From positions 1 through 64,000 of the forward strand of contig CAINNJ010000010.1 in assembly GCA_903851195.1 (NCBI GenBank): 64,000 bases of DNA, read 5' to 3'. Each line of letters opens with the position of its first letter. Position 1 is the first letter of the stretch. A model generated the notes under the pieces. It saw only the letters and a program-made list of their open reading frames with translations, did not search any database and was not told the DNA's origin. The stretch comes from an uncultured Acidobacteriia bacterium. Its GTDB lineage: Bacteria; Acidobacteriota; Terriglobia; Bryobacterales; Bryobacteraceae. The position numbers and the translations under genes were made by a program. Positions 1 through 64,000 of this stretch are shown one piece after another.

Positions 1-2
1 AA

Positions 3-101
3 GGATGGAACTTGCTGAAGCTGGCACAAACGATGGACGCAAAGTTCCCGGTCATTCTGATTACGGCGCGAGAAGAGTGTGCTTTCGGTGAGGGTGCGTA
101 A
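3..101 (+). CDS. C-terminal remnant resembling a response-regulator receiver domain (cut by window edge)
   Basis: An open frame enters from the left edge and stops at TAA 99-101. It reads GWNLLKLAQTMDAKFPVILITARE and a few more residues, which resembles the helix 3 / strand 4 region of a receiver (REC) domain. It ends too early to contain the lysine-proline segment that closes such a domain. It could therefore be a truncated gene at the border of the mobile region that follows, or a chance frame. Too short to be sure. Confidence 0.3.
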   Translation, partial: GWNLLKLAQTMDAKFPVILITAREECAFGEGA

Positions 102-117
102 GCGTTTTGGGCGGGGC

Positions 118-705
118 CTATTTCTCCGGGAAATAGGTCTTTAGGATACGGCGCACGGAAGTACGGCCGATCCCGAGGCGGCGGGCGATCTCCGCTTTGC
201 TGACACCAGCGCGATGCAACTTCCGGATCTGGCCTCCCATTTTTCCGACCGTCACCGGCCGACCGAGATGTTTGCCCTGTAGTCTCGCCTCAGCAATGCC
301 CGCACGGATACGTTCCCGGAGGATTTCGTTTTCGAACTGTGCGAAGACGGAAAGCAAGCCGGCCATCGCCCGGCCCGTAGGCGTAGTCAGATCCAGCGCT
401 TCGGTGAGTGACACGAACCCGACGGAAAGCTTCGCCAGTTCCTCCAGTGTGGTGACCAGATCGGCCAGTGACCGGCCCCAGCGATCCAGCCGCCATACCA
501 CCACCGCATCGATCTCGCGACGGCGCGCCGCAGCCATCAGCTTTTCCCGCAGCTCGCGCTCGGCGGCGCCGGAGCCAACCTCTTTGACCTGAACCGCGAT
601 TTCCCAGCCGCGCTTCGCCGCATACTCCCGCATGGCGCGGATCTGCAACGACAGGGTCTGCTGGTCGTGCGTGGACACCCGCGCATACAGCCCGGCACGA
701 AACAT
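118..705 (-). CDS. Serine recombinase (resolvase/invertase family)
   Basis: About 195 residues, the usual size of a small resolvase/invertase. The N-terminus reads MFRAGLYARVSTHDQ, where the Ser of YARVST is the expected nucleophile that forms the 5'-phosphoserine link during strand exchange. The segment VVWRLDRWGRSLADL and the later SVFAQFENEILRERIRAG (start of the long E helix) are typical. The C-terminus (IRKLHRAGVSKAEIARRLGIGRTSVRRIL) is a DNA-binding helix-turn-helix. The open frame extends 45 codons further upstream, but those residues do not resemble the family, so the internal ATG at 705 is preferred. Its neighbours are a decayed IS66 transposase and an AbiE module, so it probably belongs to a mobile island. 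Confidence 0.9.
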   Translation of the reverse strand: MFRAGLYARVSTHDQQTLSLQIRAMREYAAKRGWEIAVQVKEVGSGAAERELREKLMAAARRREIDAVVVWRLDRWGRSLADLVTTLEELAKLSVGFVSLTEALDLTTPTGRAMAGLLSVFAQFENEILRERIRAGIAEARLQGKHLGRPVTVGKMGGQIRKLHRAGVSKAEIARRLGIGRTSVRRILKTYFPEK

Positions 706-836
706 TTTCGCCGGTTCCTGGCGCTGGCCAAAAACCCTGCCCGGTTTCGGTGTTTTCAATACGTGTTTGGCCGACACTTCGCGACGTCCGGAGCGCAAGG
801 CTGAAAGGTATCCCTTCCGGCCATGCAACCGACCGA

Positions 837-1192
837 TCATAAATAGAGACGGTCAGCCGCCGCGGGTGTCATCATGCGGGCCAGCGTCTCCATGTGGTTC
901 CATGGCATCCAGTCTGCGGGATGCACGGCGAGTGCTACTGGATGCCGGAGCAGTTCCGTCAGGTAATCGAACGGGATTGGCTCCATTCAGTTCGCACGTG
1001 TGGATCAGGCTGATGTCCCTTGCGGGCTCCGTTCAGCGTCTTATAAAAGAGCGCGTTCTTGCGGCTCATGATAACCAATGTCAAAGTTCTCTCGACGGTG
1101 TTGCTATCGACGGGGGCTCCCGCCCGCCGCAGAACACCGGTGAAGCATCTTGCGATGGCCATGTCCGAACAGGCGAACATCACAAAAGCCAT
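837..1192 (-). pseudogene. IS66-family transposase, C-terminal remnant with frameshifts
   Basis: In one frame this reads DSNTVERTLTLVIMSRKNALFYKTLNGA, the conserved IS66 C-terminal block. Near 1025 the homology jumps to a second frame (DISLIHTCELNGANP), and near 970 to a third (FDYLTELLRHPVALAVHPADWMPWNH), ending at TGA 837-839. All three pieces line up in order with the end of an IS66 TnpC protein, so at least two single-base indels have broken the gene. The N-terminal part and the terminal inverted repeats are not in the window: the AbiEii gene starts 15 bp away. This is dead transposon debris beside the serine recombinase. Confidence 0.75.
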
Positions 1193-1206
1193 CCGCGGGA
1201 GCCGCG

Positions 1207-2136
1207 CTACAAGGGTCGATGAGCGTCACTGCGTTCCCACGGCCCACCGCTTGACCAGCCGATTGCCAACTGCTCAGCGCTCACCGCCGCAGCCAAAACC
1301 GGGCACGCAAAGCGGCGCACCTCTGCCACCAGCTGCTTTAGATCGTCCGGCTGTTCGGTGAACCGGCTCCGGCGGACGAACGCGCGCCACTGGAGTGCTC
1401 TTGCCGGGTCTTCGTAGTACTCCGCTGTAAGTCCAACCGGCTCAGGCTCGATCCTCGTCCCTCTGTGCCGGAAGGTTGCCCTGATCGCCGCGATCAGTTG
1501 CTCGCCCTCGAACGGATACATGCGGGCCAGGAGCGCGAGGTCATAGTAATCTTTCATTCGACTGTTCAGCAGGCCGAGTCTGGTGAGCGCTTCGAGCTTC
1601 TCGGCAACAACTGTCTCCTTTGGATAAACATGAAGCACGGGGGCAGGGAAATCGAGCAGCGTCGGATACTCAAGCTCACCCGGTGCAGGCATAATCACGT
1701 CTCCGAAACCGATGTCGATCTGCATTGGGATTCGCGCCCGGGCCAGCGTAGCGTGGAACCTGACACGAACGCCACCGTAGTCCGCGTCCTCTCTGATCCG
1801 GCTCGCCTCGATTGAGGCCGGAACGAACTCAATGCCGTCTGGTTCGGCCACAGTCGAGCAAACCGCGCGAACGATTTCCGCGATGTGGTCCAGTTCGTTG
1901 CTTGTCCGACCCGCGAGATCGATGTCCATCGTGGGCCGCGAGAGCGGTGCCCGCCAGGCTGTCAGCAGCAGCGCCCCTTTCAACACAAACCGATCCGCAA
2001 AGGCCGACTTCGAGAGGCGGTAGAGGAATCGTTCCATCGCGAAATACTGGAGGAGTTCCTGAAAGGGTCGCTCCTGCACGCGGGATTGGTTCAGAAGCCG
2101 CTGCCGGACCGACGCGCCGACATCGGGACCGCTCAC
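1207..2136 (-). CDS. AbiEii-type nucleotidyltransferase toxin
   Basis: Toxin-side protein of an AbiE-like (type IV) toxin-antitoxin / abortive infection pair. The nucleotidyltransferase fold is recognisable in FVLKGALLLTAW followed by the acidic signature RPTMDIDLAGR (DxD), with EKLEALTRLGLLNSRMKDYYDL further on, typical of the AbiEii/AbiGii family. Members studied elsewhere transfer nucleotides to RNA targets such as tRNA acceptor ends; the target here is unknown. GTG at 2136 overlaps the antitoxin stop (GTGA), which implies translational coupling and gives 309 residues. A longer upstream frame exists but reads through the antitoxin gene in another phase and is not used. Confidence 0.88.
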   Translation of the reverse strand: MSGPDVGASVRQRLLNQSRVQERPFQELLQYFAMERFLYRLSKSAFADRFVLKGALLLTAWRAPLSRPTMDIDLAGRTSNELDHIAEIVRAVCSTVAEPDGIEFVPASIEASRIREDADYGGVRVRFHATLARARIPMQIDIGFGDVIMPAPGELEYPTLLDFPAPVLHVYPKETVVAEKLEALTRLGLLNSRMKDYYDLALLARMYPFEGEQLIAAIRATFRHRGTRIEPEPVGLTAEYYEDPARALQWRAFVRRSRFTEQPDDLKQLVAEVRRFACPVLAAAVSAEQLAIGWSSGGPWERSDAHRPL

Positions 2137-2747
2137 AGGATCGCCTCCATGTACGGGCGCATCACCCGCTGGACGCGATTGATTTGTGCAAACCTCAACA
2201 GGGCCTGGAAGTCCGCCTTCGGCTTGCTGTTTCGCCACGCCCGGAGCGCTTCAACCGCAACGTCGAGTCCGATCTTGTTCCTGTACTTGAAGCAGTCGGC
2301 TACCGTCTTCTCCGCCGAATAGATCCTCACGGGGAGGTCGTCGATCATTGTCACCTCGATACCAGTGCTGAACGAAGGTTCTGAAAACCAGAACACGCGG
2401 AGTGGGATGCCGTCGATCTTCGGAATCTGGGCGTGGCTGGGCATCGCTATTTCGACAGCATGAGGCACCTGCGTCGTGAGGCCGTGGTGGGCAAGCGCTG
2501 AGATCAGGCAGACCACCGCGCGCGGAATCCGAATCGCAACCGGGATGAGGTCCGGACTGGTGAGCGGTGGCGACGTCGACAGCCGATACAGGCCGCGGCC
2601 CACCGCTTCGATCTCGCCTGCATCCCTGAGCGCATAGAGCGTTCGAGGGTGGACGCCAAGTCTGATCGCGTTGCTGGTGCGGAGCATGCCGCTGTGCTTT
2701 TGGAACAGGTGACGTGCTTTATCGAGGGCGGTGTCGATCGTCGGCAC
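2133..2747 (-). CDS. AbiEi-type antitoxin / autorepressor
   Basis: 204 residues starting at GTG 2747, with AGGA about nine bases upstream. The N-terminus (LFQKHSGMLRTSNAIRLGV, then HPRTLYALRDAGEIEAVGRGLYRL) is the winged helix-turn-helix of AbiEi-like antitoxins. The C-terminal part (VRIYSAEKTVADCFKYRNKIGLDVAVEALRAW) is the conserved antitoxin domain. Known relatives block the toxin without binding it and repress their own promoter through inverted repeats. Such a repeat lies directly upstream here. It is the first gene of a two-gene operon, overlapping the toxin gene by four bases. Confidence 0.88.
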   Translation of the reverse strand: MPTIDTALDKARHLFQKHSGMLRTSNAIRLGVHPRTLYALRDAGEIEAVGRGLYRLSTSPPLTSPDLIPVAIRIPRAVVCLISALAHHGLTTQVPHAVEIAMPSHAQIPKIDGIPLRVFWFSEPSFSTGIEVTMIDDLPVRIYSAEKTVADCFKYRNKIGLDVAVEALRAWRNSKPKADFQALLRFAQINRVQRVMRPYMEAIL

Positions 2748-2749
2748 TG

Positions 2750-2795
2750 GGATAGATCCTACGGATAGAGTAACTCATGTCCGAGGAATCTATCC
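2750..2795. promoter_or_regulatory. Inverted-repeat operator candidate for the AbiEi autorepressor
   Basis: Two inverted arms, GGATAGATCCT at 2750-2760 and AGGAATCTATCC at 2784-2795, pair over GGATAGAT plus CCT with one bulged base. A further GGATAG lies between them (2763-2768) and another at 2853-2858. The repeat begins three bases upstream of the antitoxin start codon. AbiEi proteins are known to autoregulate through paired inverted repeats at this position. Binding here is inferred, not shown. Confidence 0.55.
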
Positions 2796-3078
2796 AGAAC
2801 GCCAGGATGCTGACCCCGAGAGCGGCGCTGACGTTGCAACGGTGATCGGAACCGGATAGAACTGGAGTTTCCTGCGGTTGAGGGCCGCCGAAAAGGGCAC
2901 GAATGAAAAAACCGATTTACCGAGGAGCAGATCGCCATCCACAGGACACCGCCACCGTGATAGAACCGTGTCACAACTCCGGGCATTCGAATGATTGGGG
3001 TTAGCTTTGAGCGAAAAGCAGATTCCCCAAACTGTTGAAAATACTGGAAATGTGAAGAATTGATGGAGACTTTGGAAA
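2796..3078. other. Non-coding stretch between AbiE operator and tRNA remnant
   Basis: No convincing gene, tRNA 3' half or transposon end was seen on either strand. The palindrome CATTCGAATG near 2985 is the only small symmetric element noticed. The stretch is probably scar sequence of the mobile region. Confidence 0.4.
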
Positions 3079-3095
3079 GGGCGCAATATGCGCCC
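3079..3095. repeat. Perfect 7-bp inverted repeat at the tRNA-Pro breakpoint
   Basis: GGGCGCA (3079-3085), three-base loop ATA, TGCGCCC (3089-3095). The right arm lies inside the tRNA remnant, covering the end of its anticodon loop and the start of the 3' anticodon stem. The left arm lies outside it. This is the place where tRNA similarity stops, so the repeat may be a recombination or attachment core. It could also act as a weak hairpin. Confidence 0.6.
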
Positions 3096-3130
3096 AAGGC
3101 AGGTGCGCTACCAGACTGCGCTACGCCCCG
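3089..3130 (-). tRNA. Truncated tRNA-Pro (anticodon TGG), 5' half only
   Basis: Read on the minus strand: acceptor strand CGGGGCG, TA, D-stem GCGC, D-loop AGTCTGGTA, GCGC, A, anticodon stem CCTGC, loop CTTGGGC with anticodon TGG, then GCA. The expected second half of the anticodon stem (GCAGG), the variable loop, the T-arm and the pairing acceptor strand CGCCCCG are absent; the sequence continues TATTGCGCCC instead. It cannot fold into a functional tRNA. It probably marks the edge of an integrated island, because tRNA genes are common integration targets. A working tRNA-Pro(TGG) must exist elsewhere. Confidence 0.75.
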
Positions 3131-3261
3131 ACATTTACTGGTCCCTTCATTCTAAACCACTTCCTCCGTCGGCTTCCATCCTCTTCATCGGCGCCAATTC
3201 GAAAACGTATCACAACCGTATCCAGCCTGATTTGACAAACCATCCCAAACTAAACAATAAT

Positions 3262-3274
3262 TGAACAGTGTTTA
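3262..3274. promoter_or_regulatory. TetR operator copy 1 (autoregulation)
   Basis: TGAACAGTGTTTA, one base before the TetR start codon. It matches the perfect palindrome at 3899-3911 except for one base in the right arm (TGTTTA against TGTTCA). The pairing of the two sites around the same regulator suggests that the TetR protein binds both. Because this copy abuts the ATG, no Shine-Dalgarno sequence fits upstream, so the message may be leaderless. Confidence 0.65.
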
Positions 3275-3275
3275 A

Positions 3276-3881
3276 ATGTTGACGAAGCGTCGGGAACGTC
3301 TGAATCACGAACTGCGCGAGGAAGTGCTCGCGGCGGCGCGGGAACTCTTCGCCACCGACGGTTACCACAACGTCACGATGCGCAAAATCGCGGAACGCGT
3401 CCGTGTCGCGCCGGGTACTATTTATCACCACTTCGATGACAAATCGGCGATTTTGGCTGCGATTTGCATGGAAACATTCGGCAAACTCGACAAGAGGATG
3501 GAAGCGCTGGTTACCGATCGCTCCGGTAATCCGCTGGAGCGCCTCCGGCGCGGGGGACGAATGTATGTCCAGTTCGGTCTTGAACACCCACAGCATTACG
3601 CTCTGACATTCGCTATCGGAGATGCCATGCCGAAGCACGATTCCGTTATGAGCGCGGGTCTGAAGACATTTGAAAACCTGCGCCTCTGCGTCAGGGACTG
3701 TGTCGATGCCGGGCTGACGCGGATGCAGGATGTCGAGGAAATAGCGCAATCGCTGTGGGCGACCACGCATGGCGTCGTCATGCTCTTTCTCGGCAAACCG
3801 GGATTCCCCTTCATAGAGCAGAGCCGTTTAATCGAAAGCGTTCTGGATATCGCGATCGAAGGGATCCGGAAAAAAACGTGA
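3276..3881 (+). CDS. TetR/AcrR-family repressor of the adjacent efflux operon
   Basis: 201 residues. Residues about 10-58 form the TetR DNA-binding domain: EEVLAAARELFATDGYHNVTMRKIAERVRVAPGTIYHHFDDKSAIL, with the conserved Y-H-H-F end of the recognition region. The C-terminal ligand/dimer domain (RMYVQFGLEHPQHYALTF...) belongs to the group containing a conserved HP..Y motif. It stands directly upstream of, and in line with, a four-gene efflux operon. Near-identical palindromes lie immediately before its own start and before the first transporter gene, so it most likely represses both until an efflux substrate binds. The ligand is unknown. Confidence 0.9.
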   Translation: MLTKRRERLNHELREEVLAAARELFATDGYHNVTMRKIAERVRVAPGTIYHHFDDKSAILAAICMETFGKLDKRMEALVTDRSGNPLERLRRGGRMYVQFGLEHPQHYALTFAIGDAMPKHDSVMSAGLKTFENLRLCVRDCVDAGLTRMQDVEEIAQSLWATTHGVVMLFLGKPGFPFIEQSRLIESVLDIAIEGIRKKT

Positions 3882-3898
3882 TTTTTTTGCACCTTTCG

Positions 3899-3911
3899 TG
3901 AACAGTGTTCA
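3899..3911. promoter_or_regulatory. TetR operator copy 2 (efflux operon)
   Basis: TGAACAGTGTTCA is a perfect 6-1-6 palindrome between the TetR stop codon and the ribosome binding site of the DevC-like permease gene. It repeats the site in front of the TetR gene. Its position would let the regulator block transcription of the transporter genes independently of its own. Confidence 0.7.
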
Positions 3912-3941
3912 ATCAATAAACATCGTATAGGAGGAGAGGCA

Positions 3942-5084
3942 GTGAATTTCGTTGCATGGCAAATGTTGACGGGCGACCGCGCCAAGTATCTGGGGCTCAT
4001 CTTCGCGATCGCATTTTCGACCTTTCTGATGTCGCATCAGACTTCCATCTTTTGCGGACTGATGAACCGGACCCGCAGTCAGATCCTGGACGTTCGCGAC
4101 GCGAGCATCTGGGTGATGGATCCGAAGACGCAGTATCTGGATGAAGTGAAGAACCTGACTGACCAGGACCTGTACCGGGTTCGGGGAGTGAGCGAGGTGG
4201 AGTGGGCCGTTCCGCTGTTAAAAAGCAACAGCCGCGCGAAGCTTCCGGGAGACGGCAAGTTTCGCGCCGTAATTCTGATGGGGCTGGACGACAGTACCCT
4301 CGTCGGAGCGCCTCCCAACATGGCGCTCGGCGGTGTAGCGGCAATGGGCCAGCCGGATTCCGTGATTATCGACCGTGCGGGATACAAATTCTTTTTTCCG
4401 GACGAGCCACTGCAACTCGGCAAGCAACTGGAAATGAACGACCACCTGGTTCGAATCGTCGGAATTTGCAACTCGTCGGCTCCGTTCGTGAATCTGCCGG
4501 TGGTTTATTCCCGCTATTCTCTGGCGCAGTTGCTGGTCGGACAGGAGCGGAATCTAATGTCGTTCGTGGTTGCGCGTCCGCGTGCGGGAATTACGGACGC
4601 GCAGGCGGCGAAGGCGATCTCGGAAAAGACGCAGTTACGAGCGTTCACCGCGAATCAGTTCGGCTGGGACACGATCTGGTACTACATCCGCAACACGGGC
4701 ATCCCGATCAATTTCGGCATCACCGTGGCGATCGCTCTCGTGGTGGGAACGGTGGTGGCCGGCCAGACCTTTTATCTTTTTGTTCTGGAAAATCTCAAGC
4801 AATTCGGAGCATTAAAGGCAATCGGCGTCTCGAACTGGCGAATTACCGGGATGGTTTTGTTGCAGGCCTTCGTGGTCGGATCCATCGGCTACTGCATCGG
4901 TATCGCGATGACGGCGGCGTTCTTTGAGTTTACGAAGGACAACCTGGACCTGCGCGGGTTCTACATGCTTCCGCAAATCATGGGCCTGGTGGGAATTACC
5001 GTGGTCGCCATCATCTTCCTGGCAAGCGCGGTCAGCATTCGACGCGTGGCCGTTCTGGAGCCGGCCGTGGTGTTCCGGGGTTAG
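3942..5084 (+). CDS. ABC transporter permease, DevC/FtsX type
   Basis: 380 residues from GTG 3942, preceded by a strong site (AGGAGGAG, 3929 region). Membrane topology fits the MacB/DevC type: one N-terminal helix (YLGLIFAIAFSTFLMS), a periplasmic domain of about 220 residues, then three C-terminal helices in the FtsX domain, with VLENLKQFGALKAIGVSNWRITGMVLLQ as the typical FtsX signature. DevC proteins form the inner-membrane part of tripartite ATP-driven exporters with DevA, DevB and a TolC-like channel. All partners follow in order in this operon. The substrate is unknown; heterocyst glycolipid export is known only for the cyanobacterial namesake. Confidence 0.88.
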   Translation: MNFVAWQMLTGDRAKYLGLIFAIAFSTFLMSHQTSIFCGLMNRTRSQILDVRDASIWVMDPKTQYLDEVKNLTDQDLYRVRGVSEVEWAVPLLKSNSRAKLPGDGKFRAVILMGLDDSTLVGAPPNMALGGVAAMGQPDSVIIDRAGYKFFFPDEPLQLGKQLEMNDHLVRIVGICNSSAPFVNLPVVYSRYSLAQLLVGQERNLMSFVVARPRAGITDAQAAKAISEKTQLRAFTANQFGWDTIWYYIRNTGIPINFGITVAIALVVGTVVAGQTFYLFVLENLKQFGALKAIGVSNWRITGMVLLQAFVVGSIGYCIGIAMTAAFFEFTKDNLDLRGFYMLPQIMGLVGITVVAIIFLASAVSIRRVAVLEPAVVFRG

Positions 5085-5852
5085 GTGAAAAAAATGGCGA
5101 CGAATCCCGTGACTCTTATGCAAACTTCGGATGCCGCTGTCGTTTGCCGGCGGCTGACGAAAGACTTCGGAATCGGAGACGCGAAGGTGGCCGTGTTGCG
5201 CGGCCTGGACCTCGAAGTTCCTTACGGCGCGATCACGCTGCTTGCGGGGCCGAGTGGCTGCGGAAAGACAACCCTGCTCAGCGTGATTGCCGGATTGTTG
5301 AACAAGACCGGCGGCGAACTCTGCGTTCTCGGCTCGGATGCCGACTCACTCCGCGGGTCGGACGCCGTGCGGTTCCGGCGGAAAAATCTGGGTTTCATTT
5401 TTCAGCAGTACAATCTTCTGCCCGCGCTCACAGCGGCTGAAAATGCGGCCGTTCCGCTGCTGGCCGCCGGAATGAAGCGCAAGCCCGCCGTGGAAAAAGC
5501 GGAAGTTCTGCTGGAAGAAATGGGCCTGGCTTCCCGGATGCGCGCGTTCCCGCGGCAGCTTTCCGGTGGGCAGCAACAGCGCGTGGCGATCGCGAGGGCG
5601 CTTATTCACGATCCGCGACTGCTGATTTGCGACGAACCAACGGCGGCGCTCGATGCCGAGACCGGACATCTCGTGATGGAGATTCTGCGCCGTAAAGCGC
5701 TCCGGTCCGACCGGGCGGTTCTCATCGTCACGCACGATTCGCGGGTTTTTCAGTTCGGCGACCGCATCGCCCATATGGACGACGGCCGCATTGTTCGCAC
5801 AGAATTCCAGGAACACGGACATGTTCCTGAACTCGTTGGGAGAGAAAAATGA
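5085..5852 (+). CDS. ABC transporter ATP-binding protein, DevA/LolD type
   Basis: 255 residues starting at GTG directly after the permease stop codon; an internal ATG three codons on is an alternative. Walker A is GPSGCGKTTL, the Q-loop lies in LGFIFQQYNLLPALTAAENA, the ABC signature is [15 protein letters not shown], Walker B is LLICDEPTAALD, and the H-loop is IVTHDSRVF. The FQQYNLLP segment is characteristic of the MacB/LolD/DevA subfamily that drives FtsX-type permeases. It powers the upstream permease, and its last codons overlap the next gene, so the set is translated together. Confidence 0.92.
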   Translation: MKKMATNPVTLMQTSDAAVVCRRLTKDFGIGDAKVAVLRGLDLEVPYGAITLLAGPSGCGKTTLLSVIAGLLNKTGGELCVLGSDADSLRGSDAVRFRRKNLGFIFQQYNLLPALTAAENAAVPLLAAGMKRKPAVEKAEVLLEEMGLASRMRAFPRQLSGGQQQRVAIARALIHDPRLLICDEPTAALDAETGHLVMEILRRKALRSDRAVLIVTHDSRVFQFGDRIAHMDDGRIVRTEFQEHGHVPELVGREK

Positions 5853-6889
5853 TCACGAAATATGGAATTCCTTTTATCGCCCTTTTGGCGCTTACGTTTG
5901 CCGGGCTGAGTGTCGCGCGGCTGACTCCGAAAAATCAGCCGCTGGAACCGTTCTCGCCTCCTCCATCCGCCACCTTTAAAAACAAGATCGGCGCGGTGGG
6001 ACTGGTGGAAGCATCCAGTGAGAATATCGCGGTGAGCGTCCCGCTTCCGGGCATGGTTTCAAAGGTATTCGTGAAGGCAGGCGATGCGGTGCGCCGGGGA
6101 CAGTCGCTGTTCTCGCTGGACGATCGCGATCTGCGCGCGGAACTGAACCTCCGCGAGTCGAACGTGGCGCTGGCGCAGGCAAAGCTGGCGCGGCTGCAGG
6201 CGGCGCCCCGAACCGAGGAACTTCCGGCGGCGGAGGCGCGGGTCCGCGAAGCCGAGGCGCAGCTTTCCGACGTGCAGGTTCAGCTGCAAATGATCGAAGC
6301 CGTGAAAGATAAGCGGGCGATTCGCAATGAGGAACTGGAACGGCGGCGGCGCGCGGTAGCCATCGCCGAAGCGCGGCTCGACGAGGCGAGGGCGAATCTG
6401 AGACTTCTCAAAGCCGGCACGTGGAAAGAAGACCTCGACGTCGCGCGAAGTGAAGTGGCGCAGGCCCGGAGCCAGGCGGATCGGGTCCGGGCGGATCTGG
6501 AGCGGCTGACGGTGACATCGCCGATCGACGGCGAGATTCTTCAGTGTAAGGTCCGGCCCGGCGAATATGCGGCCGCGGCGCCTTTGCAGCAGCCGCTTGT
6601 GCTGCTCGGATCGACGAAGCAGCTCAACATTCGCGCCGATGTGGATGAGCGCGACGCCGGGCGTGTCCGGGCCGAGGCCACTACGGTGGCGTCCGTGCGT
6701 GGCGACGCGTCCCATCGGTACACGCTGAAATTCGTGCGGTTCGAACCGTTTGTGGTGCCCAAGAAGAGTCTGACCGGCGATTCCGCGGAACGCGTCGACA
6801 CACGCGTGTTGCAGGTGATTTACGCGCTCGACGCGGGCGCGCCGGTTCGGCCCGGTCAGCAGATGGATGTGCTGATCGAAGCCCGGTAA
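5849..6889 (+). CDS. Membrane fusion protein, DevB/HlyD type
   Basis: 346 residues; its ATGA overlaps the stop of the ATPase gene. One N-terminal membrane anchor (YGIPFIALLALTFAGLSVA) is followed by a biotinyl-lipoyl-like half (VSVPLPGMVSKVFVKAGDAVRRGQSLFSLDDRDLRAEL). Next is a long heptad-rich coiled coil, about residues 90-215 (ESNVALAQAKLARLQ...), then the second lipoyl half (LTVTSPIDGEILQCKVRPGEY) and a beta-barrel. It bridges the inner-membrane ABC transporter to the outer-membrane channel encoded next. All features are standard for the periplasmic adaptor of a tripartite exporter. Confidence 0.9.
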   Translation: MITKYGIPFIALLALTFAGLSVARLTPKNQPLEPFSPPPSATFKNKIGAVGLVEASSENIAVSVPLPGMVSKVFVKAGDAVRRGQSLFSLDDRDLRAELNLRESNVALAQAKLARLQAAPRTEELPAAEARVREAEAQLSDVQVQLQMIEAVKDKRAIRNEELERRRRAVAIAEARLDEARANLRLLKAGTWKEDLDVARSEVAQARSQADRVRADLERLTVTSPIDGEILQCKVRPGEYAAAAPLQQPLVLLGSTKQLNIRADVDERDAGRVRAEATTVASVRGDASHRYTLKFVRFEPFVVPKKSLTGDSAERVDTRVLQVIYALDAGAPVRPGQQMDVLIEAR

Positions 6890-6913
6890 GAAGGTCTGTA
6901 AAAGGAGCATACG

Positions 6914-8302
6914 ATGAAAACGCTGGGAATTTTCCTTTTCGGGCTGACGCTTTGGGCCCGGACTCCTGTAAAACCGACGCCAAATCTCACAATTCCGCCG
7001 AGTTTCCAGAACCTGCAGGCGAGCCAGGGCGCGGCGGTTTCTGAAAAGTGGTGGATGGAGTTTGGCGATCCGTTGCTGAATGAACTCATGGAGAAGACTG
7101 CCGCCGCGAATATCGACGTGAAGCGGGCGGCGGCGCGCGTGGCGGAGGCAAGAGCGCAGGAGAAATCGGGTAAGTCCGCTTTGTTGCCGAATCTCGACCT
7201 GAACTTCGCGGCGAGCCAGGTTCGGGGCGGGGTCAACCAGGGTGTGGTTCGGGCGTCGTCTGGGTCGTCGTTTATCTCTGGTTTCGAGACCGGGGTCGTA
7301 TCGACGGGACTCCAGAGCCGCTGGGAAGCCGATGTCTTTGGCGGGCTTCGAAGGGAGTACGCCGCAACGAAGGCCGACGCCGTTGCAGCCTTGAACGCGA
7401 GGGAAGACGTAATCCGGATGGCTCGGGCGGACGTGGCGCGCAACTATGTCGAAATGCGCGGATACGAGGATCAGCTTTTGGTCGTCCGGGAGCAGGCGCG
7501 GGCGGAGCGCGACCTGCTCGAACTGCTGCGGGACCGGACGCAGGCCGGACTCGCGAGCCAGTTGGACGTGGAGCGGCAGCAGAGCCAGGTTTCGAACAGC
7601 GAGGCAAGAATACCGGATCTGGATGCCCTGCGACTCCAGGCCGCTTACCGGATCGCGGTTCTGCTCGGGGATCCACCCACCGCGCTTACCCCACGGCTCA
7701 ACGATCAATCCACCGGCCTGAAGCGGCCGGCGATTCCCGAATCCATCCCTTCCGATCTGCTGCGGCGAAGACCCGATCTGCGGCGCGCGGATGAGGAGAT
7801 CAACGCGGCGTTCGCAAGAGCGGGCGCAGCGCACGCGGAGTTGTATCCAAAGTTTTCGTTCACGGGTCAGAGCGGACGCCAGGGGGTGAATCTGGCCGGC
7901 CTGGCCTTTGGCGCCGGGAACTTTTTCTCGGTCGGCCCGACGGTCTCGCTCCCGATCTTCGAAGGCGGCCGGATCCGGGCGCGGATCGCGGCGAGACAGG
8001 CGCAACTGGATGAGGCCGTGCACGCTTATGAGGGCGACGTGCTCGCCGCCTTCGAGGAAACCGAAAATGCGCTGGTTGCGCGGGACCGTTCCGAACAGCG
8101 GGAGCGTTCTCTTGATCAGGCCGTGAAGTCGGCGTCGGAAAGCGTCGAACTCGCTCGCGAACTCTACATCCGCGGGCTGGGGGACTTCCTGTCGGTGCTC
8201 GATGCGCAGCGGGAGGTATTTCGGGCACAACAGGATTTGGCGGCAGCCCGCACGGCCGTCCTCCGGTCATCCGTGAGTCTCTATCGCTCGCTCGGGCTCT
8301 GA
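6914..8302 (+). CDS. TolC-like outer-membrane efflux channel (NodT family)
   Basis: 462 residues with an N-terminal signal (MKTLGIFLFGLTLWA) but no lipobox cysteine. The segment SEKWWMEFGDPLLNELMEKTAAANIDVKRAAARVAEARAQ is the NodT-type start, and the paired helical repeats end with FEETENALVARDRSEQR and YIRGLGDFLSVLDAQREVFRAQQDL. It should trimerise into the outer-membrane duct of the DevBCA-type exporter. It is the last gene of the TetR-controlled operon, 24 bp after the adaptor gene, with an AAAGGAG site upstream. Confidence 0.9.
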   Translation: MKTLGIFLFGLTLWARTPVKPTPNLTIPPSFQNLQASQGAAVSEKWWMEFGDPLLNELMEKTAAANIDVKRAAARVAEARAQEKSGKSALLPNLDLNFAASQVRGGVNQGVVRASSGSSFISGFETGVVSTGLQSRWEADVFGGLRREYAATKADAVAALNAREDVIRMARADVARNYVEMRGYEDQLLVVREQARAERDLLELLRDRTQAGLASQLDVERQQSQVSNSEARIPDLDALRLQAAYRIAVLLGDPPTALTPRLNDQSTGLKRPAIPESIPSDLLRRRPDLRRADEEINAAFARAGAAHAELYPKFSFTGQSGRQGVNLAGLAFGAGNFFSVGPTVSLPIFEGGRIRARIAARQAQLDEAVHAYEGDVLAAFEETENALVARDRSEQRERSLDQAVKSASESVELARELYIRGLGDFLSVLDAQREVFRAQQDLAAARTAVLRSSVSLYRSLGL

Positions 8303-8318
8303 CGAGCGTTCGCCAGGT

Positions 8319-8340
8319 GGGGGACTGTCCATTGTCCCCC
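8319..8340 (+). terminator. GC-rich hairpin after the efflux operon (weak terminator candidate)
   Basis: GGGGGAC (8319-8325), eight-base loop, GTCCCCC (8334-8340) forms a perfect 7-bp stem 17 bp after the channel gene stop. No T-run follows (TTCCGCTT), so Rho-independent termination is doubtful. The stem may instead be one end of the inverted-repeat element described next. Confidence 0.35.
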
Positions 8341-8459
8341 TTCCGCTTACCAATGTTAGAGAAACTACTTTCAAAGTCCAAATCTCTGACAATGGGTATC
8401 TCCACTGACGCAATCAGTCGTCATTGCCATTGCCTTTGACTTACAGCGCCGGGGACAAT
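8331..8459. repeat. Possible small inverted-repeat element (about 130 bp)
   Basis: ATTGTCCCC at 8331-8339 is exactly inverted as GGGGACAAT at 8451-8459. The 110 bp between contain no gene. Short elements bounded by GTCCCC/GGGGAC arms could be a dispersed non-autonomous repeat, but only one copy is visible in this window. Confidence 0.25.
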
Positions 8460-8502
8460 TCAGGAAGAGGGTGTCACCGTCTGTTCTGTTCGTCATTTGT
8501 CA

Positions 8503-10368
8503 ATGACTTACTCGATCCTGTTCAGTTCCCACAGACTGCTTAAAGTTGTCGATGCTCTCGTTCTGCTTTCCATTGCGCTCGCATTCGCGCGTCCCGCCTG
8601 GATATCGGCCCTGTTTACTCCGATCGAGCGCCGTCTTGCAGTCTTAGCCCGGCACCGACTGAGCGCGATCGCATTCGCGGCCTGCTTTCCCCTTCTGGTG
8701 CGTTTGCTGATGCTGCCATGGTACCCGCCCCCGCCGCCGCAGATCCACGATGAGTTTAGTTACTTATTACAGGCCGATACGTTTGCGCACGGTCGCGTGG
8801 TCAATCCGACGCCGCCGTTTTGGGAGCATTTCGAGACCGAGTACACTCTTTTTCAGCCTGGGTATGCTTCGCAGTATCAGCCCGCGCAGGGGATGGTTCT
8901 GGCGCTGGGACAGGTAATTTTCGGGCATCCATGGTGGGGCGTGTGGCTCAGCACGGGACTCCTGTGCGGAACTCTCTGCTGGGCTCTGCAGTTTGTCTTT
9001 CCACCCGCCTGGGCACTGGCCGGCGCCTGTGGCGCGGCGCTTCAGTTTGGGATTTTCGGGATCTGGATGAACAGCTATTTCGGAGGCGCCGTGGCGGCAA
9101 CCGCGGGCGCTCTGGTGTTCGGGTCGCTTGCGCGCATGCGGAAGAGAGGCCCCTCAGCTTCTTCCGGTTTTGTTTGCGGAGTCGGCGTGATTCTGCTGTT
9201 CGCCACGCGGCCGTTCGAAGGTCTGATCTGGATGGCCGTTGCCGCCGTCTGGGCAGGGACGGGAATCCTGCGCCGTCTTCGTGTGTCGTCGAGCGGCAAC
9301 GTTGAGGCGACGGGCGAACTGGTGGGAGTCGCATCCGGCTCTCTGCAGTCAGGTCAGAGCAGAAACCGCCCGGATTCCCGACGCTTTTCGACGCCGACGA
9401 CCGGCGGTCCGGTTCAGGAACCCCGAAGCTCTCTTGTCTGCCGGCGAACTGTATTGGCGTTTCTGATTGTATTTGCGGCCGGCGCCGCCGCACTGGCCTG
9501 GTATAACTGGAGAATTACCGGGAATACGCTGGATCCCCCGTATCTGGCATACCGGCGAATTTACGGCACGCCTCAGCCCTACTGGTGGCAGCCGCCCGTG
9601 CGGGTTGATCATTTCCGCCATCCCGAACTGCGGGGCAATTACCTGAATCAGCTGCATCTGTATGAGAACAGATACTCTCTCCGTGCGATGCTCGATTCCG
9701 AGCGTTCCCGGCTGGCGAACTTCTGGCGGTTCTTTGTCGGCCCGTTTTTTACTCCCGCTCTCCTTTTCCTCTACCTGCTCCGCCGCGACAGAAAGATCAG
9801 GCCCTGGTTACTTGTTTCCGCCCTTTTCATTCTGGACAAAGCGGGATATCACGCGTGGTACCCGGCCCAGAACGCTCCGGCCACGGTTCTCATCGTGGTG
9901 GTGCTGGTGCAGTGCTGGCGGCACATGCGCGTCTGGCGGCGAAATCGCGGTTTGGGACCAGCACTGTCGCGAATTCTCATCGCGGCGCTGTGTCTGACAA
10001 TCGTGCTGGGAAACATGGGCCGCGCGCTGGAGGTGTTCGCTCCCGGTCCACGGATTGCGCATCTGGCGCCGGTTTGGGAGTCGCTCTATCCGGCCAAACG
10101 TCTTCGCGACGATGTGAATTCAGAACTGGAGCGCATACCGGGCAGGCATCTGGTGTTCGTGAAGTACGCGAAAAGTCACTGTTTTTGCGACGAATGGGTG
10201 TTTAACAGTGCCGATATTGCGGCACAACGTATCATCTACGCAAGACTCTACACGCCGGACAGCGACCAGGCTCTGGCCGCCTCGCTCGGAGATCACGACG
10301 TTTGGCTGGTTGAGCCCGACCCCAAACCTTACCGCCTTTACCGGGTCAGCCCGGCTCTCCTGAAGTAA
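8503..10368 (+). CDS. Polytopic membrane protein, GT-C glycosyltransferase-like
   Basis: 621 residues from ATG 8503 (a TTG two codons earlier also opens the frame), with roughly ten or more hydrophobic segments. A periplasmic DEFSYLLQADTFAHGR stretch shortly after an early helix resembles the acidic motif of GT-C lipid-linked-sugar transferases such as ArnT/PMT. The later segment WRITGNTLDPPYLAYRRIYGTPQPYWW is of a kind seen in uncharacterised members. Residues about 265-318 are a hydrophilic Ser/Gly/Pro/Arg-rich insertion between helices, unusual in an otherwise compact membrane protein. It stands alone between the efflux operon and the beta-helix gene. Specific substrate unknown; membrane nature certain, glycosyltransferase role tentative. 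Confidence 0.6.
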   Translation: MTYSILFSSHRLLKVVDALVLLSIALAFARPAWISALFTPIERRLAVLARHRLSAIAFAACFPLLVRLLMLPWYPPPPPQIHDEFSYLLQADTFAHGRVVNPTPPFWEHFETEYTLFQPGYASQYQPAQGMVLALGQVIFGHPWWGVWLSTGLLCGTLCWALQFVFPPAWALAGACGAALQFGIFGIWMNSYFGGAVAATAGALVFGSLARMRKRGPSASSGFVCGVGVILLFATRPFEGLIWMAVAAVWAGTGILRRLRVSSSGNVEATGELVGVASGSLQSGQSRNRPDSRRFSTPTTGGPVQEPRSSLVCRRTVLAFLIVFAAGAAALAWYNWRITGNTLDPPYLAYRRIYGTPQPYWWQPPVRVDHFRHPELRGNYLNQLHLYENRYSLRAMLDSERSRLANFWRFFVGPFFTPALLFLYLLRRDRKIRPWLLVSALFILDKAGYHAWYPAQNAPATVLIVVVLVQCWRHMRVWRRNRGLGPALSRILIAALCLTIVLGNMGRALEVFAPGPRIAHLAPVWESLYPAKRLRDDVNSELERIPGRHLVFVKYAKSHCFCDEWVFNSADIAAQRIIYARLYTPDSDQALAASLGDHDVWLVEPDPKPYRLYRVSPALLK

Positions 10369-10504
10369 CTAACTCAAACAGGCTTCACCTGCTATCCATC
10401 GTTCATGTCCGCTTGCCCTTCACACGGAACTAACTGATACTGAATAAGTAAAATATCTAACATAACTTGCCGTAGATGCTTCGCATGTGCGATAAAAAGT
10501 ACAC

Positions 10505-11953
10505 ATGCAAAGGATATTTTCATTACTTTTGTTCGTTAGTCCGGCCGTACTCTGTGCTTCCGATGTCAAGTCATTCGGCGCCGTCGGTAACGGTCTCACC
10601 GATGACACGCAATCCATCCAAAATGCCATCAACGCGTGTCCGGCGAACGGGACCGTGACCTTCACGCAGGGTACTTACCTTGTGAGTGGCCTGTTTCCCC
10701 GTTCTCAGTGTACTTATTCTGGAAGTGGTAATGCTATGATCCGACTTTCTGCTCCGAACCGATTCATCTTCGATATCAGCGAAAGAGAGAATCTTCATTT
10801 CACGGGCCTGGCTCTGGATGCGAACCAAAAAGGAGGGGTTATCTATGCCGGGGGAAACGGCCCGGTCCGGCACCTCCGGATCGACAACTGCGATTTTCGT
10901 AACGTGGTGAGCGCGGCGATCTTCCCCGCGAACCTTGCGCTCGCTTCTCTCTGGGGCACCGTCGACGGCGTGATTCAGAACAACCGCTTCAGTAACATTG
11001 CCGGCGGAATCTGGCTGACCACCGTTCAGAATGTCAGCATCCTGAATAACTCATTCACCGACGTTACGCAGAACGACGCCATCTATGTCGCCCCCAACCC
11101 GGTGCCTTTTCAAAGCGGAGACAATCTTCGGATCGCGGGCAACTCAGGCTCTCACATCACCAACATGGGAATCGAGATCTTCCGCCCGGATCCGAGCAAC
11201 GGCTCCGTGCTGACGGCGCCGATTATCGAGAACAACAGCTTCTCCGACTGGATCGGAACCGGGCCGAACGGAATGGGGCTGTCGATTACCCACGGTGACG
11301 GCGCGATCATCAGAAATAACCGGCTCAACAACGCGAACGGGCCGACACAACTGATCGGAATCGAGTTGATTGTGACTAACGCGCAGGTTACCGGGAACGT
11401 GATCTCGGGGGGATTTTACTATGGCATCGTCGTGCAGGGCAAACCCGGCGACACCATCACCGGCAACACGATCACGGGGGCGGGGGACACCGGAATCCTT
11501 CTGGCCTGCAGTAACGAACTGGGCCGTTGCAACAGTAACAGCACGACGATCTCCGGAAATGCCATACACAATCCGCGTCTGTTTGGGATTAAGCTCGACA
11601 ACGAGTGGTCCCACAGCCAGATTACGAGAAACACGATTGTCCGCACTGCCGGGCTTTATCCGCAGGACAACACGACGCTGTTCAGTGGAATCAGCCAGTC
11701 TCCGGCGGCGGGGCCGGGTGTGATCGATTTCAACACGATTGTGCAGGATGCGATTTCACCCACGCCAGGCTTCTGGTTTTGCGGCATTCGTATCAATTCA
11801 CAAATGCCCGGCTCGACCGTCAGGAACAATATCGTGCGATCCCTTAGTTCTTCCCCGTTTGGCTCCGGCCTGATCGACAATACAGGGAACGCAACGCAGG
11901 GCTGGATTATCAGCGGGAACACGTATCTGAACGTGTATCACAACATTAATTAG
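10505..11953 (+). CDS. Secreted right-handed beta-helix protein (pectate-lyase-3-like), paralogue 1
   Basis: 482 residues with a signal peptide (MQRIFSLLLFVSPAVLCA). Mature residues begin DVKSFGAVGNGLTDDTQSIQNAINAC, the classic opening of pectate-lyase-3/endosialidase-like beta-helix proteins. Many short parallel-beta-helix repeats follow (IENNSFSDW, IIRNNRLNN, ITGNTITGAG). The family holds polysaccharide lyases, hydrolases and epimerases that act on extracellular glycans. A clear paralogue (22684-24114) sits inside the polysaccharide cluster and shares the block MGIEIFRPDP...GMGLSITHGDGA, so this copy probably also acts on the exopolysaccharide. It converges on the exporter gene of the RiPP cluster with only 23 bp between. 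Catalytic activity cannot be read from sequence alone. Confidence 0.8.
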   Translation: MQRIFSLLLFVSPAVLCASDVKSFGAVGNGLTDDTQSIQNAINACPANGTVTFTQGTYLVSGLFPRSQCTYSGSGNAMIRLSAPNRFIFDISERENLHFTGLALDANQKGGVIYAGGNGPVRHLRIDNCDFRNVVSAAIFPANLALASLWGTVDGVIQNNRFSNIAGGIWLTTVQNVSILNNSFTDVTQNDAIYVAPNPVPFQSGDNLRIAGNSGSHITNMGIEIFRPDPSNGSVLTAPIIENNSFSDWIGTGPNGMGLSITHGDGAIIRNNRLNNANGPTQLIGIELIVTNAQVTGNVISGGFYYGIVVQGKPGDTITGNTITGAGDTGILLACSNELGRCNSNSTTISGNAIHNPRLFGIKLDNEWSHSQITRNTIVRTAGLYPQDNTTLFSGISQSPAAGPGVIDFNTIVQDAISPTPGFWFCGIRINSQMPGSTVRNNIVRSLSSSPFGSGLIDNTGNATQGWIISGNTYLNVYHNIN

Positions 11954-11976
11954 CGCCGCCTTCGGGAAGCCAGGTC

Positions 11977-13836
11977 TTAGACACCCGCGAAGCTGTTCGC
12001 TTCGGGCGTCAGTTCCATCTGTTGTCGCCAGGACTCCGCGTAGAGTCCGCCCGCGGCGAGCAGTTCCGGGTGGGAACCGGACTGAATGACTTGTCCCTCG
12101 TGCATCACATGGATCAGATCGGCCCGCATGGCGATTGTGAAACGATGAGTAATCACGACGGCGGTTCGGCCGGAAGCGAGACTCCGGAGCCGATCGAACC
12201 ATTCGGCTTCCGCCCAGGAATCCATAAAGCTGGTCGGTTCATCCAGCAGAATCACGGGAGAGCGCCGGAGAAAGGCACGCGCCATCGCGACGCGCTGCCA
12301 TTCCCCGGCGCTTAGCTCGTTTCCCATGGCGAACGATTTTCCCAGCGGCGTCTCATAGCCTTGCGGCAAGCGGCAGATGACGTCGTGGGCGCCGGCGTTC
12401 AGCGCCGCCTCGCGCACGGCGGCAGGGTCGGAATCCCGGGACAGGTCGCCCACGGCGATGTTCTCCGCGGCGGATGCGTCGTAAGTGACGGGCATCTGAA
12501 ACAGAACCGAGATCATGCGGCGAAGGTCTTCCAGCGCGATATCCCGAAGGTCAACTCCGTCAACGGTGACTTTTCCGTCCAGGGGGTCGTAAAACCGGGC
12601 GAGCAGCTTCAGCAGCGTACTCTTTCCGGCTCCGTTCGGTCCCACGATCGCGACCACACTGTTAGCCGGAATCGTGAGATCGAAGCGGCGCAGGGCGAGA
12701 CGTTCGCTGCCTGGATAACCAAAGGTCACGTTTTCAAACCGGATGGCGTCACTCAGTCTTCGAGGCGCGGACAGGGAAGGCTGCCGGTCGACGACAGCGG
12801 GACGGAGATCGAGAAATTCGAACAGACTGGAGAGGAAGAGGCTGTTGTTGTAAACCTGTCCCAGATTTCCCGTCATGCCGCGTACCAGACTCTGACTGCC
12901 CATCAGAGCCTGATAAAAGAGAATCACATCGCCGAGAGTGCCGTTGCCGCGCAGCGTCCGCCAACTCATCCACGCCAGAGCGAGGGCGGCGGCGCCAAGA
13001 CTGAGCAGAGCCGCGCCGATTCTGGCGAGGTTTTGTTTGCGAACCAGGGCTAACTTCTGCGCGCGGAGTTTGTGCCGCAGCGACTGCCAGGATCGCTGAA
13101 AGCGCGGCCCCAAACCGAGCAGCCGCAGTTCGGCCGCCGCGGCGGGACTGGTCAGTTTCTGGTCGTAATACTGGATCCAGCGGCGTTGTTCCGTCGTGCT
13201 GTGCCACCAGTCGTGATTCAGCCAGTTATAGCGAACCACGACAACGATGGCGGGAAGCATGCCCAGGATCATGGACGCCACCAAGGAAATGCCGTAAGTA
13301 AGAATCAGGCCGGATAAGCCGAGAAGCGTAACCGAACTCTGCAGCAGACCTCCCAGGTTGTCCAGTAACGCGGCGGGTCTGCTCGCGGCTTCATCGCGCG
13401 CGCGATAAAGGCAGTCGAAATATTCCGGAGACTCGTAGAAAGCGAGATCCACGCGAATGGACTGCTTATGAACCAGGGTGGCGATGTGGTCCTGGATCAT
13501 CTCCGACTGCGCGGTCCGGACCCAATCCAGCAAGCCCTGGAGAAGTTCCGTCGCGATGGCCACAATGGCGATGAGCACTCCCGCAATAACTGCCGGGCGC
13601 GTGTTCTGCCAGGTCACAGCGGTGTGAGTCGCGGCGACGAGACTATCGACCAGGCGCTTCGTTAAAGCGACCGTCGCCAGCGGCGCCGTGCCCAGCAGCA
13701 GAAGCAGGGAAACCCACGCAATAGTCCAGCCTTTCGCGGACTGCCAGATGAGGTTCCAGACACGCGGGAAACTGGAAACCTGCGCGGCGGCGGCCCGGAG
13801 GCGGCTCTTAAGTGCGCCAACCACAGTGTTGTTCAA
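11977..13836 (-). CDS. ABC exporter (fused membrane and ATPase domains), probable RiPP exporter
   Basis: 619 residues: an N-terminal six-helix exporter domain (about 35-320) and a C-terminal ATPase. Walker A is GPNGAGKSTLLKLL, signature LSAGEWQRVAMARAF, Walker B VILLDEPTSFMD, H-loop VITHRFT. No C39 peptidase domain is present, as expected for lasso-peptide exporters, where a separate protease removes the leader. It is the last gene of the precursor-bearing cluster and its frame begins 29 bp inside the kinase gene. The first codon is TTG, with GTG four codons on as an alternative. Export of the matured peptide is inferred from position. Confidence 0.85.
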   Translation of the reverse strand: MNNTVVGALKSRLRAAAAQVSSFPRVWNLIWQSAKGWTIAWVSLLLLLGTAPLATVALTKRLVDSLVAATHTAVTWQNTRPAVIAGVLIAIVAIATELLQGLLDWVRTAQSEMIQDHIATLVHKQSIRVDLAFYESPEYFDCLYRARDEAASRPAALLDNLGGLLQSSVTLLGLSGLILTYGISLVASMILGMLPAIVVVVRYNWLNHDWWHSTTEQRRWIQYYDQKLTSPAAAAELRLLGLGPRFQRSWQSLRHKLRAQKLALVRKQNLARIGAALLSLGAAALALAWMSWRTLRGNGTLGDVILFYQALMGSQSLVRGMTGNLGQVYNNSLFLSSLFEFLDLRPAVVDRQPSLSAPRRLSDAIRFENVTFGYPGSERLALRRFDLTIPANSVVAIVGPNGAGKSTLLKLLARFYDPLDGKVTVDGVDLRDIALEDLRRMISVLFQMPVTYDASAAENIAVGDLSRDSDPAAVREAALNAGAHDVICRLPQGYETPLGKSFAMGNELSAGEWQRVAMARAFLRRSPVILLDEPTSFMDSWAEAEWFDRLRSLASGRTAVVITHRFTIAMRADLIHVMHEGQVIQSGSHPELLAAGGLYAESWRQQMELTPEANSFAGV

Positions 13837-14758
13837 TTCGCGAGGCCAGTTCGGGAATTTCGGGCAAAGTGTCGAAGGTGCGGATTCGATAGACCGGAAC
13901 GCGGGAGGCCAGAGCGGCGCAGGCTCTCAGATGGTCGGCGCCGCCGGCCAGTTTCCAGCGTGTGGGCACGGAGTTCCGGACGAGTTCGATAATCGCCTCA
14001 TGACTGGGCACCCGCTTAATCCCGTCAACCGGTTCGCGCGTCAGGACGTAAATACGGTCCAGAGGCAGCGGCCTTTCCGGAAAGAGAGCAGAAACATCGC
14101 GGACACTCTTGGGCTGTGAGGCGTGCATGCGCGTGAGCGAGTCCCGCGCAAAGCCAAGAGATTCGGCGATGGACGGGAATACTTTAACGAAAGGAAATGC
14201 CGGAGTCACTTCGGGCTTCTCGGGCTTCAGGTTAATAGCCGCATTGTCGTCCGTGACGACCGCGTGCCCTCTGGCATGCAGCGCCGCCGCCGTGGACGAT
14301 TTGCCCGCACCAACGTGTCCCAAAAAGGCGGCGGCGAAATTCCCCAAGTGAACGACACTGGAATGCAGGACGAAGAAGCCGCGCTGATAAAGCAGCGTCG
14401 CGATCATCATGCCTTCGATGTACATGCGCAGCAGGCTGTTTTCAACTCCGGGCTCAGGTGAGACGGCAATGTGGCGGCCTTCGCTGACCCGAAAGCCCCC
14501 CACGCCGGAGAACCAGAAGCGAGCCTCATGGCAATCCATCCACCACGACGACGGCAGATGGCGAACCTCGTCGATCCAGGCTTCGCCTGCTGAGCAGCTT
14601 ATATGGACATCGACCGGCGCTGAAGGGTTCCGCGCGGCGGCAAACTCGGGCAGCGGAATCTCGGATAAGATGACGAGGCCGAAGGCGAAACTGAGTTGTT
14701 CAGCGTCCGGCCGCGGCGCCGGAAAAGACAAGTTGAGTTCGGGATGGGTTGCTTCCAT
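13808..14758 (-). CDS. HPr-kinase-like kinase of the lasso cluster
   Basis: 316 residues from ATG 14758; the longer upstream frame crosses a strong hairpin and is not used. The C-terminal half contains a P-loop, FLGHVGAGKSSTAAALHARGHAVVTDDNAAI, as in HPr kinase/phosphorylase relatives. The N-terminal half (residues about 20-150) is the accessory domain typical of stand-alone homologues. Relatives in paeninodin-type lasso clusters phosphorylate the precursor at its C-terminal serine. Both precursors here end in ISG, so the target serine would be penultimate rather than last. The gene follows the precursor genes behind a terminator-like hairpin and overlaps the exporter gene. Confidence 0.78.
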   Translation of the reverse strand: MEATHPELNLSFPAPRPDAEQLSFAFGLVILSEIPLPEFAAARNPSAPVDVHISCSAGEAWIDEVRHLPSSWWMDCHEARFWFSGVGGFRVSEGRHIAVSPEPGVENSLLRMYIEGMMIATLLYQRGFFVLHSSVVHLGNFAAAFLGHVGAGKSSTAAALHARGHAVVTDDNAAINLKPEKPEVTPAFPFVKVFPSIAESLGFARDSLTRMHASQPKSVRDVSALFPERPLPLDRIYVLTREPVDGIKRVPSHEAIIELVRNSVPTRWKLAGGADHLRACAALASRVPVYRIRTFDTLPEIPELASRIEQHCGWRT

Positions 14759-14776
14759 GGATTCGGGTGTCGGGCG

Positions 14777-14814
14777 AAAAAACGGGGGGCGGAGCGACGC
14801 AGCGTGCCCCCCGT
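14777..14814 (-). terminator. Rho-independent terminator after the precursor genes
   Basis: On the minus strand ACGGGGGGC (14814-14806) pairs with GCCCCCCGT (14790-14782), nine base pairs with a 15-base loop, followed by a run of T. It lies 22 bp after the second precursor stop and 18 bp before the kinase start. Partial termination here would give more precursor message than kinase and exporter message, a common arrangement in RiPP operons. Confidence 0.75.
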
Positions 14815-14836
14815 GCGCTAGCAAGCGACCAGCTGA

Positions 14837-14968
14837 TTAACCACTGATGGGTACACCGTTGAACGTAAAGCCATCGCTGATACCCGAGTGCTTGTCTTTC
14901 TGCAACGTGAGTTCCGTGACGTCCCCGTACACGGTCAGACTCGGAGTCTCCCAGACTTGATTTTTCAT
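14837..14968 (-). CDS. Lasso-type precursor peptide 2 (43 residues)
   Basis: ATG 14968 with AAGGAG about ten bases upstream. The leader carries WETPSLTVYGDVTELTL, matching the P-x-L-x-x-Y-G...L-T recognition pattern of lasso precursors read by PqqD-like domains. The C-terminal 18 residues, KHSGISDGFTFNGVPISG, equal those of precursor 1 except Ser for Asn at the third position. The only acidic residue conserved between the two after the leader is Asp32. A ring of seven, eight or nine residues closing on it would start at Lys26, Asp25 or Lys24, none a usual first residue. The final chemistry is therefore open. The tail contains two Phe that could act as plugs. Confidence 0.82.
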   Translation of the reverse strand: MKNQVWETPSLTVYGDVTELTLQKDKHSGISDGFTFNGVPISG

Positions 14969-15010
14969 CCTATATGCTCCTTTCTCCAGCGGAAACCCAC
15001 TGGTTATTTA

Positions 15011-15030
15011 CGGACGCGCGAACGCGTCCG
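15011..15030 (-). repeat. Hairpin with UUCG tetraloop between the two precursor genes
   Basis: CGGACGCG and CGCGTCCG form a perfect 8-bp stem closed by TTCG on the transcribed (minus) strand. It lies between the stop of precursor 1 and the ribosome site of precursor 2 and lacks a T-run. UUCG-capped stems are very stable and often protect upstream message ends. A smaller stem (CCGGT/ACCGG, 15063-15076) lies immediately after the precursor 1 stop. Confidence 0.6.
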
Positions 15031-15077
15031 CTCGATAACGAGCCGCGGCAGATTCGACGAACCCGGTGAGAACCGGA

Positions 15078-15215
15078 TTAGCCGCTGATCGGCACGCCAT
15101 TGAATGTGAAACCGTCACTGATGCCGTTGTGTTTGTTCTTCGCGAGCGTCAGTTCGGTGGCATCCCCGTAAACCGTGAGGGACGGTTCGATCCAGACCTT
15201 TTGTTCGGTTGCCAT
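15078..15215 (-). CDS. Lasso-type precursor peptide 1 (45 residues)
   Basis: ATG 15215 with GGAGAAG upstream, 42 bp after the cyclase stop codon. The leader segment VWIEPSLTVYGDATELTL matches the lasso leader pattern. The C-terminal part is KHNGISDGFTFNGVPISG. It was missed by length-based gene finding but is supported by its near-duplicate 110 bp away: leader motif and core are conserved while the residues between (LAKN here, LQKD in the other) vary. Asp34 is the only conserved ring-closing candidate. A residue at the minus-two position equivalent to the usual leader Thr would put the cut after TL, giving an unusually large ring. Transcribed with the cyclase, protease and recognition element. 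Confidence 0.82.
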   Translation of the reverse strand: MATEQKVWIEPSLTVYGDATELTLAKNKHNGISDGFTFNGVPISG

Positions 15216-15257
15216 GTTCTTCTCCTTTCCCGATTGACTTGAAGCCACCCGGATTTC

Positions 15258-17186
15258 TCAGACGCGCGTAGCGCTTCTGAAACTCGTTTGTTCCAGCCAC
15301 AGGGCCAGATTGGCCGCCGTAAAGAGCTGGATGGAATTTTTGCTGCCCGCGGCCATGGGGTCGGCGCGGTACTCATCGAGAGCCCGACGCAGGGATCCCT
15401 GGTCGAGGTAACTTCGCGTGGCCTGCGTATCGCCCGCGGCTACGCGTTCGAGTAAGGCACCGTCCAGGTCCAGCAGGCGCCTCTGAAAATTCGGGGACAA
15501 GTTGCCCTTACTGCCGCGCCACTGAATTTCCGGAGGCAGGACGCCCTCCATGGCGCGCCGGAAAATGAGCCTGTTCCAGCCCGCTCCCATCTTCTGTTCG
15601 GCCGGCAGAGCCAGGCAGAACTCGATCAGTCTGCGATCAAAGAACGGATACCGGGCTTCCACCCCGAACGCCGCGGTGGCTTTGTCGGCCATTTCCAGCG
15701 CGTGGGGATAAAGAGAGAAATTCAGAGCTTTGTGATGATAGCCACGTGCCGTGTGCCGGGTGCGCGCCGGAGAAAGCCGCCGGGCGCGCCGGCGAAGGTC
15801 CAGCCGTTCCGTTAAAGCGGGATGAACCAGAGTGCTGTTGGCACGCACCTCGCGGAACCGGCCACGGAGCAATCGATACGCCTGAAACATCCAGAGCGGC
15901 GCCATTTCCTTCACGCAATAGTTCCAGAGAATCCTGCGGGGTTTTGCGCCGCCGAACAGATTCGCCGCCAGGAGAGAGGTTTCCGCGCTAAGCGTTTTCC
16001 AGCGGAAAGAACGGGCCAGTTCTTCCAGATACTCGAAACCATGGGACACCGTGGTGTCGCCATCCAGACCATCGAGAAAAACACGAACGCCGTTTTCTCT
16101 GGCCGCGCCATACATCGCCCAATGAAGGTACAGATTCGGCGCGAAGTTGGCTTCATCCAGATGGTGGTGCACGCGCGCTACATCGCGCAGCGGGCTTAGT
16201 TCGTCGCCCCGGATGTAATGCGGAATGAAATGGCCGGTCTGCAGCACGCGCGCAATATAGGGGCGCTCATCGATGACTTTCAGGTCACGCTCAGGCAGAC
16301 CCGGGAAGACGATGGAGAACGTGTGCACGGGTTCTGCGCTCAGGTTGCGGGCGGTGCACGCGATAGCGGAGGAGTCGAGTCCGCCGCTCAGGGCCGAGCC
16401 AAGCGTCGGGCCCGTGCCGGAGGACCAGGCGCGAACGCGGCAGCGAACCGATTCATCGAAAAGTTCACGAAACGCTTCGGTGTACTCGGCATCGTTGCCG
16501 AGGCGAAGTTCACGCTCGGGATCCAGTTTCCAGTACGTGCGCGTGGCGAAGGAGTCCGGCGTAACGGTCAGTAAAGTCGCCGGAGGAAGCCGGTAAATGT
16601 CGCGATAAAAAGTCATCGCGCGATCTTCGTACAGATTGATCAGGTAATCGCCGACGCGGGCCTCATTGATGTCGGCGGGCACTTCCGCCAGCGTGGTCAG
16701 CGCCTTGATCTCCGAGGCGAAGACAAAGAGTTCCGGTGTGACGTGGTAATAGAAGGAGCGAAGACCGGCGCTGTCCCGGGCGCAGAAAAGTTTCCGCTCG
16801 TTCACGTCCCAGATAACGAAACTATAGTCGCCGATGAGACGCGCGGGGCACTCTTCCCCCCATCGCTTATAAGCCTCGACAATATACTCGCTGTCTGTCC
16901 GGTTCCGGTCGTCGCTCAGGCCCAGGGCTTCCCGCAGTTCCGCGCGGTTATCGATTCGCGCGTCGGCGGCGATGACGAAAGGCGTCCCGGGGTATGGCCT
17001 GGGCAGGACTTCGTTCACCGCCTCGGGGGTGGTCCACAAAAGGCAGTTTCCGAGCCCGGCTGAGCCACCGTGCCAGATGGCTTGTTTGTCGGGGCCACGG
17101 TGTGCAATAGCCGCCAGCATGCGCTGAAGAGCCTCGGGAGACACAGGTCCGCCGTCCCGCCGGAAGATTCCCGCAATCCCGCTCAT
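15258..17186 (-). CDS. Asparagine-synthetase-like lasso cyclase
   Basis: 642 residues from ATG 17186, whose ATGA overlaps the protease stop. The N-terminus reads MSGIAGIFRRDGG; true class-II glutaminases need Cys as residue 2, so glutamine hydrolysis is not expected, as in lasso cyclases. The synthetase half has the PP-loop SALSGGLDSSAIAC for adenylation. In lasso pathways this enzyme adenylates an Asp or Glu side chain and joins it to the freed N-terminus. The open frame extends 28 codons further upstream into the protease gene; those residues lack family similarity. Its position directly upstream of the twin precursors supports the role. Confidence 0.88.
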   Translation of the reverse strand: MSGIAGIFRRDGGPVSPEALQRMLAAIAHRGPDKQAIWHGGSAGLGNCLLWTTPEAVNEVLPRPYPGTPFVIAADARIDNRAELREALGLSDDRNRTDSEYIVEAYKRWGEECPARLIGDYSFVIWDVNERKLFCARDSAGLRSFYYHVTPELFVFASEIKALTTLAEVPADINEARVGDYLINLYEDRAMTFYRDIYRLPPATLLTVTPDSFATRTYWKLDPERELRLGNDAEYTEAFRELFDESVRCRVRAWSSGTGPTLGSALSGGLDSSAIACTARNLSAEPVHTFSIVFPGLPERDLKVIDERPYIARVLQTGHFIPHYIRGDELSPLRDVARVHHHLDEANFAPNLYLHWAMYGAARENGVRVFLDGLDGDTTVSHGFEYLEELARSFRWKTLSAETSLLAANLFGGAKPRRILWNYCVKEMAPLWMFQAYRLLRGRFREVRANSTLVHPALTERLDLRRRARRLSPARTRHTARGYHHKALNFSLYPHALEMADKATAAFGVEARYPFFDRRLIEFCLALPAEQKMGAGWNRLIFRRAMEGVLPPEIQWRGSKGNLSPNFQRRLLDLDGALLERVAAGDTQATRSYLDQGSLRRALDEYRADPMAAGSKNSIQLFTAANLALWLEQTSFRSATRV

Positions 17187-17626
17187 GCGAAAAACCGTCC
17201 CAGTGAAGGCATGCGGGAATACTGTTTCCCTTCGGGAGAAGGATTCCCGATCGTGATGTTGCCCGGGCATTCCAGCCAGGCATGCGCCTCGAACTTACCT
17301 TCGGTTTTCCGTACGCCGATACGCAACTCCGCCGGATACCCGACGCGAGCCATAAGAAAGCGGCCCGCGATCGCTTCCGACAGGCATGTGGAAGAATTGC
17401 CGCAAAGCCGGGCTGCCTGCGCGATCCGTTTCGCCGCGCGAGGCAGAGCGGGCGCCGTTTGGCCGCGCCTGGGCCAGCGGAGGTTGATGGTGTCGGTGGC
17501 TCGAACCACCTTCTGGAAAGGCCAGAAGACAAGCGCGATCCGAATTCCCGCCATACTGGTCAGGGCCAGGGCAAAGAAGCCGCGCTCCATCGAACTCAGG
17601 CGCAGGAAGTTACTGAGAGACTTCAT
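17183..17626 (-). CDS. Lasso leader protease (B2, transglutaminase-like / McjB C-terminal)
   Basis: 147 residues from ATG 17626. The conserved core CLSEAIAGRFLMARVGYPAELRIGVRK followed by AHAWLEC supplies the catalytic Cys and His of the McjB-C family; the Asp lies downstream, as expected. The N-terminus (MERGFFALALTSMAGIRIALVFWPF) is the hydrophobic B2 start. Its job is to cut the leader from the precursor once the separate recognition protein delivers it. It overlaps the recognition gene by 17 bp and the cyclase gene by four. The split B1/B2 layout is like that of actinobacterial and firmicute lasso clusters rather than the fused proteobacterial form. Confidence 0.87.
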   Translation of the reverse strand: MKSLSNFLRLSSMERGFFALALTSMAGIRIALVFWPFQKVVRATDTINLRWPRRGQTAPALPRAAKRIAQAARLCGNSSTCLSEAIAGRFLMARVGYPAELRIGVRKTEGKFEAHAWLECPGNITIGNPSPEGKQYSRMPSLGRFFA

Positions 17627-17918
17627 GGTTGTGAATAGCGACCAGACCCTGTGACGCCAGTTTGCCAACCAGCGCTTTCACTTCCGACTCGCAGCGGGCG
17701 GGAGTCACGTTGTAGAGCGAGAGCAGATGGTCCCGGATCTCTTCGAACGAGCGCTCGTCGCGGACGAAATTCCAGATCTCCGCGCCGACCGGATTGAGTC
17801 CGAAGTAGGTGCCGGTGTCGAGGTGAAGCAGCACGATTTCACCATCGATCTCGCAACCGACGACTTTGTCGCTGGCAAGGATCCGGGTGGTCATGACGAT
17901 GTCTTCGGCGGTAGTCAT
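17610..17918 (-). CDS. PqqD-like RiPP recognition element (lasso B1)
   Basis: 102 residues with the winged-helix PqqD pattern: VVGCEIDGEIVLLHLDTGTYFGLNPVGAEIWNFV, then EEIRDHLLSLYNVTPARCESEVKALVGKLASQGLV. Such proteins bind the leader peptide and present it to the protease and cyclase. The leader motif of both precursors (P-S-L-x-V-Y-G) is the kind of sequence these domains grip. The gene overlaps the nucleotidyltransferase gene by four bases upstream and the protease gene downstream, so stoichiometric co-translation is likely. Confidence 0.9.
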   Translation of the reverse strand: MTTAEDIVMTTRILASDKVVGCEIDGEIVLLHLDTGTYFGLNPVGAEIWNFVRDERSFEEIRDHLLSLYNVTPARCESEVKALVGKLASQGLVAIHNHEVSQ

Positions 17919-19120
17919 ATGGAGTCTTGTCTTTGTAAGAGCCGTAGCCCGTGGTTGCCAAGCAGGCGCAACGGGCGCAGAAGGTAATAAAGAAACGAGA
18001 GCGAATCCGGCAGGCGGAACAGTTCCCAGTCCCTCGAATGCGGATGCGGAATACGAAACCAGTAAAGCAGCAGAATGCGGGCACGATCCGTGAGCCGCTC
18101 TCTGGTGCGAATATAAAACGCCTGCCGCCGGATTTCCGGGACCTGTTGCGATTCGGCCGATGACAAGAGCCGCTCCTTCACCTGGGACGCCAGAGACGCG
18201 GCGATGGGGTCTGCCGACAGTTGGCTCGCGACGGTGGCGGGGAAAGACACGGCACAGATTTGCTTCGCGAGAAGAAGTCCCAAACGGAGAGCGCGAAGAG
18301 CGCCGCTTTCCACTGCCTGCCGGAACAGAAGCGGCCAGTCAAGAGGTTGCGTGCGCATGAGCTGCGCGAGGCTGCAGATCCATTCCAGGCGATCCCAACC
18401 GTGTTTCGCGCCATGCAGGCACAGATAAATGCACAGGTCTTCGTTCGAAAGCGCCCGGATGCTGCGCCCCTGCAGAGACACCACGCGCAGCCGCTCCCAA
18501 ACAGCGGCGGCGGTCAGAGGAAAGGCCTGGTAACGCGAACCGAAGTTCCAGTGAATTTCAACAATGAATTCGCCGCTCGGACTATGGAACTGCAGGGCGT
18601 GTTCAGAGCGCAGATACTCCGCTTCGCGCACCGCGGTGAGTTCGAATTCTTTAAGGTATCCACGCGACAGCATCACCTCGATCGCGGCCGATATCTGCCC
18701 GGGGCGAACCAGAATGTCGAGATCGCGGAACTGGCGCTGCGCGACGTTCCCGAAGAGCTGACTGGCAAGGGCGGGACCTTTAAAGGGCACCGCTTCAATG
18801 CCCGCTTCTTCCAATGCCTGCAGGATGTTCAGCAGTTCGCCGGTCATCCGGAGGTTCTGCGTTGCGCTGGACAGACAGGCGCGTCGCAGATGCCGGCGCA
18901 CCGCCGCTGGCACCGCATCGGCCGGACACAGTTCATCCAGCCGGGCGCGGAGCAACGGGATGACTCCGTGGCTTTCGGCATTGGTCAGAATCCCGTTCCA
19001 GTCGGGGCTCCGAGCGACCAGCATGCAGAGTTCCGCACGCGCGCTCTCGTCATTACCAGCCGCGGCACAGGCCAGAAGAATCTTCCGTTCCGGAGTCCAG
19101 GTTGTAGCTGAGGAATTCAT
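17915..19120 (-). CDS. PF14907-type nucleotidyltransferase of the lasso cluster
   Basis: 401 residues from ATG 19120, 11 bp after the upstream glycosyltransferase stop. The diagnostic stretch is IEAVPFKGPALASQLFGNVAQRQFRDLDILV, with the DLD metal-binding pair, as in the uncharacterised nucleotidyltransferase family often found in lasso clusters with an HPr-like kinase. A second conserved part is FIVEIHWNFGSRYQAFPL. Its exact reaction is not established; modification of the peptide, or of a phosphate placed by the kinase, is a reasonable guess. A longer frame upstream overlaps the glycosyltransferase and is not used. Confidence 0.78.
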   Translation of the reverse strand: MNSSATTWTPERKILLACAAAGNDESARAELCMLVARSPDWNGILTNAESHGVIPLLRARLDELCPADAVPAAVRRHLRRACLSSATQNLRMTGELLNILQALEEAGIEAVPFKGPALASQLFGNVAQRQFRDLDILVRPGQISAAIEVMLSRGYLKEFELTAVREAEYLRSEHALQFHSPSGEFIVEIHWNFGSRYQAFPLTAAAVWERLRVVSLQGRSIRALSNEDLCIYLCLHGAKHGWDRLEWICSLAQLMRTQPLDWPLLFRQAVESGALRALRLGLLLAKQICAVSFPATVASQLSADPIAASLASQVKERLLSSAESQQVPEIRRQAFYIRTRERLTDRARILLLYWFRIPHPHSRDWELFRLPDSLSFLYYLLRPLRLLGNHGLRLLQRQDSI

Positions 19121-19131
19121 GTCAGGTGTTC

Positions 19132-20115
19132 TCAGCTGAATTCCAGGAGCCGCCGGCCCCGCGCGAAGCGCGCCCACAGAGTCCCGAAGAAATGAAAGAT
19201 GTTGACACGGTAAGGCGTTCTGAATGAGCAGTGAGCAAGCACAGCGAGCAGCTTCGGCCATTGCAGCACCGGCGCATCCGAAATCATCAGCCGCAGTGAG
19301 TTGAGGACGACGCCCGATTTTGCGCGATCAAAATCGACCGGACGGGTGAGGGGCAGCGTCACTCTCCGGCAGGCGCGCTGGAAGGTCTCCATGTAGTCTT
19401 CGATCGTTCGCCCGGTTCCCATGGACATATGGAAGCGGCCGGCGTGTTCCCGCCACTGAAGATATGGGCGCGACGCGACGAGTACCGTACCTTTGCTCTG
19501 CTGAACGAAATCAAGGGTAGCTTCCACGTCGGTTCGTGTCGGTTCCGCGGAGTTGAAATAGGGGCGATGGCCGGCACTCACGCGATAAATATTTGCCTGC
19601 AGTGGCCCGAGCGGAAACAATCCGCTTTCGAGGAGTGTGCTCAGAAACTCAGCGGGGCTGCATACGGCCGTGTTGGTGGTATAGAAGCGGCGGCTCTCGC
19701 GTCTGATCTCGCCATCCTCCCCGGAGATCACGAAAGGAGCGAAAGCGATATCCGTATGGTAAGTCTGCATAAGCTGCAGCAGTTCCCCAATGCCCGAATC
19801 CGGCAGCCAGCAATCGCCCGCGAAAAGAAACGTCACATAGCGGAAGCCGAGTCCCGTGGCGATCTCCATGGCCCGGTTCCAGTTGTTCACGCGACCAAGA
19901 TTGGAGGAATTGCGGAACACTCTTACAGGCGCGCCATTCAGATCGGCGGCGGGCAGGTTCTCGACCGCTCCGTCCGTGGAACAGTTGTCGACAACGATCA
20001 GTTCATAGCGATCCGCGGGAAGTCCGGCGGCAGCGCACGAATGAAGCGATGTGAGCAACTTCGGCCCGCCATTGAAAACCGGCATCAGCACCGCAAGTTT
20101 GTCCGGCGCCGGCAT
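19132..20115 (-). CDS. Glycosyltransferase family 2, paralogue A
   Basis: 327 residues. GT-A fold start KLAVLMPVFNGGPKLLTSLHSCAAAGLPADRYELIVVDNCSTDG, then NLGRVNNWNRAMEIA and the metal-binding region FLFAGDCWLPD. It is a paralogue of the enzyme at 24102-25142, sharing the unusual NLGRV.NWNRA and FLF.GD.WLPD segments. Cytoplasmic, it would add a sugar to the lipid-linked repeat unit. It is the last glycan gene before the RiPP genes and lies 11 bp from the nucleotidyltransferase start, so it could belong to either pathway. Exopolysaccharide assembly is more likely. Confidence 0.85.
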   Translation of the reverse strand: MPAPDKLAVLMPVFNGGPKLLTSLHSCAAAGLPADRYELIVVDNCSTDGAVENLPAADLNGAPVRVFRNSSNLGRVNNWNRAMEIATGLGFRYVTFLFAGDCWLPDSGIGELLQLMQTYHTDIAFAPFVISGEDGEIRRESRRFYTTNTAVCSPAEFLSTLLESGLFPLGPLQANIYRVSAGHRPYFNSAEPTRTDVEATLDFVQQSKGTVLVASRPYLQWREHAGRFHMSMGTGRTIEDYMETFQRACRRVTLPLTRPVDFDRAKSGVVLNSLRLMISDAPVLQWPKLLAVLAHCSFRTPYRVNIFHFFGTLWARFARGRRLLEFS

Positions 20116-21323
20116 CAGTGCATGCTCCCCCGGCTATTTGCGCGGGCAACCGCTCGCTGATAAATAGCCATCAAAGCCTTGTAGTTGCCCTCCGCCGAAT
20201 GATCGGCGAGAAATGCGGCTCTGGCATTGTCCCCCATCGTCCCGATATCGTGCCCGACATCAGACTCGGGCCCGAGCATACGTTCCACCGTTCGCGCCAG
20301 AGCTCGATGATCTCCCGCGGGGAAATGAAGCCCGGTCACGCCGTGGCGGATGAGCGTGGCGAGGCTGCCCAGGTTGCTGGCGATCACGGGAAGTCCCGTG
20401 GCGTAGGCCTCCACAATGGTGAGCGGCAGAAACTCATACCACACAGAAGGCACAATCAAAACCCCGGCTTTCTTCATCAGATCCACGATGCCGGCGTGCG
20501 GCACCTCGCCGAGGAAGGTTACGTTCTGCATGGTTTGCGTCTGTTCACGTATAAAGTCCGACAAAGGGCCCCCGCCGGCGATCGTGAGAGGGATTGGTTG
20601 TTTCAGTTCCCGCCACGCTGCAAGCAGAACATGCAATCCCTTGTCTTCCGTCAGACGCCCGACATACAGAGCCGTCTTGTTGTGCCTCTTGTCACGCTTC
20701 CCCTTGCCGGGATCCGTGTCGAGAAAATTCGTTTTAATCGCGATCCGCTCGCGGGGGAAGCCGCCCTCAACAAATTTGTCGCGCGAGAATTCCGAAAGCG
20801 CAATATAAGTGTCTACGGCGCGGGACCAGGTCCGGATTGCGCGGTGGAAGGTCAGCATTCCGGCTACGCCGCTCGATTGCAGCCGGCTTTTTCGATAGCA
20901 GCTGTGAACCACGCCGGGCCACGGTACGGCACGATTCATGCAGGACTCGCAGACCCGCCCCTCCCGGTAAAAAAGAGCGCCCGGGCACATGAGCCGGTAA
21001 TTATGGAGCGACTGAATCACCGGTACGTTCTCGCTCCGCGCTGCATAGTAAGCCGACGGAGAAATCAGCGGGAACGTATTGTGAAAGTGCGCCACGTCGA
21101 TCTTTTCCCGCCGGATTCTCTGTTTGAGATCCCGGTATGTGTCGGGGTTCCACAGGGTGTTGCGCGCAACCCGCAGACGACTCATGTCCGCGATATCGGA
21201 GTTCTGCCGCGTCCAGCGCACCACCGAGTGTCCGTAACGCTCAAGCAGACGCGACTCTGCTGCGAAGACCTGATCCTCGCCGCCCGCCTGCTGGTAATAG
21301 TTATGCGCCAGTAAGATTCGCAT
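20115..21323 (-). CDS. Glycosyltransferase family 4
   Basis: 402 residues from ATG 21323 (MRILLAHNYYQQAGGEDQVF), overlapping the ligase gene end by 23 bp. GT-B fold: N-terminal domain with VIQSLHNYRLMCPGALFYREGRVCESC, and a C-terminal nucleotide-sugar domain with ALYVGRLTEDKGLHVLLAAW and the E-x7-E motif in EFLPLTIVEAYATGLPVIASNLGSL. It is a retaining glycosyltransferase for the polysaccharide repeat. The longer frame upstream lies within the ligase gene and was rejected as a start. Confidence 0.88.
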   Translation of the reverse strand: MRILLAHNYYQQAGGEDQVFAAESRLLERYGHSVVRWTRQNSDIADMSRLRVARNTLWNPDTYRDLKQRIRREKIDVAHFHNTFPLISPSAYYAARSENVPVIQSLHNYRLMCPGALFYREGRVCESCMNRAVPWPGVVHSCYRKSRLQSSGVAGMLTFHRAIRTWSRAVDTYIALSEFSRDKFVEGGFPRERIAIKTNFLDTDPGKGKRDKRHNKTALYVGRLTEDKGLHVLLAAWRELKQPIPLTIAGGGPLSDFIREQTQTMQNVTFLGEVPHAGIVDLMKKAGVLIVPSVWYEFLPLTIVEAYATGLPVIASNLGSLATLIRHGVTGLHFPAGDHRALARTVERMLGPESDVGHDIGTMGDNARAAFLADHSAEGNYKALMAIYQRAVARANSRGSMH

Positions 21324-22677
21324 AAGGGCTGCGAAAGCGGAATGCAGGCGCCGCCAGGGCGCCGACGATGACAAAGAACGGAATGGCGCCATAGGGTGTT
21401 TCGAAAGCATCGCCGAAGAGCGACCAGACGATTACAGAAGTCCACATCACAACTCCGAAAGGATTCCCGGACACGCGCCAGGCCCGGATCAGGAGCCGGA
21501 GAACAAAGATCTGGAGCAGAGAGAAGATGCCGACCAGCAGCCAGCCTCCATATCCGAGCGCAAAAAAGAACATATTATGCGGCGTCCTGATAAAGGTTCG
21601 GCCCTTCAGGTAATCCACCAGATTGACAAGCGGGTACCCATAACCTTCGCCGAACACCGCGGTCACCGCGTCCTTATGGTTGTCTTCCCAGATCGCTTTC
21701 CACCAGTTGGTGCGCCACTCGAATGTGCTTGCGTTGTTGGCCGCGTGCGGTGTGAGTTCCGCCGCAAGATCTTTGTTGATGGGCGCTATCGCACGCCCCA
21801 CGATATCGCGCGTGGAGATCGCTCCCCCGCGCGATGACGCCCCCGGAAGTCGGATATCCGCGATTAATCCAACCATCAGAAACAGGCCGGTTATCGCCAC
21901 GGCGCCCATGAGCTTATCGAAACGCCGGGTGAGGAAAGAGTAGGTCAGTGTGCCAACCACAAAGCCCAGCCATTCCGCCCGGACCTGCATGCCGAGCAGA
22001 ACGCCCATGTTGATCAGGATCAGGAACCACGTGCGCTTCAGATCCAGTTCCAGACACAGGATTCCAAGCAAAGCCACCATGGATCCCCATGGCTGGCCGA
22101 ACAGAGGAACACCCACCCCCTGACCTCCCGGAATTTCAAAACCGGCATTACTCAGAAGTCCGATATAGAGAAGTCCGTAGATCCCGCTCACCCACGCGTT
22201 GGCGATGATCAGTTTTTCCACGAACCGGGAATCACGCTCGCCCATCCAGATTCCGAGGAGAAAGTACAAAGGGTAATAGTTGAAGACGAAGCTTTGAATA
22301 CCGTTCAGGACGGAATCGCCGTTGTATGCGCCGCGAAAGATCTCTCCGATGCCATAAAGAAGCAGGACGGCCAGCGCCCACGAGTAGTCGCTCAAAAGCT
22401 CCGAATGCGCGAGGGCACGGCGAACCTTGTCGACGCTTCTGCGCGGGTGTCCCAGGAGAAACGTGAACAGCACGATTTCACCGATAAAGAGCTTCAACTG
22501 CGGAATGCCGAAATAGGCAAAACTTCGCCCCATGGCGAAATAGCCCACCACCATGAAAATGGTGACTCTCTGCCACCAGTCGACGGGGGCACGGCGCGCC
22601 GCCGACAAGGGCCGCGGCGCATCGAGCCACGAGTTGTCGTAAACCGGGGAATCGTAAGTAGAGGGCAGTGACGACAC
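21301..22677 (-). CDS. O-antigen ligase / polymerase-like membrane protein
   Basis: 458 residues with about ten to twelve membrane helices and one long periplasmic loop (residues about 270-365, containing SSRGGAISTRDIVGR and NNASTFEWRTNWWKAIWEDN), then RTPHNMFFFALGYGG. The RTPHN-type motif after the large loop is typical of the O-antigen ligase/Wzy superfamily. It may polymerise repeat units or attach the finished chain. With a Wzm/Wzt-type exporter in the same operon a ligase role is possible; with Wza and a Wzc-type kinase present a polymerase role is equally possible. Confidence 0.78.
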   Translation of the reverse strand: MSSLPSTYDSPVYDNSWLDAPRPLSAARRAPVDWWQRVTIFMVVGYFAMGRSFAYFGIPQLKLFIGEIVLFTFLLGHPRRSVDKVRRALAHSELLSDYSWALAVLLLYGIGEIFRGAYNGDSVLNGIQSFVFNYYPLYFLLGIWMGERDSRFVEKLIIANAWVSGIYGLLYIGLLSNAGFEIPGGQGVGVPLFGQPWGSMVALLGILCLELDLKRTWFLILINMGVLLGMQVRAEWLGFVVGTLTYSFLTRRFDKLMGAVAITGLFLMVGLIADIRLPGASSRGGAISTRDIVGRAIAPINKDLAAELTPHAANNASTFEWRTNWWKAIWEDNHKDAVTAVFGEGYGYPLVNLVDYLKGRTFIRTPHNMFFFALGYGGWLLVGIFSLLQIFVLRLLIRAWRVSGNPFGVVMWTSVIVWSLFGDAFETPYGAIPFFVIVGALAAPAFRFRSPYANLTGA

Positions 22678-22683
22678 GAGTGA

Positions 22684-24114
22684 TTACTGTCCTTTGGCCA
22701 GGTTGCCGAACTGATTCCGCTCCATCACCCAACCCGCCCCAACCCGTCCTGCCATACCTTCTCCAAGAGGTCTCGGGCTGAGTGACCGAACCGTGTTGTC
22801 GGATATCGTCGCGCCCGGAACGTCGGGGTTCAAGTCAATGCCGTGGAATCCGAATCCCTGCGGAGGCGTTTGGCTCGTCTGCGTGACGGAGTTACCCCGA
22901 ATCGTTACCGCGCCCTTCGCCGCGCTCATCCGAATGCCGCTGAATGAGAGAGTACGGTCTTCCGTCCATGAGCCGGCGGCGCGTGTAATCACGTTGGAGA
23001 CAATACTTGTGCGCGCCCAGTCGTTATCGAGGCGAATGCCGTTCATACGGGCATTCGTAATCGTATTCTGTTCGACCGTGGATCCGGAACTGTCACAACG
23101 ATTCCTGCCGTTGTCGCAGGCGAACAGAATACCGTCCTTCCACATGCCGAAGATCCGATTGGCCGTGATGAGCGACCCCGGCTTCCCCTGCACCGCGATG
23201 CCGAATCCGAAGCCGTAGTTGATGGTATTCCCGTCGATCCAGCCATTACTGACGATGACTTCGATTCCGATCCCGTTGCGTTGCAGCGTGCCCTCGGAGT
23301 TGTCGATTGTGTTGTTGCGAATCACCGCGCCATCGCCGTGAGTAATGGAAAGTCCCATCCCTTCGTCATTCGTCGCGGTGAAGCGGGAAAAGTTGTTGTT
23401 CTCGATGCGCGGTTCCACCAGGCGAGATCCGTTGGGAGGGTCTGGCCGAAAGATCTCAATTCCCATTTTGGCGAGGCCCGTCCCGGTGTTATTGGAGACG
23501 ATGAGGTGATCGCCGCTGGGGAACGAAACGGGATTCGGAGCGATGAAGATCGCATCTCCCTGTGTCACTTCCTTAAACACATTTCCCGAAATCGTGAGAT
23601 TCTGTACGGTCGAGATGGACATGCCACCGGCAACATTCTCAAAATGGTTGTTCGTGATGACAGAATCGATGATCCCCCAGGAAGAGAAGATCGCCAGATT
23701 GGCCGGATAGACGGAAGCGCTCACCACGTTCCGGAACGTGCAGTTCTCAATGTAAATATTGCGGACCGGCGCGTTGCGTTCGGCGAGAATGACGCCGCCC
23801 AGATAGTTGGCATCGAAGATCAGATCTTTGATCCGGATGTTGGAACGCTCGCTGAGATCGAACAGGAAGCGGTTCTTCGCGTTGAGCTGCAGGATGGTCT
23901 TACCCGGTGTTCCTTTGTAAGTGCAGTCCGGTTTCAACTGAAGAGTGCTCACGGAATAGGTTCCCGGATCGAAAACGACTTCGCCGCTTTTGCGGCAACT
24001 CTCGATGGCCCTTTGGATCGCGGCCGTCCGATCCGGAACCGCCGCTGCCCCCGCGAACTGCGCGGACGTGCTCAGGGCGCAACAGAAAAGCGATGCTGGC
24101 ATTAATAACCGCAT
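22684..24114 (-). CDS. Secreted right-handed beta-helix protein, paralogue 2
   Basis: 476 residues with a signal peptide (MRLLMPASLFCCALSTSAQFAGA). The first mature part (DRTAAIQRAIESCRKSGEVVFDPGTYSV) and repeated N-N-x-F/I turns match pectate-lyase-3-like beta helices. It parallels the protein at 10505-11953 along nearly its whole length, including GMGLSITHGDGAVIRNN and MGIEIFRPDPPNGS. Being inside the polysaccharide operon and exported, it probably cleaves, epimerises or trims the polysaccharide outside the cytoplasm. The start overlaps the upstream glycosyltransferase gene by 13 bp. Confidence 0.82.
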   Translation of the reverse strand: MRLLMPASLFCCALSTSAQFAGAAAVPDRTAAIQRAIESCRKSGEVVFDPGTYSVSTLQLKPDCTYKGTPGKTILQLNAKNRFLFDLSERSNIRIKDLIFDANYLGGVILAERNAPVRNIYIENCTFRNVVSASVYPANLAIFSSWGIIDSVITNNHFENVAGGMSISTVQNLTISGNVFKEVTQGDAIFIAPNPVSFPSGDHLIVSNNTGTGLAKMGIEIFRPDPPNGSRLVEPRIENNNFSRFTATNDEGMGLSITHGDGAVIRNNTIDNSEGTLQRNGIGIEVIVSNGWIDGNTINYGFGFGIAVQGKPGSLITANRIFGMWKDGILFACDNGRNRCDSSGSTVEQNTITNARMNGIRLDNDWARTSIVSNVITRAAGSWTEDRTLSFSGIRMSAAKGAVTIRGNSVTQTSQTPPQGFGFHGIDLNPDVPGATISDNTVRSLSPRPLGEGMAGRVGAGWVMERNQFGNLAKGQ

Positions 24115-25142
24115 TGATCCGGCAAAGCCCGTATGGCCGATGGTGGCGCAACCGTGGACGACGGTCCCGCGCTGATCACCAGGTAACTCTGTCCCGAGCG
24201 AAGTTTTCTCCAGACGAAACCCGCCATCCGGAGGAGGCTGAGCCCAGCTTCGTCGCGTCGCAAATACTGGAAAACACGCGAAGCAAAAGCGAGGCGCTGC
24301 AATAAAGGAATGGCTTGCGATGGTTCCCGCAGTGCCGCAAGCATTGCAATAGCATTCGCGCTCCGCCAGTCTACCGGGATTCCAAGAGAACCGGAAAGGT
24401 GTTGCAGGGACTTCCTGGTTTCGGTAAACACCACCCAGGGATTCTGAGTCGCAAAGAATCTCCCCCCGCGTTCCCTCCAGATCAGATAGGGCTCCGACAT
24501 CAGCGTCACCGGGCCGGGATGGTTCTTCAAATACGCCGCCGTTCCCTCCAGATCCGCATTCAGTTCATTTCGTTCATCGGTGTCGAAGCGAAGTGGCCGA
24601 TCTTCAAAAAGTCTGTAGATGTTCGCCTGGACAGGCGCAAACGGCAATCTTCCGGTGCCGATGGAGTCGTTCAGCAGCCTCGTGGAGTCGGTGTAAGCGA
24701 TACGTCCCGTAATCGAAATCCTGGCACCGTTCCGGACCAGCCCACCGCCTTCATTCAGAATGCGCAGAGGTGCCATGCCCAGCACACTGTGGGAGGCATC
24801 CATTGCATCCAGCATCCCTGGCAGGCTTCCGTCGGGAAGCCATTCATCTCCGACAAAGAGGAATGTGGCGTAATCAAAACCCTGCAGCGCGGCTAATTCC
24901 AACGCTCGGTTCCAGTTACCTACGCGGCCCAGATTGCGTTCGTTCCGGATAACCTGCAGCCGCGCGCCGGTTGCATCTTTATCAGGGAAATCAGCCGCGC
25001 TGCCATCCGTCGAATAGTTGTCCACCACAATGATCTCGTACCGGCTGGCGCTGAGGCCCGAGGCCGCACAGGAGTCAACGGATCGCCTGAGAAGTTGCGC
25101 GCCGTTAAATGCCGGTATCAGGACCGCCAGTTTGCCTTTCAT
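24102..25142 (-). CDS. Glycosyltransferase family 2, paralogue B
   Basis: 346 residues. The start KLAVLIPAFNGAQLLRRSVDSCAASGLSASRYEIIVVDNYSTDG, then NLGRVGNWNRALELA and FLFVGDEWLPDGSL, show a GT-A enzyme closely related to the one at 19132-20115. Its start overlaps the nucleotidyltransferase stop by four bases, so it is translationally coupled within the polysaccharide operon. Acceptor and sugar are unknown. Two such copies in one cluster suggest two similar linkages in the repeat unit. Confidence 0.86.
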   Translation of the reverse strand: MKGKLAVLIPAFNGAQLLRRSVDSCAASGLSASRYEIIVVDNYSTDGSAADFPDKDATGARLQVIRNERNLGRVGNWNRALELAALQGFDYATFLFVGDEWLPDGSLPGMLDAMDASHSVLGMAPLRILNEGGGLVRNGARISITGRIAYTDSTRLLNDSIGTGRLPFAPVQANIYRLFEDRPLRFDTDERNELNADLEGTAAYLKNHPGPVTLMSEPYLIWRERGGRFFATQNPWVVFTETRKSLQHLSGSLGIPVDWRSANAIAMLAALREPSQAIPLLQRLAFASRVFQYLRRDEAGLSLLRMAGFVWRKLRSGQSYLVISAGPSSTVAPPSAIRALPDQCGY

Positions 25143-25909
25143 ATTGCGCCAGTGCGGACCAGCGCGGGAATCTCACGCTGGCGAAAAAAGTCGACGTCTT
25201 CCGGAGTACCCAGCGGGAAAACCTGGTCAGCGCCCACTCTCTGGACGAAGACATCGGCGCCGTCCTGGATGAGCTGGTTGTAGAGCGGAGCGATGTAACG
25301 TTCTTTCGCCTCCAGATTGACGGGGTTGGCATAGTATCGCTGGTATGCGTCCGCATAACGCTGGAACGAATCAAACCAATACAGGCCGACCGTCGCATGT
25401 TGCGAGATTCGCTTCTTCTCCCGAACTTCGGAAACCAAACCGTTCTCGTCAGCGGCCGCGAAGCTCCACTTGTCGCCTTCGCCGGGGAAGCAGGGGAGCC
25501 AGCCCGCGCCCCGCACGTCTTTTACGTCCATCGCCGCGGGGTCGACATAAGTGTCGATGTTATAGATAGCGACCGGGCGGGAATCGTCTTCCCATTCGCG
25601 ACTGGCGAGCAGCGCCGTCGTTGCCTGGCCATCGGTAAGCGCATTGACGGTAATCAGGTGGTGGTTCCGAATGCCAAGGTCACGCGTTTCTTTCTGCAGA
25701 AAGGCGGCAATGTTCGGGTGATTCCGGGCCACAAAGAAGAATTCACAGCCGGCGTCAATGAAACTGCGCAGGCTCTCCATCGACCAGGCGAACAGAGTTC
25801 GGCCGCGAGCCACAATTTCATACTTCGGGATGGTGTACCCGGCCGCGGTAAATCTGCTGCCCGCGCCGGCCATCGTAATCACCACGCCCGTGGAGCCGGG
25901 ATCCCTCAT
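25139..25909 (-). CDS. Sugar-phosphate-type nucleotidyltransferase
   Basis: 256 residues. VVITMAGAGSRFTAAGYTIPKYEIVARGRTLFAWSMESL is the N-terminal signature of nucleotidyltransferases (GxGxRF...PK), with the catalytic-metal region AIYNIDTYVD. It would couple a phosphorylated building block to a nucleotide. It overlaps by four bases both the kinase-fusion gene before it and the glycosyltransferase after it. Together with the fusion protein and the HAD phosphatase it forms a three-gene set of the sort found in capsule loci. The activated compound cannot be named from sequence. Confidence 0.78.
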   Translation of the reverse strand: MRDPGSTGVVITMAGAGSRFTAAGYTIPKYEIVARGRTLFAWSMESLRSFIDAGCEFFFVARNHPNIAAFLQKETRDLGIRNHHLITVNALTDGQATTALLASREWEDDSRPVAIYNIDTYVDPAAMDVKDVRGAGWLPCFPGEGDKWSFAAADENGLVSEVREKKRISQHATVGLYWFDSFQRYADAYQRYYANPVNLEAKERYIAPLYNQLIQDGADVFVQRVGADQVFPLGTPEDVDFFRQREIPALVRTGAI

Positions 25910-27606
25910 GCTGTAGCCAGTTCCCTCTCCTGGCGAAGAACCGCCTGAGCGGCCACATCGTTGAAGATTTCAAGGCCGCGGGCGAGGAACGCCTCCTGCG
26001 AAGCAAAGCGGTCTGCGTGCAAAGGCACCATGCTGAGGAACAGCAGAGACTCAATGAGCTTGACCTGCATGTAATGCTCGCCGAATTCCTTCAGGAACCA
26101 CTTATGGAAGAGGTCTTTGATGTTGCGGTGCCGCTCATTCAGCTGGGCGCTGTGGCGATATTCGCCGTTGCTCCAGGCCGAGTCGATCATGTCGTTCACC
26201 ATGAAATCGTAATCGCCTTCCAGACTGTGAGAAAGCTTTGCGAGATCGTATCGCATGTCGCCGAAGATGCCGGCGTCGCCAAACTCGCCACGGGGATCGA
26301 TTACCCGAATAAAACTGTTGCGGCGATCATACAGGATATTGCTGAGGCACAGGTCGCCGTGGATAACGGTGAAGTAATCCAGCGAGTACATATCAAGGGC
26401 CTCCGCCAGCCGCGGCAGCATATCGAGACACTGTCTGACACCCATGCAGGTTTCGCCGTTGATGACCACCCAGTCCGCGCAGAAGGCCGCGAAGCGCGTG
26501 TCTTCCAGCACGGGCCTGAGCCGGGCGCGTGTCTTATCCTCATACATAGCGCGCATGGAACGTCCGAGGTGATCGGCGTCCTCCGGCTGAAACCGGTGCG
26601 AATGCATCTGGCGAACCACGTTGCCGATTGCCTGAAAGACCCGCGTCCAGACGCTGAGGTCGAGATTGCCATACAGATAGATGTCATTCAGGGCCGGGTA
26701 ACTGTAGTACTCCATTTCCATGAACGGCTCGTCTTTGGCGAAGCTGTAGTCGAAGACGCGCGGCGCCATGTAGCGGAGAGCTTTCGGAAGTTCCAGGTAC
26801 CACTTCATCTCATTCAGCAGCTTTTCAGCGTTCTTGCTGGACTTGCGAACGATTCCCCTGCCTCCGTCGATCTGGACGCAATTGAAGAAGCGCTGGTTAA
26901 TGCAGAAGGCGCGCTTGGTCTGGTAGTAAGTATCCAGATGACCGAAGTCCCGCCAGTCGGAAACTCTCTGCAGGCGGCGTTCGTCGGCAGGCAGAGCGTT
27001 GAAATACTCCGTCAGAGCCGTGTAGAACGGGTCCGTGTGATCCACAGGTTGCGCGCCCAGCGCGGCTCTCAGATGCTCCCTGAACACCGAAACGTTGCCG
27101 ACCGCGAAAACGCCCACGAAGACAGGCTGCAGCTGGCCATACGGATTATCCGCATCCTTGTCCGACAGACAGGTAATCTTATTGCCGAAATCGATCTGGA
27201 AAGTAGTCCAGCGATACACCTCGCCGGCCTCCCGATAGCAGATTACGTTGTTGCCCTGCAGTTCATCGCCCACGTAGGTGTCGGCGAAGTTGATCACCAG
27301 CGATTCCGGATCGGTCTCCAGAGAATCCAGCACGCTCAGAATCGTTTCTCCCAGGGAGGCCGTGTGCGGAACGTGCACCAGACGGGCTCCCATCGCGGGA
27401 TGCCGGTCCGTGTACTCGCGCACCAGGTCGGCGCGCTCGTTTACGCCTAAGACCAGATCGTAGCCGCGGTTCAGATACGGTTCCGCCACGTACTGCATGG
27501 CAGGCCGGCTGTCCAGCGGGATCATCGCCGATGGTATTGCGCCGAACTCCGAACGCAGTTCCGGACCGACCAGCTTGGCCGTGGGCATCAGAAGGACTTT
27601 GTTCAT
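25906..27606 (-). CDS. Bifunctional nucleotidyltransferase-kinase (APH/choline-kinase-like) fusion
   Basis: 566 residues. The N-terminal part (about 1-240) is nucleotidyltransferase-like: LRSEFGAIPSAMIPLDSRPAMQYVAEPYLNRGYD and LVINFADTYVGDE. The C-terminal part (about 280-540) is phosphotransferase-like with the Brenner-type motif YFTVIHGDLCLSNILYD and the metal motif VIDPRGEFGDAGIFGDMRYDLAKL. The combination recalls LicC plus LicA in phosphocholine activation, where a kinase phosphorylates a small molecule and a cytidylyltransferase activates it. The small molecule is unknown here. The gene overlaps both neighbours by four bases. Confidence 0.78.
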   Translation of the reverse strand: MNKVLLMPTAKLVGPELRSEFGAIPSAMIPLDSRPAMQYVAEPYLNRGYDLVLGVNERADLVREYTDRHPAMGARLVHVPHTASLGETILSVLDSLETDPESLVINFADTYVGDELQGNNVICYREAGEVYRWTTFQIDFGNKITCLSDKDADNPYGQLQPVFVGVFAVGNVSVFREHLRAALGAQPVDHTDPFYTALTEYFNALPADERRLQRVSDWRDFGHLDTYYQTKRAFCINQRFFNCVQIDGGRGIVRKSSKNAEKLLNEMKWYLELPKALRYMAPRVFDYSFAKDEPFMEMEYYSYPALNDIYLYGNLDLSVWTRVFQAIGNVVRQMHSHRFQPEDADHLGRSMRAMYEDKTRARLRPVLEDTRFAAFCADWVVINGETCMGVRQCLDMLPRLAEALDMYSLDYFTVIHGDLCLSNILYDRRNSFIRVIDPRGEFGDAGIFGDMRYDLAKLSHSLEGDYDFMVNDMIDSAWSNGEYRHSAQLNERHRNIKDLFHKWFLKEFGEHYMQVKLIESLLFLSMVPLHADRFASQEAFLARGLEIFNDVAAQAVLRQERELATA

Positions 27607-28019
27607 GCGGCCACTCCCTTGAGCGGCGCGCTGTTCTGCGACGCTAAAAGCGCTTCGATTTCTTCCCGTGTGAGCCGAAGGAATTCATCCGGCCGGATAG
27701 CGCGGTCGTCCACGTAGAAGCCGATCCGGCTTGCCCATGGTTTGCCGAAGTGAATTTCGTCGTAGGGCACCTGATGCCGATCCAGCCACTCCATCGTCAT
27801 CTTGGCGGTTTTTGCCGTGATGAGTCCCATGTTGCCTCCGTACGTGCGCATGTTTCGCGACGTGTAGAGGATGATCCAGAATCCGGCAGCACGGTACTCG
27901 TAAAGCTTTCGGACTATGTCCGCGTAAGGAAGCAAATCCTCATATTCCTGATCTTTTCCCTTAACGGGGCAGACGGTGCCGTCGAGATCGACCACGATGC
28001 ACTTTTCTTCAGTAACCAT
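27603..28019 (-). CDS. HAD-family capsule-biosynthesis phosphatase (EcbF/BcbF-like)
   Basis: 138 residues. IVVDLDGTVCPVKGKDQEYEDLLPYADIV contains the HAD nucleophile motif DxDGT, then ILYTSRNMRTYGGN (motif II Ser) and FYVDDRAIRP (motif IV DD). It is short and capless, matching the EcbF/BcbF capsule phosphatases. In this operon it would dephosphorylate a precursor in the same branch as the two nucleotidyltransferases. AAAGGAG lies upstream of the ATG. Confidence 0.82.
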   Translation of the reverse strand: MVTEEKCIVVDLDGTVCPVKGKDQEYEDLLPYADIVRKLYEYRAAGFWIILYTSRNMRTYGGNMGLITAKTAKMTMEWLDRHQVPYDEIHFGKPWASRIGFYVDDRAIRPDEFLRLTREEIEALLASQNSAPLKGVAA

Positions 28020-28112
28020 AAATCCTGCTCCTTTCAGCGCCCCGCGACTCTTGGCGGCGCTGCTCTGTGGGGTGTGTGGAAATTCAATGCCGATGAAAGC
28101 GCTGCGTCGCGT

Positions 28113-29363
28113 TTACAGTACTGGCCAGGCGGGCCGGAAAAGGCTTGTATATCCGCGCATCATCGGCACCGGAAAGCGCCTGCCGACTCCGTACAGATTC
28201 TCCAGTTCAAACAAAAGCGAACCTTCGTCGCTCTGCCCGATAATCAGTGTCACGAAGTGAATTCCTATGTCAAGAGTGATGCGGTAGGTGCCCGCGGCCA
28301 GCGTATTCCCGGGAATAATGAAGCGCCTGACCAGCTCACCGGGCGGAACCACGGGGGGAACACTGGACTCCGCGTCGTCCTGCAGCATATAGGCGAGTTC
28401 GTACTCGTACTGCGACAGAAGGCGAATACCGAGTATCAGGCCTTCTATCGGTTTTAGAATCTGAAGGCGCACCCCAACCTCAAGGTCAGCCGTCGTGTCG
28501 AAGCTTCCCTCGGGACTGAGGCTGCGAATCCATGTTTCTTTCAGCCGGGCGTTGTTGTCACCGGCATCGCCGGTCCAGTGCGTGGAAGAGGAAATACCGG
28601 CGCTGCTCGAATACTTCTGAATCACGGATTGAATCGGCCCGGATGCAATCACCTCGCCTTTCTGCAGCAGAACTCCCGTTGTGCACAGAGAACTGATGGC
28701 GGCGATGTTGTGGCTTACGAAGAGGACCGTACGGCCCTGCTTGGCCACCGAATCCATCTTCTTCAGACACTTCTTCTGGAACCTGGCGTCGCCCACCGCC
28801 AGCACTTCGTCCACAACCAGAATTTCGGGATCCAGATGAGCGGCGACGGCGAAAGCCAGCCGCATGTACATGCCGCTTGAATAGTTCTTGACCGGCGTAT
28901 CGAGGAAGTCCTCAATTTCGGAGAAGGCGACAATCTCATCGAAGTGTTTTCGGATTTCCGCCTTCGACATGCCGAGAATGGAGCCGTTCAGATAGATGTT
29001 GTCGCGTCCGCTGAGTTCCGGATGGAAGCCCGTTCCCACCTCGAGCAGAGAGCCCATGCGGCCGCGCAGCACGGCGCGGCCCGAAGTGGGAGTAGTGATC
29101 CGTGAGAACACCTTCAGCAGAGTGGATTTGCCGGCTCCGTTCCTGCCGAGAATGCCGACCACGTCGCCCTGTTTCACTTCGAGTGAGACATTTCGAAGCG
29201 CCCAGAATGCCCGTGTTTTGCTGCGTTCCCGCTCGCCTTTCATCCAGCGGACCGGACGGGTGAAGGCGCGGGTGATGCTTTCGCGCAGGGTCTCGTACCC
29301 TGCGTTCTCACCGATCTGATAACGCTTGCTGATATTCTCGGCGAGTATGGCGCAGGAACTCAC
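28113..29363 (-). CDS. wzt: Polysaccharide ABC exporter ATPase with C-terminal carbohydrate-binding domain (Wzt type)
   Basis: 416 residues. ATPase in the first about 245 residues: Walker A GRNGAGKSTLLKVF, signature YSSGMYMRLAFAVA, Walker B EILVVDEVLAVGD, H-loop FVSHN. The remaining about 165 residues form the beta-sandwich seen in Wzt proteins that bind the non-reducing end of the glycan before export. A C-terminal domain implies that the chain carries a terminal mark the exporter recognises. Pairs with the permease encoded just upstream. Confidence 0.9.
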   Translation of the reverse strand: MSSCAILAENISKRYQIGENAGYETLRESITRAFTRPVRWMKGERERSKTRAFWALRNVSLEVKQGDVVGILGRNGAGKSTLLKVFSRITTPTSGRAVLRGRMGSLLEVGTGFHPELSGRDNIYLNGSILGMSKAEIRKHFDEIVAFSEIEDFLDTPVKNYSSGMYMRLAFAVAAHLDPEILVVDEVLAVGDARFQKKCLKKMDSVAKQGRTVLFVSHNIAAISSLCTTGVLLQKGEVIASGPIQSVIQKYSSSAGISSSTHWTGDAGDNNARLKETWIRSLSPEGSFDTTADLEVGVRLQILKPIEGLILGIRLLSQYEYELAYMLQDDAESSVPPVVPPGELVRRFIIPGNTLAAGTYRITLDIGIHFVTLIIGQSDEGSLLFELENLYGVGRRFPVPMMRGYTSLFRPAWPVL

Positions 29364-29387
29364 AGGAATCCATCCCGAAACAGCTGA

Positions 29388-30272
29388 TCAGACGAGATCC
29401 GCAAAGTGTTTCTCCATTCGTTTGAAATAAGTCAGGCCGCCGAGCAGAACCAGGACAACGGCGACGATGGAAATGGAAAGCATCGCGCCCGAGCGGCCGG
29501 AGGAACCCAGCAGTGCCCAGCGGAATCCATCCACCACTCCGGCCATCGGATTGAGGCTGTAGAGCTGACGCCACTTTTCCGGAACCAGCGAACTGGAATA
29601 TGCGACGGGCGTTGCGAACATCCAGAACTGTGTCAGGAACGGGACAACGTATTTGACGTCGCGATACTGGATGTTGAGAGCGGACAGCCAAAGGCCGACT
29701 CCAAGCGCTGTAAGTACCGCGAGCAGCAGAAACGGAATGAAAAGCAGTGTCGTCGCGGCCGGCCGAACGCCGTAGTAAGCCATCATGCCCGCCAGCACCA
29801 ACAAGGACAACGCGAAATCCACCAGCCCAACCAGCACCGACGCAATCGGAACCACCAGCCGCGGGAAGTAGACTTTGCGAATCAGATGCTGGTTGCCGAC
29901 CAGACTGTTACTGGATTCGGTCAGCGCGAAAGCGAACAGCTGCCACGGCAGCAGCGCGGTATAAACGAAAAGCGGATAAGGAACGTTATCCGACGGCAAC
30001 TTCGCCAGGCGGCCGAACAACAACGTAAAGACCAGCATGGTGAGCAGGGGCTGCAGCAGAGCCCAGGCGGCGCCAAGCGCGGTTTGTTTATAACGCACTT
30101 TCACGTCCCGCCACACGAGGAAGCCAAGCAGTTCCCGATAGGTCCACAGATCGCGCAGATGCAGTGCGAACCACGGTTCACTTGCCTGAATAACAGTGAC
30201 GTGACCGGCACCGGCGGGGCCTTCCGACGCCGGGATCTCACAGCTGATTTCGGTCTCCAGAGCGGAATTCAT
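29388..30272 (-). CDS. wzm: Polysaccharide ABC exporter permease (Wzm type)
   Basis: 294 residues with six membrane helices of the ABC-2 type. LWTYRELLGFLVWRDVKVRYKQTALGAAWALLQPLLTMLVFTLLFG is the strongly conserved opening of Wzm/TagG permeases, and YSLNPMAGVVDGFRWALLG is the conserved end. It forms the membrane channel for lipid-linked polysaccharide across the inner membrane. The ATPase gene follows after 24 bp. Confidence 0.92.
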   Translation of the reverse strand: MNSALETEISCEIPASEGPAGAGHVTVIQASEPWFALHLRDLWTYRELLGFLVWRDVKVRYKQTALGAAWALLQPLLTMLVFTLLFGRLAKLPSDNVPYPLFVYTALLPWQLFAFALTESSNSLVGNQHLIRKVYFPRLVVPIASVLVGLVDFALSLLVLAGMMAYYGVRPAATTLLFIPFLLLAVLTALGVGLWLSALNIQYRDVKYVVPFLTQFWMFATPVAYSSSLVPEKWRQLYSLNPMAGVVDGFRWALLGSSGRSGAMLSISIVAVVLVLLGGLTYFKRMEKHFADLV

Positions 30273-30278
30273 CGTGTA

Positions 30279-31283
30279 CTATACGACCGCGGCATTCATC
30301 GTGACTTCGGTGACTCGGCCGGCCTCCGCAAGCTGCCGGTAAATCCAGGCGTAGGTTTTAGCGAGGCCGTCTTCAAGGCTGACGGCGGGCGCCCATTTGA
30401 GCGTTTCGCGCAACATCGTGTTGTCGCTGTTCCTGCCGCGCACCCCTTGCGGCGCCGTCAAATCATGTACCGTATGAATCTGCTTTCCGGCGATCCGGGC
30501 CACCAGACGAACCAGTTCGTTAATCGAAATCATCCGGTCCTGGCCCAGGTTGATAGGGTCCGCCTGGCTGGACTGCATCAGGCGGTAGATACCTTCCACG
30601 CAATCGTCCACGTAGCAATAAGAGCGTGTCTGGTTTCCGTCTCCCCAGATTTCAATGGTGCCCCCGTCGCTGGCCAGCGCTATCTTGCGGCAAATCGCGG
30701 CGGGCGATTTCTCGCGGCCTCCTTCGAAAGTGCCCAGCGGACCGAAGATGTTGTGAAAGCGGACGACGCGCGTGTCGAGTCCGAAATCCTCCGTGTAGTG
30801 CCGGCACATGCGTTCGGCATAGAGTTTTTCCCAGCCATAGCCGTCTTCGGCGTCGGCCGGGTAGGCGTCGGATTCTTTGAGCGGCGTGACGTTTTCGTCG
30901 CGCTGCAGGTAGCCCGGATAAATGCAGGCGCTGGACGTATAAAAAAACCTCTCAACCTGATTAATCCGCGCCGCTTCGATCGTGTGAAGATTGATCAGCG
31001 TGTTATTTCGCATGATCGGGCCTTTGTTTTGCTCGATGAAACCGATGCCGCCCATGTCCGCGGCGAGAGCATAGACATGATCCACGCCTCGTGCCGCGAT
31101 CAGGGCATTATCGAACCGGCGCAGGTCGAGCAGTTCGAATTCATGCGCGGACGAAGCCCCATACTCCGGCCGCTTGATATCGGCGCCGCGAACCCAGTAG
31201 CCGCGATCCACGAGATATTGCGTCAGATGATGGCCGATAAAGCCGCCAGCCCCCGTCACCAGAACTTTCTTTTTGTAAGTCAT
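30279..31283 (-). CDS. NAD-dependent epimerase resembling GDP-mannose 3,5-epimerase
   Basis: 334 residues, an extended short-chain dehydrogenase. The NAD-binding motif is VTGAGGFIGHHL and the catalytic Y-x3-K lies in YGWEKLYAERM. The stretches ALAADMGGIGFIEQNK, FFYTSSACIYP, VVRFHNIFGPLGTFEGGREKSPAA and GDGNQTRSYCYVDDCVEGI closely follow plant-type GDP-mannose 3,5-epimerases. It would convert GDP-mannose to GDP-L-galactose or a related sugar for the polysaccharide. Exact substrate not proven. Confidence 0.85.
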   Translation of the reverse strand: MTYKKKVLVTGAGGFIGHHLTQYLVDRGYWVRGADIKRPEYGASSAHEFELLDLRRFDNALIAARGVDHVYALAADMGGIGFIEQNKGPIMRNNTLINLHTIEAARINQVERFFYTSSACIYPGYLQRDENVTPLKESDAYPADAEDGYGWEKLYAERMCRHYTEDFGLDTRVVRFHNIFGPLGTFEGGREKSPAAICRKIALASDGGTIEIWGDGNQTRSYCYVDDCVEGIYRLMQSSQADPINLGQDRMISINELVRLVARIAGKQIHTVHDLTAPQGVRGRNSDNTMLRETLKWAPAVSLEDGLAKTYAWIYRQLAEAGRVTEVTMNAAVV

Positions 31284-31304
31284 TGTCCCTCGGAGATGAA
31301 AAGC

Positions 31305-32162
31305 TTAAGTGGTTACCGAATGGCTGCCCGGCCCGACCGGCTGAGCCGAGTCAGCGCTGGCGCCGCAGGCGATGCGGCGCATCGAGATACTCAGTTTCTG
31401 CAGTGCCCAGCAGGGCAGGAACAGAGGTGTCAGCAGCACATAGCGCCTCCATAGCCTTGCGGGCTCCATAGTCAGACGGAAGAGCCATTCGAGACCCCGC
31501 TTTTGCATCCACGCAGGCGCCTGCCGCACGCGGCCTGCGTGAAAATCGAACGCCGCGCCCACGCCGACCATCACCACGCCGGGAAAACACGCGCGATGCT
31601 CGTTCATCCAGCGTTCCTGTTTCGGGGTGCTGATGCCCACGAACAAAAGATCGGGCTTCGCACTCGAGATTTGCTCCCGAACGCCGGTTTCCTCGTCGTC
31701 CGTCAAAGGCCGGAAGGGCGGGGAATAGCTTCCCGCGATGACCAGGCGCGGAAATCGCTCCCGAAGCCTGAACCGCAACGCCTCGAGCGATTCCGGCCGG
31801 CCGCCATAAAGGAAAATACGGTGCCCGCGGTCTTCCGCCTGCTCGCAGAGTGTCAGCATCAGGTTCGGGCCATATACCCGCTGCTGGCCGGGAAAGCCGA
31901 ATGAGCGCAACGCCCAAACGATAGGCATGCCGTCAGGTGTCGCGATATCCGCCTGATTGAAGATGGACCGCAGGCGGCTGTCCTTACGCGCTTCCATGAC
32001 GCCGTGAACCGAAGTAATGCAGATGTACCGGGCGACGGCGGCACTCTCGCGCTCCTGCAGCCAGCGGTTGCAGACGGCGGCTACATCGCTGTAACTGGTG
32101 GCGCTGATGCCCACGCCAAGCACGTCCTGCTTTACCGGCGCGATCGGTTGCATCCCGGTCAT
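31305..32162 (-). CDS. WecG/TagA/CpsF-family glycosyltransferase
   Basis: 285 residues. Family hallmarks are IATPDGMPIVWALR (TPDG), RVYGPNLMLTLCEQAEDRGHRIFLYGG, DLLFVGISTPKQERWM (G-x-P-K-Q-E) and VGVGAAFDFHAGRVRQAPAWMQKRGLEWLFRLTMEPARLWRRY. This GT26 enzyme usually adds the second sugar to undecaprenyl-diphosphate-sugar. Its gene abuts the initiating transferase gene, which fits steps one and two of assembly. Confidence 0.93.
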   Translation of the reverse strand: MTGMQPIAPVKQDVLGVGISATSYSDVAAVCNRWLQERESAAVARYICITSVHGVMEARKDSRLRSIFNQADIATPDGMPIVWALRSFGFPGQQRVYGPNLMLTLCEQAEDRGHRIFLYGGRPESLEALRFRLRERFPRLVIAGSYSPPFRPLTDDEETGVREQISSAKPDLLFVGISTPKQERWMNEHRACFPGVVMVGVGAAFDFHAGRVRQAPAWMQKRGLEWLFRLTMEPARLWRRYVLLTPLFLPCWALQKLSISMRRIACGASADSAQPVGPGSHSVTT

Positions 32163-33641
32163 CTAGTAAGCTCCTCGGCCGGAGAAGACAGCGAGCGGCG
32201 TTTCCAGCAGAATTCGGATATCCAGTCCCAGAGACCAGTTCCGGATGTAGTCGAGATCGAACTCCACCATCTGCTCAAAGCTGAGATCGCTGCGACCGCG
32301 AATCTGCCACATGCCGGTTATGCCGGGGCGCACCTGAACGCGCTGTTCCGCCCACGCGGAGTGTTCGCGGCTTAGGCCATCGGGATCCAGGTCTTCAGCC
32401 GGAAGCGGGCGGGGACCAACCAGGCTCATCTCTCCCAGCAGCACGTTCATCAGCTGCGGCAGTTCGTCGAGGCTGTAGCGTCGCATAAAGCGCCCGAGAG
32501 GCGTTACTCGCGGGTCGTTGCGCATCTTAAAGATGTGTCCGCCACGCTCGTTGGATTTCACCAGTTCTTCCCGGCACGGTCCGTTCACGTACATGGAACG
32601 GAATTTCCAGAACATGAAATGACGTCCGCCCTTGCCGACGCGGGGCGAAAGGTACAACACGGGCCCGGGAGAGGTACAGCGGATCAGGACTGCCAGCGCG
32701 ATTAACAAGGGCGACAGCGCGAGCAGCAGAAACGCCGATGCCATGACATCGACACACCGCTTCATCACTTCCTGCCGGTGAGTGAAGTGAACGGGTTCCG
32801 CGTCGAGGAGATCGAAGCCGTACTCATTACTGAACTCGAAACGCACGTTGTTCCAGCGGGGCGGCGAGATGGAGCGGCTGAAGGTGACGCCCATGCGATT
32901 GGAAATGGCGCCGCACAGTTCGAAATCGTGAGAACTTACAGTGCTCATGCAGATTAGCTGATCGAGCCGTTCACGATTGATTACCTCCGCGAGATGATGC
33001 ACGCTGCCAAGAACCGGAAGCATCGCGCCACTCACGGCGCTCTTCAGGGCGGCGCCCGTCGAGGGCACAATCACGCCGGCAACCTTCAGCGTGCCCGTGG
33101 CGGCGTGCTCAATGTTTTTCGCGAACTCCGTGACGTCTTCTCCGGATCCCAGCACCGCTACCCGTTTCGGCTCCAGCCACCTTCGCTGAACGCCGCAACT
33201 GATGAACATGGCCAGATAGAAAGCGAGCGCCAGCAGAATCAGGCTCACGGGGCCGAACAGAAACAGCAGCGAACGGGAAATATCGGTGGCGACACCCCGT
33301 GTAAAGAAGGTCACCACGATGGCGAGACCGCAGGCTATGATGTCGGCCTCCAGAGCCCGCCGTATGGCGTGTGCCGCGGACCAGGTCTTCTTCTTCCTGT
33401 AGAGACCAGTCCACCAGGCGGCGGCGGTCCAGAGCGAAAGAATCACCAGAGGATGCGGAACCAGGGTCCGCGCTTCCGCGGATGAGATGTGGATCGGCAT
33501 CCACGGATTGATGTAGACACGGATAGCGATGGCTCCGTACCAGGCAAGCAGCAGAGCCATGACGTCCAGAGCGAAATGAATGGAGGCAAAAATATGCCAC
33601 CGGGTAATACGATTCGACGAAAGAAGTGTTCTTGAAAGCAT
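32163..33641 (-). CDS. Undecaprenyl-phosphate sugar phosphotransferase (WbaP/WcaJ type)
   Basis: 492 residues from ATG 33641. N-terminal membrane helices (about 15-140), a central nucleotide-binding-like domain (VAVLGSGEDVTEFAKNI...) and the catalytic C-terminus: KRCVDVMASAFLLLALSPL, then FWKFRSMYVNG, YSLDELPQLMNVLLGEMSLVGPRP. It starts polysaccharide synthesis by moving a sugar-1-phosphate to the lipid carrier at the inner membrane. The longer frame upstream runs into the kinase gene and was discarded. Confidence 0.94.
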   Translation of the reverse strand: MLSRTLLSSNRITRWHIFASIHFALDVMALLLAWYGAIAIRVYINPWMPIHISSAEARTLVPHPLVILSLWTAAAWWTGLYRKKKTWSAAHAIRRALEADIIACGLAIVVTFFTRGVATDISRSLLFLFGPVSLILLALAFYLAMFISCGVQRRWLEPKRVAVLGSGEDVTEFAKNIEHAATGTLKVAGVIVPSTGAALKSAVSGAMLPVLGSVHHLAEVINRERLDQLICMSTVSSHDFELCGAISNRMGVTFSRSISPPRWNNVRFEFSNEYGFDLLDAEPVHFTHRQEVMKRCVDVMASAFLLLALSPLLIALAVLIRCTSPGPVLYLSPRVGKGGRHFMFWKFRSMYVNGPCREELVKSNERGGHIFKMRNDPRVTPLGRFMRRYSLDELPQLMNVLLGEMSLVGPRPLPAEDLDPDGLSREHSAWAEQRVQVRPGITGMWQIRGRSDLSFEQMVEFDLDYIRNWSLGLDIRILLETPLAVFSGRGAY

Positions 33642-33666
33642 GGCTCGGAATCCGTTCAAACGGCAG

Positions 33667-35904
33667 TCATGCCGTCTGATATGAACTGCTCTCGTGATAA
33701 CGGTCCGGATAGACACCATAGCCGTTGGACCGGGGATCCCAGTCGTTCAGCACGGTGCCCAACACATGACTGCCATCCTGAGTGAGCCGCTGCTCCGCGG
33801 CAAGGACGCTGTCGAGGCGAACGGCGCCGGCCCTGAGGACAATCACCACGCCATTCGCCAGCGGGCCCAGAATTCTGGCATCCGCGAGCGTAAGCGGTGG
33901 TGTGTCGATCAGAATGACGTCGTACTGGTGTCGCAGATTTTGTAAGAGCGTTGCCATTGGCTCGGAGTGAAACAAAGACGAAGACGAGACACCCGGCTTG
34001 TAAGGCCCGCTGCTGAGAAGTGAAAGACACGGGACATCGGTCGATTGGGCAAGGTAGGCGTGATCCCGCTGTTCGGGATGCTCCAGTAAGGTGGTCAGCC
34101 CCGAATCGTTGCGCTTTCCAAACACGCGATGAAGGCGCGGGCTTCTGACGTCCGCATCCATAATCAGCACCCGCATTCCCAGTTCCGCGTAAGCGATTCC
34201 GAGATTGCTGACGAGCGACGTCTTTCCCTGTCCCGGTGTAAGGCTTGTGACCAGAAACACGTCGCAACCCTCATTTCCATGCCGGGAAAGGAGCGACGTC
34301 CGGATCGAGCGAATCGATTCCGCCACCAGAGAGGACTTGCAGAACCACATGGCGGTTTCGAACCGGTAATTCAGGCCGTCGTCCGCCACATTGCCGGCAC
34401 TTGTCTTTTCCGGGCTTCCGAGCAGCTGACGAGACCGCTTGCCGCCGATGTAAGGATCAAGGCGGGCCGAAGGAACCACGCCGAGTTCGTGCGCACGCAG
34501 GACAGTCTGTGTCTGGCCGGGGTACTCGACATTGATGTCGCCTTTGTCCCGCACACCTACCCAGACCAGGCCCATGAAGACGCCGCCCAGAACTCCAAAT
34601 ACAGTGATGAGCGCGGCCTTCGGCTTATAGGGATACGAGGGCGCTTCCGCGGGGTCCACCACGCGCACGTTGCTCGGCTGCATGGCGGAAGCGATCGCGT
34701 AAGATTTGACCTTCTGCAGCATCCCTTCATAGACCGCGCGGTTCGTATCGGCCTCGCGCTTCAGAATGTTGTAATCCACGGTCGCGCCGGCTTCCTTCGT
34801 TACAACGCCCTGCTGGGACTGATAAGACCGTGAGAGCATGTCCTCACGCTTGACAGCGGCCTGGTATTCATTGCGAAGGCGGCTGAGGACTCCTTCATGC
34901 TGGCGGTCGTAGTCTTTCTTGACCTGTTCGATCTGCGACTTCAGCCGCTGCACCTTCGGATAAGAAGGTTGATAAGTGGTCAGCAGATCCGCCAGCTGAC
35001 GGTCCAACTCGCTCAGTTTCAGCTGGTAGTCCTGGAGCGCGCTATCCCGCAGCGACGCCGTCACTTCGTCGGGCTTCTGCGCAATCAGGCTTTCGAAAGC
35101 AGCCTGTTTGGAAACCCGGTCCGCCTGCGCACGTGAGTATTCATCCTGAATCTCGCGCAGTCGGGCCTGCGAAATGCTGCCATCGTCCCCGGCAAAGATC
35201 AGGTTCGAACGCCTCGCATATTCCTGCAGGGCGGATTCCGCTTTTTCCAGCTTGTGGCGCGCATCGTCGAGTTGCTGCGTCAGCCATCCGGAGGTCCGGA
35301 GTGTGGAACTGACGCGGGCTTCCGTGCTCAGGGACATGTACTCGCCCGCGAGCGTGTTCGCAAGATCCGCGGCGGTGTCGGGATCCGTCCATTCCACATA
35401 GATATCGATCAGCCTGGTGATTTCCACGGGGCGCACCTGCAGACGCGACAGGAGAAGTGCCGGCGTGAGTTCATTCAGCGCCTTCCTGCGCGAGGAATCT
35501 TTTCCGGACCCCTCGTCGGGTGGCTTCTGGTGACTCCGCACCGCTTTAATTACCCGCTCCAGAAGAGGCTTGCTTTCCAGAATGCGGGCTTCGGTGTTGA
35601 TAAAAGCCTGCGAAGAATTGTCTCCGGTTGCCAGCGGATCGATTTCGCGGGTATTTAGCAAATTGTCGTTGAGGCCGGCGAATTCCAGGGAAACATGCGA
35701 CCGGTAAAGGCGGGTCTGCGGAACGGTTACAGCGAAAGCAACGACGCCGCATACCAGTGAGAACAGAGCTATGGTGCCTTTGCGCCGGCTCACGATCTGG
35801 ATAAAGGAAGATGCGGGCTGGGCATGCGACGGTTCGAGACGCGGTCCGTCGGCGATTATGGCCGGGCCCGGCTTCCAGATTCTGTTTTCGTGCGGATTCA
35901 TCAT
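33667..35904 (-). CDS. Wzz/Wzc-type chain-length regulator and bacterial tyrosine kinase
   Basis: About 745 residues; start codon uncertain (TTG 35916, ATG 35904 or ATG 35901). It begins with a cytoplasmic lead, a first membrane helix (KGTIALFSLVCGVVAFAVTV), a long periplasmic coiled coil of about 380 residues, and a second helix (ALITVFGVLGGVFMGLVWVGV) after a Pro-rich turn. The BY-kinase domain has Walker A TPGQGKTSLVSNL, Walker A' VLIMDADVRSPRLH and Walker B VILIDTPP. The tail has spaced tyrosines (YGVYPDRYHESSSYQTA), the autophosphorylation cluster. It controls polymer length and export with the Wza protein encoded upstream. Confidence 0.92.
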   Translation of the reverse strand: MMNPHENRIWKPGPAIIADGPRLEPSHAQPASSFIQIVSRRKGTIALFSLVCGVVAFAVTVPQTRLYRSHVSLEFAGLNDNLLNTREIDPLATGDNSSQAFINTEARILESKPLLERVIKAVRSHQKPPDEGSGKDSSRRKALNELTPALLLSRLQVRPVEITRLIDIYVEWTDPDTAADLANTLAGEYMSLSTEARVSSTLRTSGWLTQQLDDARHKLEKAESALQEYARRSNLIFAGDDGSISQARLREIQDEYSRAQADRVSKQAAFESLIAQKPDEVTASLRDSALQDYQLKLSELDRQLADLLTTYQPSYPKVQRLKSQIEQVKKDYDRQHEGVLSRLRNEYQAAVKREDMLSRSYQSQQGVVTKEAGATVDYNILKREADTNRAVYEGMLQKVKSYAIASAMQPSNVRVVDPAEAPSYPYKPKAALITVFGVLGGVFMGLVWVGVRDKGDINVEYPGQTQTVLRAHELGVVPSARLDPYIGGKRSRQLLGSPEKTSAGNVADDGLNYRFETAMWFCKSSLVAESIRSIRTSLLSRHGNEGCDVFLVTSLTPGQGKTSLVSNLGIAYAELGMRVLIMDADVRSPRLHRVFGKRNDSGLTTLLEHPEQRDHAYLAQSTDVPCLSLLSSGPYKPGVSSSSLFHSEPMATLLQNLRHQYDVILIDTPPLTLADARILGPLANGVVIVLRAGAVRLDSVLAAEQRLTQDGSHVLGTVLNDWDPRSNGYGVYPDRYHESSSYQTA

Positions 35905-35927
35905 GTCAAATCTCAAGTGCCGCCGGG

Positions 35928-36944
35928 TTAGATGCCGCGCCAGATCAGCACGCCGGAGGCTGTCGATACGGCCGTTTCGATCGCCCGCATCCGGATGACC
36001 TTCGCCATGCTGTTGGGAACGTACAGAATGTCGTCGGGCTGCAGCATAACGTCCTGAATTTTGCCCGTGAAAATCTTGTCGAGGTCAACCCGGATCTGCG
36101 TTCTGTTTACGTCACCGTCGACCTGCCGGAGAATGATGGCGCGCCGTTTAGCGGCTGTAGGCGTGGTGCCCTCGGCGAGGGCGATTGCCTGCACGATGGA
36201 GACGCGGTTCTTCTGTTCCAGGGTAAATCCGCCGGACTTTCGTACTTCGCCCATCACGTAAAACACCTTCGCCCGCGGGACCGTGATCAGGTCGTGGGGC
36301 ATGATCCGGATATTCTCCGAAACATTGCGGGCTTCCAGAATGTCCGAAACGCTCACCTCGCCCGTAATGGTGTGACTGGCGGGGTTTCGAAGCGCGTTTG
36401 GAACGGGCAGATCGCCGTATTTCTCGTCGCGCGTGATGGTGACGCGGTACCCCGCGTCATTGCGCAGCCCTCCCGCCTCCGATAAGACTTCCATGAGGTT
36501 TTGCTGGCCGCGCAACTGATGCGTGCCGGGAGTATTAACGGCGCCGATCACGGAGACCGGCTGACTGAGAGTCTCCGTTACGGTTATGGTGATGTGAGGC
36601 TCTTTCAGCAGCGACTCCAGTTGCTTATCCAGGTCTTTTTCGAATTCCGTCAGGGTCATTCCCGCAGCCTGAATCCGCCCCACCAGGGGCAGCGTAACCG
36701 TGCCGTCGTGGTCGATTCTGTGGACCTTTCCGTTAAGTTCTTCCAGATCGGCTATTTCCATGGAGAACTGATCTCCCGGTCCGAGTACATAGCCAGGCGC
36801 CAGAGCCGCCTGCGGACCGATGCCTGCCGTGGGTTGGGATCCTGAGGTCCGCGATCCCGGAGCCGTATTATCGAGCGTGACGTGAACGGAATCCTGCGCG
36901 GATGCCAGAGACAAAGCGGCCACAAGCATCACAAGTGATTTCAT
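35928..36944 (-). CDS. Polysaccharide export outer-membrane protein (Wza/SLBB family)
   Basis: 338 residues with a signal peptide (MKSLVMLVAALSLASA). The export domain is YVLGPGDQFSMEIADLEELNGKVHRIDHDGTVTLPLVGRIQAAGMTLTEFEKDL. Three ligand-binding (SLBB) segments follow, beginning around VSVIGAVNTPGTHQL, VIRIMPHD-like turns and VFYVMGEVRKSGGFTL. No lipobox Cys is visible, unlike E. coli Wza. It forms the periplasmic/outer-membrane conduit for the polymer. Second gene of the operon. Confidence 0.92.
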   Translation of the reverse strand: MKSLVMLVAALSLASAQDSVHVTLDNTAPGSRTSGSQPTAGIGPQAALAPGYVLGPGDQFSMEIADLEELNGKVHRIDHDGTVTLPLVGRIQAAGMTLTEFEKDLDKQLESLLKEPHITITVTETLSQPVSVIGAVNTPGTHQLRGQQNLMEVLSEAGGLRNDAGYRVTITRDEKYGDLPVPNALRNPASHTITGEVSVSDILEARNVSENIRIMPHDLITVPRAKVFYVMGEVRKSGGFTLEQKNRVSIVQAIALAEGTTPTAAKRRAIILRQVDGDVNRTQIRVDLDKIFTGKIQDVMLQPDDILYVPNSMAKVIRMRAIETAVSTASGVLIWRGI

Positions 36945-36970
36945 AAATGTTAGATACCGCCTGAAGGAAA

Positions 36971-37480
36971 TCAGGCCGCGCGGCGGCTTTTTTCAAGCCA
37001 CTCAACCTGCACGGCCACGGAGACCGATCGCTGCAGAAGCGTAATGGAGACGACCAGCAGTTCGGGCTCGTGCTGGACGATCTGTCCTTCCGCCCCGGCA
37101 AGGGGGCCCTCCGTGATGCGAACCCGGTCCCCCACGGATAAGTATTCGTGGGGTGAAACGGGCATCATGCTCCGCAACACGATACGAAGCGACTCAATTT
37201 CGCGCTCGTCAATCGGAAGTGGAATCCTGCCGTTGCTCACGACGTTCATGACGCCGGGAACGGTCAGTATGGGAAGCCGGTCGCGGACATCGAAACGGCA
37301 GAGAACGTAGCCGGGAAATACCGGCCTGAGTGCGGAATTTGCGCGAAACGGCGCCGGTTTGAACCTCGGGCACCAGACGTCGAAGCCTTTACCCCGCAAC
37401 GCTTCTTCCACCACAGCCTCGCGGTTCGACCGGGTACGAACGGCAAACCATTCCAGTACGGAATCTTGAGGAGAAGTCAT
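36971..37480 (-). CDS. NusG/RfaH-like (UpxY-type) transcription antiterminator
   Basis: 169 residues from ATG 37480. The NGN domain is EWFAVRTRSNREAVVEEALRGKGFDVWCPRF...RPVFPGYVLCRFDVRDRLPILTVPGVMNVV. The KOW domain is VGDRVRITEGPLAGAEGQIVQ. Proteins of this specialised NusG type help RNA polymerase run through long polysaccharide operons, and in Bacteroides the first gene of each capsule locus encodes one. Here it is likewise first in a minus-strand gene train of over 20 kb. A hairpin resembling the ops recruitment element lies 66 bp upstream. The longer upstream frame covers that leader and was discarded. Confidence 0.92.
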   Translation of the reverse strand: MTSPQDSVLEWFAVRTRSNREAVVEEALRGKGFDVWCPRFKPAPFRANSALRPVFPGYVLCRFDVRDRLPILTVPGVMNVVSNGRIPLPIDEREIESLRIVLRSMMPVSPHEYLSVGDRVRITEGPLAGAEGQIVQHEPELLVVSITLLQRSVSVAVQVEWLEKSRRAA

Positions 37481-37545
37481 GGATTCGGGCCGGTGAAGTT
37501 CCACGCGGAAACTGCGCAGCGGACGCGTGCTGCCAACGCGAAGAC

Positions 37546-37557
37546 GGGCTACCGCCC
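37546..37557 (-). promoter_or_regulatory. ops-like element in the leader of the polysaccharide operon
   Basis: On the minus strand the leader reads GGGCGGTAGCCC, a 4-bp stem around GGTA. It contains GGCGGTAGC, the first nine bases of the enterobacterial ops element that pauses RNA polymerase and recruits RfaH through a small hairpin on the non-template strand. It lies before the gene of a NusG/RfaH-like protein. Similarity could be chance; function is inferred. Confidence 0.4.
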
Positions 37558-37946
37558 TTTTACCGGGTGTTCCACTTTCCCGTTTCGGTGAAAGGAACTC
37601 CGGAAATGGTGAAGCGGTGGTTTGCGCCACGACTCCACACGAAGTCATTCTGCTGCAGGTAGTCGTTCAAAGTCAACGAACGAAAGTGGTGAAACATGCC
37701 TATTAAAAGTTTCAATACCGCGACTAATCGAAACCGAGGGAGAACTGCAACAAAACAATTAAGGCCCTTAGGTTACATGAATTTGGGATTAACGGGCGAA
37801 GAGCGTCGTCACGGCATTATTTAGGACTTATTGATGGGGAACGAGAACTTCGTCGTAACCTGACTTACAGATTGCAAGTCCGGCTTTACCGTGAAGAAGT
37901 CGCAGGACTGACATCGGCGTGACAATTGCCCAAGGTACTTGCCTAT
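37558..37946. other. Divergent intergenic region between the polysaccharide operon and the Solibacter-domain gene
   Basis: No gene, tRNA or clear palindrome was found. The stretch 37681-37830 is clearly richer in A and T than its surroundings, so it probably carries the promoters for both directions. No confident minus-10/minus-35 or sigma-54 box could be assigned. Confidence 0.4.
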
Positions 37947-39233
37947 ATGCGCGTTTTGCTTCGACTGGCAATAATTACTCAGCTCGCTGCGGGCCTCGGC
38001 CATGCGGAGGGCGTGGCCGCTTATCCTGCGGCGGGCGCGGCTGGCACGGATGCCAGGGCTTTCATGATTGGCTGGAAATTCTCAGTCTCTTCCCAGGTAA
38101 CAGTTACCGCCCTGGCTTTTCTCGACGTCACGGGCCGCGGCCTGAATGTGGCGCACACGGTTGGAATCTTCGACGCGAATACATCGCAGGTTCTTGTCTC
38201 CGCGACCGTGCCGGCGGGAGCTGCTGTTGCTTATCGGGATGGGTTTCGCTATGTGCCGGCGAGTCTTGTTTTGCAGGCCGGGACTTATGTTATTGGCGCG
38301 ACGAGTCAGTCTGAGTCGGATCCCGTGATGGTTCACTCTGCCGGTATACAGACGGCATCCAAAATTACTTACATTGAGGAACGCCAGCTTCAGACCTCCG
38401 CGTTCACCATGCCGACCGTCAATTTCACTCTGGACGAACAGGGTGATTTCGGTCCCAGTTTCCTGATTGCGGAATCGTCTCCGCCGAATAGCGTAACCGG
38501 AATCGCCAATTCCGCCGGGGGACCGGCTGGTTTCGCACCTGCCACCTACGTTTCGCTGTTTGGGAGCGGGCTCGCCAATACAACCCGCGCCTGGACGCAG
38601 GCGGATTTTTCGGGCGGCAACAATCTGCCAGTGTCTCTTGACGGAGTGTCCGTCACAGTCGGCGGGACTCCCGCTTTTGTAGAGTTCGTCAGTCCAGGGC
38701 AGATCAACATCATCACACCGGACCTGCCTCTCGCCAATGGGGGAGTTCCCGTTGTCGTGAAAGCGCCGGGTAAGCCGGACCTCATGTCGTGGATCGATAT
38801 CCGAACTACGGCACCCGCGCTGTTTACTTGGTTGACGGGCACTTCGGAGTCGGGCCGGTACGTGGTCGCCCAGCACGCGGACTATACGAATGTCGGCCGG
38901 CAGGGACTCTTCCCCGACAAGGCATCCACTTTCACGTCGCCCGCCAAACCAGGAGAGGTCATCGTCCTTTACGGCACCGGCTTCGGCGCGACGCAACCCG
39001 CGCACCCTTCGGCCACTCTGAGCGATAAAATTTATCCTCTGGCCACCCCAGCCAGTGCCACCATCGGCGGTGTCAACGCGCCCGTGCTTTTCGGAGGCCT
39101 CATTCCTCCCCTGGCATCGGTCTATCAGTTCAACATGATGGTTCCCGCAAATCTTTCGAACGGGGACTTCCCTCTGGTTGTCACCGTGAACGGGGTCAGC
39201 ACAACTGTCGGGATTCTGACCATTCAGAATTGA
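37947..39233 (+). CDS. Secreted protein with Solibacter-type C-terminal domain (TIGR03437-like)
   Basis: 428 residues from ATG 37947 with a signal peptide (MRVLLRLAIITQLAAGLGHA). Residues about 25-160 form a beta-sandwich resembling DUF4082 (AFMIGWKFSVSSQVTVTALAFLDV). From about residue 185 comes the domain typical of Solibacter relatives: SVTGIANSAGGPAGFAPATYVSLFGSGLANTTR, VSPGQINIITPDLP, PGEVIVLYGTGFGAT and YQFNMMVPANLSNGDFPLVV. The function is unknown; the domain is widespread in secreted proteins of this lineage and is the best taxonomic clue in the window. TTG 37926 is an alternative start. Confidence 0.85.
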   Translation: MRVLLRLAIITQLAAGLGHAEGVAAYPAAGAAGTDARAFMIGWKFSVSSQVTVTALAFLDVTGRGLNVAHTVGIFDANTSQVLVSATVPAGAAVAYRDGFRYVPASLVLQAGTYVIGATSQSESDPVMVHSAGIQTASKITYIEERQLQTSAFTMPTVNFTLDEQGDFGPSFLIAESSPPNSVTGIANSAGGPAGFAPATYVSLFGSGLANTTRAWTQADFSGGNNLPVSLDGVSVTVGGTPAFVEFVSPGQINIITPDLPLANGGVPVVVKAPGKPDLMSWIDIRTTAPALFTWLTGTSESGRYVVAQHADYTNVGRQGLFPDKASTFTSPAKPGEVIVLYGTGFGATQPAHPSATLSDKIYPLATPASATIGGVNAPVLFGGLIPPLASVYQFNMMVPANLSNGDFPLVVTVNGVSTTVGILTIQN

Positions 39234-39523
39234 ACGCTTCAGGTTGGCCGGCACCCCGGCTCGCGCCGCGAGGCACCTGGCAGCCCGTGGCAGAAGTGGG
39301 GTGAGCCGCGTTGTGAGCGCCACGGGGCCAAATGCGAGGCGCGGGGCTGCATTCGATGCGGGACATCTCACAAGCGCCGCAACGAAGCAGGTGGCCCCGT
39401 GCCGCCACAACCCGCCGCCAAACCCCAAAGGCGCGCCTGTTCAGGTTCTCGGCGATTCGTCCAGCAAGCTCGGCGCGCGGCTCGCCTCACTTCTGCCACG
39501 GGTTGCCGGCAGGACGCCGTATC

Positions 39524-40150
39524 ATGAAGGCACGGCCTGCCATGTGGTTTACGATACCCAATCTTTTTACCGCGTTGCGGATCTTCATGACGCCGTTTAT
39601 CCTCTATACCCTGGCGAACGGCCAGTATCTGGTGGCGGGATGGCTCTTCGGCGGCGCGGCTTTTACCGACATGCTCGACGGAACGGTGGCGCGCCGCTTC
39701 GGCGGGGAAACCAAATTCGGCGCTTACCTCGATCCCGTCGCCGACAAGTTTCTGCTGAGCGGCATCTACTGCGGGCTCGCCGCCGGACATGCGGTGCCTT
39801 TATGGACCGTAATCGTCATTTTTGGACGGGATCTGTGGATTCTGGCGCTCTCCGCGGTGGCATTCCGGTTTACCTCCTTCCGGCAATTCGATCCGAGTGC
39901 CTGGGGCAAAGCCAGCACGTTTCTGCAAATCATGACGGCGATCGGCCTGATGGGAGCAAACGGCTATCGCGACCCGGTTTTGCTGCGGATCGGCAACGTG
40001 TTGCTGGCCGGCGTGGTCGTCCTGGCCGCCATCAGCGCCGCCGAATATACCTGGCGCGGGATTTCGTGGCTGCGGGGAACCTCCACCCGGCCACCGGGAC
40101 TTTCGAACGAAAACGTCAACCCGATTGACCTGGAGTCTGCGGGGGAGTAG
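39524..40150 (+). CDS. CDP-alcohol phosphatidyltransferase family protein (PgsA-like)
   Basis: 208 residues from ATG 39524 (ATG 39542 also possible). The CDP-OH-P motif D-G-x2-A-R-x8-G-x3-D-x3-D is complete in LDGTVARRFGGETKFGAYLDPVADK, with about five to six membrane helices. The start IPNLFTALRIFMTPFILYTL is typical of phosphatidylglycerophosphate and cardiolipin synthases that use CDP-diacylglycerol. The 290 bp before it (39234-39523) are very GC-rich, contain open frames by chance, and show nothing recognisable. Confidence 0.88.
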   Translation: MKARPAMWFTIPNLFTALRIFMTPFILYTLANGQYLVAGWLFGGAAFTDMLDGTVARRFGGETKFGAYLDPVADKFLLSGIYCGLAAGHAVPLWTVIVIFGRDLWILALSAVAFRFTSFRQFDPSAWGKASTFLQIMTAIGLMGANGYRDPVLLRIGNVLLAGVVVLAAISAAEYTWRGISWLRGTSTRPPGLSNENVNPIDLESAGE

Positions 40151-40176
40151 TCTTAGAAGTAAGTCGGAGCCGCCAG

Positions 40177-40737
40177 ATGAGCCGATATGTTCCCGCACGT
40201 CATTATGTATCCTTCGGCATTGTGGCGATGGCGCTTGCCGGTTTCTCAGCGTGGCTGGGACTGTCCTGGACGCCCGCCTTCGTTCCTTCCGTACTGTTTT
40301 TCCTGACCGCTTCGGCCCTGCTGGCGATGGCGTTCCGGCCTGTTATCAAGGTGTATGACGCCCACATCGAGATCGGCAAACGCGTGATCTTGTGGCAGGA
40401 TATCCGCCGGGTCGACCGGACAGGATGGATTTCCCCGCTCGTCGCCCGCCTCACTTTATACGATGAGGAACGCGTTCTGGTGGTCTACCCTGGCGAGGTG
40501 GATTGCTGCAAACATCTGCTTCGCACGCTCCGCCAGATGGCGACCAGCGCCATGATCGACGGGGTGCCCTATCGGCAATACTGGGGCGAACTCCTCGCTT
40601 CCGGCGATCCGAAACAGATTGCCGCGCCGCGCTATCGCGTTCTGCGTCCCGAAGACGAAGAAGAAGTCGAACGCCTGTATTTTCTGCTCAAGACGGTGGG
40701 CCATATCGATCCGCGCAACTCCGGTGATGAACGCTGA
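40177..40737 (+). CDS. Small membrane protein with PH-like domain
   Basis: 186 residues. Two N-terminal helices (SFGIVAMALAGFSAWLGLSW and VPSVLFFLTASALLAMAF) are followed by a beta-rich part (IKVYDAHIEIGKRVILWQDIRRVDRTG...LVVYPGEV) resembling bacterial PH (YdbT/YvbH-like) domains. Function not recognised. It follows the phosphatidyltransferase gene by 26 bp and precedes the YdcF-like gene by 43 bp, so the three may be co-transcribed. Confidence 0.7.
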   Translation: MSRYVPARHYVSFGIVAMALAGFSAWLGLSWTPAFVPSVLFFLTASALLAMAFRPVIKVYDAHIEIGKRVILWQDIRRVDRTGWISPLVARLTLYDEERVLVVYPGEVDCCKHLLRTLRQMATSAMIDGVPYRQYWGELLASGDPKQIAAPRYRVLRPEDEEEVERLYFLLKTVGHIDPRNSGDER

Positions 40738-40780
40738 GCATGGGCGCAGCAAGTCCTGATCCCTCCTCCAGGGGCACTGT

Positions 40781-41386
40781 TTGCGTCTGACGCCCCGCCG
40801 GACCCTGCTGGCGGCTGGCATCGTCGCTTTGGTTCTGCTCCTCTGTTTGTTCCGCTTCCGTGATGCCGTGCTTTGGCACCTGGGCGACATGCTGGTCAAA
40901 AGCGAAGCGCCGCAGAAGTCCGATATGGTGGAGGTGCTGGGCGGAGACTACCTGGGTAACCGGATCCTGAAGGCCTGTTCGCTGATTCAGCAAGGCTTCG
41001 CTCCCCAGGCGATTCTGACGGGGGAAGGCGGCTTCTATGGAGTGCACGAAGGCGAGATCGAACTGGACTTCGCAGCCCGTCGCGGTTGCCGGAAGGAAGC
41101 TCTGACCGTTTTTCCTTACGCGTCCCTGAGCACCGTGGACGAAGTGGAGCACCTCGTGCCCGAACTCCGGCGCCGGGGCGTGCACAAGTTGCTGGTGGTG
41201 ACCAGTCCGGGCCATACCGGCCGCGCGGCCCGCGTTTTTCAACGGTTCGCTCCGGAAATCGAGGTCCGCATGATCGCTTCACGGGATCCGTTCTGGAACA
41301 ACGGGTACTGGTGGAAGATACGCGAGGGACGAAAAAGGTGGCTTCTCGAAGTGACCAAGCGGGTCGCCGATTTCTTCGGCATTTGA
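40781..41386 (+). CDS. YdcF/ElyC-like DUF218 protein
   Basis: 201 residues from TTG 40781; no better start is visible. An N-terminal membrane anchor (LLAAGIVALVLLLCLFRF) precedes the DUF218 domain: VEVLGGDYLGNRILKACSLIQQGFAPQAILTGEGGFYG, ASLSTVDEVEHLVPELRRRGVHKLLVVTSPGHTGRAARVF. The family is linked to cell-envelope precursor metabolism, but its reaction is not settled. It lies 13 bp upstream of an ABC exporter gene, with which it is probably co-expressed. Confidence 0.82.
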   Translation: MRLTPRRTLLAAGIVALVLLLCLFRFRDAVLWHLGDMLVKSEAPQKSDMVEVLGGDYLGNRILKACSLIQQGFAPQAILTGEGGFYGVHEGEIELDFAARRGCRKEALTVFPYASLSTVDEVEHLVPELRRRGVHKLLVVTSPGHTGRAARVFQRFAPEIEVRMIASRDPFWNNGYWWKIREGRKRWLLEVTKRVADFFGI

Positions 41387-41399
41387 GCAGGGCGGGACA

Positions 41400-43148
41400 A
41401 TGAACACCCGCGACGCCATCCGGTATCTGCGGCCATTCATCTGGCGGTACCGGTCCGGCTTCTTCTCGGGCCTCGCCTGCCTGGTCATGAAGGACGCGAT
41501 TGCCGTCTGCGGCCCGCTGGTGCTCGGCCGGGGGATCGACGCGCTCAAAGCGGGTGCGGACGCGCGCTCCGTGGCGGGTTTCGCCCTGCTGCTCCTCGCC
41601 GTATCCGCCGCCAAAGGCATCTTCCAGTTCGGGATGCGGATCATCCTGATCGGCGTTTCGCGCGACATCGAATTCGACCTCCGGAACGACCTCTTCCGTC
41701 ACGTCATCAGCCTTTCTCCGGACTACTTCGCGCGCCAGCGCACCGGCGACATTATGGCGCGCGCCACCAACGATCTGAATCAGGTCCGCATGCTGCTGGG
41801 CCCGGGCGTCATGTACTGTCTCGAAACGGGACTGACCTTCCTGCTCGCGGTCGCGATCATGTTGCGTCTCGACTGGAGACTGACGCTGCTGGCCATCCTG
41901 CCTGCGCCTTTCGTCAGCTTCGCCATGATCTGGTTCGGCCAGCGGATTCATGAGCGGTTCGAACGGATCCAGGCGAAGTTTTCCGATATCAGCAGCCGGG
42001 TGCAGGAAAATCTGGCGGGCGTCCGCATCGTGCGGGCGTTTGCCCAGGAACGCGCGGAGATTCGCAAATTCGAACTGCTGAACCACGATTACATTGCCCA
42101 GAATCTGCGCCTGGTGCGGTTACAGGGCATGCTGCAACCCCTGCTGGAACTTCTCATCGGCCTCACGTTTCTGGCGGTGTTATGGGCTGGCGGCTCTCAG
42201 GTGATGAAGGGGCGGCTTTCCCTGGGCGGCTTCGTCACGTTCAACACCTACATGGGCATGCTGGTCTGGCCCATGATCGCGCTGGGCTGGGTGGTGAACC
42301 TGATCCAGCGGGGCACGGCGTCCCTTTCCCGCATTGAGGAAATTTTGCGGGAGCGGCCGTCCCTCGCCGTGCCCGCGCTGCCTCTTTCGCCCGCCGCGAT
42401 GGCAGGGGAAATCCGCTTCGAAGACGTCACGGTCGCGTATCCTTCCGGCCTCGCGCTGGACCAGGTCAGCTTCCACATCCCCGCCGGCCGCACCGTCGCG
42501 ATCGTCGGCCATACGGGCTCGGGCAAATCGACCCTGGTCGGCCTCATCCCCCGCCTGCTCGATCCTTCCGGCGGCCGCGTCCTGATCGACGGTATCGACG
42601 CCCGCCAGTACGACCCCGCCGTGCTGCGCCGGAACGTCGCCTTCGTGCCGCAGGAGACGTTCCTGTTCAGTTCCACCCTGGCCGGAAACATCGCCTTCGG
42701 CGTGGAAAACGCCGATGCGGAAAGCATCGCGGGTGCCGCGGAAATGGCCGGACTTGCCGCGGATATCGCCGGTTTCCCCGCTGGTCTGGAAACCGTCGTC
42801 GGCGAGCGCGGTATCACTCTGTCCGGTGGCCAGAAACAGCGCACGGCCATCGCGCGCGCCGTCCTGCGCGATGCCCCCATTCTCATCCTGGATGACGCCC
42901 TTTCAAGCGTCGATACGCTGACCGAAGACCGTATTCTCACCGGCCTTTCCGGCGTGTTTGAAGGTCGCACCGTGATTCTGATCTCGCACCGAGTCTCCAC
43001 CGTACGGCACGCCGACCAGATTCTGGTGCTGGAAAAAGGCCGGATCGTGGAAAGCGGCTCCCACGACGAACTCGCCACCGCGGGAGGCTATTACGCCGAC
43101 CTGGTGACGCGCCAGACCCTGGAAGAAGAGCTGGAAACCACCCGTTAA
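41400..43148 (+). CDS. ABC exporter with fused membrane and ATPase domains (MsbA/MdlB type)
   Basis: 582 residues. The six-helix exporter domain (about 15-310) includes the coupling-helix region GVSRDIEFDLRNDLFRHVISLSPDYFARQRTGDIMARATNDLNQVRML. The ATPase has Walker A GHTGSGKSTLVGLI, the Q-loop in VPQETFLFSSTLAGNI, signature LSGGQKQRTAIARA, Walker B ILILDDALSSVD and H-loop ISHR. The Walker B glutamate is replaced by Asp (LDDALSS), as in the degenerate half of heterodimeric exporters, yet no partner gene is present. Drug, lipid or peptide export are all possible. Confidence 0.9.
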   Translation: MNTRDAIRYLRPFIWRYRSGFFSGLACLVMKDAIAVCGPLVLGRGIDALKAGADARSVAGFALLLLAVSAAKGIFQFGMRIILIGVSRDIEFDLRNDLFRHVISLSPDYFARQRTGDIMARATNDLNQVRMLLGPGVMYCLETGLTFLLAVAIMLRLDWRLTLLAILPAPFVSFAMIWFGQRIHERFERIQAKFSDISSRVQENLAGVRIVRAFAQERAEIRKFELLNHDYIAQNLRLVRLQGMLQPLLELLIGLTFLAVLWAGGSQVMKGRLSLGGFVTFNTYMGMLVWPMIALGWVVNLIQRGTASLSRIEEILRERPSLAVPALPLSPAAMAGEIRFEDVTVAYPSGLALDQVSFHIPAGRTVAIVGHTGSGKSTLVGLIPRLLDPSGGRVLIDGIDARQYDPAVLRRNVAFVPQETFLFSSTLAGNIAFGVENADAESIAGAAEMAGLAADIAGFPAGLETVVGERGITLSGGQKQRTAIARAVLRDAPILILDDALSSVDTLTEDRILTGLSGVFEGRTVILISHRVSTVRHADQILVLEKGRIVESGSHDELATAGGYYADLVTRQTLEEELETTR

Positions 43149-43175
43149 GCGGCTGCCTGGTAAAAAGGCCGTCCG

Positions 43176-45170
43176 TCAGATCCGATGAAAGGCCCGCAGA
43201 ATCTCCCGCGTGCCATACTGCAGCGCCACCGGCCGCCCATGCGGACAGGCCATCGGATACTCCGTCGCCGCCAGGCTCCGCAGCATCCACTCCATCTTTC
43301 TCTGGTCGAGCGGCGTGTTGATCTTGATGGCCGCGCGGCAGGCAATTGACGCCGCGATTCCCCGCCGCAGATCGGACAGCGAAACGCTTCGCAGTTCGTT
43401 CTCCGCGATCTCCAGAATTTCCAGCACCACCCTCTCCAGGTCGCCCAGTCCGATAGACGAAGGCGCGGCCTTCACGGCGATAGTGCGGTTTCCGAACGGT
43501 TCCGTATCGAAGCCGGAGTTGCTCAATTCGTCCGCGATCCGGGCATACTCGATCTGCTGTTCCGCCGTCAGTTGCAGAATCATCGGCATCAGCAACTGCT
43601 GCACTTCCACGCGTCCGGCGGCCTGCTGCTGCAGCACCTGCTCGAACAGGATCCGCTCGTGCGCCACGTGCTGGTCGATGATCCAAAGGCCATCCAGACC
43701 GGCCGCGATGATGAAACTGTTGTGCAACTGTCCCAGAGGCCGCAGTTCACCGATCCGCTCCATATTTTGCCCCATCGGCAGAGCGCCTTCGGGAAAACCG
43801 CCGTGGGTGTCGGGCACGCGAAGGCGCAGTGTGGCGGGCCCGGCAGGAGGCGCCGGCGGGGCAGGGGAGCGCGGTTCATTGATCGGTATCCCGGTGTCGC
43901 CGAAGTCGAAACGGCTGGCGGGAGGCGCCCCGTTCTGCAGCACGAAATCCGGCAAAACGCCCGCGTTCGGGTCCGGCCCGATGGCCTCGTCGAGCGGCGG
44001 CTGATCCTGTGCGCGTTCCGGCGCGAAATCCTGCAGCATCTGGGAAAATTCCGAGTACGGCAGGCCCGCTACCGGCTGCGCGCCGCGCGGTGAAACCGCG
44101 TGGGCGCCCGGACTGGGAATGGCATGGCTGAACGAAGGCGCCGGACGCGACTGCATTAGCTGCTCCCGGATGGAATCGCGCACGAAATCGTGCACCCAGG
44201 ACTGATGCCGGAACCGCACTTCGGTCTTCGACGGGTGCACATTCACATCCACCTCTTCGCAATCGGTCTCCAGAAACAGCAGCGCGAAGGGAAAGCAGGA
44301 GGCGGGCATTAGATTGTGATAGGCCGCCGATATCGCGTGCAGAATCAGCCGGTCCCGAATCAGCCGCCGGTTGACGAAGATGAAGATCGAGTTCCGGTTG
44401 TTCTTCTGCACCTGCGGCCGGGACACAAACCCGCTGATGGCGAAGCGGCGCGGCGGTTCGTCCGGTTCGGCAACCTGCAGCGTCGCGGTGCGTTCGGAAA
44501 GCTCCACCAGGTCTTCGAGCAGCGGTCCTCCGAACACCTGAAACACGCGCTCCCGCAGCGTTTCCACCGGCGTGGCATGCAGAAGATTGGTCGCGCTGTT
44601 CCAAAGCTCGAACGTCTTGTCGGGATGGGCGAGGCTGTAATGCGTCACCAGGGAGGCGATATGAGCCAGTTCCGTCTGCTCCGACCGCAGGAACTTCTTG
44701 CGGGCCGGCACGTTGAAAAACAGATCCCGGATGGAAAGCGATGTGCCGCCGCCTCGCGCGATCTCGTCGCAGCTCAGGATCTTGCCGCCAGCGATTTCCA
44801 CGCGCGTTCCCGTCTGCTCGTCGGGAGAACGGGTTTCCAGCAAAAGCCGCGATACCGAGGCAATGGACGGCAGCGCTTCACCGCGAAACCCGAGCGTCGC
44901 GATAGACAGCAAATCCTTGACATCATGCAGTTTGCTGGTCGCATGCCGCTCGAAGGCCAGCAGCGCATCGTCCCGCAGCATGCCGCAGCCATCGTCGACA
45001 ATCCGGATCAGCCGCCGCCCGCCGTTTTCGATCTCCACCCGGATGCTGGCCGAACCGGCATCGAGCGAGTTCTCCAGTAACTCTTTAACGACCGAAGCAG
45101 GCCGTTCTACGACTTCGCCGGCAGCGATTTTGTTCGCGACGTTGTCGGACAGAACACGGATACGCCCCAC
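43176..45170 (-). CDS. mutL: DNA mismatch repair protein MutL
   Basis: 664 residues. The GHKL ATPase N-terminus carries all motifs: IAAGEVVERPASVVKELLENSLDAGS, DDGCGM, TLGFRGEALPSIASVS, GTRVEI. The linker (about 340-480) is Pro/Ala-rich. The C-terminal domain has DQHVAHERILFEQ, equivalent to the DQHA-x2-E-x4-E endonuclease motif, plus ACRAAIK and CPHGRP, the metal-binding parts. This is the nicking MutL form found in bacteria without MutH. It lies convergent with the ABC exporter, and the epimerase gene is four bases upstream. Confidence 0.97.
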   Translation of the reverse strand: MGRIRVLSDNVANKIAAGEVVERPASVVKELLENSLDAGSASIRVEIENGGRRLIRIVDDGCGMLRDDALLAFERHATSKLHDVKDLLSIATLGFRGEALPSIASVSRLLLETRSPDEQTGTRVEIAGGKILSCDEIARGGGTSLSIRDLFFNVPARKKFLRSEQTELAHIASLVTHYSLAHPDKTFELWNSATNLLHATPVETLRERVFQVFGGPLLEDLVELSERTATLQVAEPDEPPRRFAISGFVSRPQVQKNNRNSIFIFVNRRLIRDRLILHAISAAYHNLMPASCFPFALLFLETDCEEVDVNVHPSKTEVRFRHQSWVHDFVRDSIREQLMQSRPAPSFSHAIPSPGAHAVSPRGAQPVAGLPYSEFSQMLQDFAPERAQDQPPLDEAIGPDPNAGVLPDFVLQNGAPPASRFDFGDTGIPINEPRSPAPPAPPAGPATLRLRVPDTHGGFPEGALPMGQNMERIGELRPLGQLHNSFIIAAGLDGLWIIDQHVAHERILFEQVLQQQAAGRVEVQQLLMPMILQLTAEQQIEYARIADELSNSGFDTEPFGNRTIAVKAAPSSIGLGDLERVVLEILEIAENELRSVSLSDLRRGIAASIACRAAIKINTPLDQRKMEWMLRSLAATEYPMACPHGRPVALQYGTREILRAFHRI

Positions 45171-45174
45171 GTTT

Positions 45175-46146
45175 CTACTTTAGCCCGTTGTTTCTACCCA
45201 AGTGCTGTGCGCGGGCGGCTTCGAGGCTGATCCGCAAACCCTCGTCATAAGGCGTCTTGTGAAGCGGGCCGAGCAGCTTCTGCAGAGCCGAATCGTCCAG
45301 CAGCACGGGATCCGTGAGCAGATAATGCATCTCGACCAGTTCGCGCATCAGCGGATTGAACAAACCCATCACCCGCAGCACCAGCTTTCCTGCCTCGCGA
45401 ATGCGAACCTTCTGCCCGGCCATGCGAAACACCCGTTCCGCCAGATCCTTTTGCGTCGCCGCACCGGCGCCGGCAAAGTGCCAGACATGCCCCCACGCTC
45501 CTTCCTGGGCGATCAATGCCGTGACAACCGGGCCCACATCGGGGATGAAAACGAACTCGTGCGGTTTATCGATGGGGCTGAGCAGGTTCGCCGTGCCCCC
45601 CGTCGCAGCGGCCTGGAACAGGCTGTCGAGATAGCTCTTTTCCACTCCCGGACCGTAAAAGTCCGGCAGGCGCAGCACACTCCCGCGAATTTTGCCCTGC
45701 GCGTCGGCTTCCAGCAGCAGATCTTCCTGCTGCTTCCGCATCTTGCCCTTGAACGTGTGCGGCTCGCGGGCATGCGACTCCGTAACCGGCGTCGTCTGTG
45801 GCCGCCCATAAGGGTAGACAGTGCCGATCAGCAGCATCTTTGGCACGCCTTCGGCAATCGCTGCATCGAGCGCCTTCCGCATTAGTTGCGGGTGCAGCTG
45901 AAACTGGTCGTAGGCGACGCCGATCAGATACACAATCGTGTCGGAACCCCGCAACGCAGCCCGCGCGGATGCCGGATCATCGGGATTCCATGTGACGATT
46001 TCCGCCAGACGGCTCCCGCCAAAAGCCTTGCTGAGAGCGGCGCCATCCCGTCCGACCACACGATAGGAAGTTCCCGCCTTGTCGAGCGCCGCCCCAATGC
46101 TCTTACCGACCGCGCCCGCCGCGCCGAGCAGCGTGATACCACTCAT
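45175..46146 (-). CDS. NAD(P)-dependent epimerase/dehydratase-family protein
   Basis: 323 residues. The Rossmann start ITLLGAAGAVGKSIGAALDKAGTSYRVVGRD (GxxGxxG) is followed by TIVYLIGVAYDQFQLHPQLM and LLIGTVYPYGRP, with a Tyr at the position of the SDR active site, and LRLPDFYGPGVEKSYLDSLF. The shape is that of atypical extended SDRs that act on sugars or serve as oxidoreductases. No pathway partner is nearby; MutL is encoded immediately downstream. Confidence 0.8.
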   Translation of the reverse strand: MSGITLLGAAGAVGKSIGAALDKAGTSYRVVGRDGAALSKAFGGSRLAEIVTWNPDDPASARAALRGSDTIVYLIGVAYDQFQLHPQLMRKALDAAIAEGVPKMLLIGTVYPYGRPQTTPVTESHAREPHTFKGKMRKQQEDLLLEADAQGKIRGSVLRLPDFYGPGVEKSYLDSLFQAAATGGTANLLSPIDKPHEFVFIPDVGPVVTALIAQEGAWGHVWHFAGAGAATQKDLAERVFRMAGQKVRIREAGKLVLRVMGLFNPLMRELVEMHYLLTDPVLLDDSALQKLLGPLHKTPYDEGLRISLEAARAQHLGRNNGLK

Positions 46147-46205
46147 AATTCACTCCCGAGGCCGGCCCGGCCTTCGCCTGGCCGGCCCCTGACGAACGGG
46201 AACCT

Positions 46206-46964
46206 CTACTGCAACAGCGCGTCGACTTCTTCAATGGCCGCGAAACACTCGCGCAGCCAGGTCCGGCAGTAGCGGCGTTCCGTGAAGCCCAGACTCGCGT
46301 CCTTTGATTCCGCGAACCCCGAAAAGGGCAGGCTGGAACGATCCACCGACTGGTAGACCGAACCGTCCAGCGCGGGTACCGAAATTTCCTTCGCTCCCAC
46401 GGCAAGCAGGTCCTTGCGGGTATTCGACTTATCGTAAACGTCGAACTTCGCCGCGACCCCGAGGTTCTTCACGATCACGTAGTTCACGTTGCGGCCCAGC
46501 GCGTTGAAGCATTCCTTCAGATGACCGACGCTGTCGACCGCTCCGCCCAGCACGTAGACGATCGTGATGCCGAGATTTCCCGCTTCCGCTTCTTCCAGAG
46601 CGCCGCCGCGATACAGCCAGTTCTTCAGATCTTCACCGGAACGCGCGCCCAGATCGACCAGGGCGATGCGGCGTCCCGCTCCGTCCATCACGTAGTCGAG
46701 CACCGGCGCGATGCTCGCGGCATCGGCGACGTTCACCGACGCCGTTTCAGTCTTGTGAAAGCGCAGCAACTGGCCGGTGGACCCTTCGGCGTCGAAGGCG
46801 CGGAAAGCCGTCTTGCGCGAATTCAGATAGTCGGCCAGAACGCGGGCGACTGTGGTCTTGCCCACGCCGCCTTTCTCGCCGTGAGTGAGAATCAGACGGG
46901 GCTTGTCGAACAGTGTGGATGGGTTCTTGTCGCCGGTGTTTTTTTCGGTTGCCGCGGTGCTCAT
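46206..46964 (-). CDS. ParA/MinD-like P-loop ATPase, orphan
   Basis: 252 residues. A deviant Walker A motif (ILTHGEKGGVGKTTVARVLADYL) and FDAEGSTGQLLRF mark the ParA/MinD superfamily. The Walker B-like strand RIALVDLGARSGEDL is atypical (the usual D-x-P-P is missing), and the C-terminal part does not resemble chromosomal ParA. No parB or parS-like site is evident. It follows an HTH gene by six bases in what looks like a two-gene cassette. Partitioning, plasmid-derived or regulatory roles are all possible. Confidence 0.75.
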   Translation of the reverse strand: MSTAATEKNTGDKNPSTLFDKPRLILTHGEKGGVGKTTVARVLADYLNSRKTAFRAFDAEGSTGQLLRFHKTETASVNVADAASIAPVLDYVMDGAGRRIALVDLGARSGEDLKNWLYRGGALEEAEAGNLGITIVYVLGGAVDSVGHLKECFNALGRNVNYVIVKNLGVAAKFDVYDKSNTRKDLLAVGAKEISVPALDGSVYQSVDRSSLPFSGFAESKDASLGFTERRYCRTWLRECFAAIEEVDALLQ

Positions 46965-46970
46965 GGTCGT

Positions 46971-47342
46971 TTAAAGTTCCTCGATTCGTGAAAAGGGATG
47001 GATTCCGGGGCACGCCTCCGGCGCGTTTTTGGGCGCCTGGGGCGTGAGACCGTTTTGAAGTTTCCGGCGCTCGGAAAGCGTGAGTCGCCGAAGGATCTGG
47101 AGAGAGCTGAGGGCGAGCGCCGGCACGGGAGTCCTGCCTGCCAGCCAGTCGTCGATGGCTGTCCTCGGAAGTCCCAGACCGTTGGCGAGTTCCTGGGCCG
47201 TAAAGCCGCCCTGCTCCATCTCCTCGCGCAACGCTTCCGGACTGCTGAACGCCGCGGAGTCCCGACTCTGTGTCGGCGCGGGATTCAGGCGCAGTCCGGC
47301 AAGTCCGGCTTCGAGGAGATCAAGCATTTCCAGTGTCGTCAA
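46971..47342 (-). CDS. Small helix-turn-helix protein partnered with the ParA-like ATPase
   Basis: 123 residues. The central part GGFTAQELANGLGLPRTAIDDWLAGRTPVPALALSSLQIL reads as an XRE/Cro-type helix-turn-helix. The N-terminus (MTTLEMLDLLEAGLAGLRLN) is helical. It precedes the ParA-like gene by six bases and could be its autoregulator or DNA-binding partner. No known family was recognised beyond the fold. Confidence 0.65.
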   Translation of the reverse strand: MTTLEMLDLLEAGLAGLRLNPAPTQSRDSAAFSSPEALREEMEQGGFTAQELANGLGLPRTAIDDWLAGRTPVPALALSSLQILRRLTLSERRKLQNGLTPQAPKNAPEACPGIHPFSRIEEL

Positions 47343-47806
47343 ATGTGTCGAAAGCTGATTGCGAACCGGCCCTGCGGGAATGACTTGAGGTATTCCTCGG
47401 CACAGGCCCTTCGCTATCGTAGCGCATGCGTCCGGGACCCGTGCGCTGATACTCCCGATAGAAAGCTTTTGTTATTCAGACGAAACATGTTCGTGAGAAT
47501 ATGGAGTTGAGTCAGCGGCCCGCGACCCCTGCCATGAGGCATTCGCACCCTGTCGCCGCGACTCCCTGTCGCTTCTCCAACCGATTCACAATCAAGTAGT
47601 CCCCGTGCCGTCACGGCAAACGCGCACGCCGCTTGCGCAGCCACGGTTTTCGTGACCCGCGGCTTTCGTGACATTTGTAAAGCGCCGCAGTTTCAAAACA
47701 GCCAGGTCGTCTGACAGGGCGTAGACCCTGAGTGCAACGTACCGGCCGGAGGTGTCTTCCGACGCCAATCCGGTCCGCCTGACTCAACCAAAAAGGAGGA
47801 ACACCC
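47343..47806. other. Divergent intergenic region upstream of the HTH and TPR genes
   Basis: No supported gene. Small symmetric features are CGCTA-TCG-TAGCG (47412-47424) and a direct repeat of TTTCGTGAC in the 47645-47675 region. AAAGGAGGA directly before 47807 is the ribosome site of the TPR gene. Promoters for both flanking genes are expected here but could not be assigned. Confidence 0.4.
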
Positions 47807-49066
47807 ATGCGCTCTCTCGCAGTGCTTTGGCTTTGTGTGTTATCGACAGCAGACTCCCCGGCCGCCGTGCCGGTTTCAACGGATTCGCCCTCGCCGAACT
47901 GGATGGAGGTGCACGAAAAAGCCGTCGCCGCCATCAAAAATCGCCAGTTTGAAACGGCCGCCGAGCTTTTTCGCGCCTCCCAGCCCCTCGCCAGGAACGA
48001 GGTTCAGCGCGGCCTTTCCGCCAACGATCTTGGCGTTACCCTGCACCAGCTGATTCGCGATTCCGAAGCAAAAGTGCAGCTGGAAGCCGCCTTCGCGATC
48101 TGGCAGGCGTCGCCGCACGAACAGGCCCGCATGTCCCAGACAGCCGAGGCTCTGGCGGCCGTGAATCGCACGCTGGGCGATTATGCCGGCGCGGAGAAAG
48201 TTCTGCGCACCGCTCTGGCAACGCCCGCCGCCGATATCGAAAACCACGCTCTCCTGACCAACGAACTCGGCGACATTCTGCGCGAAGTCGGCCGCTCCGC
48301 CGAAGCGCACCGCCTGTTTGAAAAGACTCTCGCGCAGCCCGGCACATCGCCGCGGCGGCAGGTGGATGCTCTGGTGGGAATGGCCGATCTCGACCGCGAC
48401 GCCCACTCCTGGGACGCCAGCTTCGAAGGCTGGAACAAGGCACTCACGATCGTTCGCGAACAGCACTGGGTATCGCTCGAAGCCGCCGCGGTCCGCGGGC
48501 TCGGCATGACTTATCTCGACCGCGGTGAACTCGCGCGCGCCGAACCGCTTCTGCGTCGGGCTCTGGCGCTGTTCGAATCGCAGCCGGTCCCCGGCCACCA
48601 GATCGCTTCCACGCTGAGCTGTCTCGCGCAGCTCTACCACGCGGAGAAGAAGTTTTCCCTGGCGGAGGAAGTTCTGCAGCGGGCGATCCGGATCGCGGAG
48701 CAAACGCTCGGCGCCGAACACCCGCAGGTTGCCGTGCTGCTGGAAATGCTGGGTGACGCGGAGGCATCGCAAAAACATCTGACCCAGGCGACAGAACACT
48801 TCGAGCGGGCGCGGGTGATTATGGCGAACCGGTTCGGTGCGAAGTCACCCATGGCGGCGGCCGTCAGTGCCAGCCTGGCTCTCGCGGAACAACGCGCCGA
48901 CCACAATGCCGAAGCGGCCGCGCACTTTGAACAGGCGCTTGCGGTACTGAACACGGCAGGACCTGAAGCGCAGTCCATGCGCGACGCCGTGATGAAGGGC
49001 TATCTGGATACCTGCAAAGCCCTTCACCGCAAAGTAACGCCGGCCGTCAGCAGTTTTAGCCGGTAG
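47807..49066 (+). CDS. Exported tetratricopeptide-repeat protein
   Basis: 419 residues with a signal-like start (MRSLAVLWLCVLSTADSPAAV) and an excellent ribosome site (AAAGGAGGA). From about residue 35 on it is a chain of TPR units, e.g. AIKNRQFETAAELFRASQ, TLGDYAGAEKVLRTALA, LDRGELARAEPLLRRALALFE and HAEKKFSLAEEVLQRAIRIAE. No enzymatic domain. Such proteins are usually scaffolds in the periplasm. It stands alone, facing the iron operon tail to tail. Confidence 0.82.
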   Translation: MRSLAVLWLCVLSTADSPAAVPVSTDSPSPNWMEVHEKAVAAIKNRQFETAAELFRASQPLARNEVQRGLSANDLGVTLHQLIRDSEAKVQLEAAFAIWQASPHEQARMSQTAEALAAVNRTLGDYAGAEKVLRTALATPAADIENHALLTNELGDILREVGRSAEAHRLFEKTLAQPGTSPRRQVDALVGMADLDRDAHSWDASFEGWNKALTIVREQHWVSLEAAAVRGLGMTYLDRGELARAEPLLRRALALFESQPVPGHQIASTLSCLAQLYHAEKKFSLAEEVLQRAIRIAEQTLGAEHPQVAVLLEMLGDAEASQKHLTQATEHFERARVIMANRFGAKSPMAAAVSASLALAEQRADHNAEAAAHFEQALAVLNTAGPEAQSMRDAVMKGYLDTCKALHRKVTPAVSSFSR

Positions 49067-49069
49067 TAT

Positions 49070-49453
49070 TTACTTCTTCGGACTGTAAGCGACGCAGTCG
49101 ATCTCGATCTTGATATCGGCTGCGAACTTACAGACGATGGTGGTGCGCGCCGGTTTGTCGTTGCCGAAGAACTCGGCGTAAACCTCGTTCATCTTCGCGA
49201 AATCCGCGCCGTCCGCCATGAAAACACCCACGCGAACCACGTCCGCGACGCTGGCGCCCGCGTCTTCTAAGATGCGCCGGATGTTATTCAGCGTGACGCG
49301 CGTTTCCTGCTGGATGTCGGCCGGAATGTACTGATTGGTCTCGGGATCCACCGCCAACTGGCCCGAAACAAAAATGAAATCTCCCGCGCGAACCGCCGGA
49401 GAGTACGGACCGCGCGGAACCGGTGCGCCCGATGGAAAAAGCCGTTCAATCAT
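49070..49453 (-). CDS. ridA: RidA-family protein
   Basis: 127 residues from ATG 49453. Typical pattern: PVPRGPYSPAVRAGDFIFVSGQLAVDPET, TLNNIRRILEDAGASVADVVRVGVFMAD and PARTTIVCKFAADIKIEIDCVAY, with the conserved Arg in ARTT and the Glu in IEIDC. RidA hydrolyses reactive enamine/imine intermediates made by PLP enzymes. It is the last gene of the iron-uptake operon, six bases after thioredoxin reductase; no link between RidA and iron uptake is known. Confidence 0.94.
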   Translation of the reverse strand: MIERLFPSGAPVPRGPYSPAVRAGDFIFVSGQLAVDPETNQYIPADIQQETRVTLNNIRRILEDAGASVADVVRVGVFMADGADFAKMNEVYAEFFGNDKPARTTIVCKFAADIKIEIDCVAYSPKK

Positions 49454-49458
49454 AGTTT

Positions 49459-50382
49459 TTAATGCCCCTCTTCTTCGAGCAGACGCTCGGTTTCGATAGC
49501 CGCCATGCAGCCGGCGCCGGCCGCCGTAATGGCCTGACGGTAGATGCGGTCCTGCACGTCGCCCGCGTGAAAAACGCCGTGGATATTGGTTCGCGCGCCC
49601 CCGTGAGAGATGAGGTAGCCGTCCGGATCCAGATCGAGTTGGCCCCGAAAAATTTTGGTATTCGGGATATGACCGATCGCGACAAAGAAACCGTCCACAT
49701 CGCGCAGCGTGGTTTCGCCGGTCACCAGATTCCGTAACCGCACCCCGGTCACCTCGCCCTTGCTGACGTCGAAAACTTCTTCCACCGCCGTGTTCAGAAT
49801 GAATTCGATCTTCGGATTCGCCATCGCCCGATCCAGCATGATCTTCGACGAACGGAATGTATCGCGGCGATGCACCAGCGCGACGCGCCGGCCGAAGCGG
49901 GTCAGAAAGTTCGCCTCTTCCATGGCGGAATCGCCGCCGCCCACCACCATAATCTCTTTGTCGCGGTAGAAAAAGCCGTCGCACGTGGCGCAGGAACTGA
50001 CGCCGCGCCCGATCAGCTTCTGTTCCGAAGGCAGGTCCAGCCAGCGGGCCTTGGCGCCGGAAGCCACGATCAGCGTGCGCGTCTCGATCCACTCGCTGTT
50101 CACTTTGAGGCGAAACGGCCGCTTCGAGAGGTCGGCTTCCGTGACTTCGCCGTCGAGATACACGGCGCCGAAACGCTCCGCCTGAATCTTCATGTTCTCG
50201 ACGAGTTCCGGTCCCAGAATGCCGTGGGGAAAGCCGGGAAAATTTTCGACTTCGCTGGTGATGGAAAGTTGCCCGCCGGCTTCGAGGCCCTTAATAACAA
50301 GCGGGTTCAGCCCCGCGCGCGCCGTATAAACAGCCGCCGTGTTTCCGGCACAGCCGGAGCCAATAATCACAACATTGTGCAT
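49459..50382 (-). CDS. trxB: Thioredoxin reductase
   Basis: 307 residues. The FAD motif is VVIIGSGCAGNTAAVYTARAGL, the redox-active pair is in GVSSCATCDGFFY (CATC), the NADPH motif is MVVGGGDSAMEEA and the FAD end motif is GVFHAGDVQDRIYRQAITAAGAGCMAA. It reduces thioredoxin with NADPH in the cytoplasm. It sits in the operon with the FTR1-type iron system; related iron systems in Campylobacter carry thioredoxin-like proteins nearby, so a supply of electrons for the periplasmic side is a plausible reason. Confidence 0.96.
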   Translation of the reverse strand: MHNVVIIGSGCAGNTAAVYTARAGLNPLVIKGLEAGGQLSITSEVENFPGFPHGILGPELVENMKIQAERFGAVYLDGEVTEADLSKRPFRLKVNSEWIETRTLIVASGAKARWLDLPSEQKLIGRGVSSCATCDGFFYRDKEIMVVGGGDSAMEEANFLTRFGRRVALVHRRDTFRSSKIMLDRAMANPKIEFILNTAVEEVFDVSKGEVTGVRLRNLVTGETTLRDVDGFFVAIGHIPNTKIFRGQLDLDPDGYLISHGGARTNIHGVFHAGDVQDRIYRQAITAAGAGCMAAIETERLLEEEGH

Positions 50383-50412
50383 GAGTAAACCCTGAGGTTA
50401 ACAGATCGGCTG

Positions 50413-51570
50413 TCAGATGCGCCGGACGCTGCTCAGGACGCTGGCCATCTCTTCGGCGCCCAGAACGCGCTTCTCCGCGCAGCACGCGCCTTTGGGAATC
50501 GGGCTGCCGTGCGGGCAGGCCAGCGGATGCCCGAGCAACGTGCACATCCGGTCCGTCACCTCCGGACTCAGGATGTGTTCGAACTTGCAGGCGCTCGACT
50601 CGATTTCATGTTCGTCGCGGATGGACAGCACGTCCATGAACAAACGCTCCGCCAGGCGGTGCCGTCGGATTACGTCGCGCGCGCGGCTCTCGCCTTTCGC
50701 CGTGAACCGCTCCTCGCCGTTCTCCACGCTGACCAGCCCGATGTCCGCCATGGTGGCGATCAGCCGCTTCCACTGCACGGCGGTAAAGTCGTGCGACTCG
50801 ATGTGGATCTCGGTGTGCGGTTTCGTGCCTTGCGCGACTTCGCGCCGCGCCCAGAGATGCTCCAGAACCTCGTCGAAATCCTGATTCTCTTCGGCGGAGA
50901 ACAGCAGATTCTCTTTGATCCGCCCGTGTTCCAGATTGAGCCGACGCTCCGCCAGTTTCCCGGCCGCTTCGTCGTGCGTCACCATTACGATCGTCCTGCC
51001 CTGGGCATGCAGATCGCTCAGAATCTGAAACACGATCCGCTGATTTTCCGCGTCCAGATTGCCGGTCGGCTCGTCGGCCAGAATGATTTTGGGGTCGTTG
51101 ACCAGCGCCCGGGCAATCGCGACGCGCTGCTGTTCGCCGCCCGAAAGCTGCGACGGCAGATGTTTCGCGCGCGCCTCCATGCCCACCTGTCGCAGCGCGG
51201 CGAGCGCTTCGGTCTCGTCCGTCATGCTGTGAAAGTACTGGGCCAGCATCACATTCTCCAGCGCCGTAAGGTGCGGAACCAGGTGAAACTGCTGGAAGAT
51301 GAAGCCGATGGTCTCGCTGCGGAAGCGGGCGAGTTCGCCCCGGCGCAGCTTCGCGGTGTCGGTCCCGTCGATCAGCAACGCGCCGCCGCTCGGCTGGTCC
51401 AGGCAGCCAATCAGATTCAGCAGCGTGGTCTTGCCGGATCCGGAAGGTCCCATGATGGCGATCCACTCTCCACGCTGGGCGCGGAAGCTGATGCCGTCCA
51501 CCGCGCGAACCGCGGTGCCTTTCTCGCCATACAGTTTCGTTACGTCCACCAGCTCAATGAAGGAACTCAC
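50413..51570 (-). CDS. ABC ATPase fused to a DtxR-type metalloregulator domain
   Basis: 385 residues. The first about 220 are a LolD/MacB-type ATPase: Walker [34 protein letters not shown], signature [15 protein letters not shown], Walker [13 protein letters not shown]. The next about 160 match a DtxR-family repressor: a winged helix ([22 protein letters not shown]...[23 protein letters not shown]) and the metal-binding/dimer domain [36 protein letters not shown], with the usual Glu, Cys and His ligands present. It pairs with the two FtsX-type permeases. The fusion suggests that metal status is sensed by the transporter ATPase itself, or that one protein does both transport and repression. 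Confidence 0.93.
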
Positions 51571-51576
51571 CCGGTT

Positions 51577-52653
51577 CTACTCGCCTCTCAAAATGATCGC
51601 GGGCTGAATGCCCCAAATGCGCGATGCCGCAATTCCCGTCGCCAGCGCGGCCACCACAAGCATAACGGCCGCCACGCTCGCGAACACCCAGACATCCGGA
51701 CGCAGCTGAAACGCGCCTCCGAAAATCTGCCGGCCGATTCCCGCCGCGGCGAACACGCCGAGGGTGTAGCCGGCCGTGGTGGCCGCCAGGGCCAGTGCGG
51801 CCGATTCCGATACTAAAAATCCGGCGATCTTCCGCTCCGCCGCCCCCAGCGCCTTCAGAATGCCGATCTCCTTCGACCGCTCGATCACCATCTCACTGAA
51901 ATTGCTGGAAACACACAAGGTCGTGATGCCGAGGATCACCAGCGTCAGCAGCAACAGCACCGCGCGCACTTTGAATACAACATTCGATTCCGTGCCCGCC
52001 ACGGACACCACCGTTCGGATATCCGCCGCCGGAAACTGGCTCGCGAGAGCGCCCCGGACCGCATCCACTTTCTCGCCCGCGGCGCGGATCTGCACCATGC
52101 TCGCCTCGCCCTGCGTTCCCGCGAGAGTCGCGGCGGCATCGAATAAAACCAGCAACTCCTGGTCCTCCGCCCCGCCCGTGGAAACAATGCCTTTCAGCAA
52201 ACACGGCCCGCCCTGCAGCGGCACGGAATCGCCGACCTTCAGGTGCAACTTGTCGGCGACCAGTTCGCCCGCGAGACACTCGTTTTTCTGAATCGCGCGG
52301 GACCCCTGCACGTGCCAGTAAGACGTCATGTTCTCGGCCTTTACGGGCACGAAGCCCGCGACCGGCACTGAAATCCCGCCAATGCGAACGGACGTGATCA
52401 GGAAAGGGGAAGCTTCGGCCCCCAGTTTTTCAGCGGACGCGGCGATCGACTCCGGTACGGTATTACCCGTCCCCGGCATCGCCGTAATGTTCGCGCCGTA
52501 ACTGCGGAATTCCCCGCGGATGCGGCGTTCCACCGTGCCATAAATATCGAACAGCACCGTCGCCAGCGTGGCGGCCACGGCCAGCGCGGCAAACGCCAGG
52601 ATCAGGCGTTGTTTCCGGTACACCAGCGCGCGCAGGATGAACGTGAGAAACAT
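51577..52653 (-). CDS. FtsX-type ABC permease of the iron operon, second copy
   Basis: 358 residues. One N-terminal helix (RLILAFAALAVAATLATVLFDIYG), a periplasmic MacB-like domain (about 45-230) and three C-terminal helices with VIERSKEIGILKALGAAERKIAGFLVSESAALAL. Pairs with the permease encoded just upstream (the genes share one base) to form a heterodimer driven by the ATPase-DtxR protein. Similar permease pairs occur with FTR1/P19 iron systems in epsilonproteobacteria. Confidence 0.9.
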   Translation of the reverse strand: MFLTFILRALVYRKQRLILAFAALAVAATLATVLFDIYGTVERRIRGEFRSYGANITAMPGTGNTVPESIAASAEKLGAEASPFLITSVRIGGISVPVAGFVPVKAENMTSYWHVQGSRAIQKNECLAGELVADKLHLKVGDSVPLQGGPCLLKGIVSTGGAEDQELLVLFDAAATLAGTQGEASMVQIRAAGEKVDAVRGALASQFPAADIRTVVSVAGTESNVVFKVRAVLLLLTLVILGITTLCVSSNFSEMVIERSKEIGILKALGAAERKIAGFLVSESAALALAATTAGYTLGVFAAAGIGRQIFGGAFQLRPDVWVFASVAAVMLVVAALATGIAASRIWGIQPAIILRGE

Positions 52654-53897
52654 CAGACGCCCTCCCGCAGGATCACGGCCGGCTCCAGCCGCAGTGCCCG
52701 GCGCAACGGTTGTGCCGCCCCCGCCAGCGCAACCAGCGTGGCCGCGAACATAATGACGACCGGCAGCACCGGCGAAACCTCCACCGCGTCATTGAATACG
52801 GAAGCCCCCACGAACCGCGCCAGCCAAACGCCCGTCAGCGCTCCGATGACGCCGCCCAGCAATCCCACGAGCGCCACTTCCACGCCCAGCAGCGTCGCGA
52901 CCAGCCAGCGCGCGCCGCCGATGGCCTGCATAATGGCGATCTCGCCCCGCCGCTCGATCATCGTGGTTGCCGTGAGGCTCCAGACCGTCAGCCCCGCGGA
53001 GAGCAGCGCCGCCAGCGTGATCAGCGCCATCAGACCGCCCACTTTGTCGAGAACTTTACCTTCGGAATCGGCCACGCGGCGCACTGGCCGCGCCTGCGTC
53101 CCCGGCAGCGCGTCTTCAATCTGTTGCGCGATGGACACCACGTAATTCGTGCAACTCCAGCGTTCGCGTTCCGCCGCTGTCATGGTCTTCGGATCGCGCC
53201 GGGCAAAGTCGTCCTCGGGCTTCGTCAGCGCGGCGACCTCGATGCGATCCACCACGCCGGGCCGCTTGGTCAGTTCCTGCACGCGGGCCAGCGGCATCAG
53301 CACCCGGTCGTCCGCGTCGTCTCCGGAGGAAATCACGCCGACAATCTTGCAAGCCGCGCCCAATACTTCAACCGTGCCGTTCGGTTTCCAGCCAGTCCGC
53401 CGCATGACGCCTTCTCCCGCCATGCACTCATTGGCATTGTCTTCCGCCCAGCGGCCACGCACCTGCCAGACCGCGTTCACCACGGACACGCCGGTTAACT
53501 GCACCGTGCCTTCCGGCGTTGGCAGCGGATGCCGGAACCACACGCCCTGCACCGGAATCGCTCGTTCCTGTGCCATCAGGGAGGGAGAGATGCCGGTTAT
53601 GTTCAGGCCCCAGAAGATGTTCTTGATCTTCGGGATGTCCTGTTCCGCGATATAGTTCTCCGCGCCCACCGCGGTGGAGGTCACGGTTCCCACGCCGCCC
53701 GTCAGTGCGGCCGAGCGCTTCGTCACCACGATATTCGCCCCCGCCGCGCGCAACTCGCGATTCACCTTGTCGCCGATGGAAAGCATCACCCCCAGCATGG
53801 AGGTCGCGACCGCCGAACCCATCGCGATCGCCGCCACAAGCAGCGCCTTCCGTCGGGGCGCGCGGCGCAGGGAGTCTTTCACGAACCGGACGATCAT
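52653..53897 (-). CDS. FtsX-type ABC permease of the iron operon, first copy
   Basis: 414 residues. The N-terminal helix is RKALLVAAIAMGSAVATSMLGVMLSIGDKVNRELRAAGANIVV. A periplasmic domain of about 230 residues follows, then the FtsX helices with TATTMIERRGEIAIMQAIGGARWLVATLLGVEVALVGLLGG. It starts seven bases after the FTR1 gene stop. The periplasmic domain contains Cys residues (ANECMAGEG, LGAACKIVG, ERWSCTNY) that might matter for redox or metal handling. Confidence 0.9.
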   Translation of the reverse strand: MIVRFVKDSLRRAPRRKALLVAAIAMGSAVATSMLGVMLSIGDKVNRELRAAGANIVVTKRSAALTGGVGTVTSTAVGAENYIAEQDIPKIKNIFWGLNITGISPSLMAQERAIPVQGVWFRHPLPTPEGTVQLTGVSVVNAVWQVRGRWAEDNANECMAGEGVMRRTGWKPNGTVEVLGAACKIVGVISSGDDADDRVLMPLARVQELTKRPGVVDRIEVAALTKPEDDFARRDPKTMTAAERERWSCTNYVVSIAQQIEDALPGTQARPVRRVADSEGKVLDKVGGLMALITLAALLSAGLTVWSLTATTMIERRGEIAIMQAIGGARWLVATLLGVEVALVGLLGGVIGALTGVWLARFVGASVFNDAVEVSPVLPVVIMFAATLVALAGAAQPLRRALRLEPAVILREGV

Positions 53898-53903
53898 GCT
53901 TCC

Positions 53904-55157
53904 TCAGTTCCGGAACGTGCTCACGCCGCCGTCGAGAGCCGATTCGTCGATCACGATCGTCTCCCCGTCCACATGCGACTTCAGAGGGATCGGATTACAC
54001 CCGCCCGGCGTGCCGATCGTGGCGATCACGATGTCGGATTCGCAGTTCTTACAGATGACTTCCGAGCCCTTCTGGTAATAACCCTGCGTGCCACAGATCT
54101 GGCAGGCATCGAGCGCCACGGCAAAAGACCGATCCGGCTTTTGAATAATGATGAAGCGCACGTGCACGCCCTGATCGTCCACCGTGTAGCGATGCAGATT
54201 GCCGTCGCTCACCGAGGCAACGGGGATCCGGACGGCATGTTCCTGGAACGTGACCGGCGTGGCCTGCGAAAGCGCGGTCGCCTCTTTCGCATAGATGAAT
54301 TCCGCCGTAATGAGCAGGATGAACACTCCCGCCGCGGAGCAGGACGCCGTCATCCAGAGCTGTTCCCGGCGCGCCGTCCACTTCGCCTTCCGAAGCGCCG
54401 CGCCCGCCATCCCGTCCATCTTCGGCGTCCGGCGCTTGCGCCATTCGAGCAGCATCATCGCCGCCGCCAGAGCGAGAATCGTAATAAAAAAGAAGATATC
54501 GTTCTTGACGATGGGGCCGATTACGGCCATCTCGGCCCTGCTGCTCGGCAGGATCCGGCTCTCCGAGAGCTCATGCAGTCCGGTGATCACCAGTTGCACC
54601 ACCACCACCATCAGAATCACGGTGGTCATCCGGAAGAACTGGCGCAAATCGACCCGGATCGTCCCGCGAACGAAGCTCATGCCAAACAGCACGGAAAGAG
54701 CAACCCCCGCCAGCGCGCCGATCCATTGCAGCACTCCGGAAGTATCGAACCGTACCGCCGCCAGCAGCAGAACCGTCTCCACGCCTTCCCGGAAAATCAT
54801 CAGGAAGACGAAGAAGAAAACTCCCCATCCGGCCCGCGCGCCGCTTTGCTCTACCTGCAACCGAGTTTCAATCTCGCCCTTCAGCTTGCGCCCGTTGCGG
54901 TTCATCCAGACCACCATGCTGAACACAAAAAGCGCGCTGAGCAGCAGCGTGTAACCGCCGTAAGCGTCCTGATTGAGGCCCAGTCGCGAAAAGCCCCAGG
55001 CAGCCACAAAGCAAGCAATTACAGCACTTAGGAGGGCCCGGTAGACGGTCGGCATCAGCTCGGAGCGGCCGGTCTTCTTCAGGTAAGCGACGGCGATGGC
55101 GATAACCAGCGCGGCCTCTACTCCCTCTCGCAGGGTGATCACAAAAGTCTGGAGCAT
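53904..55157 (-). CDS. FTR1-type iron permease fused to a DUF2318-like domain
   Basis: 417 residues. The N-terminal about 280 form the FTR1 permease with both REGxE motifs (TLREGVEAALVIAIAVAYL and MIFREGVETVLLLAAV), which bind and move iron through the membrane. After a further membrane helix comes a periplasmic domain with a CQICGTQGYYQKGSEVICKNCESD cysteine set, typical of DUF2318 proteins that are normally encoded separately. First gene of the operon. The Campylobacter counterpart system uses separate FTR1, DUF2318-like and P19 proteins; no P19 gene is seen here. Confidence 0.92.
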   Translation of the reverse strand: MLQTFVITLREGVEAALVIAIAVAYLKKTGRSELMPTVYRALLSAVIACFVAAWGFSRLGLNQDAYGGYTLLLSALFVFSMVVWMNRNGRKLKGEIETRLQVEQSGARAGWGVFFFVFLMIFREGVETVLLLAAVRFDTSGVLQWIGALAGVALSVLFGMSFVRGTIRVDLRQFFRMTTVILMVVVVQLVITGLHELSESRILPSSRAEMAVIGPIVKNDIFFFITILALAAAMMLLEWRKRRTPKMDGMAGAALRKAKWTARREQLWMTASCSAAGVFILLITAEFIYAKEATALSQATPVTFQEHAVRIPVASVSDGNLHRYTVDDQGVHVRFIIIQKPDRSFAVALDACQICGTQGYYQKGSEVICKNCESDIVIATIGTPGGCNPIPLKSHVDGETIVIDESALDGGVSTFRN

Positions 55158-55161
55158 ATCA

Positions 55162-55186
55162 GCAACTCAGTTGCAACAACAGTATA
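55162..55186 (-). promoter_or_regulatory. Promoter and palindromic operator of the iron operon
   Basis: On the minus strand TATACT (55186-55181) is a good minus-10 box. Five bases on lies a perfect 6-1-6 palindrome, GCAACT-C-AGTTGC on the plus strand (55162-55174), which would cover the transcription start and end four bases before the FTR1 start codon. A repressor sitting here would block initiation. A DtxR- or Fur-type iron regulator is the obvious candidate. No Shine-Dalgarno site is visible between the palindrome and ATG. Confidence 0.5.
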
Positions 55187-55252
55187 GCAAACAATCGAGG
55201 ACTAAAAGTGTCCGAGATCGTTTTCCGTGGTAGCAGGCCTATACTCGTGGTT

Positions 55253-56080
55253 ATGCCCGGACGCCTGTATGTGGTTTCCACTCCCATTGGCAATCTGGAA
55301 GATATCACTTACCGGGCCGTGCGAGTTCTGAAAGAGGTGGATTGGATCGCGTGTGAAGACACCCGGACCACCGGTCACCTGCTCCACCACTACGGAATCT
55401 CCACCCGCACGCTGAGCTATCACGACCACAACGAGGCAGAACGGGCGGCGGAACTCTTCTCCCGCCTGCAGTCGGGCGAAAACGGCGCGCTGGTCTCCGA
55501 CGCGGGAACGCCGCTGCTTTCCGACCCCGGCTACCGCATCGTTCACGGCGCCGTGCAGGCCGGAATTCGCGTGGAAGCGCTGCCCGGCGCTTCGGCGCTC
55601 CTGGCCGCGCTGGTCGTTTCCGGCCTGCCCACCGATCAGGTCCACTTCGGCGGCTTCCTGCCCGCCAAACAGGGGCAGCGCACCCGGCTCCTCGAATCTC
55701 TCGCTCAGGAACCGGCGACTCTGGTCTTCTATGAAGCGCCTCACCGGATTCTCGATTCCCTCGCCGATATCGCCGCCGTCCTGCCGATTCGCGATGTCGT
55801 GGCCGCGCGCGAACTCACCAAGCTGCATGAGGAGGTTCTCCGGGGCACCGCGACGGAAATCCTGGAAAAACTCGCCACGCGCGACAGCATCCGGGGCGAA
55901 TTCGTGGTGCTGATCTCCAAGGCGACCGAGCCCGACCCGGACGACATGCCGATCGAAGAATCCATCCAGTTGCTGGTTGCGGCGGGTATCGAACGCATGG
56001 ACGCCATCAAGACGGTCGCCCGCCAGCGCGGACTTTCCAAGCGCGATGTCTACAAGCTCGTCAGCATTAGGCCAAAATAG
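55253..56080 (+). CDS. rsmI: 16S rRNA 2'-O-ribose C1402 methyltransferase RsmI
   Basis: 275 residues from ATG 55253. The SAM-binding tetrapyrrole-methylase-like core is clear: GRLYVVSTPIGNLEDITYRAVRVLKEVDWIACEDTRTTGHLLHHYGI, ALVSDAGTPLLSDPGYRIV, LPGASALLAALVVSGLP, GFLPAKQGQR and VFYEAPHRI. It methylates C1402 of 16S rRNA at the ribosomal P site. It is divergent from the iron operon and followed four bases later by trmFO. Confidence 0.96.
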   Translation: MPGRLYVVSTPIGNLEDITYRAVRVLKEVDWIACEDTRTTGHLLHHYGISTRTLSYHDHNEAERAAELFSRLQSGENGALVSDAGTPLLSDPGYRIVHGAVQAGIRVEALPGASALLAALVVSGLPTDQVHFGGFLPAKQGQRTRLLESLAQEPATLVFYEAPHRILDSLADIAAVLPIRDVVAARELTKLHEEVLRGTATEILEKLATRDSIRGEFVVLISKATEPDPDDMPIEESIQLLVAAGIERMDAIKTVARQRGLSKRDVYKLVSIRPK

Positions 56081-56083
56081 AGT

Positions 56084-57406
56084 TTGCGGCAAGATTACGT
56101 AACCATCATCGGCGGCGGACTCGCGGGCACCGAAGCGGCATGGCAACTTGCCGAGCGGGGTTTCCGCGTCACTCTCTTTGAGATGCGCCCCGTCCGGACC
56201 ACCGACGCCCACCAGACCGACCGCCTGGCGGAACTGGTCTGCAGCAACTCTCTGAAGAGCGACCAGCACCCCTCCGCCTCCTGGCTGCTGAAACAGGAAC
56301 TGCGGCGTCTGGATTCCCTGCTGCTGCGCGCCGCCGAGGTGGCGCGCGTGCCGGGCGGCCAGGCGCTCACGGTGGATCGCGTCACGTTTGCCGAAGAGGT
56401 CACCCGCGCCATCGAAACGCATCCCCGCATTGAAATCCGGCACGAAGAGATCACGGAGGTGGATCCGTCACAACCCACCATCATCGCGACAGGGCCCCTC
56501 ACCAGCAATGCACTCGCGGCGAGCCTCTCCCGCTTTACGGGTTCGGACCGCCTCTTTTTTTACGACAGCATCAGCCCGATTGTCGATGCCGACACCATCG
56601 ACCGCTCCATCGCCTTCGCGGCGTCCCGCTACGACAAGTCCCTCGACGGCACCGGCGACTACCTCAACTGTCCGTTCAACAAGCCGGAATACGAACACTT
56701 CATCGATGAACTGATGGCGGCGCATGCCGTGGATTCGCACGTGCCCAACGACGTCCCGTATTTTGAATCCTGCCTGCCGATCGAAGAAATCGCCCGGCGC
56801 GGACGCGATACCCTGCGCTTTGGCCCCATGAAGCCGATGGGCCTGACCGACCCGCGCACCGGCCGCCGTCCCTACGCCGCCGTGCAGTTGCGCCAGGAAA
56901 ATCTGCGCGCCGACAGCTATAACCTGGTGGGTTTCCAGAACCATCTGAAGTTCGGCGAGCAGAAGCGCATCATGCGGCTGATTCCCGGTCTTGAAAATGC
57001 CGAATTCCTGCGCTACGGGCAGATTCACCGGAACACCTACATCAATGCGCCCGCCCTGCTCGACGGAACGCTGCGGCTGCGGGCGCACCCGCACGTCTTC
57101 TTCGCGGGACAGATCTCCGGGGTGGAGGGCTACGTGGAATCGATCGCGACGGGCCTCGTGGCAGGTGTCAATCTGGCCGCGCAACTCGCCGGAGAACAAT
57201 TGCGTCCCCTGCCGCGCGAAACCGCTCTCGGCTCCCTCTGCCACTACATCTCGCACGCCGACCCCCGCAAGTACCAGCCGGCCAACATCGCGTTCGATCT
57301 GTTTCCGCCGCTCGAACCGGCTCTGAAAGACCGCAAGGAACGGCAGACGGAAATCTGCCGTTTGGCGCTGGAAAAGCTCGACGAGCACATGTCCGTCCAT
57401 GCCTGA
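56084..57406 (+). CDS. trmFO: Methylenetetrahydrofolate-tRNA-(uracil-5-)-methyltransferase TrmFO
   Basis: 440 residues from TTG 56084; no ATG or GTG fits better since the FAD motif (VTIIGGGLAGTEAAWQLAERGF) begins at residue 6. Further marks are FEMRPVRTTDAHQTDRLAELVCSNSLKSDQ, the folate-site region, and the two-Cys segment near FESCLPIEEIARRG. It makes 5-methyluridine at tRNA position 54 using methylene-folate and FAD. Co-transcribed with rsmI and overlapping the xerC-like gene by eight bases. Confidence 0.96.
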   Translation: MRQDYVTIIGGGLAGTEAAWQLAERGFRVTLFEMRPVRTTDAHQTDRLAELVCSNSLKSDQHPSASWLLKQELRRLDSLLLRAAEVARVPGGQALTVDRVTFAEEVTRAIETHPRIEIRHEEITEVDPSQPTIIATGPLTSNALAASLSRFTGSDRLFFYDSISPIVDADTIDRSIAFAASRYDKSLDGTGDYLNCPFNKPEYEHFIDELMAAHAVDSHVPNDVPYFESCLPIEEIARRGRDTLRFGPMKPMGLTDPRTGRRPYAAVQLRQENLRADSYNLVGFQNHLKFGEQKRIMRLIPGLENAEFLRYGQIHRNTYINAPALLDGTLRLRAHPHVFFAGQISGVEGYVESIATGLVAGVNLAAQLAGEQLRPLPRETALGSLCHYISHADPRKYQPANIAFDLFPPLEPALKDRKERQTEICRLALEKLDEHMSVHA

Positions 57407-58313
57407 GCCGGATTCGGAACTGGTAACGGCCATAACGGCCTTCCTGGGCGAACTGGAACGCCGCAACGACTCGCCGCACACCCTGCGAAATTACGAAGCC
57501 GATCTGCGGGATTTCACCGTTTACTTCTCGCCGCCCGACTGCGCTCCTCCGGCGCTTGCCGCCTTCGATCTGCTGGCTTTGCGCGAATGGCTGGCTCAGC
57601 TTTACGACCGGGAGCACAAGCCCGCGACCATCCGCCGCAAGCTCGCGTCCGTGCGCGCGTTCTTCCGCTTTCTCTCGCGGGAGCACCGCATCGGGACCGA
57701 TCCGGCGCGCCTGCTCCGCCTGCCCAAAATGCCGAAGTCGCTGCCGGAAGTCCCGAACGCGGAGGTCACGAACGCGCTGGTGGACGCGAACCTTCCCGAA
57801 GGTGTTCCGGAGCCCCTGCGGCCCAAACGAGACCGTCTGCTGCTCGAAATCCTCTACGGCTGCGGCCTGCGCATCAGCGAGGCGGTGGGACTGAATCTCG
57901 ACGATTTCGATTTCACCGAGCGCTGGCTGCGCGTTCGCGGCAAAGGGCGCAAGGAGCGGCAGGTGCCCTATGGATCGAAGGCCGCCGAGGCGCTCGACGC
58001 CTGGCTCGCGGAACGCGGCCCGGTCGATTCCGCGGCCGTGTTTCTGAACCGGCTGGGCGGACGCCTGACCGACCGCGGCGCGCGGAAAATCGTCAAGTTC
58101 TACGCGGCCTGGGTGGTTGGCGATTCCTCCATCCACCCCCACACGCTCCGGCATGCGTTCGCCACGCATCTGCTGAGCGATGGCGCCGATCTCCGGTCCA
58201 TCCAGGAACTGCTGGGGCACGCGCGCCTCTCGACCACGCAGAAATACACGCAGGTTTCCCTGCAGGACCTCATGCGCGTTTACGACAACGCGCACCCGAA
58301 GGCGAGATCTTAG
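57399..58313 (+). CDS. xerC: Tyrosine recombinase XerC/XerD family
   Basis: 304 residues. The N-terminal SAM-like core-binding domain runs SPHTLRNYEADLRDFTVYF to about residue 110. The catalytic domain contains YGCGLRISEAVGL (Arg), the beta-hairpin Lys in VRGKGRKERQVP, HPHTLRHAFATHLLSDGADLRSIQELLGH (His-x-x-Arg and His) and STTQKYTQV (Tyr nucleophile). Adjacent trmFO and rsmI fit a housekeeping XerC that resolves chromosome dimers, as trmFO-xerC is a common gene order. Its end overlaps the end of the MFS gene by four bases. Confidence 0.93.
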   Translation: MPEPDSELVTAITAFLGELERRNDSPHTLRNYEADLRDFTVYFSPPDCAPPALAAFDLLALREWLAQLYDREHKPATIRRKLASVRAFFRFLSREHRIGTDPARLLRLPKMPKSLPEVPNAEVTNALVDANLPEGVPEPLRPKRDRLLLEILYGCGLRISEAVGLNLDDFDFTERWLRVRGKGRKERQVPYGSKAAEALDAWLAERGPVDSAAVFLNRLGGRLTDRGARKIVKFYAAWVVGDSSIHPHTLRHAFATHLLSDGADLRSIQELLGHARLSTTQKYTQVSLQDLMRVYDNAHPKARS

Positions 58314-59486
58314 GGTTCGAGCGCTTCTACGTACTCGTCGGGAGTGACCGTGGAAATCTCCGGCGCGGGCCGGAAGAAGACGAACCCCACGATGCCGGCC
58401 AGCACAAGTGAAGCCGCCGCCATGTAGAACGCGGCCGCGTATCCGAAACGCGTCGCCACCGCGCCCGCGGCGAACGAACTCATGCCGACAAACAGGTCGT
58501 AAAACGCGCTCAGGACGCCCACGGCGGTCCCGTGTTCCTGCGCGGCCGTTTGCTTCAGAACCTTCGAGGCCACCGACGACCACGGAAACGAAAAACCGAA
58601 CCCAAGCAGCGCCGCGCCCAGCACCGCCACCACCGGGGACGGTCCCGAAGCGATGATCAGCAGCCCGGCCGTCATCAGCGTGATGCCGCCCAGATACGTG
58701 ATACGCGGGTGGATGCGGTCCGGCAGCCCGCCGAGGAAGAAGCGGGAAACGAGGATCAGCCCGGCATAGGCGGAAAACGCCGCTTTGCCTGCATCCCCGT
58801 GGCGCGCGAGATGCAGAATCAGGAAGCCCGTGACCACCGGGTAGTGGACATTGACGAAACCGATGGCGATGCCCGGCGTGATGAGCGATAGGGGAAACCA
58901 GTCCCGGTCCTTGGGGTGCGGATGCGGTGTATAGGTCTCCGGAATACGGCTCAGCACGATGAACGCGACGATGGCCGTAACCAGTTGCATCAGCGCCGCG
59001 CGCTGGAACGTGCCCAGCCAGTGACCCACCATGGGCCCCCGCCGAAATGCCGCCCCAGATTCCCGTGCTCACATACCCCAGCGCCTGCCCGCTGCGCTCC
59101 ACGCCGCCGAGTTCCACTGCCCACGCCGCGGCGCCGGTATAAAGGCAGGCCTCACCGAAGCCCTGCAGGGTGCGGCCGAGATACGCGCCCGGAATCCCCA
59201 GCGGCAGCATGTAGGCGCCGCCCGCCAGTCCGCAACTGGCCAGACCCGTCAGAAACGCGATCTTGCGGCCGCGGTTATCGGCCAGCGGTCCGGAAAAGAA
59301 GCGGCTGCCGAGTGCCACGAAGGAGAAGATGCCGATGACGAAACCCACCGTCTGGTCCGAGCCGCCCAGATCGTAACGCACGTGCGGTCCGATCTGCGGC
59401 AGCACGGTGCCGATCCCGAGAAAGCCCAGGAACGTGGCGACAATAAGGGACCAGAAGAGCGGGCTGAATTCCCGCGGAGAGGCCAT
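58310..59486 (-). pseudogene. MFS transporter interrupted by a frameshift in a C-run
   Basis: The N-terminal half from ATG 59486 (FWSLIVATFLGFLGIGTVLPQIGPHV...DNRGRKIAFLTGLASCGL...GYVSTGIWGGISAG) ends its good reading at about 59040. The C-terminal half continues in another frame as MVGHWLGTFQRAALMQLVTAIVAF through to the stop at 58310. Joined, they make one normal 12-helix MFS protein of about 390 residues. The jump falls on GGGCCCCC (59033-59040 on the plus strand): one base too many turns the expected AGPMVGHW into AGAHGGSL. It may be a true mutation, a slippage site or an assembly error. The substrate is unknown. Confidence 0.8.
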
Positions 59487-59508
59487 GGTTCAGTTTACGG
59501 GGCGGATC

Positions 59509-60969
59509 TTAACCGCCGGCCTTTTCGCCGCGGCGCTTCACGTCGATGTTCAGCCGCTTGATCTTCTGATTGAGCGTGGAAAGGGGCACGCGCAGCGCCT
59601 CGGCCGCTTCCGTCTGGCTCCAGGCAAAGCGTTCCAGGTGTTCGATAATGGTGCGGCGCTCGAAATCCGCCACGATTTCAAACAGCGACGCATCGGCCGG
59701 CAGCGCTCCGTTCTCGCCCCGCCGGATCCGAATGCCGCCGGCGTGCAGCAGGTAGTCGGGCAGCACATCCACCGGAATCACCTGGCTGGCCGCCAGAACC
59801 ACGGCGCGCTCCACCACGTTCTCGAGTTCCCGCACATTGCCGGGCCAGTTGTGATCGAGCATCAGCTGCATGGCTTCCGGATCGAAGCGCAGAATGCTTT
59901 TCTGCCCGGCATCGAGGAATTTCTCGTTTTCCTTGCTGAATTTTTCGAGAAAGTGCTGCACCAGCAGCGGGATATCCTCGCGGCGGTCCCGCAAGGGCGG
60001 CAGATTGATATTAATGACGTTGAGCCGGTAGTAGAGATCTTCCCGGAATTTGCGCTCTTCCACCATCTTGCGAAGATCCGCGTTGGTGGCGGCCAGAATG
60101 CGGACGTCCACCTTCGCCACGTCGTTCGAGCCGAGCGGCGTGAATTCCTTCTCCTGGATGACGCGCAGCAGTTTCGCCTGCGTTTCGGCGCCGATGGTGC
60201 CCACTTCATCGAAGAAAATAGTGCCTTTGTGAGCGACCTCGAACGCGCCTTTCTTGTTGTAGATCGCGCTGGTGAACGCGCCCTTCACATGCCCGAAGAG
60301 CGTCGATTCCAGCAGTTCGGTCGGCAGCGAGCCGCTGTTCACGGGCACGAACGCATGGTCCACGCGGGGCGAATTGGCGTGGATGGCCTTGGCGATCAGC
60401 TCTTTTCCGGTGCCGGTTTCGCCCGTGATCAGAATAGTGGAGCGGCTGGTCGCCACCTGCATCACCAGATCGAGCACGCGCAGCATGCGCTCGCTCTTGC
60501 CGACGATATTCGGGAAACTGTACCGCTGTTTCAGCGCCCGTTTGAGTTGCGTGTTTTCGTCGAGCAGCCTCTGGCCGGAGATGATCCGCTCGATCTCGAT
60601 CAGCAGTTTCTCGTTGTCCCAGGGCTTTGGCAGGCAGTCGTTGGCGCCCAGTTTCACCGCCTGAACGGCGGCTTCCACCGTGCTGTAAGCCGTGATCATG
60701 AAGATCGGCGTGTGGCGGTCGCGTTCGCGCACGTCGCGAAGGACTTCCATGCCGGATTTTTCCGGCATCATCAGATCGAGCAGCACCAGATCGTAAGCCC
60801 GCTGTTCCAGCCTGCGCTCGCCCTCGGCGCCGTTCTGCGCCAGATCGACTTCGTAACCCTCCAGATCGAGCAGCGTAGCCAGACTTTCGCGAATATCCGC
60901 CTCGTCGTCGATGACGAGAATCCGTCCCTTCATCGCGCCCGCAATCCGGTCGCGCGCCTGCGCCATCAT
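59509..60969 (-). CDS. NtrC-family sigma-54-dependent response regulator
   Basis: 486 residues; the start overlaps the kinase stop (ATGATG at 60969; MKGRILVIDDEA at 60933 is also possible). Receiver domain with IDDEADIRESL and phosphoacceptor Asp in LVLLDLMMPEKSG. The AAA+ domain has Walker A GETGTGKELIAKAIH, the sigma-54 contact loop GAFTSA (usually GAFTGA) and FFDEVG. The C-terminal Fis-type helix-turn-helix is SQTEAAEALRVPLSTLNQKIKRLNI. It activates sigma-54 promoters on phosphorylation by the sensor kinase encoded upstream. Confidence 0.93.
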   Translation of the reverse strand: MMAQARDRIAGAMKGRILVIDDEADIRESLATLLDLEGYEVDLAQNGAEGERRLEQRAYDLVLLDLMMPEKSGMEVLRDVRERDRHTPIFMITAYSTVEAAVQAVKLGANDCLPKPWDNEKLLIEIERIISGQRLLDENTQLKRALKQRYSFPNIVGKSERMLRVLDLVMQVATSRSTILITGETGTGKELIAKAIHANSPRVDHAFVPVNSGSLPTELLESTLFGHVKGAFTSAIYNKKGAFEVAHKGTIFFDEVGTIGAETQAKLLRVIQEKEFTPLGSNDVAKVDVRILAATNADLRKMVEERKFREDLYYRLNVININLPPLRDRREDIPLLVQHFLEKFSKENEKFLDAGQKSILRFDPEAMQLMLDHNWPGNVRELENVVERAVVLAASQVIPVDVLPDYLLHAGGIRIRRGENGALPADASLFEIVADFERRTIIEHLERFAWSQTEAAEALRVPLSTLNQKIKRLNIDVKRRGEKAGG

Positions 60970-63818
60970 GCGTGTACCGCCCTGCGTATTGCCGGAAATT
61001 CCAAATGGAAACATGTGCCTTCACCAGGTTTGGATAACGCCTCGATAGCGCCTCCGTGTTCCTGAATAATCCCGTAGGTCACCGAGAGCCCGAGCCCCGT
61101 GCCTTTCTTCGCGCTCTTGGTGGTGAAAAACGGGTCGTAAATGCGGCTCAGATGCTCGGGCGCGATGCCGTGGCCCGTGTCGATCACGTCCACTTCGACC
61201 CCGTTTTCGCCCCGGCGCGTAATCACTTCCAGAACCCCGCGCGGCTCCATGGCGTCCCGGGCGTTCATGAAGAGGTTGAGGAAAACCTGCTGCAGTTTGC
61301 CGGCATTTCCCTTGACCGGCTCCAGATCGGGATCGAGCGTCACCCGCACTTCCACCGCCGCATTCTTCATCTGATGTTCCAGCAGCGTGAGAGTTTCCTG
61401 GATGACTTTATTAATCTGCACTTCCACCAGTTCCGCCGTGGAAGTCCGCGAGAAGTTCAGCAGCGAATTGACGATTTCGCTGGCCCGGAAGGTCTGCCGG
61501 GCGATCTTGTCGAGCATGCGGGACTTCTGTTCGTCCCCGGCTACCTGCTTGCCCAGCATCTGCGCATAGGTCGAAATCACCGCCAGCGGCGTGTTGACCT
61601 CGTGCGCCACGCCTGCCGCCAGCAGCCCGATGCTCGAAAGCTTGTCCGCCTGCACCAGCCGCCGCTCCAGTTCCGCGCGGTCGGTGATGTCGTCGAAAAT
61701 CACCAGCCGGCCGATGCGCTCCATCTCGCGCGAAACCAGCGGCGCGATCGCGATATTGAAGGTCGCTTCCCCGCGCGACGTGTCGAGCCCGAACTTGTCG
61801 AGGTGATGGATGCTCATCTCGCCCTGCGTCAGCTCCAGTTGCGCCACCAGCGCGGGCGGAAACAGTTCGGAGAGCTTCCGGCCCAGCGCGTCTTCGCGCC
61901 CGATGCCGCTCAGCCGTTCCATCTGCGTGTTCCAGCTCTCCACGCGGTCGTCGAGACCCGCCGCCAGAATCCCGACGTTGATCGATTCGACAATGTTTTC
62001 GCTGAACTCCTTGAGCCGTTCGTACTCGCCGGCCTTTTCTTTCAGTGACTGGTAAAGGTTGGCGTTCTCGATCGCGATGCCGACATAGTTCGCCAGAGTC
62101 AGCAGCAGTTCGACGTCGTCGCTCGACAGGAACTCGCCGGTTTCGGTTCTGCTGACGCCCAGGTGCGCGATGGTCCGGCCGCGGACCGTGCAGGGCAGGT
62201 AATAGTTCAGATCGAGGTCGCCGATGGTTTGCCGGACCGATTGCGGCCAACTGCGTGAGATCGCGTCCAGGTGGTACCGCGTCCGTTCGAAAAACAGGTA
62301 GGGCGTGCTGGCCGGCCAGTTCAGAAAGCTGAGATCGAGATCCTCCTCTTTCGCGAGCGGCCGCGCGCTCGAGCCCATCGACGACCGCAGCCGCCAGCGC
62401 AATCGCTGCCCGGGAACGCCATCGTTCGATTCCGCAATAAAGAAAGCGACGTGCCGGATCGAAAGCGTCTGCATCAGCCGGTCCGCCACGGACTGCAGCA
62501 TGTGATCGAGTTCCGTCTCCGAGTTCAGCTCCCGCGCGAACTCGATCAGCGTGCGGCGGTAATCGTAGCGGTCCCGGTAAAAATACCGGTCCAGCTGCTC
62601 CTGAATCCAGTTCCGGATCGGCTGAAAAAGAAACGTGGCGATCAGCATCACCGTGATGGTGCCGGTCTTGCCCGAAAACGGCTGCGCGAAACTGCCCACC
62701 GAAAGGACCACCAGATAGAACAGCGTCAGGATAAAGAGCGTCGCGAGAGTATAGGCGTAACCGCGCCGGAAAATCACATCGACATCGCCCAGCCGATAGC
62801 GCAGAATCGCATACGCGATCGTCAGCGGAATCAGCGTCAGCGTCAGGACGACGTAATTCAGATACGGGCTGAACTGCAGATCGAAAACATAAGGCACGGC
62901 ATAGACCAGACCGAACGGCGCGAAGCCGAACAGCATCCCGTTGCGGAGCCATTTCAGCTGCTGCCGGATGATGGTGTCCTCGGCATGCCGATAGCCGTTT
63001 TGTAAAACGAAGCCACTCAGAAGGTAGGAGAGCGTCAGCAGGCCCATCCAGATACGGTCGATGGTGTAGCGCACATCGAGGAGCGAGTTGCCGGGCGAGA
63101 ACAGAACGCCGGTCGCGAAGCCGGCGGCGGTAAGGACCAGAATGCCGCCGGGAACGTAGACGGCGGGTGCCATCCACTTGCGGAACCAGGTGCGCGGCTC
63201 GGGAAACGTCATGCTGAAGTGGAGCAAAAGGACCGGCGCCAGCCAGCCCGCCACCAGATTTCCCCAATCCACCACCTGATCGAACGAGTTGAGCTTTCCG
63301 GTCCGGTGGAAGCAGCAGAAAATAAAGGACGTCAGACAGAACAGGTAGAAATGCCGGGCCTGTGCCGCGCTGCCCCGGCGAAAATAGATGAAAACGCCGA
63401 TCGCGAGGTAGCAGACACCCACAAGATACTGATACGAAAGGGCCACGCCGCGCGCGGCTTCGCCCACGATGACGGTTGCCTTAACGTCGTCTACCCCCGC
63501 GCGGCGCACCAGATACAGCGCTTTGGTCCACGCGCCTCCCGAGGCCAGCAACTTCGGCACATCCTCGGTGGAATGGACGGCGGATCCCTGAATCGCCTTC
63601 AGCGTGTCGCTTTCCCGGATGCCCGCCCGGTCGGCCGGGCCGTTCGGAATGACCTTCACGGCGACCACGCGACCGCCCCGGTCCCGCCACACGACGCCGT
63701 CGTCGGGCAGCCGGAACTTCCCCAACTGCTGGTAATTCAGGCCAGCCGTGATCGCGGCAGCGATCGTCAGCACCGTCAAAATGGCGGTGGAAAGCTGGAA
63801 TTTGAGTTCCTGCAGCAT
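60966..63818 (-). CDS. Membrane sensor histidine kinase with PDZ, GAF and PAS domains
   Basis: 950 residues. After a first helix (AILTVLTIAAAITAGLNY) comes a periplasmic PDZ-like domain (about 35-115: VVAVKVIPNGPADRAGIRESDTLKAIQG). About eight membrane helices follow (about 127-400), then a GAF domain, a PAS domain (NVGILAAGLDDRVESWNTQMERLSGI), the dimerisation/H-box LLAAGVAHEVNTPLAVIST with His739, and the ATPase (QVFLNLFMNARDAM, DTGHGIAPEHL, FFTTKSAKKGTGLGLSV). It probably senses an envelope signal and phosphorylates the co-encoded NtrC-type regulator. A sigma-54 promoter upstream suggests feedback. Confidence 0.93.
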   Translation of the reverse strand: MLQELKFQLSTAILTVLTIAAAITAGLNYQQLGKFRLPDDGVVWRDRGGRVVAVKVIPNGPADRAGIRESDTLKAIQGSAVHSTEDVPKLLASGGAWTKALYLVRRAGVDDVKATVIVGEAARGVALSYQYLVGVCYLAIGVFIYFRRGSAAQARHFYLFCLTSFIFCCFHRTGKLNSFDQVVDWGNLVAGWLAPVLLLHFSMTFPEPRTWFRKWMAPAVYVPGGILVLTAAGFATGVLFSPGNSLLDVRYTIDRIWMGLLTLSYLLSGFVLQNGYRHAEDTIIRQQLKWLRNGMLFGFAPFGLVYAVPYVFDLQFSPYLNYVVLTLTLIPLTIAYAILRYRLGDVDVIFRRGYAYTLATLFILTLFYLVVLSVGSFAQPFSGKTGTITVMLIATFLFQPIRNWIQEQLDRYFYRDRYDYRRTLIEFARELNSETELDHMLQSVADRLMQTLSIRHVAFFIAESNDGVPGQRLRWRLRSSMGSSARPLAKEEDLDLSFLNWPASTPYLFFERTRYHLDAISRSWPQSVRQTIGDLDLNYYLPCTVRGRTIAHLGVSRTETGEFLSSDDVELLLTLANYVGIAIENANLYQSLKEKAGEYERLKEFSENIVESINVGILAAGLDDRVESWNTQMERLSGIGREDALGRKLSELFPPALVAQLELTQGEMSIHHLDKFGLDTSRGEATFNIAIAPLVSREMERIGRLVIFDDITDRAELERRLVQADKLSSIGLLAAGVAHEVNTPLAVISTYAQMLGKQVAGDEQKSRMLDKIARQTFRASEIVNSLLNFSRTSTAELVEVQINKVIQETLTLLEHQMKNAAVEVRVTLDPDLEPVKGNAGKLQQVFLNLFMNARDAMEPRGVLEVITRRGENGVEVDVIDTGHGIAPEHLSRIYDPFFTTKSAKKGTGLGLSVTYGIIQEHGGAIEALSKPGEGTCFHLEFPAIRRAVHA

Positions 63819-63882
63819 AGCGAGACCTGTCGTGGCGAGTCGTCTGACGACCCCGGACCCACACCCTTGTTTCCAGTGTAAG

Positions 63883-63898
63883 TGCAGTTACCGTGCCA
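63883..63898 (-). promoter_or_regulatory. Sigma-54 promoter of the kinase-regulator operon
   Basis: TGGCACGGTAACTGCA on the minus strand gives the minus-24 GG and minus-12 GC with the required 12-base offset. Only one base of the consensus (TTGCA, here CTGCA) differs. It lies 65 bp upstream of the histidine kinase start. As the operon encodes a sigma-54 activator, it is probably autoregulated; enhancer sites would lie beyond the right edge. Confidence 0.7.
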
Positions 63899-64000
63899 CA
63901 AAAACTTCCTGATTTCGAATTTTCTCTGTTGAAAACAAAAGGGAAAGCGTTTCGCCAACCGACTGCTCTTCCATTTCTGGAATTGCCGTGGTCCGCGCGC

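Follow-up and report, generated by a model that had tools for sequence, protein, structure and literature searches.

The window analysed here is a stretch of 64,000 nucleotides from an uncultured, soil-type Acidobacteriia bacterium. Between positions 11977 and 19120, its minus strand carries six larger genes (N, B1, B2, C, K and D) and two precursor genes (A1 and A2). An initial annotation had counted seven genes beside the two precursors, which has to be corrected to six; the reading frames it named do lie where it placed them, all on the minus strand. The cluster contains the following features:

17915..19120, minus strand: N, PF14907 nucleotidyltransferase-family protein, PsmN/BsfN-like (PF14907 210.5 bits, cut-off 31.2)
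17610..17918, minus strand: B1, PqqD-type RiPP recognition element (Pfam PF05402 65.4 bits, cut-off 23.4)
17183..17626, minus strand: B2, leader peptidase (NF033537 84.8 bits, cut-off 33)
15258..17186, minus strand: C, lasso macrolactam cyclase (NF033535 689 bits, cut-off 525)
15078..15215, minus strand: A1, precursor with leader W..P.L...G....LT and core AKNKHNGISDGFTFNGVPISG; orthologues in five genomes
15114..15134, minus strand: A1 unit KHNGISD, core Lys4 to Asp10
14837..14968, minus strand: A2, second precursor, core QKDKHSGISDGFTFNGVPISG
14873..14893, minus strand: A2 unit KHSGISD, core Lys4 to Asp10
14765..14822, minus strand: GC hairpin, then six U, in the A2-K gap (-23 kcal/mol)
13808..14758 (from its ATG), minus strand: K, HPrK-like kinase with motif H...GHVGAGKSS...DD
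11977..13836, minus strand: D, ABC exporter, fused permease and ATPase (PF00005 106.6 bits; TTG start, overlaps K)

A lasso-type gene set in a polysaccharide locus

The claim that every part of a lasso pathway is present stands: B1, B2, C, N, K and D accompany two precursors, and the cut-offs of NF033535 and NF033537 are passed. The set is of the B1-B2-C-K-N-D kind known from the pseudomycoidin and bsf clusters and, without N, from paeninodin. When the proteins were scored against lasso B1, B2 and C models, the top match of each was a lasso family, that of B1 (NF033536, 59.1) lying below its cut-off of 80; B1 also matched the PDB entry TbiB1 5v1u with an E value of 6.6e-15. B2 keeps the predicted Cys and a His in HAW, residues found in 90 of the 91 rows of the B2 alignment. 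The cyclase begins MSGI, so that Ser indeed replaces the glutaminase Cys, and its PP-loop (SGGLDSS) is intact. An asparagine synthetase of ordinary metabolism was rejected, as TIGR01536 scored 258.3, below its cut-off of 267.1, against 689 bits for NF033535.

The model scores also agree with the nucleotidyltransferase and ABC exporter assignments. The motif KG...DLDI of N is intact in the window and in its relatives; for D, the top NCBIfam model was MsbA (264.6 bits, under its equivalog cut-off). The kinase is a mixed case: its H-GxxGxGKSS-DD motif agrees with the initial annotation, but all model scores fall below cut-off (PF07475 HPr kinase 21.9 against 33.3 bits; TIGR04352 E 5.5e-5), and we therefore place it as HPrK-like on the motif. 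The hairpin between A2 and K has an unexceptional energy (z -1.23), and a terminator scan found 0 sites. It is possible that this hairpin is an attenuator that sets precursor versus enzyme levels.

The cluster genes are real and the lasso-type set is complete; that the cluster belongs to the lasso pathway is almost certain. Chance or antisense reading frames are ruled out by precursor orthologues in the same place and by saturated synonymous alongside few non-synonymous changes. Loss of the precursor from related genomes, which had been raised as possible counter-evidence, is not seen: it is kept at the same position in the five closest relatives (G785, G556, G447, G811 and G813). Identity between the window and G785 is 89% for A2 (38 aa), 73% for C, 65% for K, 63% for B2 and 52% for B1. 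A profile search for a third precursor in the same genome gave none (one match at E 0.38), a single scan of the genome contigs gave one locus, the same match as that of G556, and a plasmid search with the precursor returned only Rhizobium mannosidase-type noise.

The cluster sits inside an exopolysaccharide locus, which the initial annotation did not remark on:

10505..11953, plus strand: right-handed beta-helix protein (G556, G447, G811 and G813 have a homologue next to the cluster)
19132..20115, minus strand: GT2 glycosyltransferase directly upstream of N (PF00535)
20115..21410, minus strand: GT4 glycosyltransferase (Pfam search and neighbourhood comparison)
21301..22677, minus strand: O-antigen ligase/polymerase-like membrane protein (label from position and look)
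32163-33719, minus strand: initiating sugar transferase (PF02397)
33667-35916, minus strand: Wzc-like protein (GNVR, weak Wzz)

Homologues of the GT4 gene lie close to the cluster in G556, G447, G811 and G813; that of G785 is on a second contig. The membrane protein at 21301..22677 had no Pfam match; it is conserved beside the cluster.

Precursor cores and a conserved Lys-to-Asp unit

Both precursors carry the W..P.L...G....LT leader with Thr at -2; the score of A2 against the lasso leader model NF033521 exceeds the cut-off (19.5 versus 19 bits), that of A1 does not. In lasso peptides the N-terminal amine is bonded to an acidic residue at position 7-9, a rule used both to find and to name them. 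Counted from Thr(-2), A1 has an acid at position 10 only and A2 at positions 3 and 10. An ordinary lasso product, as first proposed, is not supported: with cleavage set by Thr(-2), positions 7, 8 and 9 are free of acidic residues in both cores. Within the bacterial family, seven of the eight precursors of this leader type, from three genera, have Asp10 and the remaining one has Asp9. Both cores end in Ser-Gly, so that the C-terminal residue is not Ser; both also have Ser9 and Thr13 as further potential phosphosites. Between the A1 and A2 cores we counted 14.75 synonymous changes on 13.0 sites (saturated) against 5.25 non-synonymous changes on 50.0 sites. Purifying selection acts on the cores.

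The cyclase falls into a supported clade (SH-aLRT 97) whose 17 members come from three acidobacterial families, and all 19 precursors of this clade contain K-x-x-G-x-x-D. The longer string K..G..D[DGSA][FIA] occurs in 19/19 clade precursors and in 0/40 other rows of the set; it was written after most of the sequences, which are related, had been seen. The idea of a Lys six residues before the Asp was set down first, and five of five newly fetched distinct clade cores then fitted it (L155, L156, L158, L159 and L160). Counted from the leader, the Lys lies at core positions 3-10 and the Asp at 9-16, always 6 apart. What is conserved is the unit from Lys to Asp, freely spaced from the leader, and not that from N-terminus to Asp. 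All 19 cores also have a Ser within their last five residues.

These precursors were found by pattern, so that leaders unlike the pattern are missed. For 20 of the 72 cyclases in a first tree no precursor matched, and these were left out of the tree that gave the 17-member clade, as were L046_6284, L103_16869, L086_2, L051_15036, L096_12319, L087 and L088, which were additional or very long. Each locus contributed only its first precursor, and those of L140, L079, L074, L106, L120 and L121 were added by hand. From 21 new loci (L150-L170), 11 were added; eight repeated a known precursor (L150, L151, L153, L157, L162, L163, L165 and L170) and two gave none (L164 and L169). In the 72-row tree, the W-leader rows belonged to a supported set of 13 that also took in Y rows, joined at an open fork. 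The W clade comprised 17 rows in the later tree and 15 (SH-aLRT 95) in another.

Sister rows with a Y leader keep the canonical register (L161 G1-D9, L135 S1-D8, L134 K1-D8), and the ordinary ring is therefore probably ancestral. The two precursors of one sister row (L130) depart both from the classical rule and from the Lys motif. The odd register co-occurs with the W leader: it is present in 21 of 24 rows with W and in 5 of 33 with Y. Trp(-17) was dropped as a cause of this register, since the tree shows just two changes of leader and an independent-pairs test had 2 pairs (median p 0.5). A Priestia precursor of the paeninodin family has the Trp as well, with its Thr 13 residues after the Trp mark, compared with 15 here. 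A tell-tale catalytic change in the clade cyclases was also discarded: comparison with other cyclases found none at an obvious catalytic residue. The only positions differing by class were A76, F145, R539 and I541, and R/K539 is variable in other cyclases too.

Possible routes to ring closure

The product predicted from the genes is best read as a phosphorylated and probably glycosylated macrolactam from a lasso-derived pathway. In the chain of events that we propose, B1 would grip the leader through the W, P, L and T marks and B2 would cut after Thr-Leu, leaving A1 or Q1 as residue 1. The cyclase would then activate Asp10 with ATP and close the macrolactam within the KxxGxxD unit; the amine would most likely be the Lys4 side chain and not the N-terminus, giving a link that spans seven residues. 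K may phosphorylate the Ser near the C-terminus (PISG), N may lead to a sugar on this phosphate, and D would export the product. We put forward the whole chain, including side-chain closure, as a tentative model, somewhat short of even probability. Cleavage site, phosphorylation, glycosylation, ring partner and threading are all inferred. We know of no lasso cyclase that uses a Lys side chain, and against this reading it remains that Thr(-2) is conserved and that cleavage there followed by N-terminal attack is chemically simplest. Precedents for the kinase and N chemistry exist in paeninodin and pseudomycoidin; the review cited (PMC9266682) leaves it open if PsmN is itself the enzyme that attaches the hexose. 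BsfK acts on Ser3 of its core and not near the C-terminus (PMC10368454).

Such an N-terminal attack would give a natural ten-residue lasso ring, with the amine of A1 or Q1 joined to Asp10 after ordinary cleavage. The recurrence of Asp10 in seven of eight precursors across three genera agrees with it, Ala is accepted at position 1, Q1...D10 also occurs in a cluster on a haloarchaeal plasmid that falls outside the clade, and a ten-residue-ring lasso analogue has been reported from in vitro work on fusilassin/fuscanodin (PMC8498205). However, the same register would produce rings of 9, 11, 13, 14 and 16 residues in sister clusters, and a nine-residue ring in G556 from an otherwise near-identical core. 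A one-residue change of ring size significantly lowers lasso yield (review, PMC13352647), which disfavours rings of 9 to 16 in a single clade. The invariant Lys would be left without a reason, and residue 1 is Gln in 7 of the 19 precursors. N-terminal Gln tends to close to pyroglutamate. We regard a ten-residue ring as unlikely.

A rather unlikely alternative, to which we give a little more room, is additional trimming or a cut at a shifted position. Whatever lies between Thr-Leu and the Lys block would then be leader, removed by B2 or an aminopeptidase, and a usual N-terminal lasso ring would form, either K1-D7 (seven residues) or x1-K2...D8 (eight). A fixed KxxGxxD block with a free spacer fits this as well. 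The residue before the Lys (D5 N4 G4 P3 L2 M1, n=19) would make x1 one of N, D, G and P in 16 of the 19 cores; metanodin has Asn at position 1 (PMC12670498). S/T1-K2-x5-D8 directly follows Thr-x in L135 and, outside the clade, in L053 and L061. On the other hand, the cut would have to move beyond Thr-x, by at least one residue and by as many as 9, and no cleavage motif is shared before the Lys. To our knowledge, no B2 makes such a displaced cut, and among the NCBIfam and Pfam matches listed no peptidase model besides that of B2 matched a cluster protein. The x1-K2...D8 ring fits many cores, but L, M or P precedes the Lys in 6 of 19; as a ring common to all clade cores it was rejected, and it is kept as a rival.

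It is very improbable that no ring forms, with the cyclase inactive or acting elsewhere and the product a linear phosphopeptide like the LPP family, although LPP clusters, which sit beside capsule loci, do share the RRE, K, N and D and lack a cyclase (PMC13381572). The cyclase here keeps its PP-loop and is more similar to its G785 counterpart than B1, B2 or K are to theirs, the Asp is invariant in 19/19, and B2 is present.

Relation to known systems and implications

The pseudomycoidin (psm) and paeninodin (pade) clusters of Bacillota share B1, B2, C, an HPrK-like K and the ABC exporter with the present cluster, and psm also N. There, the C-terminal Ser is phosphorylated and N is needed for hexose addition (PMC9266682, PMC8498205). 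Here, in contrast, the core contains KxxGxxD with Asp10 as its acid, and its C-terminal residue is Gly preceded by Ser. With the bsf cluster of Bradymonas sediminis, six gene kinds are in common; its B1 also speeds the kinase, and its leader marks are Y(-17), P(-14) and L(-12) (PMC10368454). It combines a predicted Gly1-Asp8 ring with Ile(-2) and phospho-Ser3, whereas we find W(-17), Thr(-2) and Asp10. Metanodin, a lasso peptide from a soil metagenome, shows with its Asn1 that residue 1 can depart from Gly/Ala/Ser/Cys; its ring size is as expected, and the available portion of the report mentions no K or N genes (PMC12670498). The paeninodin-like lasso clusters and LPP clusters of Bacilli lie in capsule loci, so that K/N/D clusters occur within polysaccharide loci as here; the LPP clusters differ from this acidobacterial locus, with its cyclase and B2, in lacking a cyclase and having a SipW-like peptidase (PMC13381572). 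No signal-peptidase model appeared among the matches listed for the six genes.

If the Lys reading is right, the product would share a side-chain to side-chain lactam with the graspetides. Graspetides use ATP-grasp ligases; among ten proteins scanned with Pfam no ATP-grasp match was found, and the ring enzyme is asparagine-synthetase-like. We consider it possible, though on balance doubtful, that a lasso-cyclase lineage has switched nucleophile to the Lys side chain of KxxGxxD, joined to its Asp. The peptide, encoded in an exopolysaccharide locus, would then be phosphorylated and glycosylated, and its N-terminus would remain free as a tail of 2 to 9 residues.

Across a clade from three acidobacterial families, the 7-9 rule fails while the internal Lys-to-Asp spacing persists. 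Compared with the characterised cases known to us, something must differ: the cleavage, the ring size or the ring partner. Search tools that insist on an acidic residue at 7-9 would assign wrong cores or lose such clusters. The siting in a polysaccharide locus, as in Bacilli, makes a cell-surface role a testable idea.

Composition of the cluster and its precursors

The source genome of the window comprises 7.7 Mb on 67 contigs, with a completeness of 99.66%, and a scan of genome contigs gave one named relative, the Bryobacterales MAG RYN_16. The initial annotation had described seven linked genes and two precursors. The minus-strand ORFs concerned are present and number eight, six plus two, namely the PF14907 protein N, the PqqD-type recognition protein B1, the leader peptidase B2, the cyclase C, the HPrK-like kinase K and the ABC exporter D, together with the precursors A1 and A2. 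C scored 689 bits against NF033535 (cut-off 525), B2 84.8 bits against NF033537 (cut-off 33), N 210.5 bits against PF14907 (cut-off 31.2) and B1 65.4 bits against Pfam PqqD (cut-off 23.4). The top NCBIfam model for B1, NF033536, stayed under its cut-off of 80 at 59.1 bits, and the closest solved structure is TbiB1. K matched HPrK models weakly (PF07475, 21.9 bits, under the cut-off of 33.3); all nine clusters shown, that of the window among them, carry the kinase motif H...GHVGAGKSS...DD, as do 38 of the 55 K-like matches overall.

The whole genome holds two B2 genes. The second (PF13471, 80.3 bits) lies on another contig in a second lasso-like locus (contig C1, 75843-78897; L010, L104), together with B1-, K- and C-like matches and an ATP-grasp protein of the sugar-transfer-associated kind (PF14397, 66.2 bits); a pattern search of this locus gave no precursor.

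A1 consists of the leader MATEQKVWIEPSLTVYGDATELTL and the core AKNKHNGISDGFTFNGVPISG, A2 of MKNQVWETPSLTVYGDVTELTL and QKDKHSGISDGFTFNGVPISG. The boundaries were set by the marks Y/W(-17), P(-14), L(-12) and T(-2), which are published with Y at -17 (PMC10368454); accepting W there is our own extension. A2 scored over the cut-off of the lasso leader model, and a four-precursor profile found only A1 and A2 in the genome, besides a chance-level match (E 0.38). On 13.0 synonymous sites the two cores differ by 14.75 changes, against 5.25 changes on 50.0 non-synonymous sites. Between the window and its relative G785, A2 agrees to 89% over 38 aa, above C (73%), K (65%), B2 (63%) and B1 (52%). A GC hairpin follows each precursor gene, as if to lift the precursor above the enzyme transcripts; both folding energies are unexceptional against shuffles.

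14765-14822, minus strand: GC hairpin after A2, then six U (z -1.23)
14995-15070, minus strand: GC hairpin after the other precursor gene (z -1.95)

A conserved Lys-to-Asp unit

The classical lasso constraint runs from the N-terminus to an acid, at core residue 7, 8 or 9. Counted from Thr(-2), neither window core has an acid there; the acid is Asp10. The cyclase was matched at E 1e-80 or better in seven of 237 family genomes, own genome included. In six of these, eight precursors of this leader type were read: the window and G785 supplied a pair each, and G556, G447, G813 and G811 a single one each. Seven have Asp10 and that of G556 has Asp9. The precursors of the seventh, G486, are short and different (L130). 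Its two cores, VDNALCVSGCID and FDTGLGPSGGIPD, adjoin a sister-group cyclase and follow neither the classical lasso rule nor the Lys motif described below.

Across 396 Acidobacteriota genomes, a B2 search matched 90, 81 of them above cut-off. We fetched the best 80 of 114 listed B2 places, then closer relatives, and counted precursors only where they were pattern-found beside a long cyclase. This yielded 54 precursors in 41 loci, of which 36 have an acid at core residue 7-9; the first acid stands at 10 in seven, at 11 in three and at 12-16 in seven, and one had no acid. Two order-wide searches added further rows, one with matches in 12 of 119 genomes and the other in 9 of 162.

In a tree of 57 cyclases, built by a short search without bootstrap, the window falls within a clade of 17 (SH-aLRT 97) spanning three acidobacterial families; in a smaller tree its W-leader (Trp at -17) clade has 15 rows (SH-aLRT 95). 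All 19 precursors of the 17-cyclase clade carry K-x-x-G-x-x-D-[DGSA]-[FIA], a string fitted to these same sequences, and the full motif occurs in none of the 40 other rows, three of which have K..G..D alone (L135, L062, L168). Lys occupies core residue 3, 4, 5, 7, 8 or 10, and the Asp always follows six residues later (9, 10, 11, 13, 14 or 16). An acid at 7-9 is present in 2/19 clade cores, 1/7 of a second W-leader clade and 28/33 elsewhere. The idea of a Lys at Asp-6 was set down before the order-wide searches brought new cores, and all five new distinct W-leader clade cores have it (L155, L156, L158, L159, L160); the core of L161, a new neighbour with a Y-leader (Tyr at -17), has Gly1 with Asp9 and lacks a Lys at this place. 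When the residues before Asp were shuffled, the chance of such a Lys was 0.07 to 0.23 for each of nine representatives, which are related, so that the product of their chances is no probability.

The second W-leader cyclase clade (L069, L120, L121, L123, L166, L167, L168), with cores such as GGGGKLTAREGDPGE and AGQNKLTVVGDPAE, lacks an acid at 7-9 in six of seven cores and has Lys six or seven residues ahead of an Asp. A B1, B2, C, K, N and D cluster was also found on a Halopiger haloarchaeal plasmid (L174, NC_015658.1, 19612-29465). Its Y-leader precursor has Gln1, Lys4 and Asp10, and its cyclase lies outside the W clade, with an unsupported exact placement. This precursor sits where the PLSDB table has no gene, and there is an ABC transporter to one side and a flippase to the other.

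Ring closure and the C-terminal tail

Within the clade, indels between Thr and Lys shift Asp freely while the Lys-to-Asp spacing is fixed. According to a review, altering the size of a lasso ring by one significantly reduces production (PMC13352647). Taken together, these observations mean that the ring partner, the N-terminus or the ring size must depart from the classical lasso. The N-terminus could be trimmed to Lys or to just before it; alternatively, the ring could differ in size, with ten residues in the window and 9-16 in its sisters. No natural ten-residue lasso ring, and likewise no ring through a Lys side chain, appeared among the literature matches listed, which cover few subscription papers. 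We modestly prefer the Lys side chain as ring partner, because Lys is invariant (no Arg in 19), Gln is residue 1 in 7/19 and the residue preceding Lys is unrestricted. The preference is only modest, since a search for a clade-specific catalytic change in the cyclase found none and the sister rows of the clade appear canonical.

Every core of the clade (19 of 19) carries a Ser among its last five residues. As the C-terminal Ser is the target of paeninodin-type kinases (PMC9266682), the Ser of PISG is, by analogy, the likely phosphosite of the window cores; BsfK acts on Ser3 instead (PMC10368454). PsmN is described as required for the hexose on the phosphate, directly or via a host enzyme (PMC9266682).

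Polysaccharide surroundings

The cluster sits within a polysaccharide locus with the following genes:

GT2 
GT4 
ligase/polymerase-like membrane protein
two beta-helix proteins
ABC ATPase
PF02397 sugar transferase
Wzc-like protein

GT4, ligase-like and beta-helix homologues lie close to the cluster in all four relatives whose contigs extend far enough (L128, L129, L140, L141), the ligase-like match being weak in L140 (56.9 bits) and L141 (75.5 bits). In G785 the same gene order stops in N at the contig edge, with B1 to D on a separate contig. At E 1e-20 the ligase-like protein occurs in 12 of 237 family genomes, five with the cyclase and seven without. Paeninodin-like clusters within Bacilli capsule loci were reported in 2026 (PMC13381572), and a lasso cluster inside a polysaccharide locus is not a new setting.

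Among the 83 other loci, none had GT4, ligase-like or beta-helix homologues over 100 bits. Homologues of the Wzc-like protein (eight loci) or the initiating sugar transferase (six loci) exceeded 100 bits in 12 of these 83 acidobacterial loci (L053, L056, L061, L069, L086, L100, L103, L111, L117, L122, L123, L135), and the polysaccharide linkage of lasso genes may therefore reach beyond the window's family.
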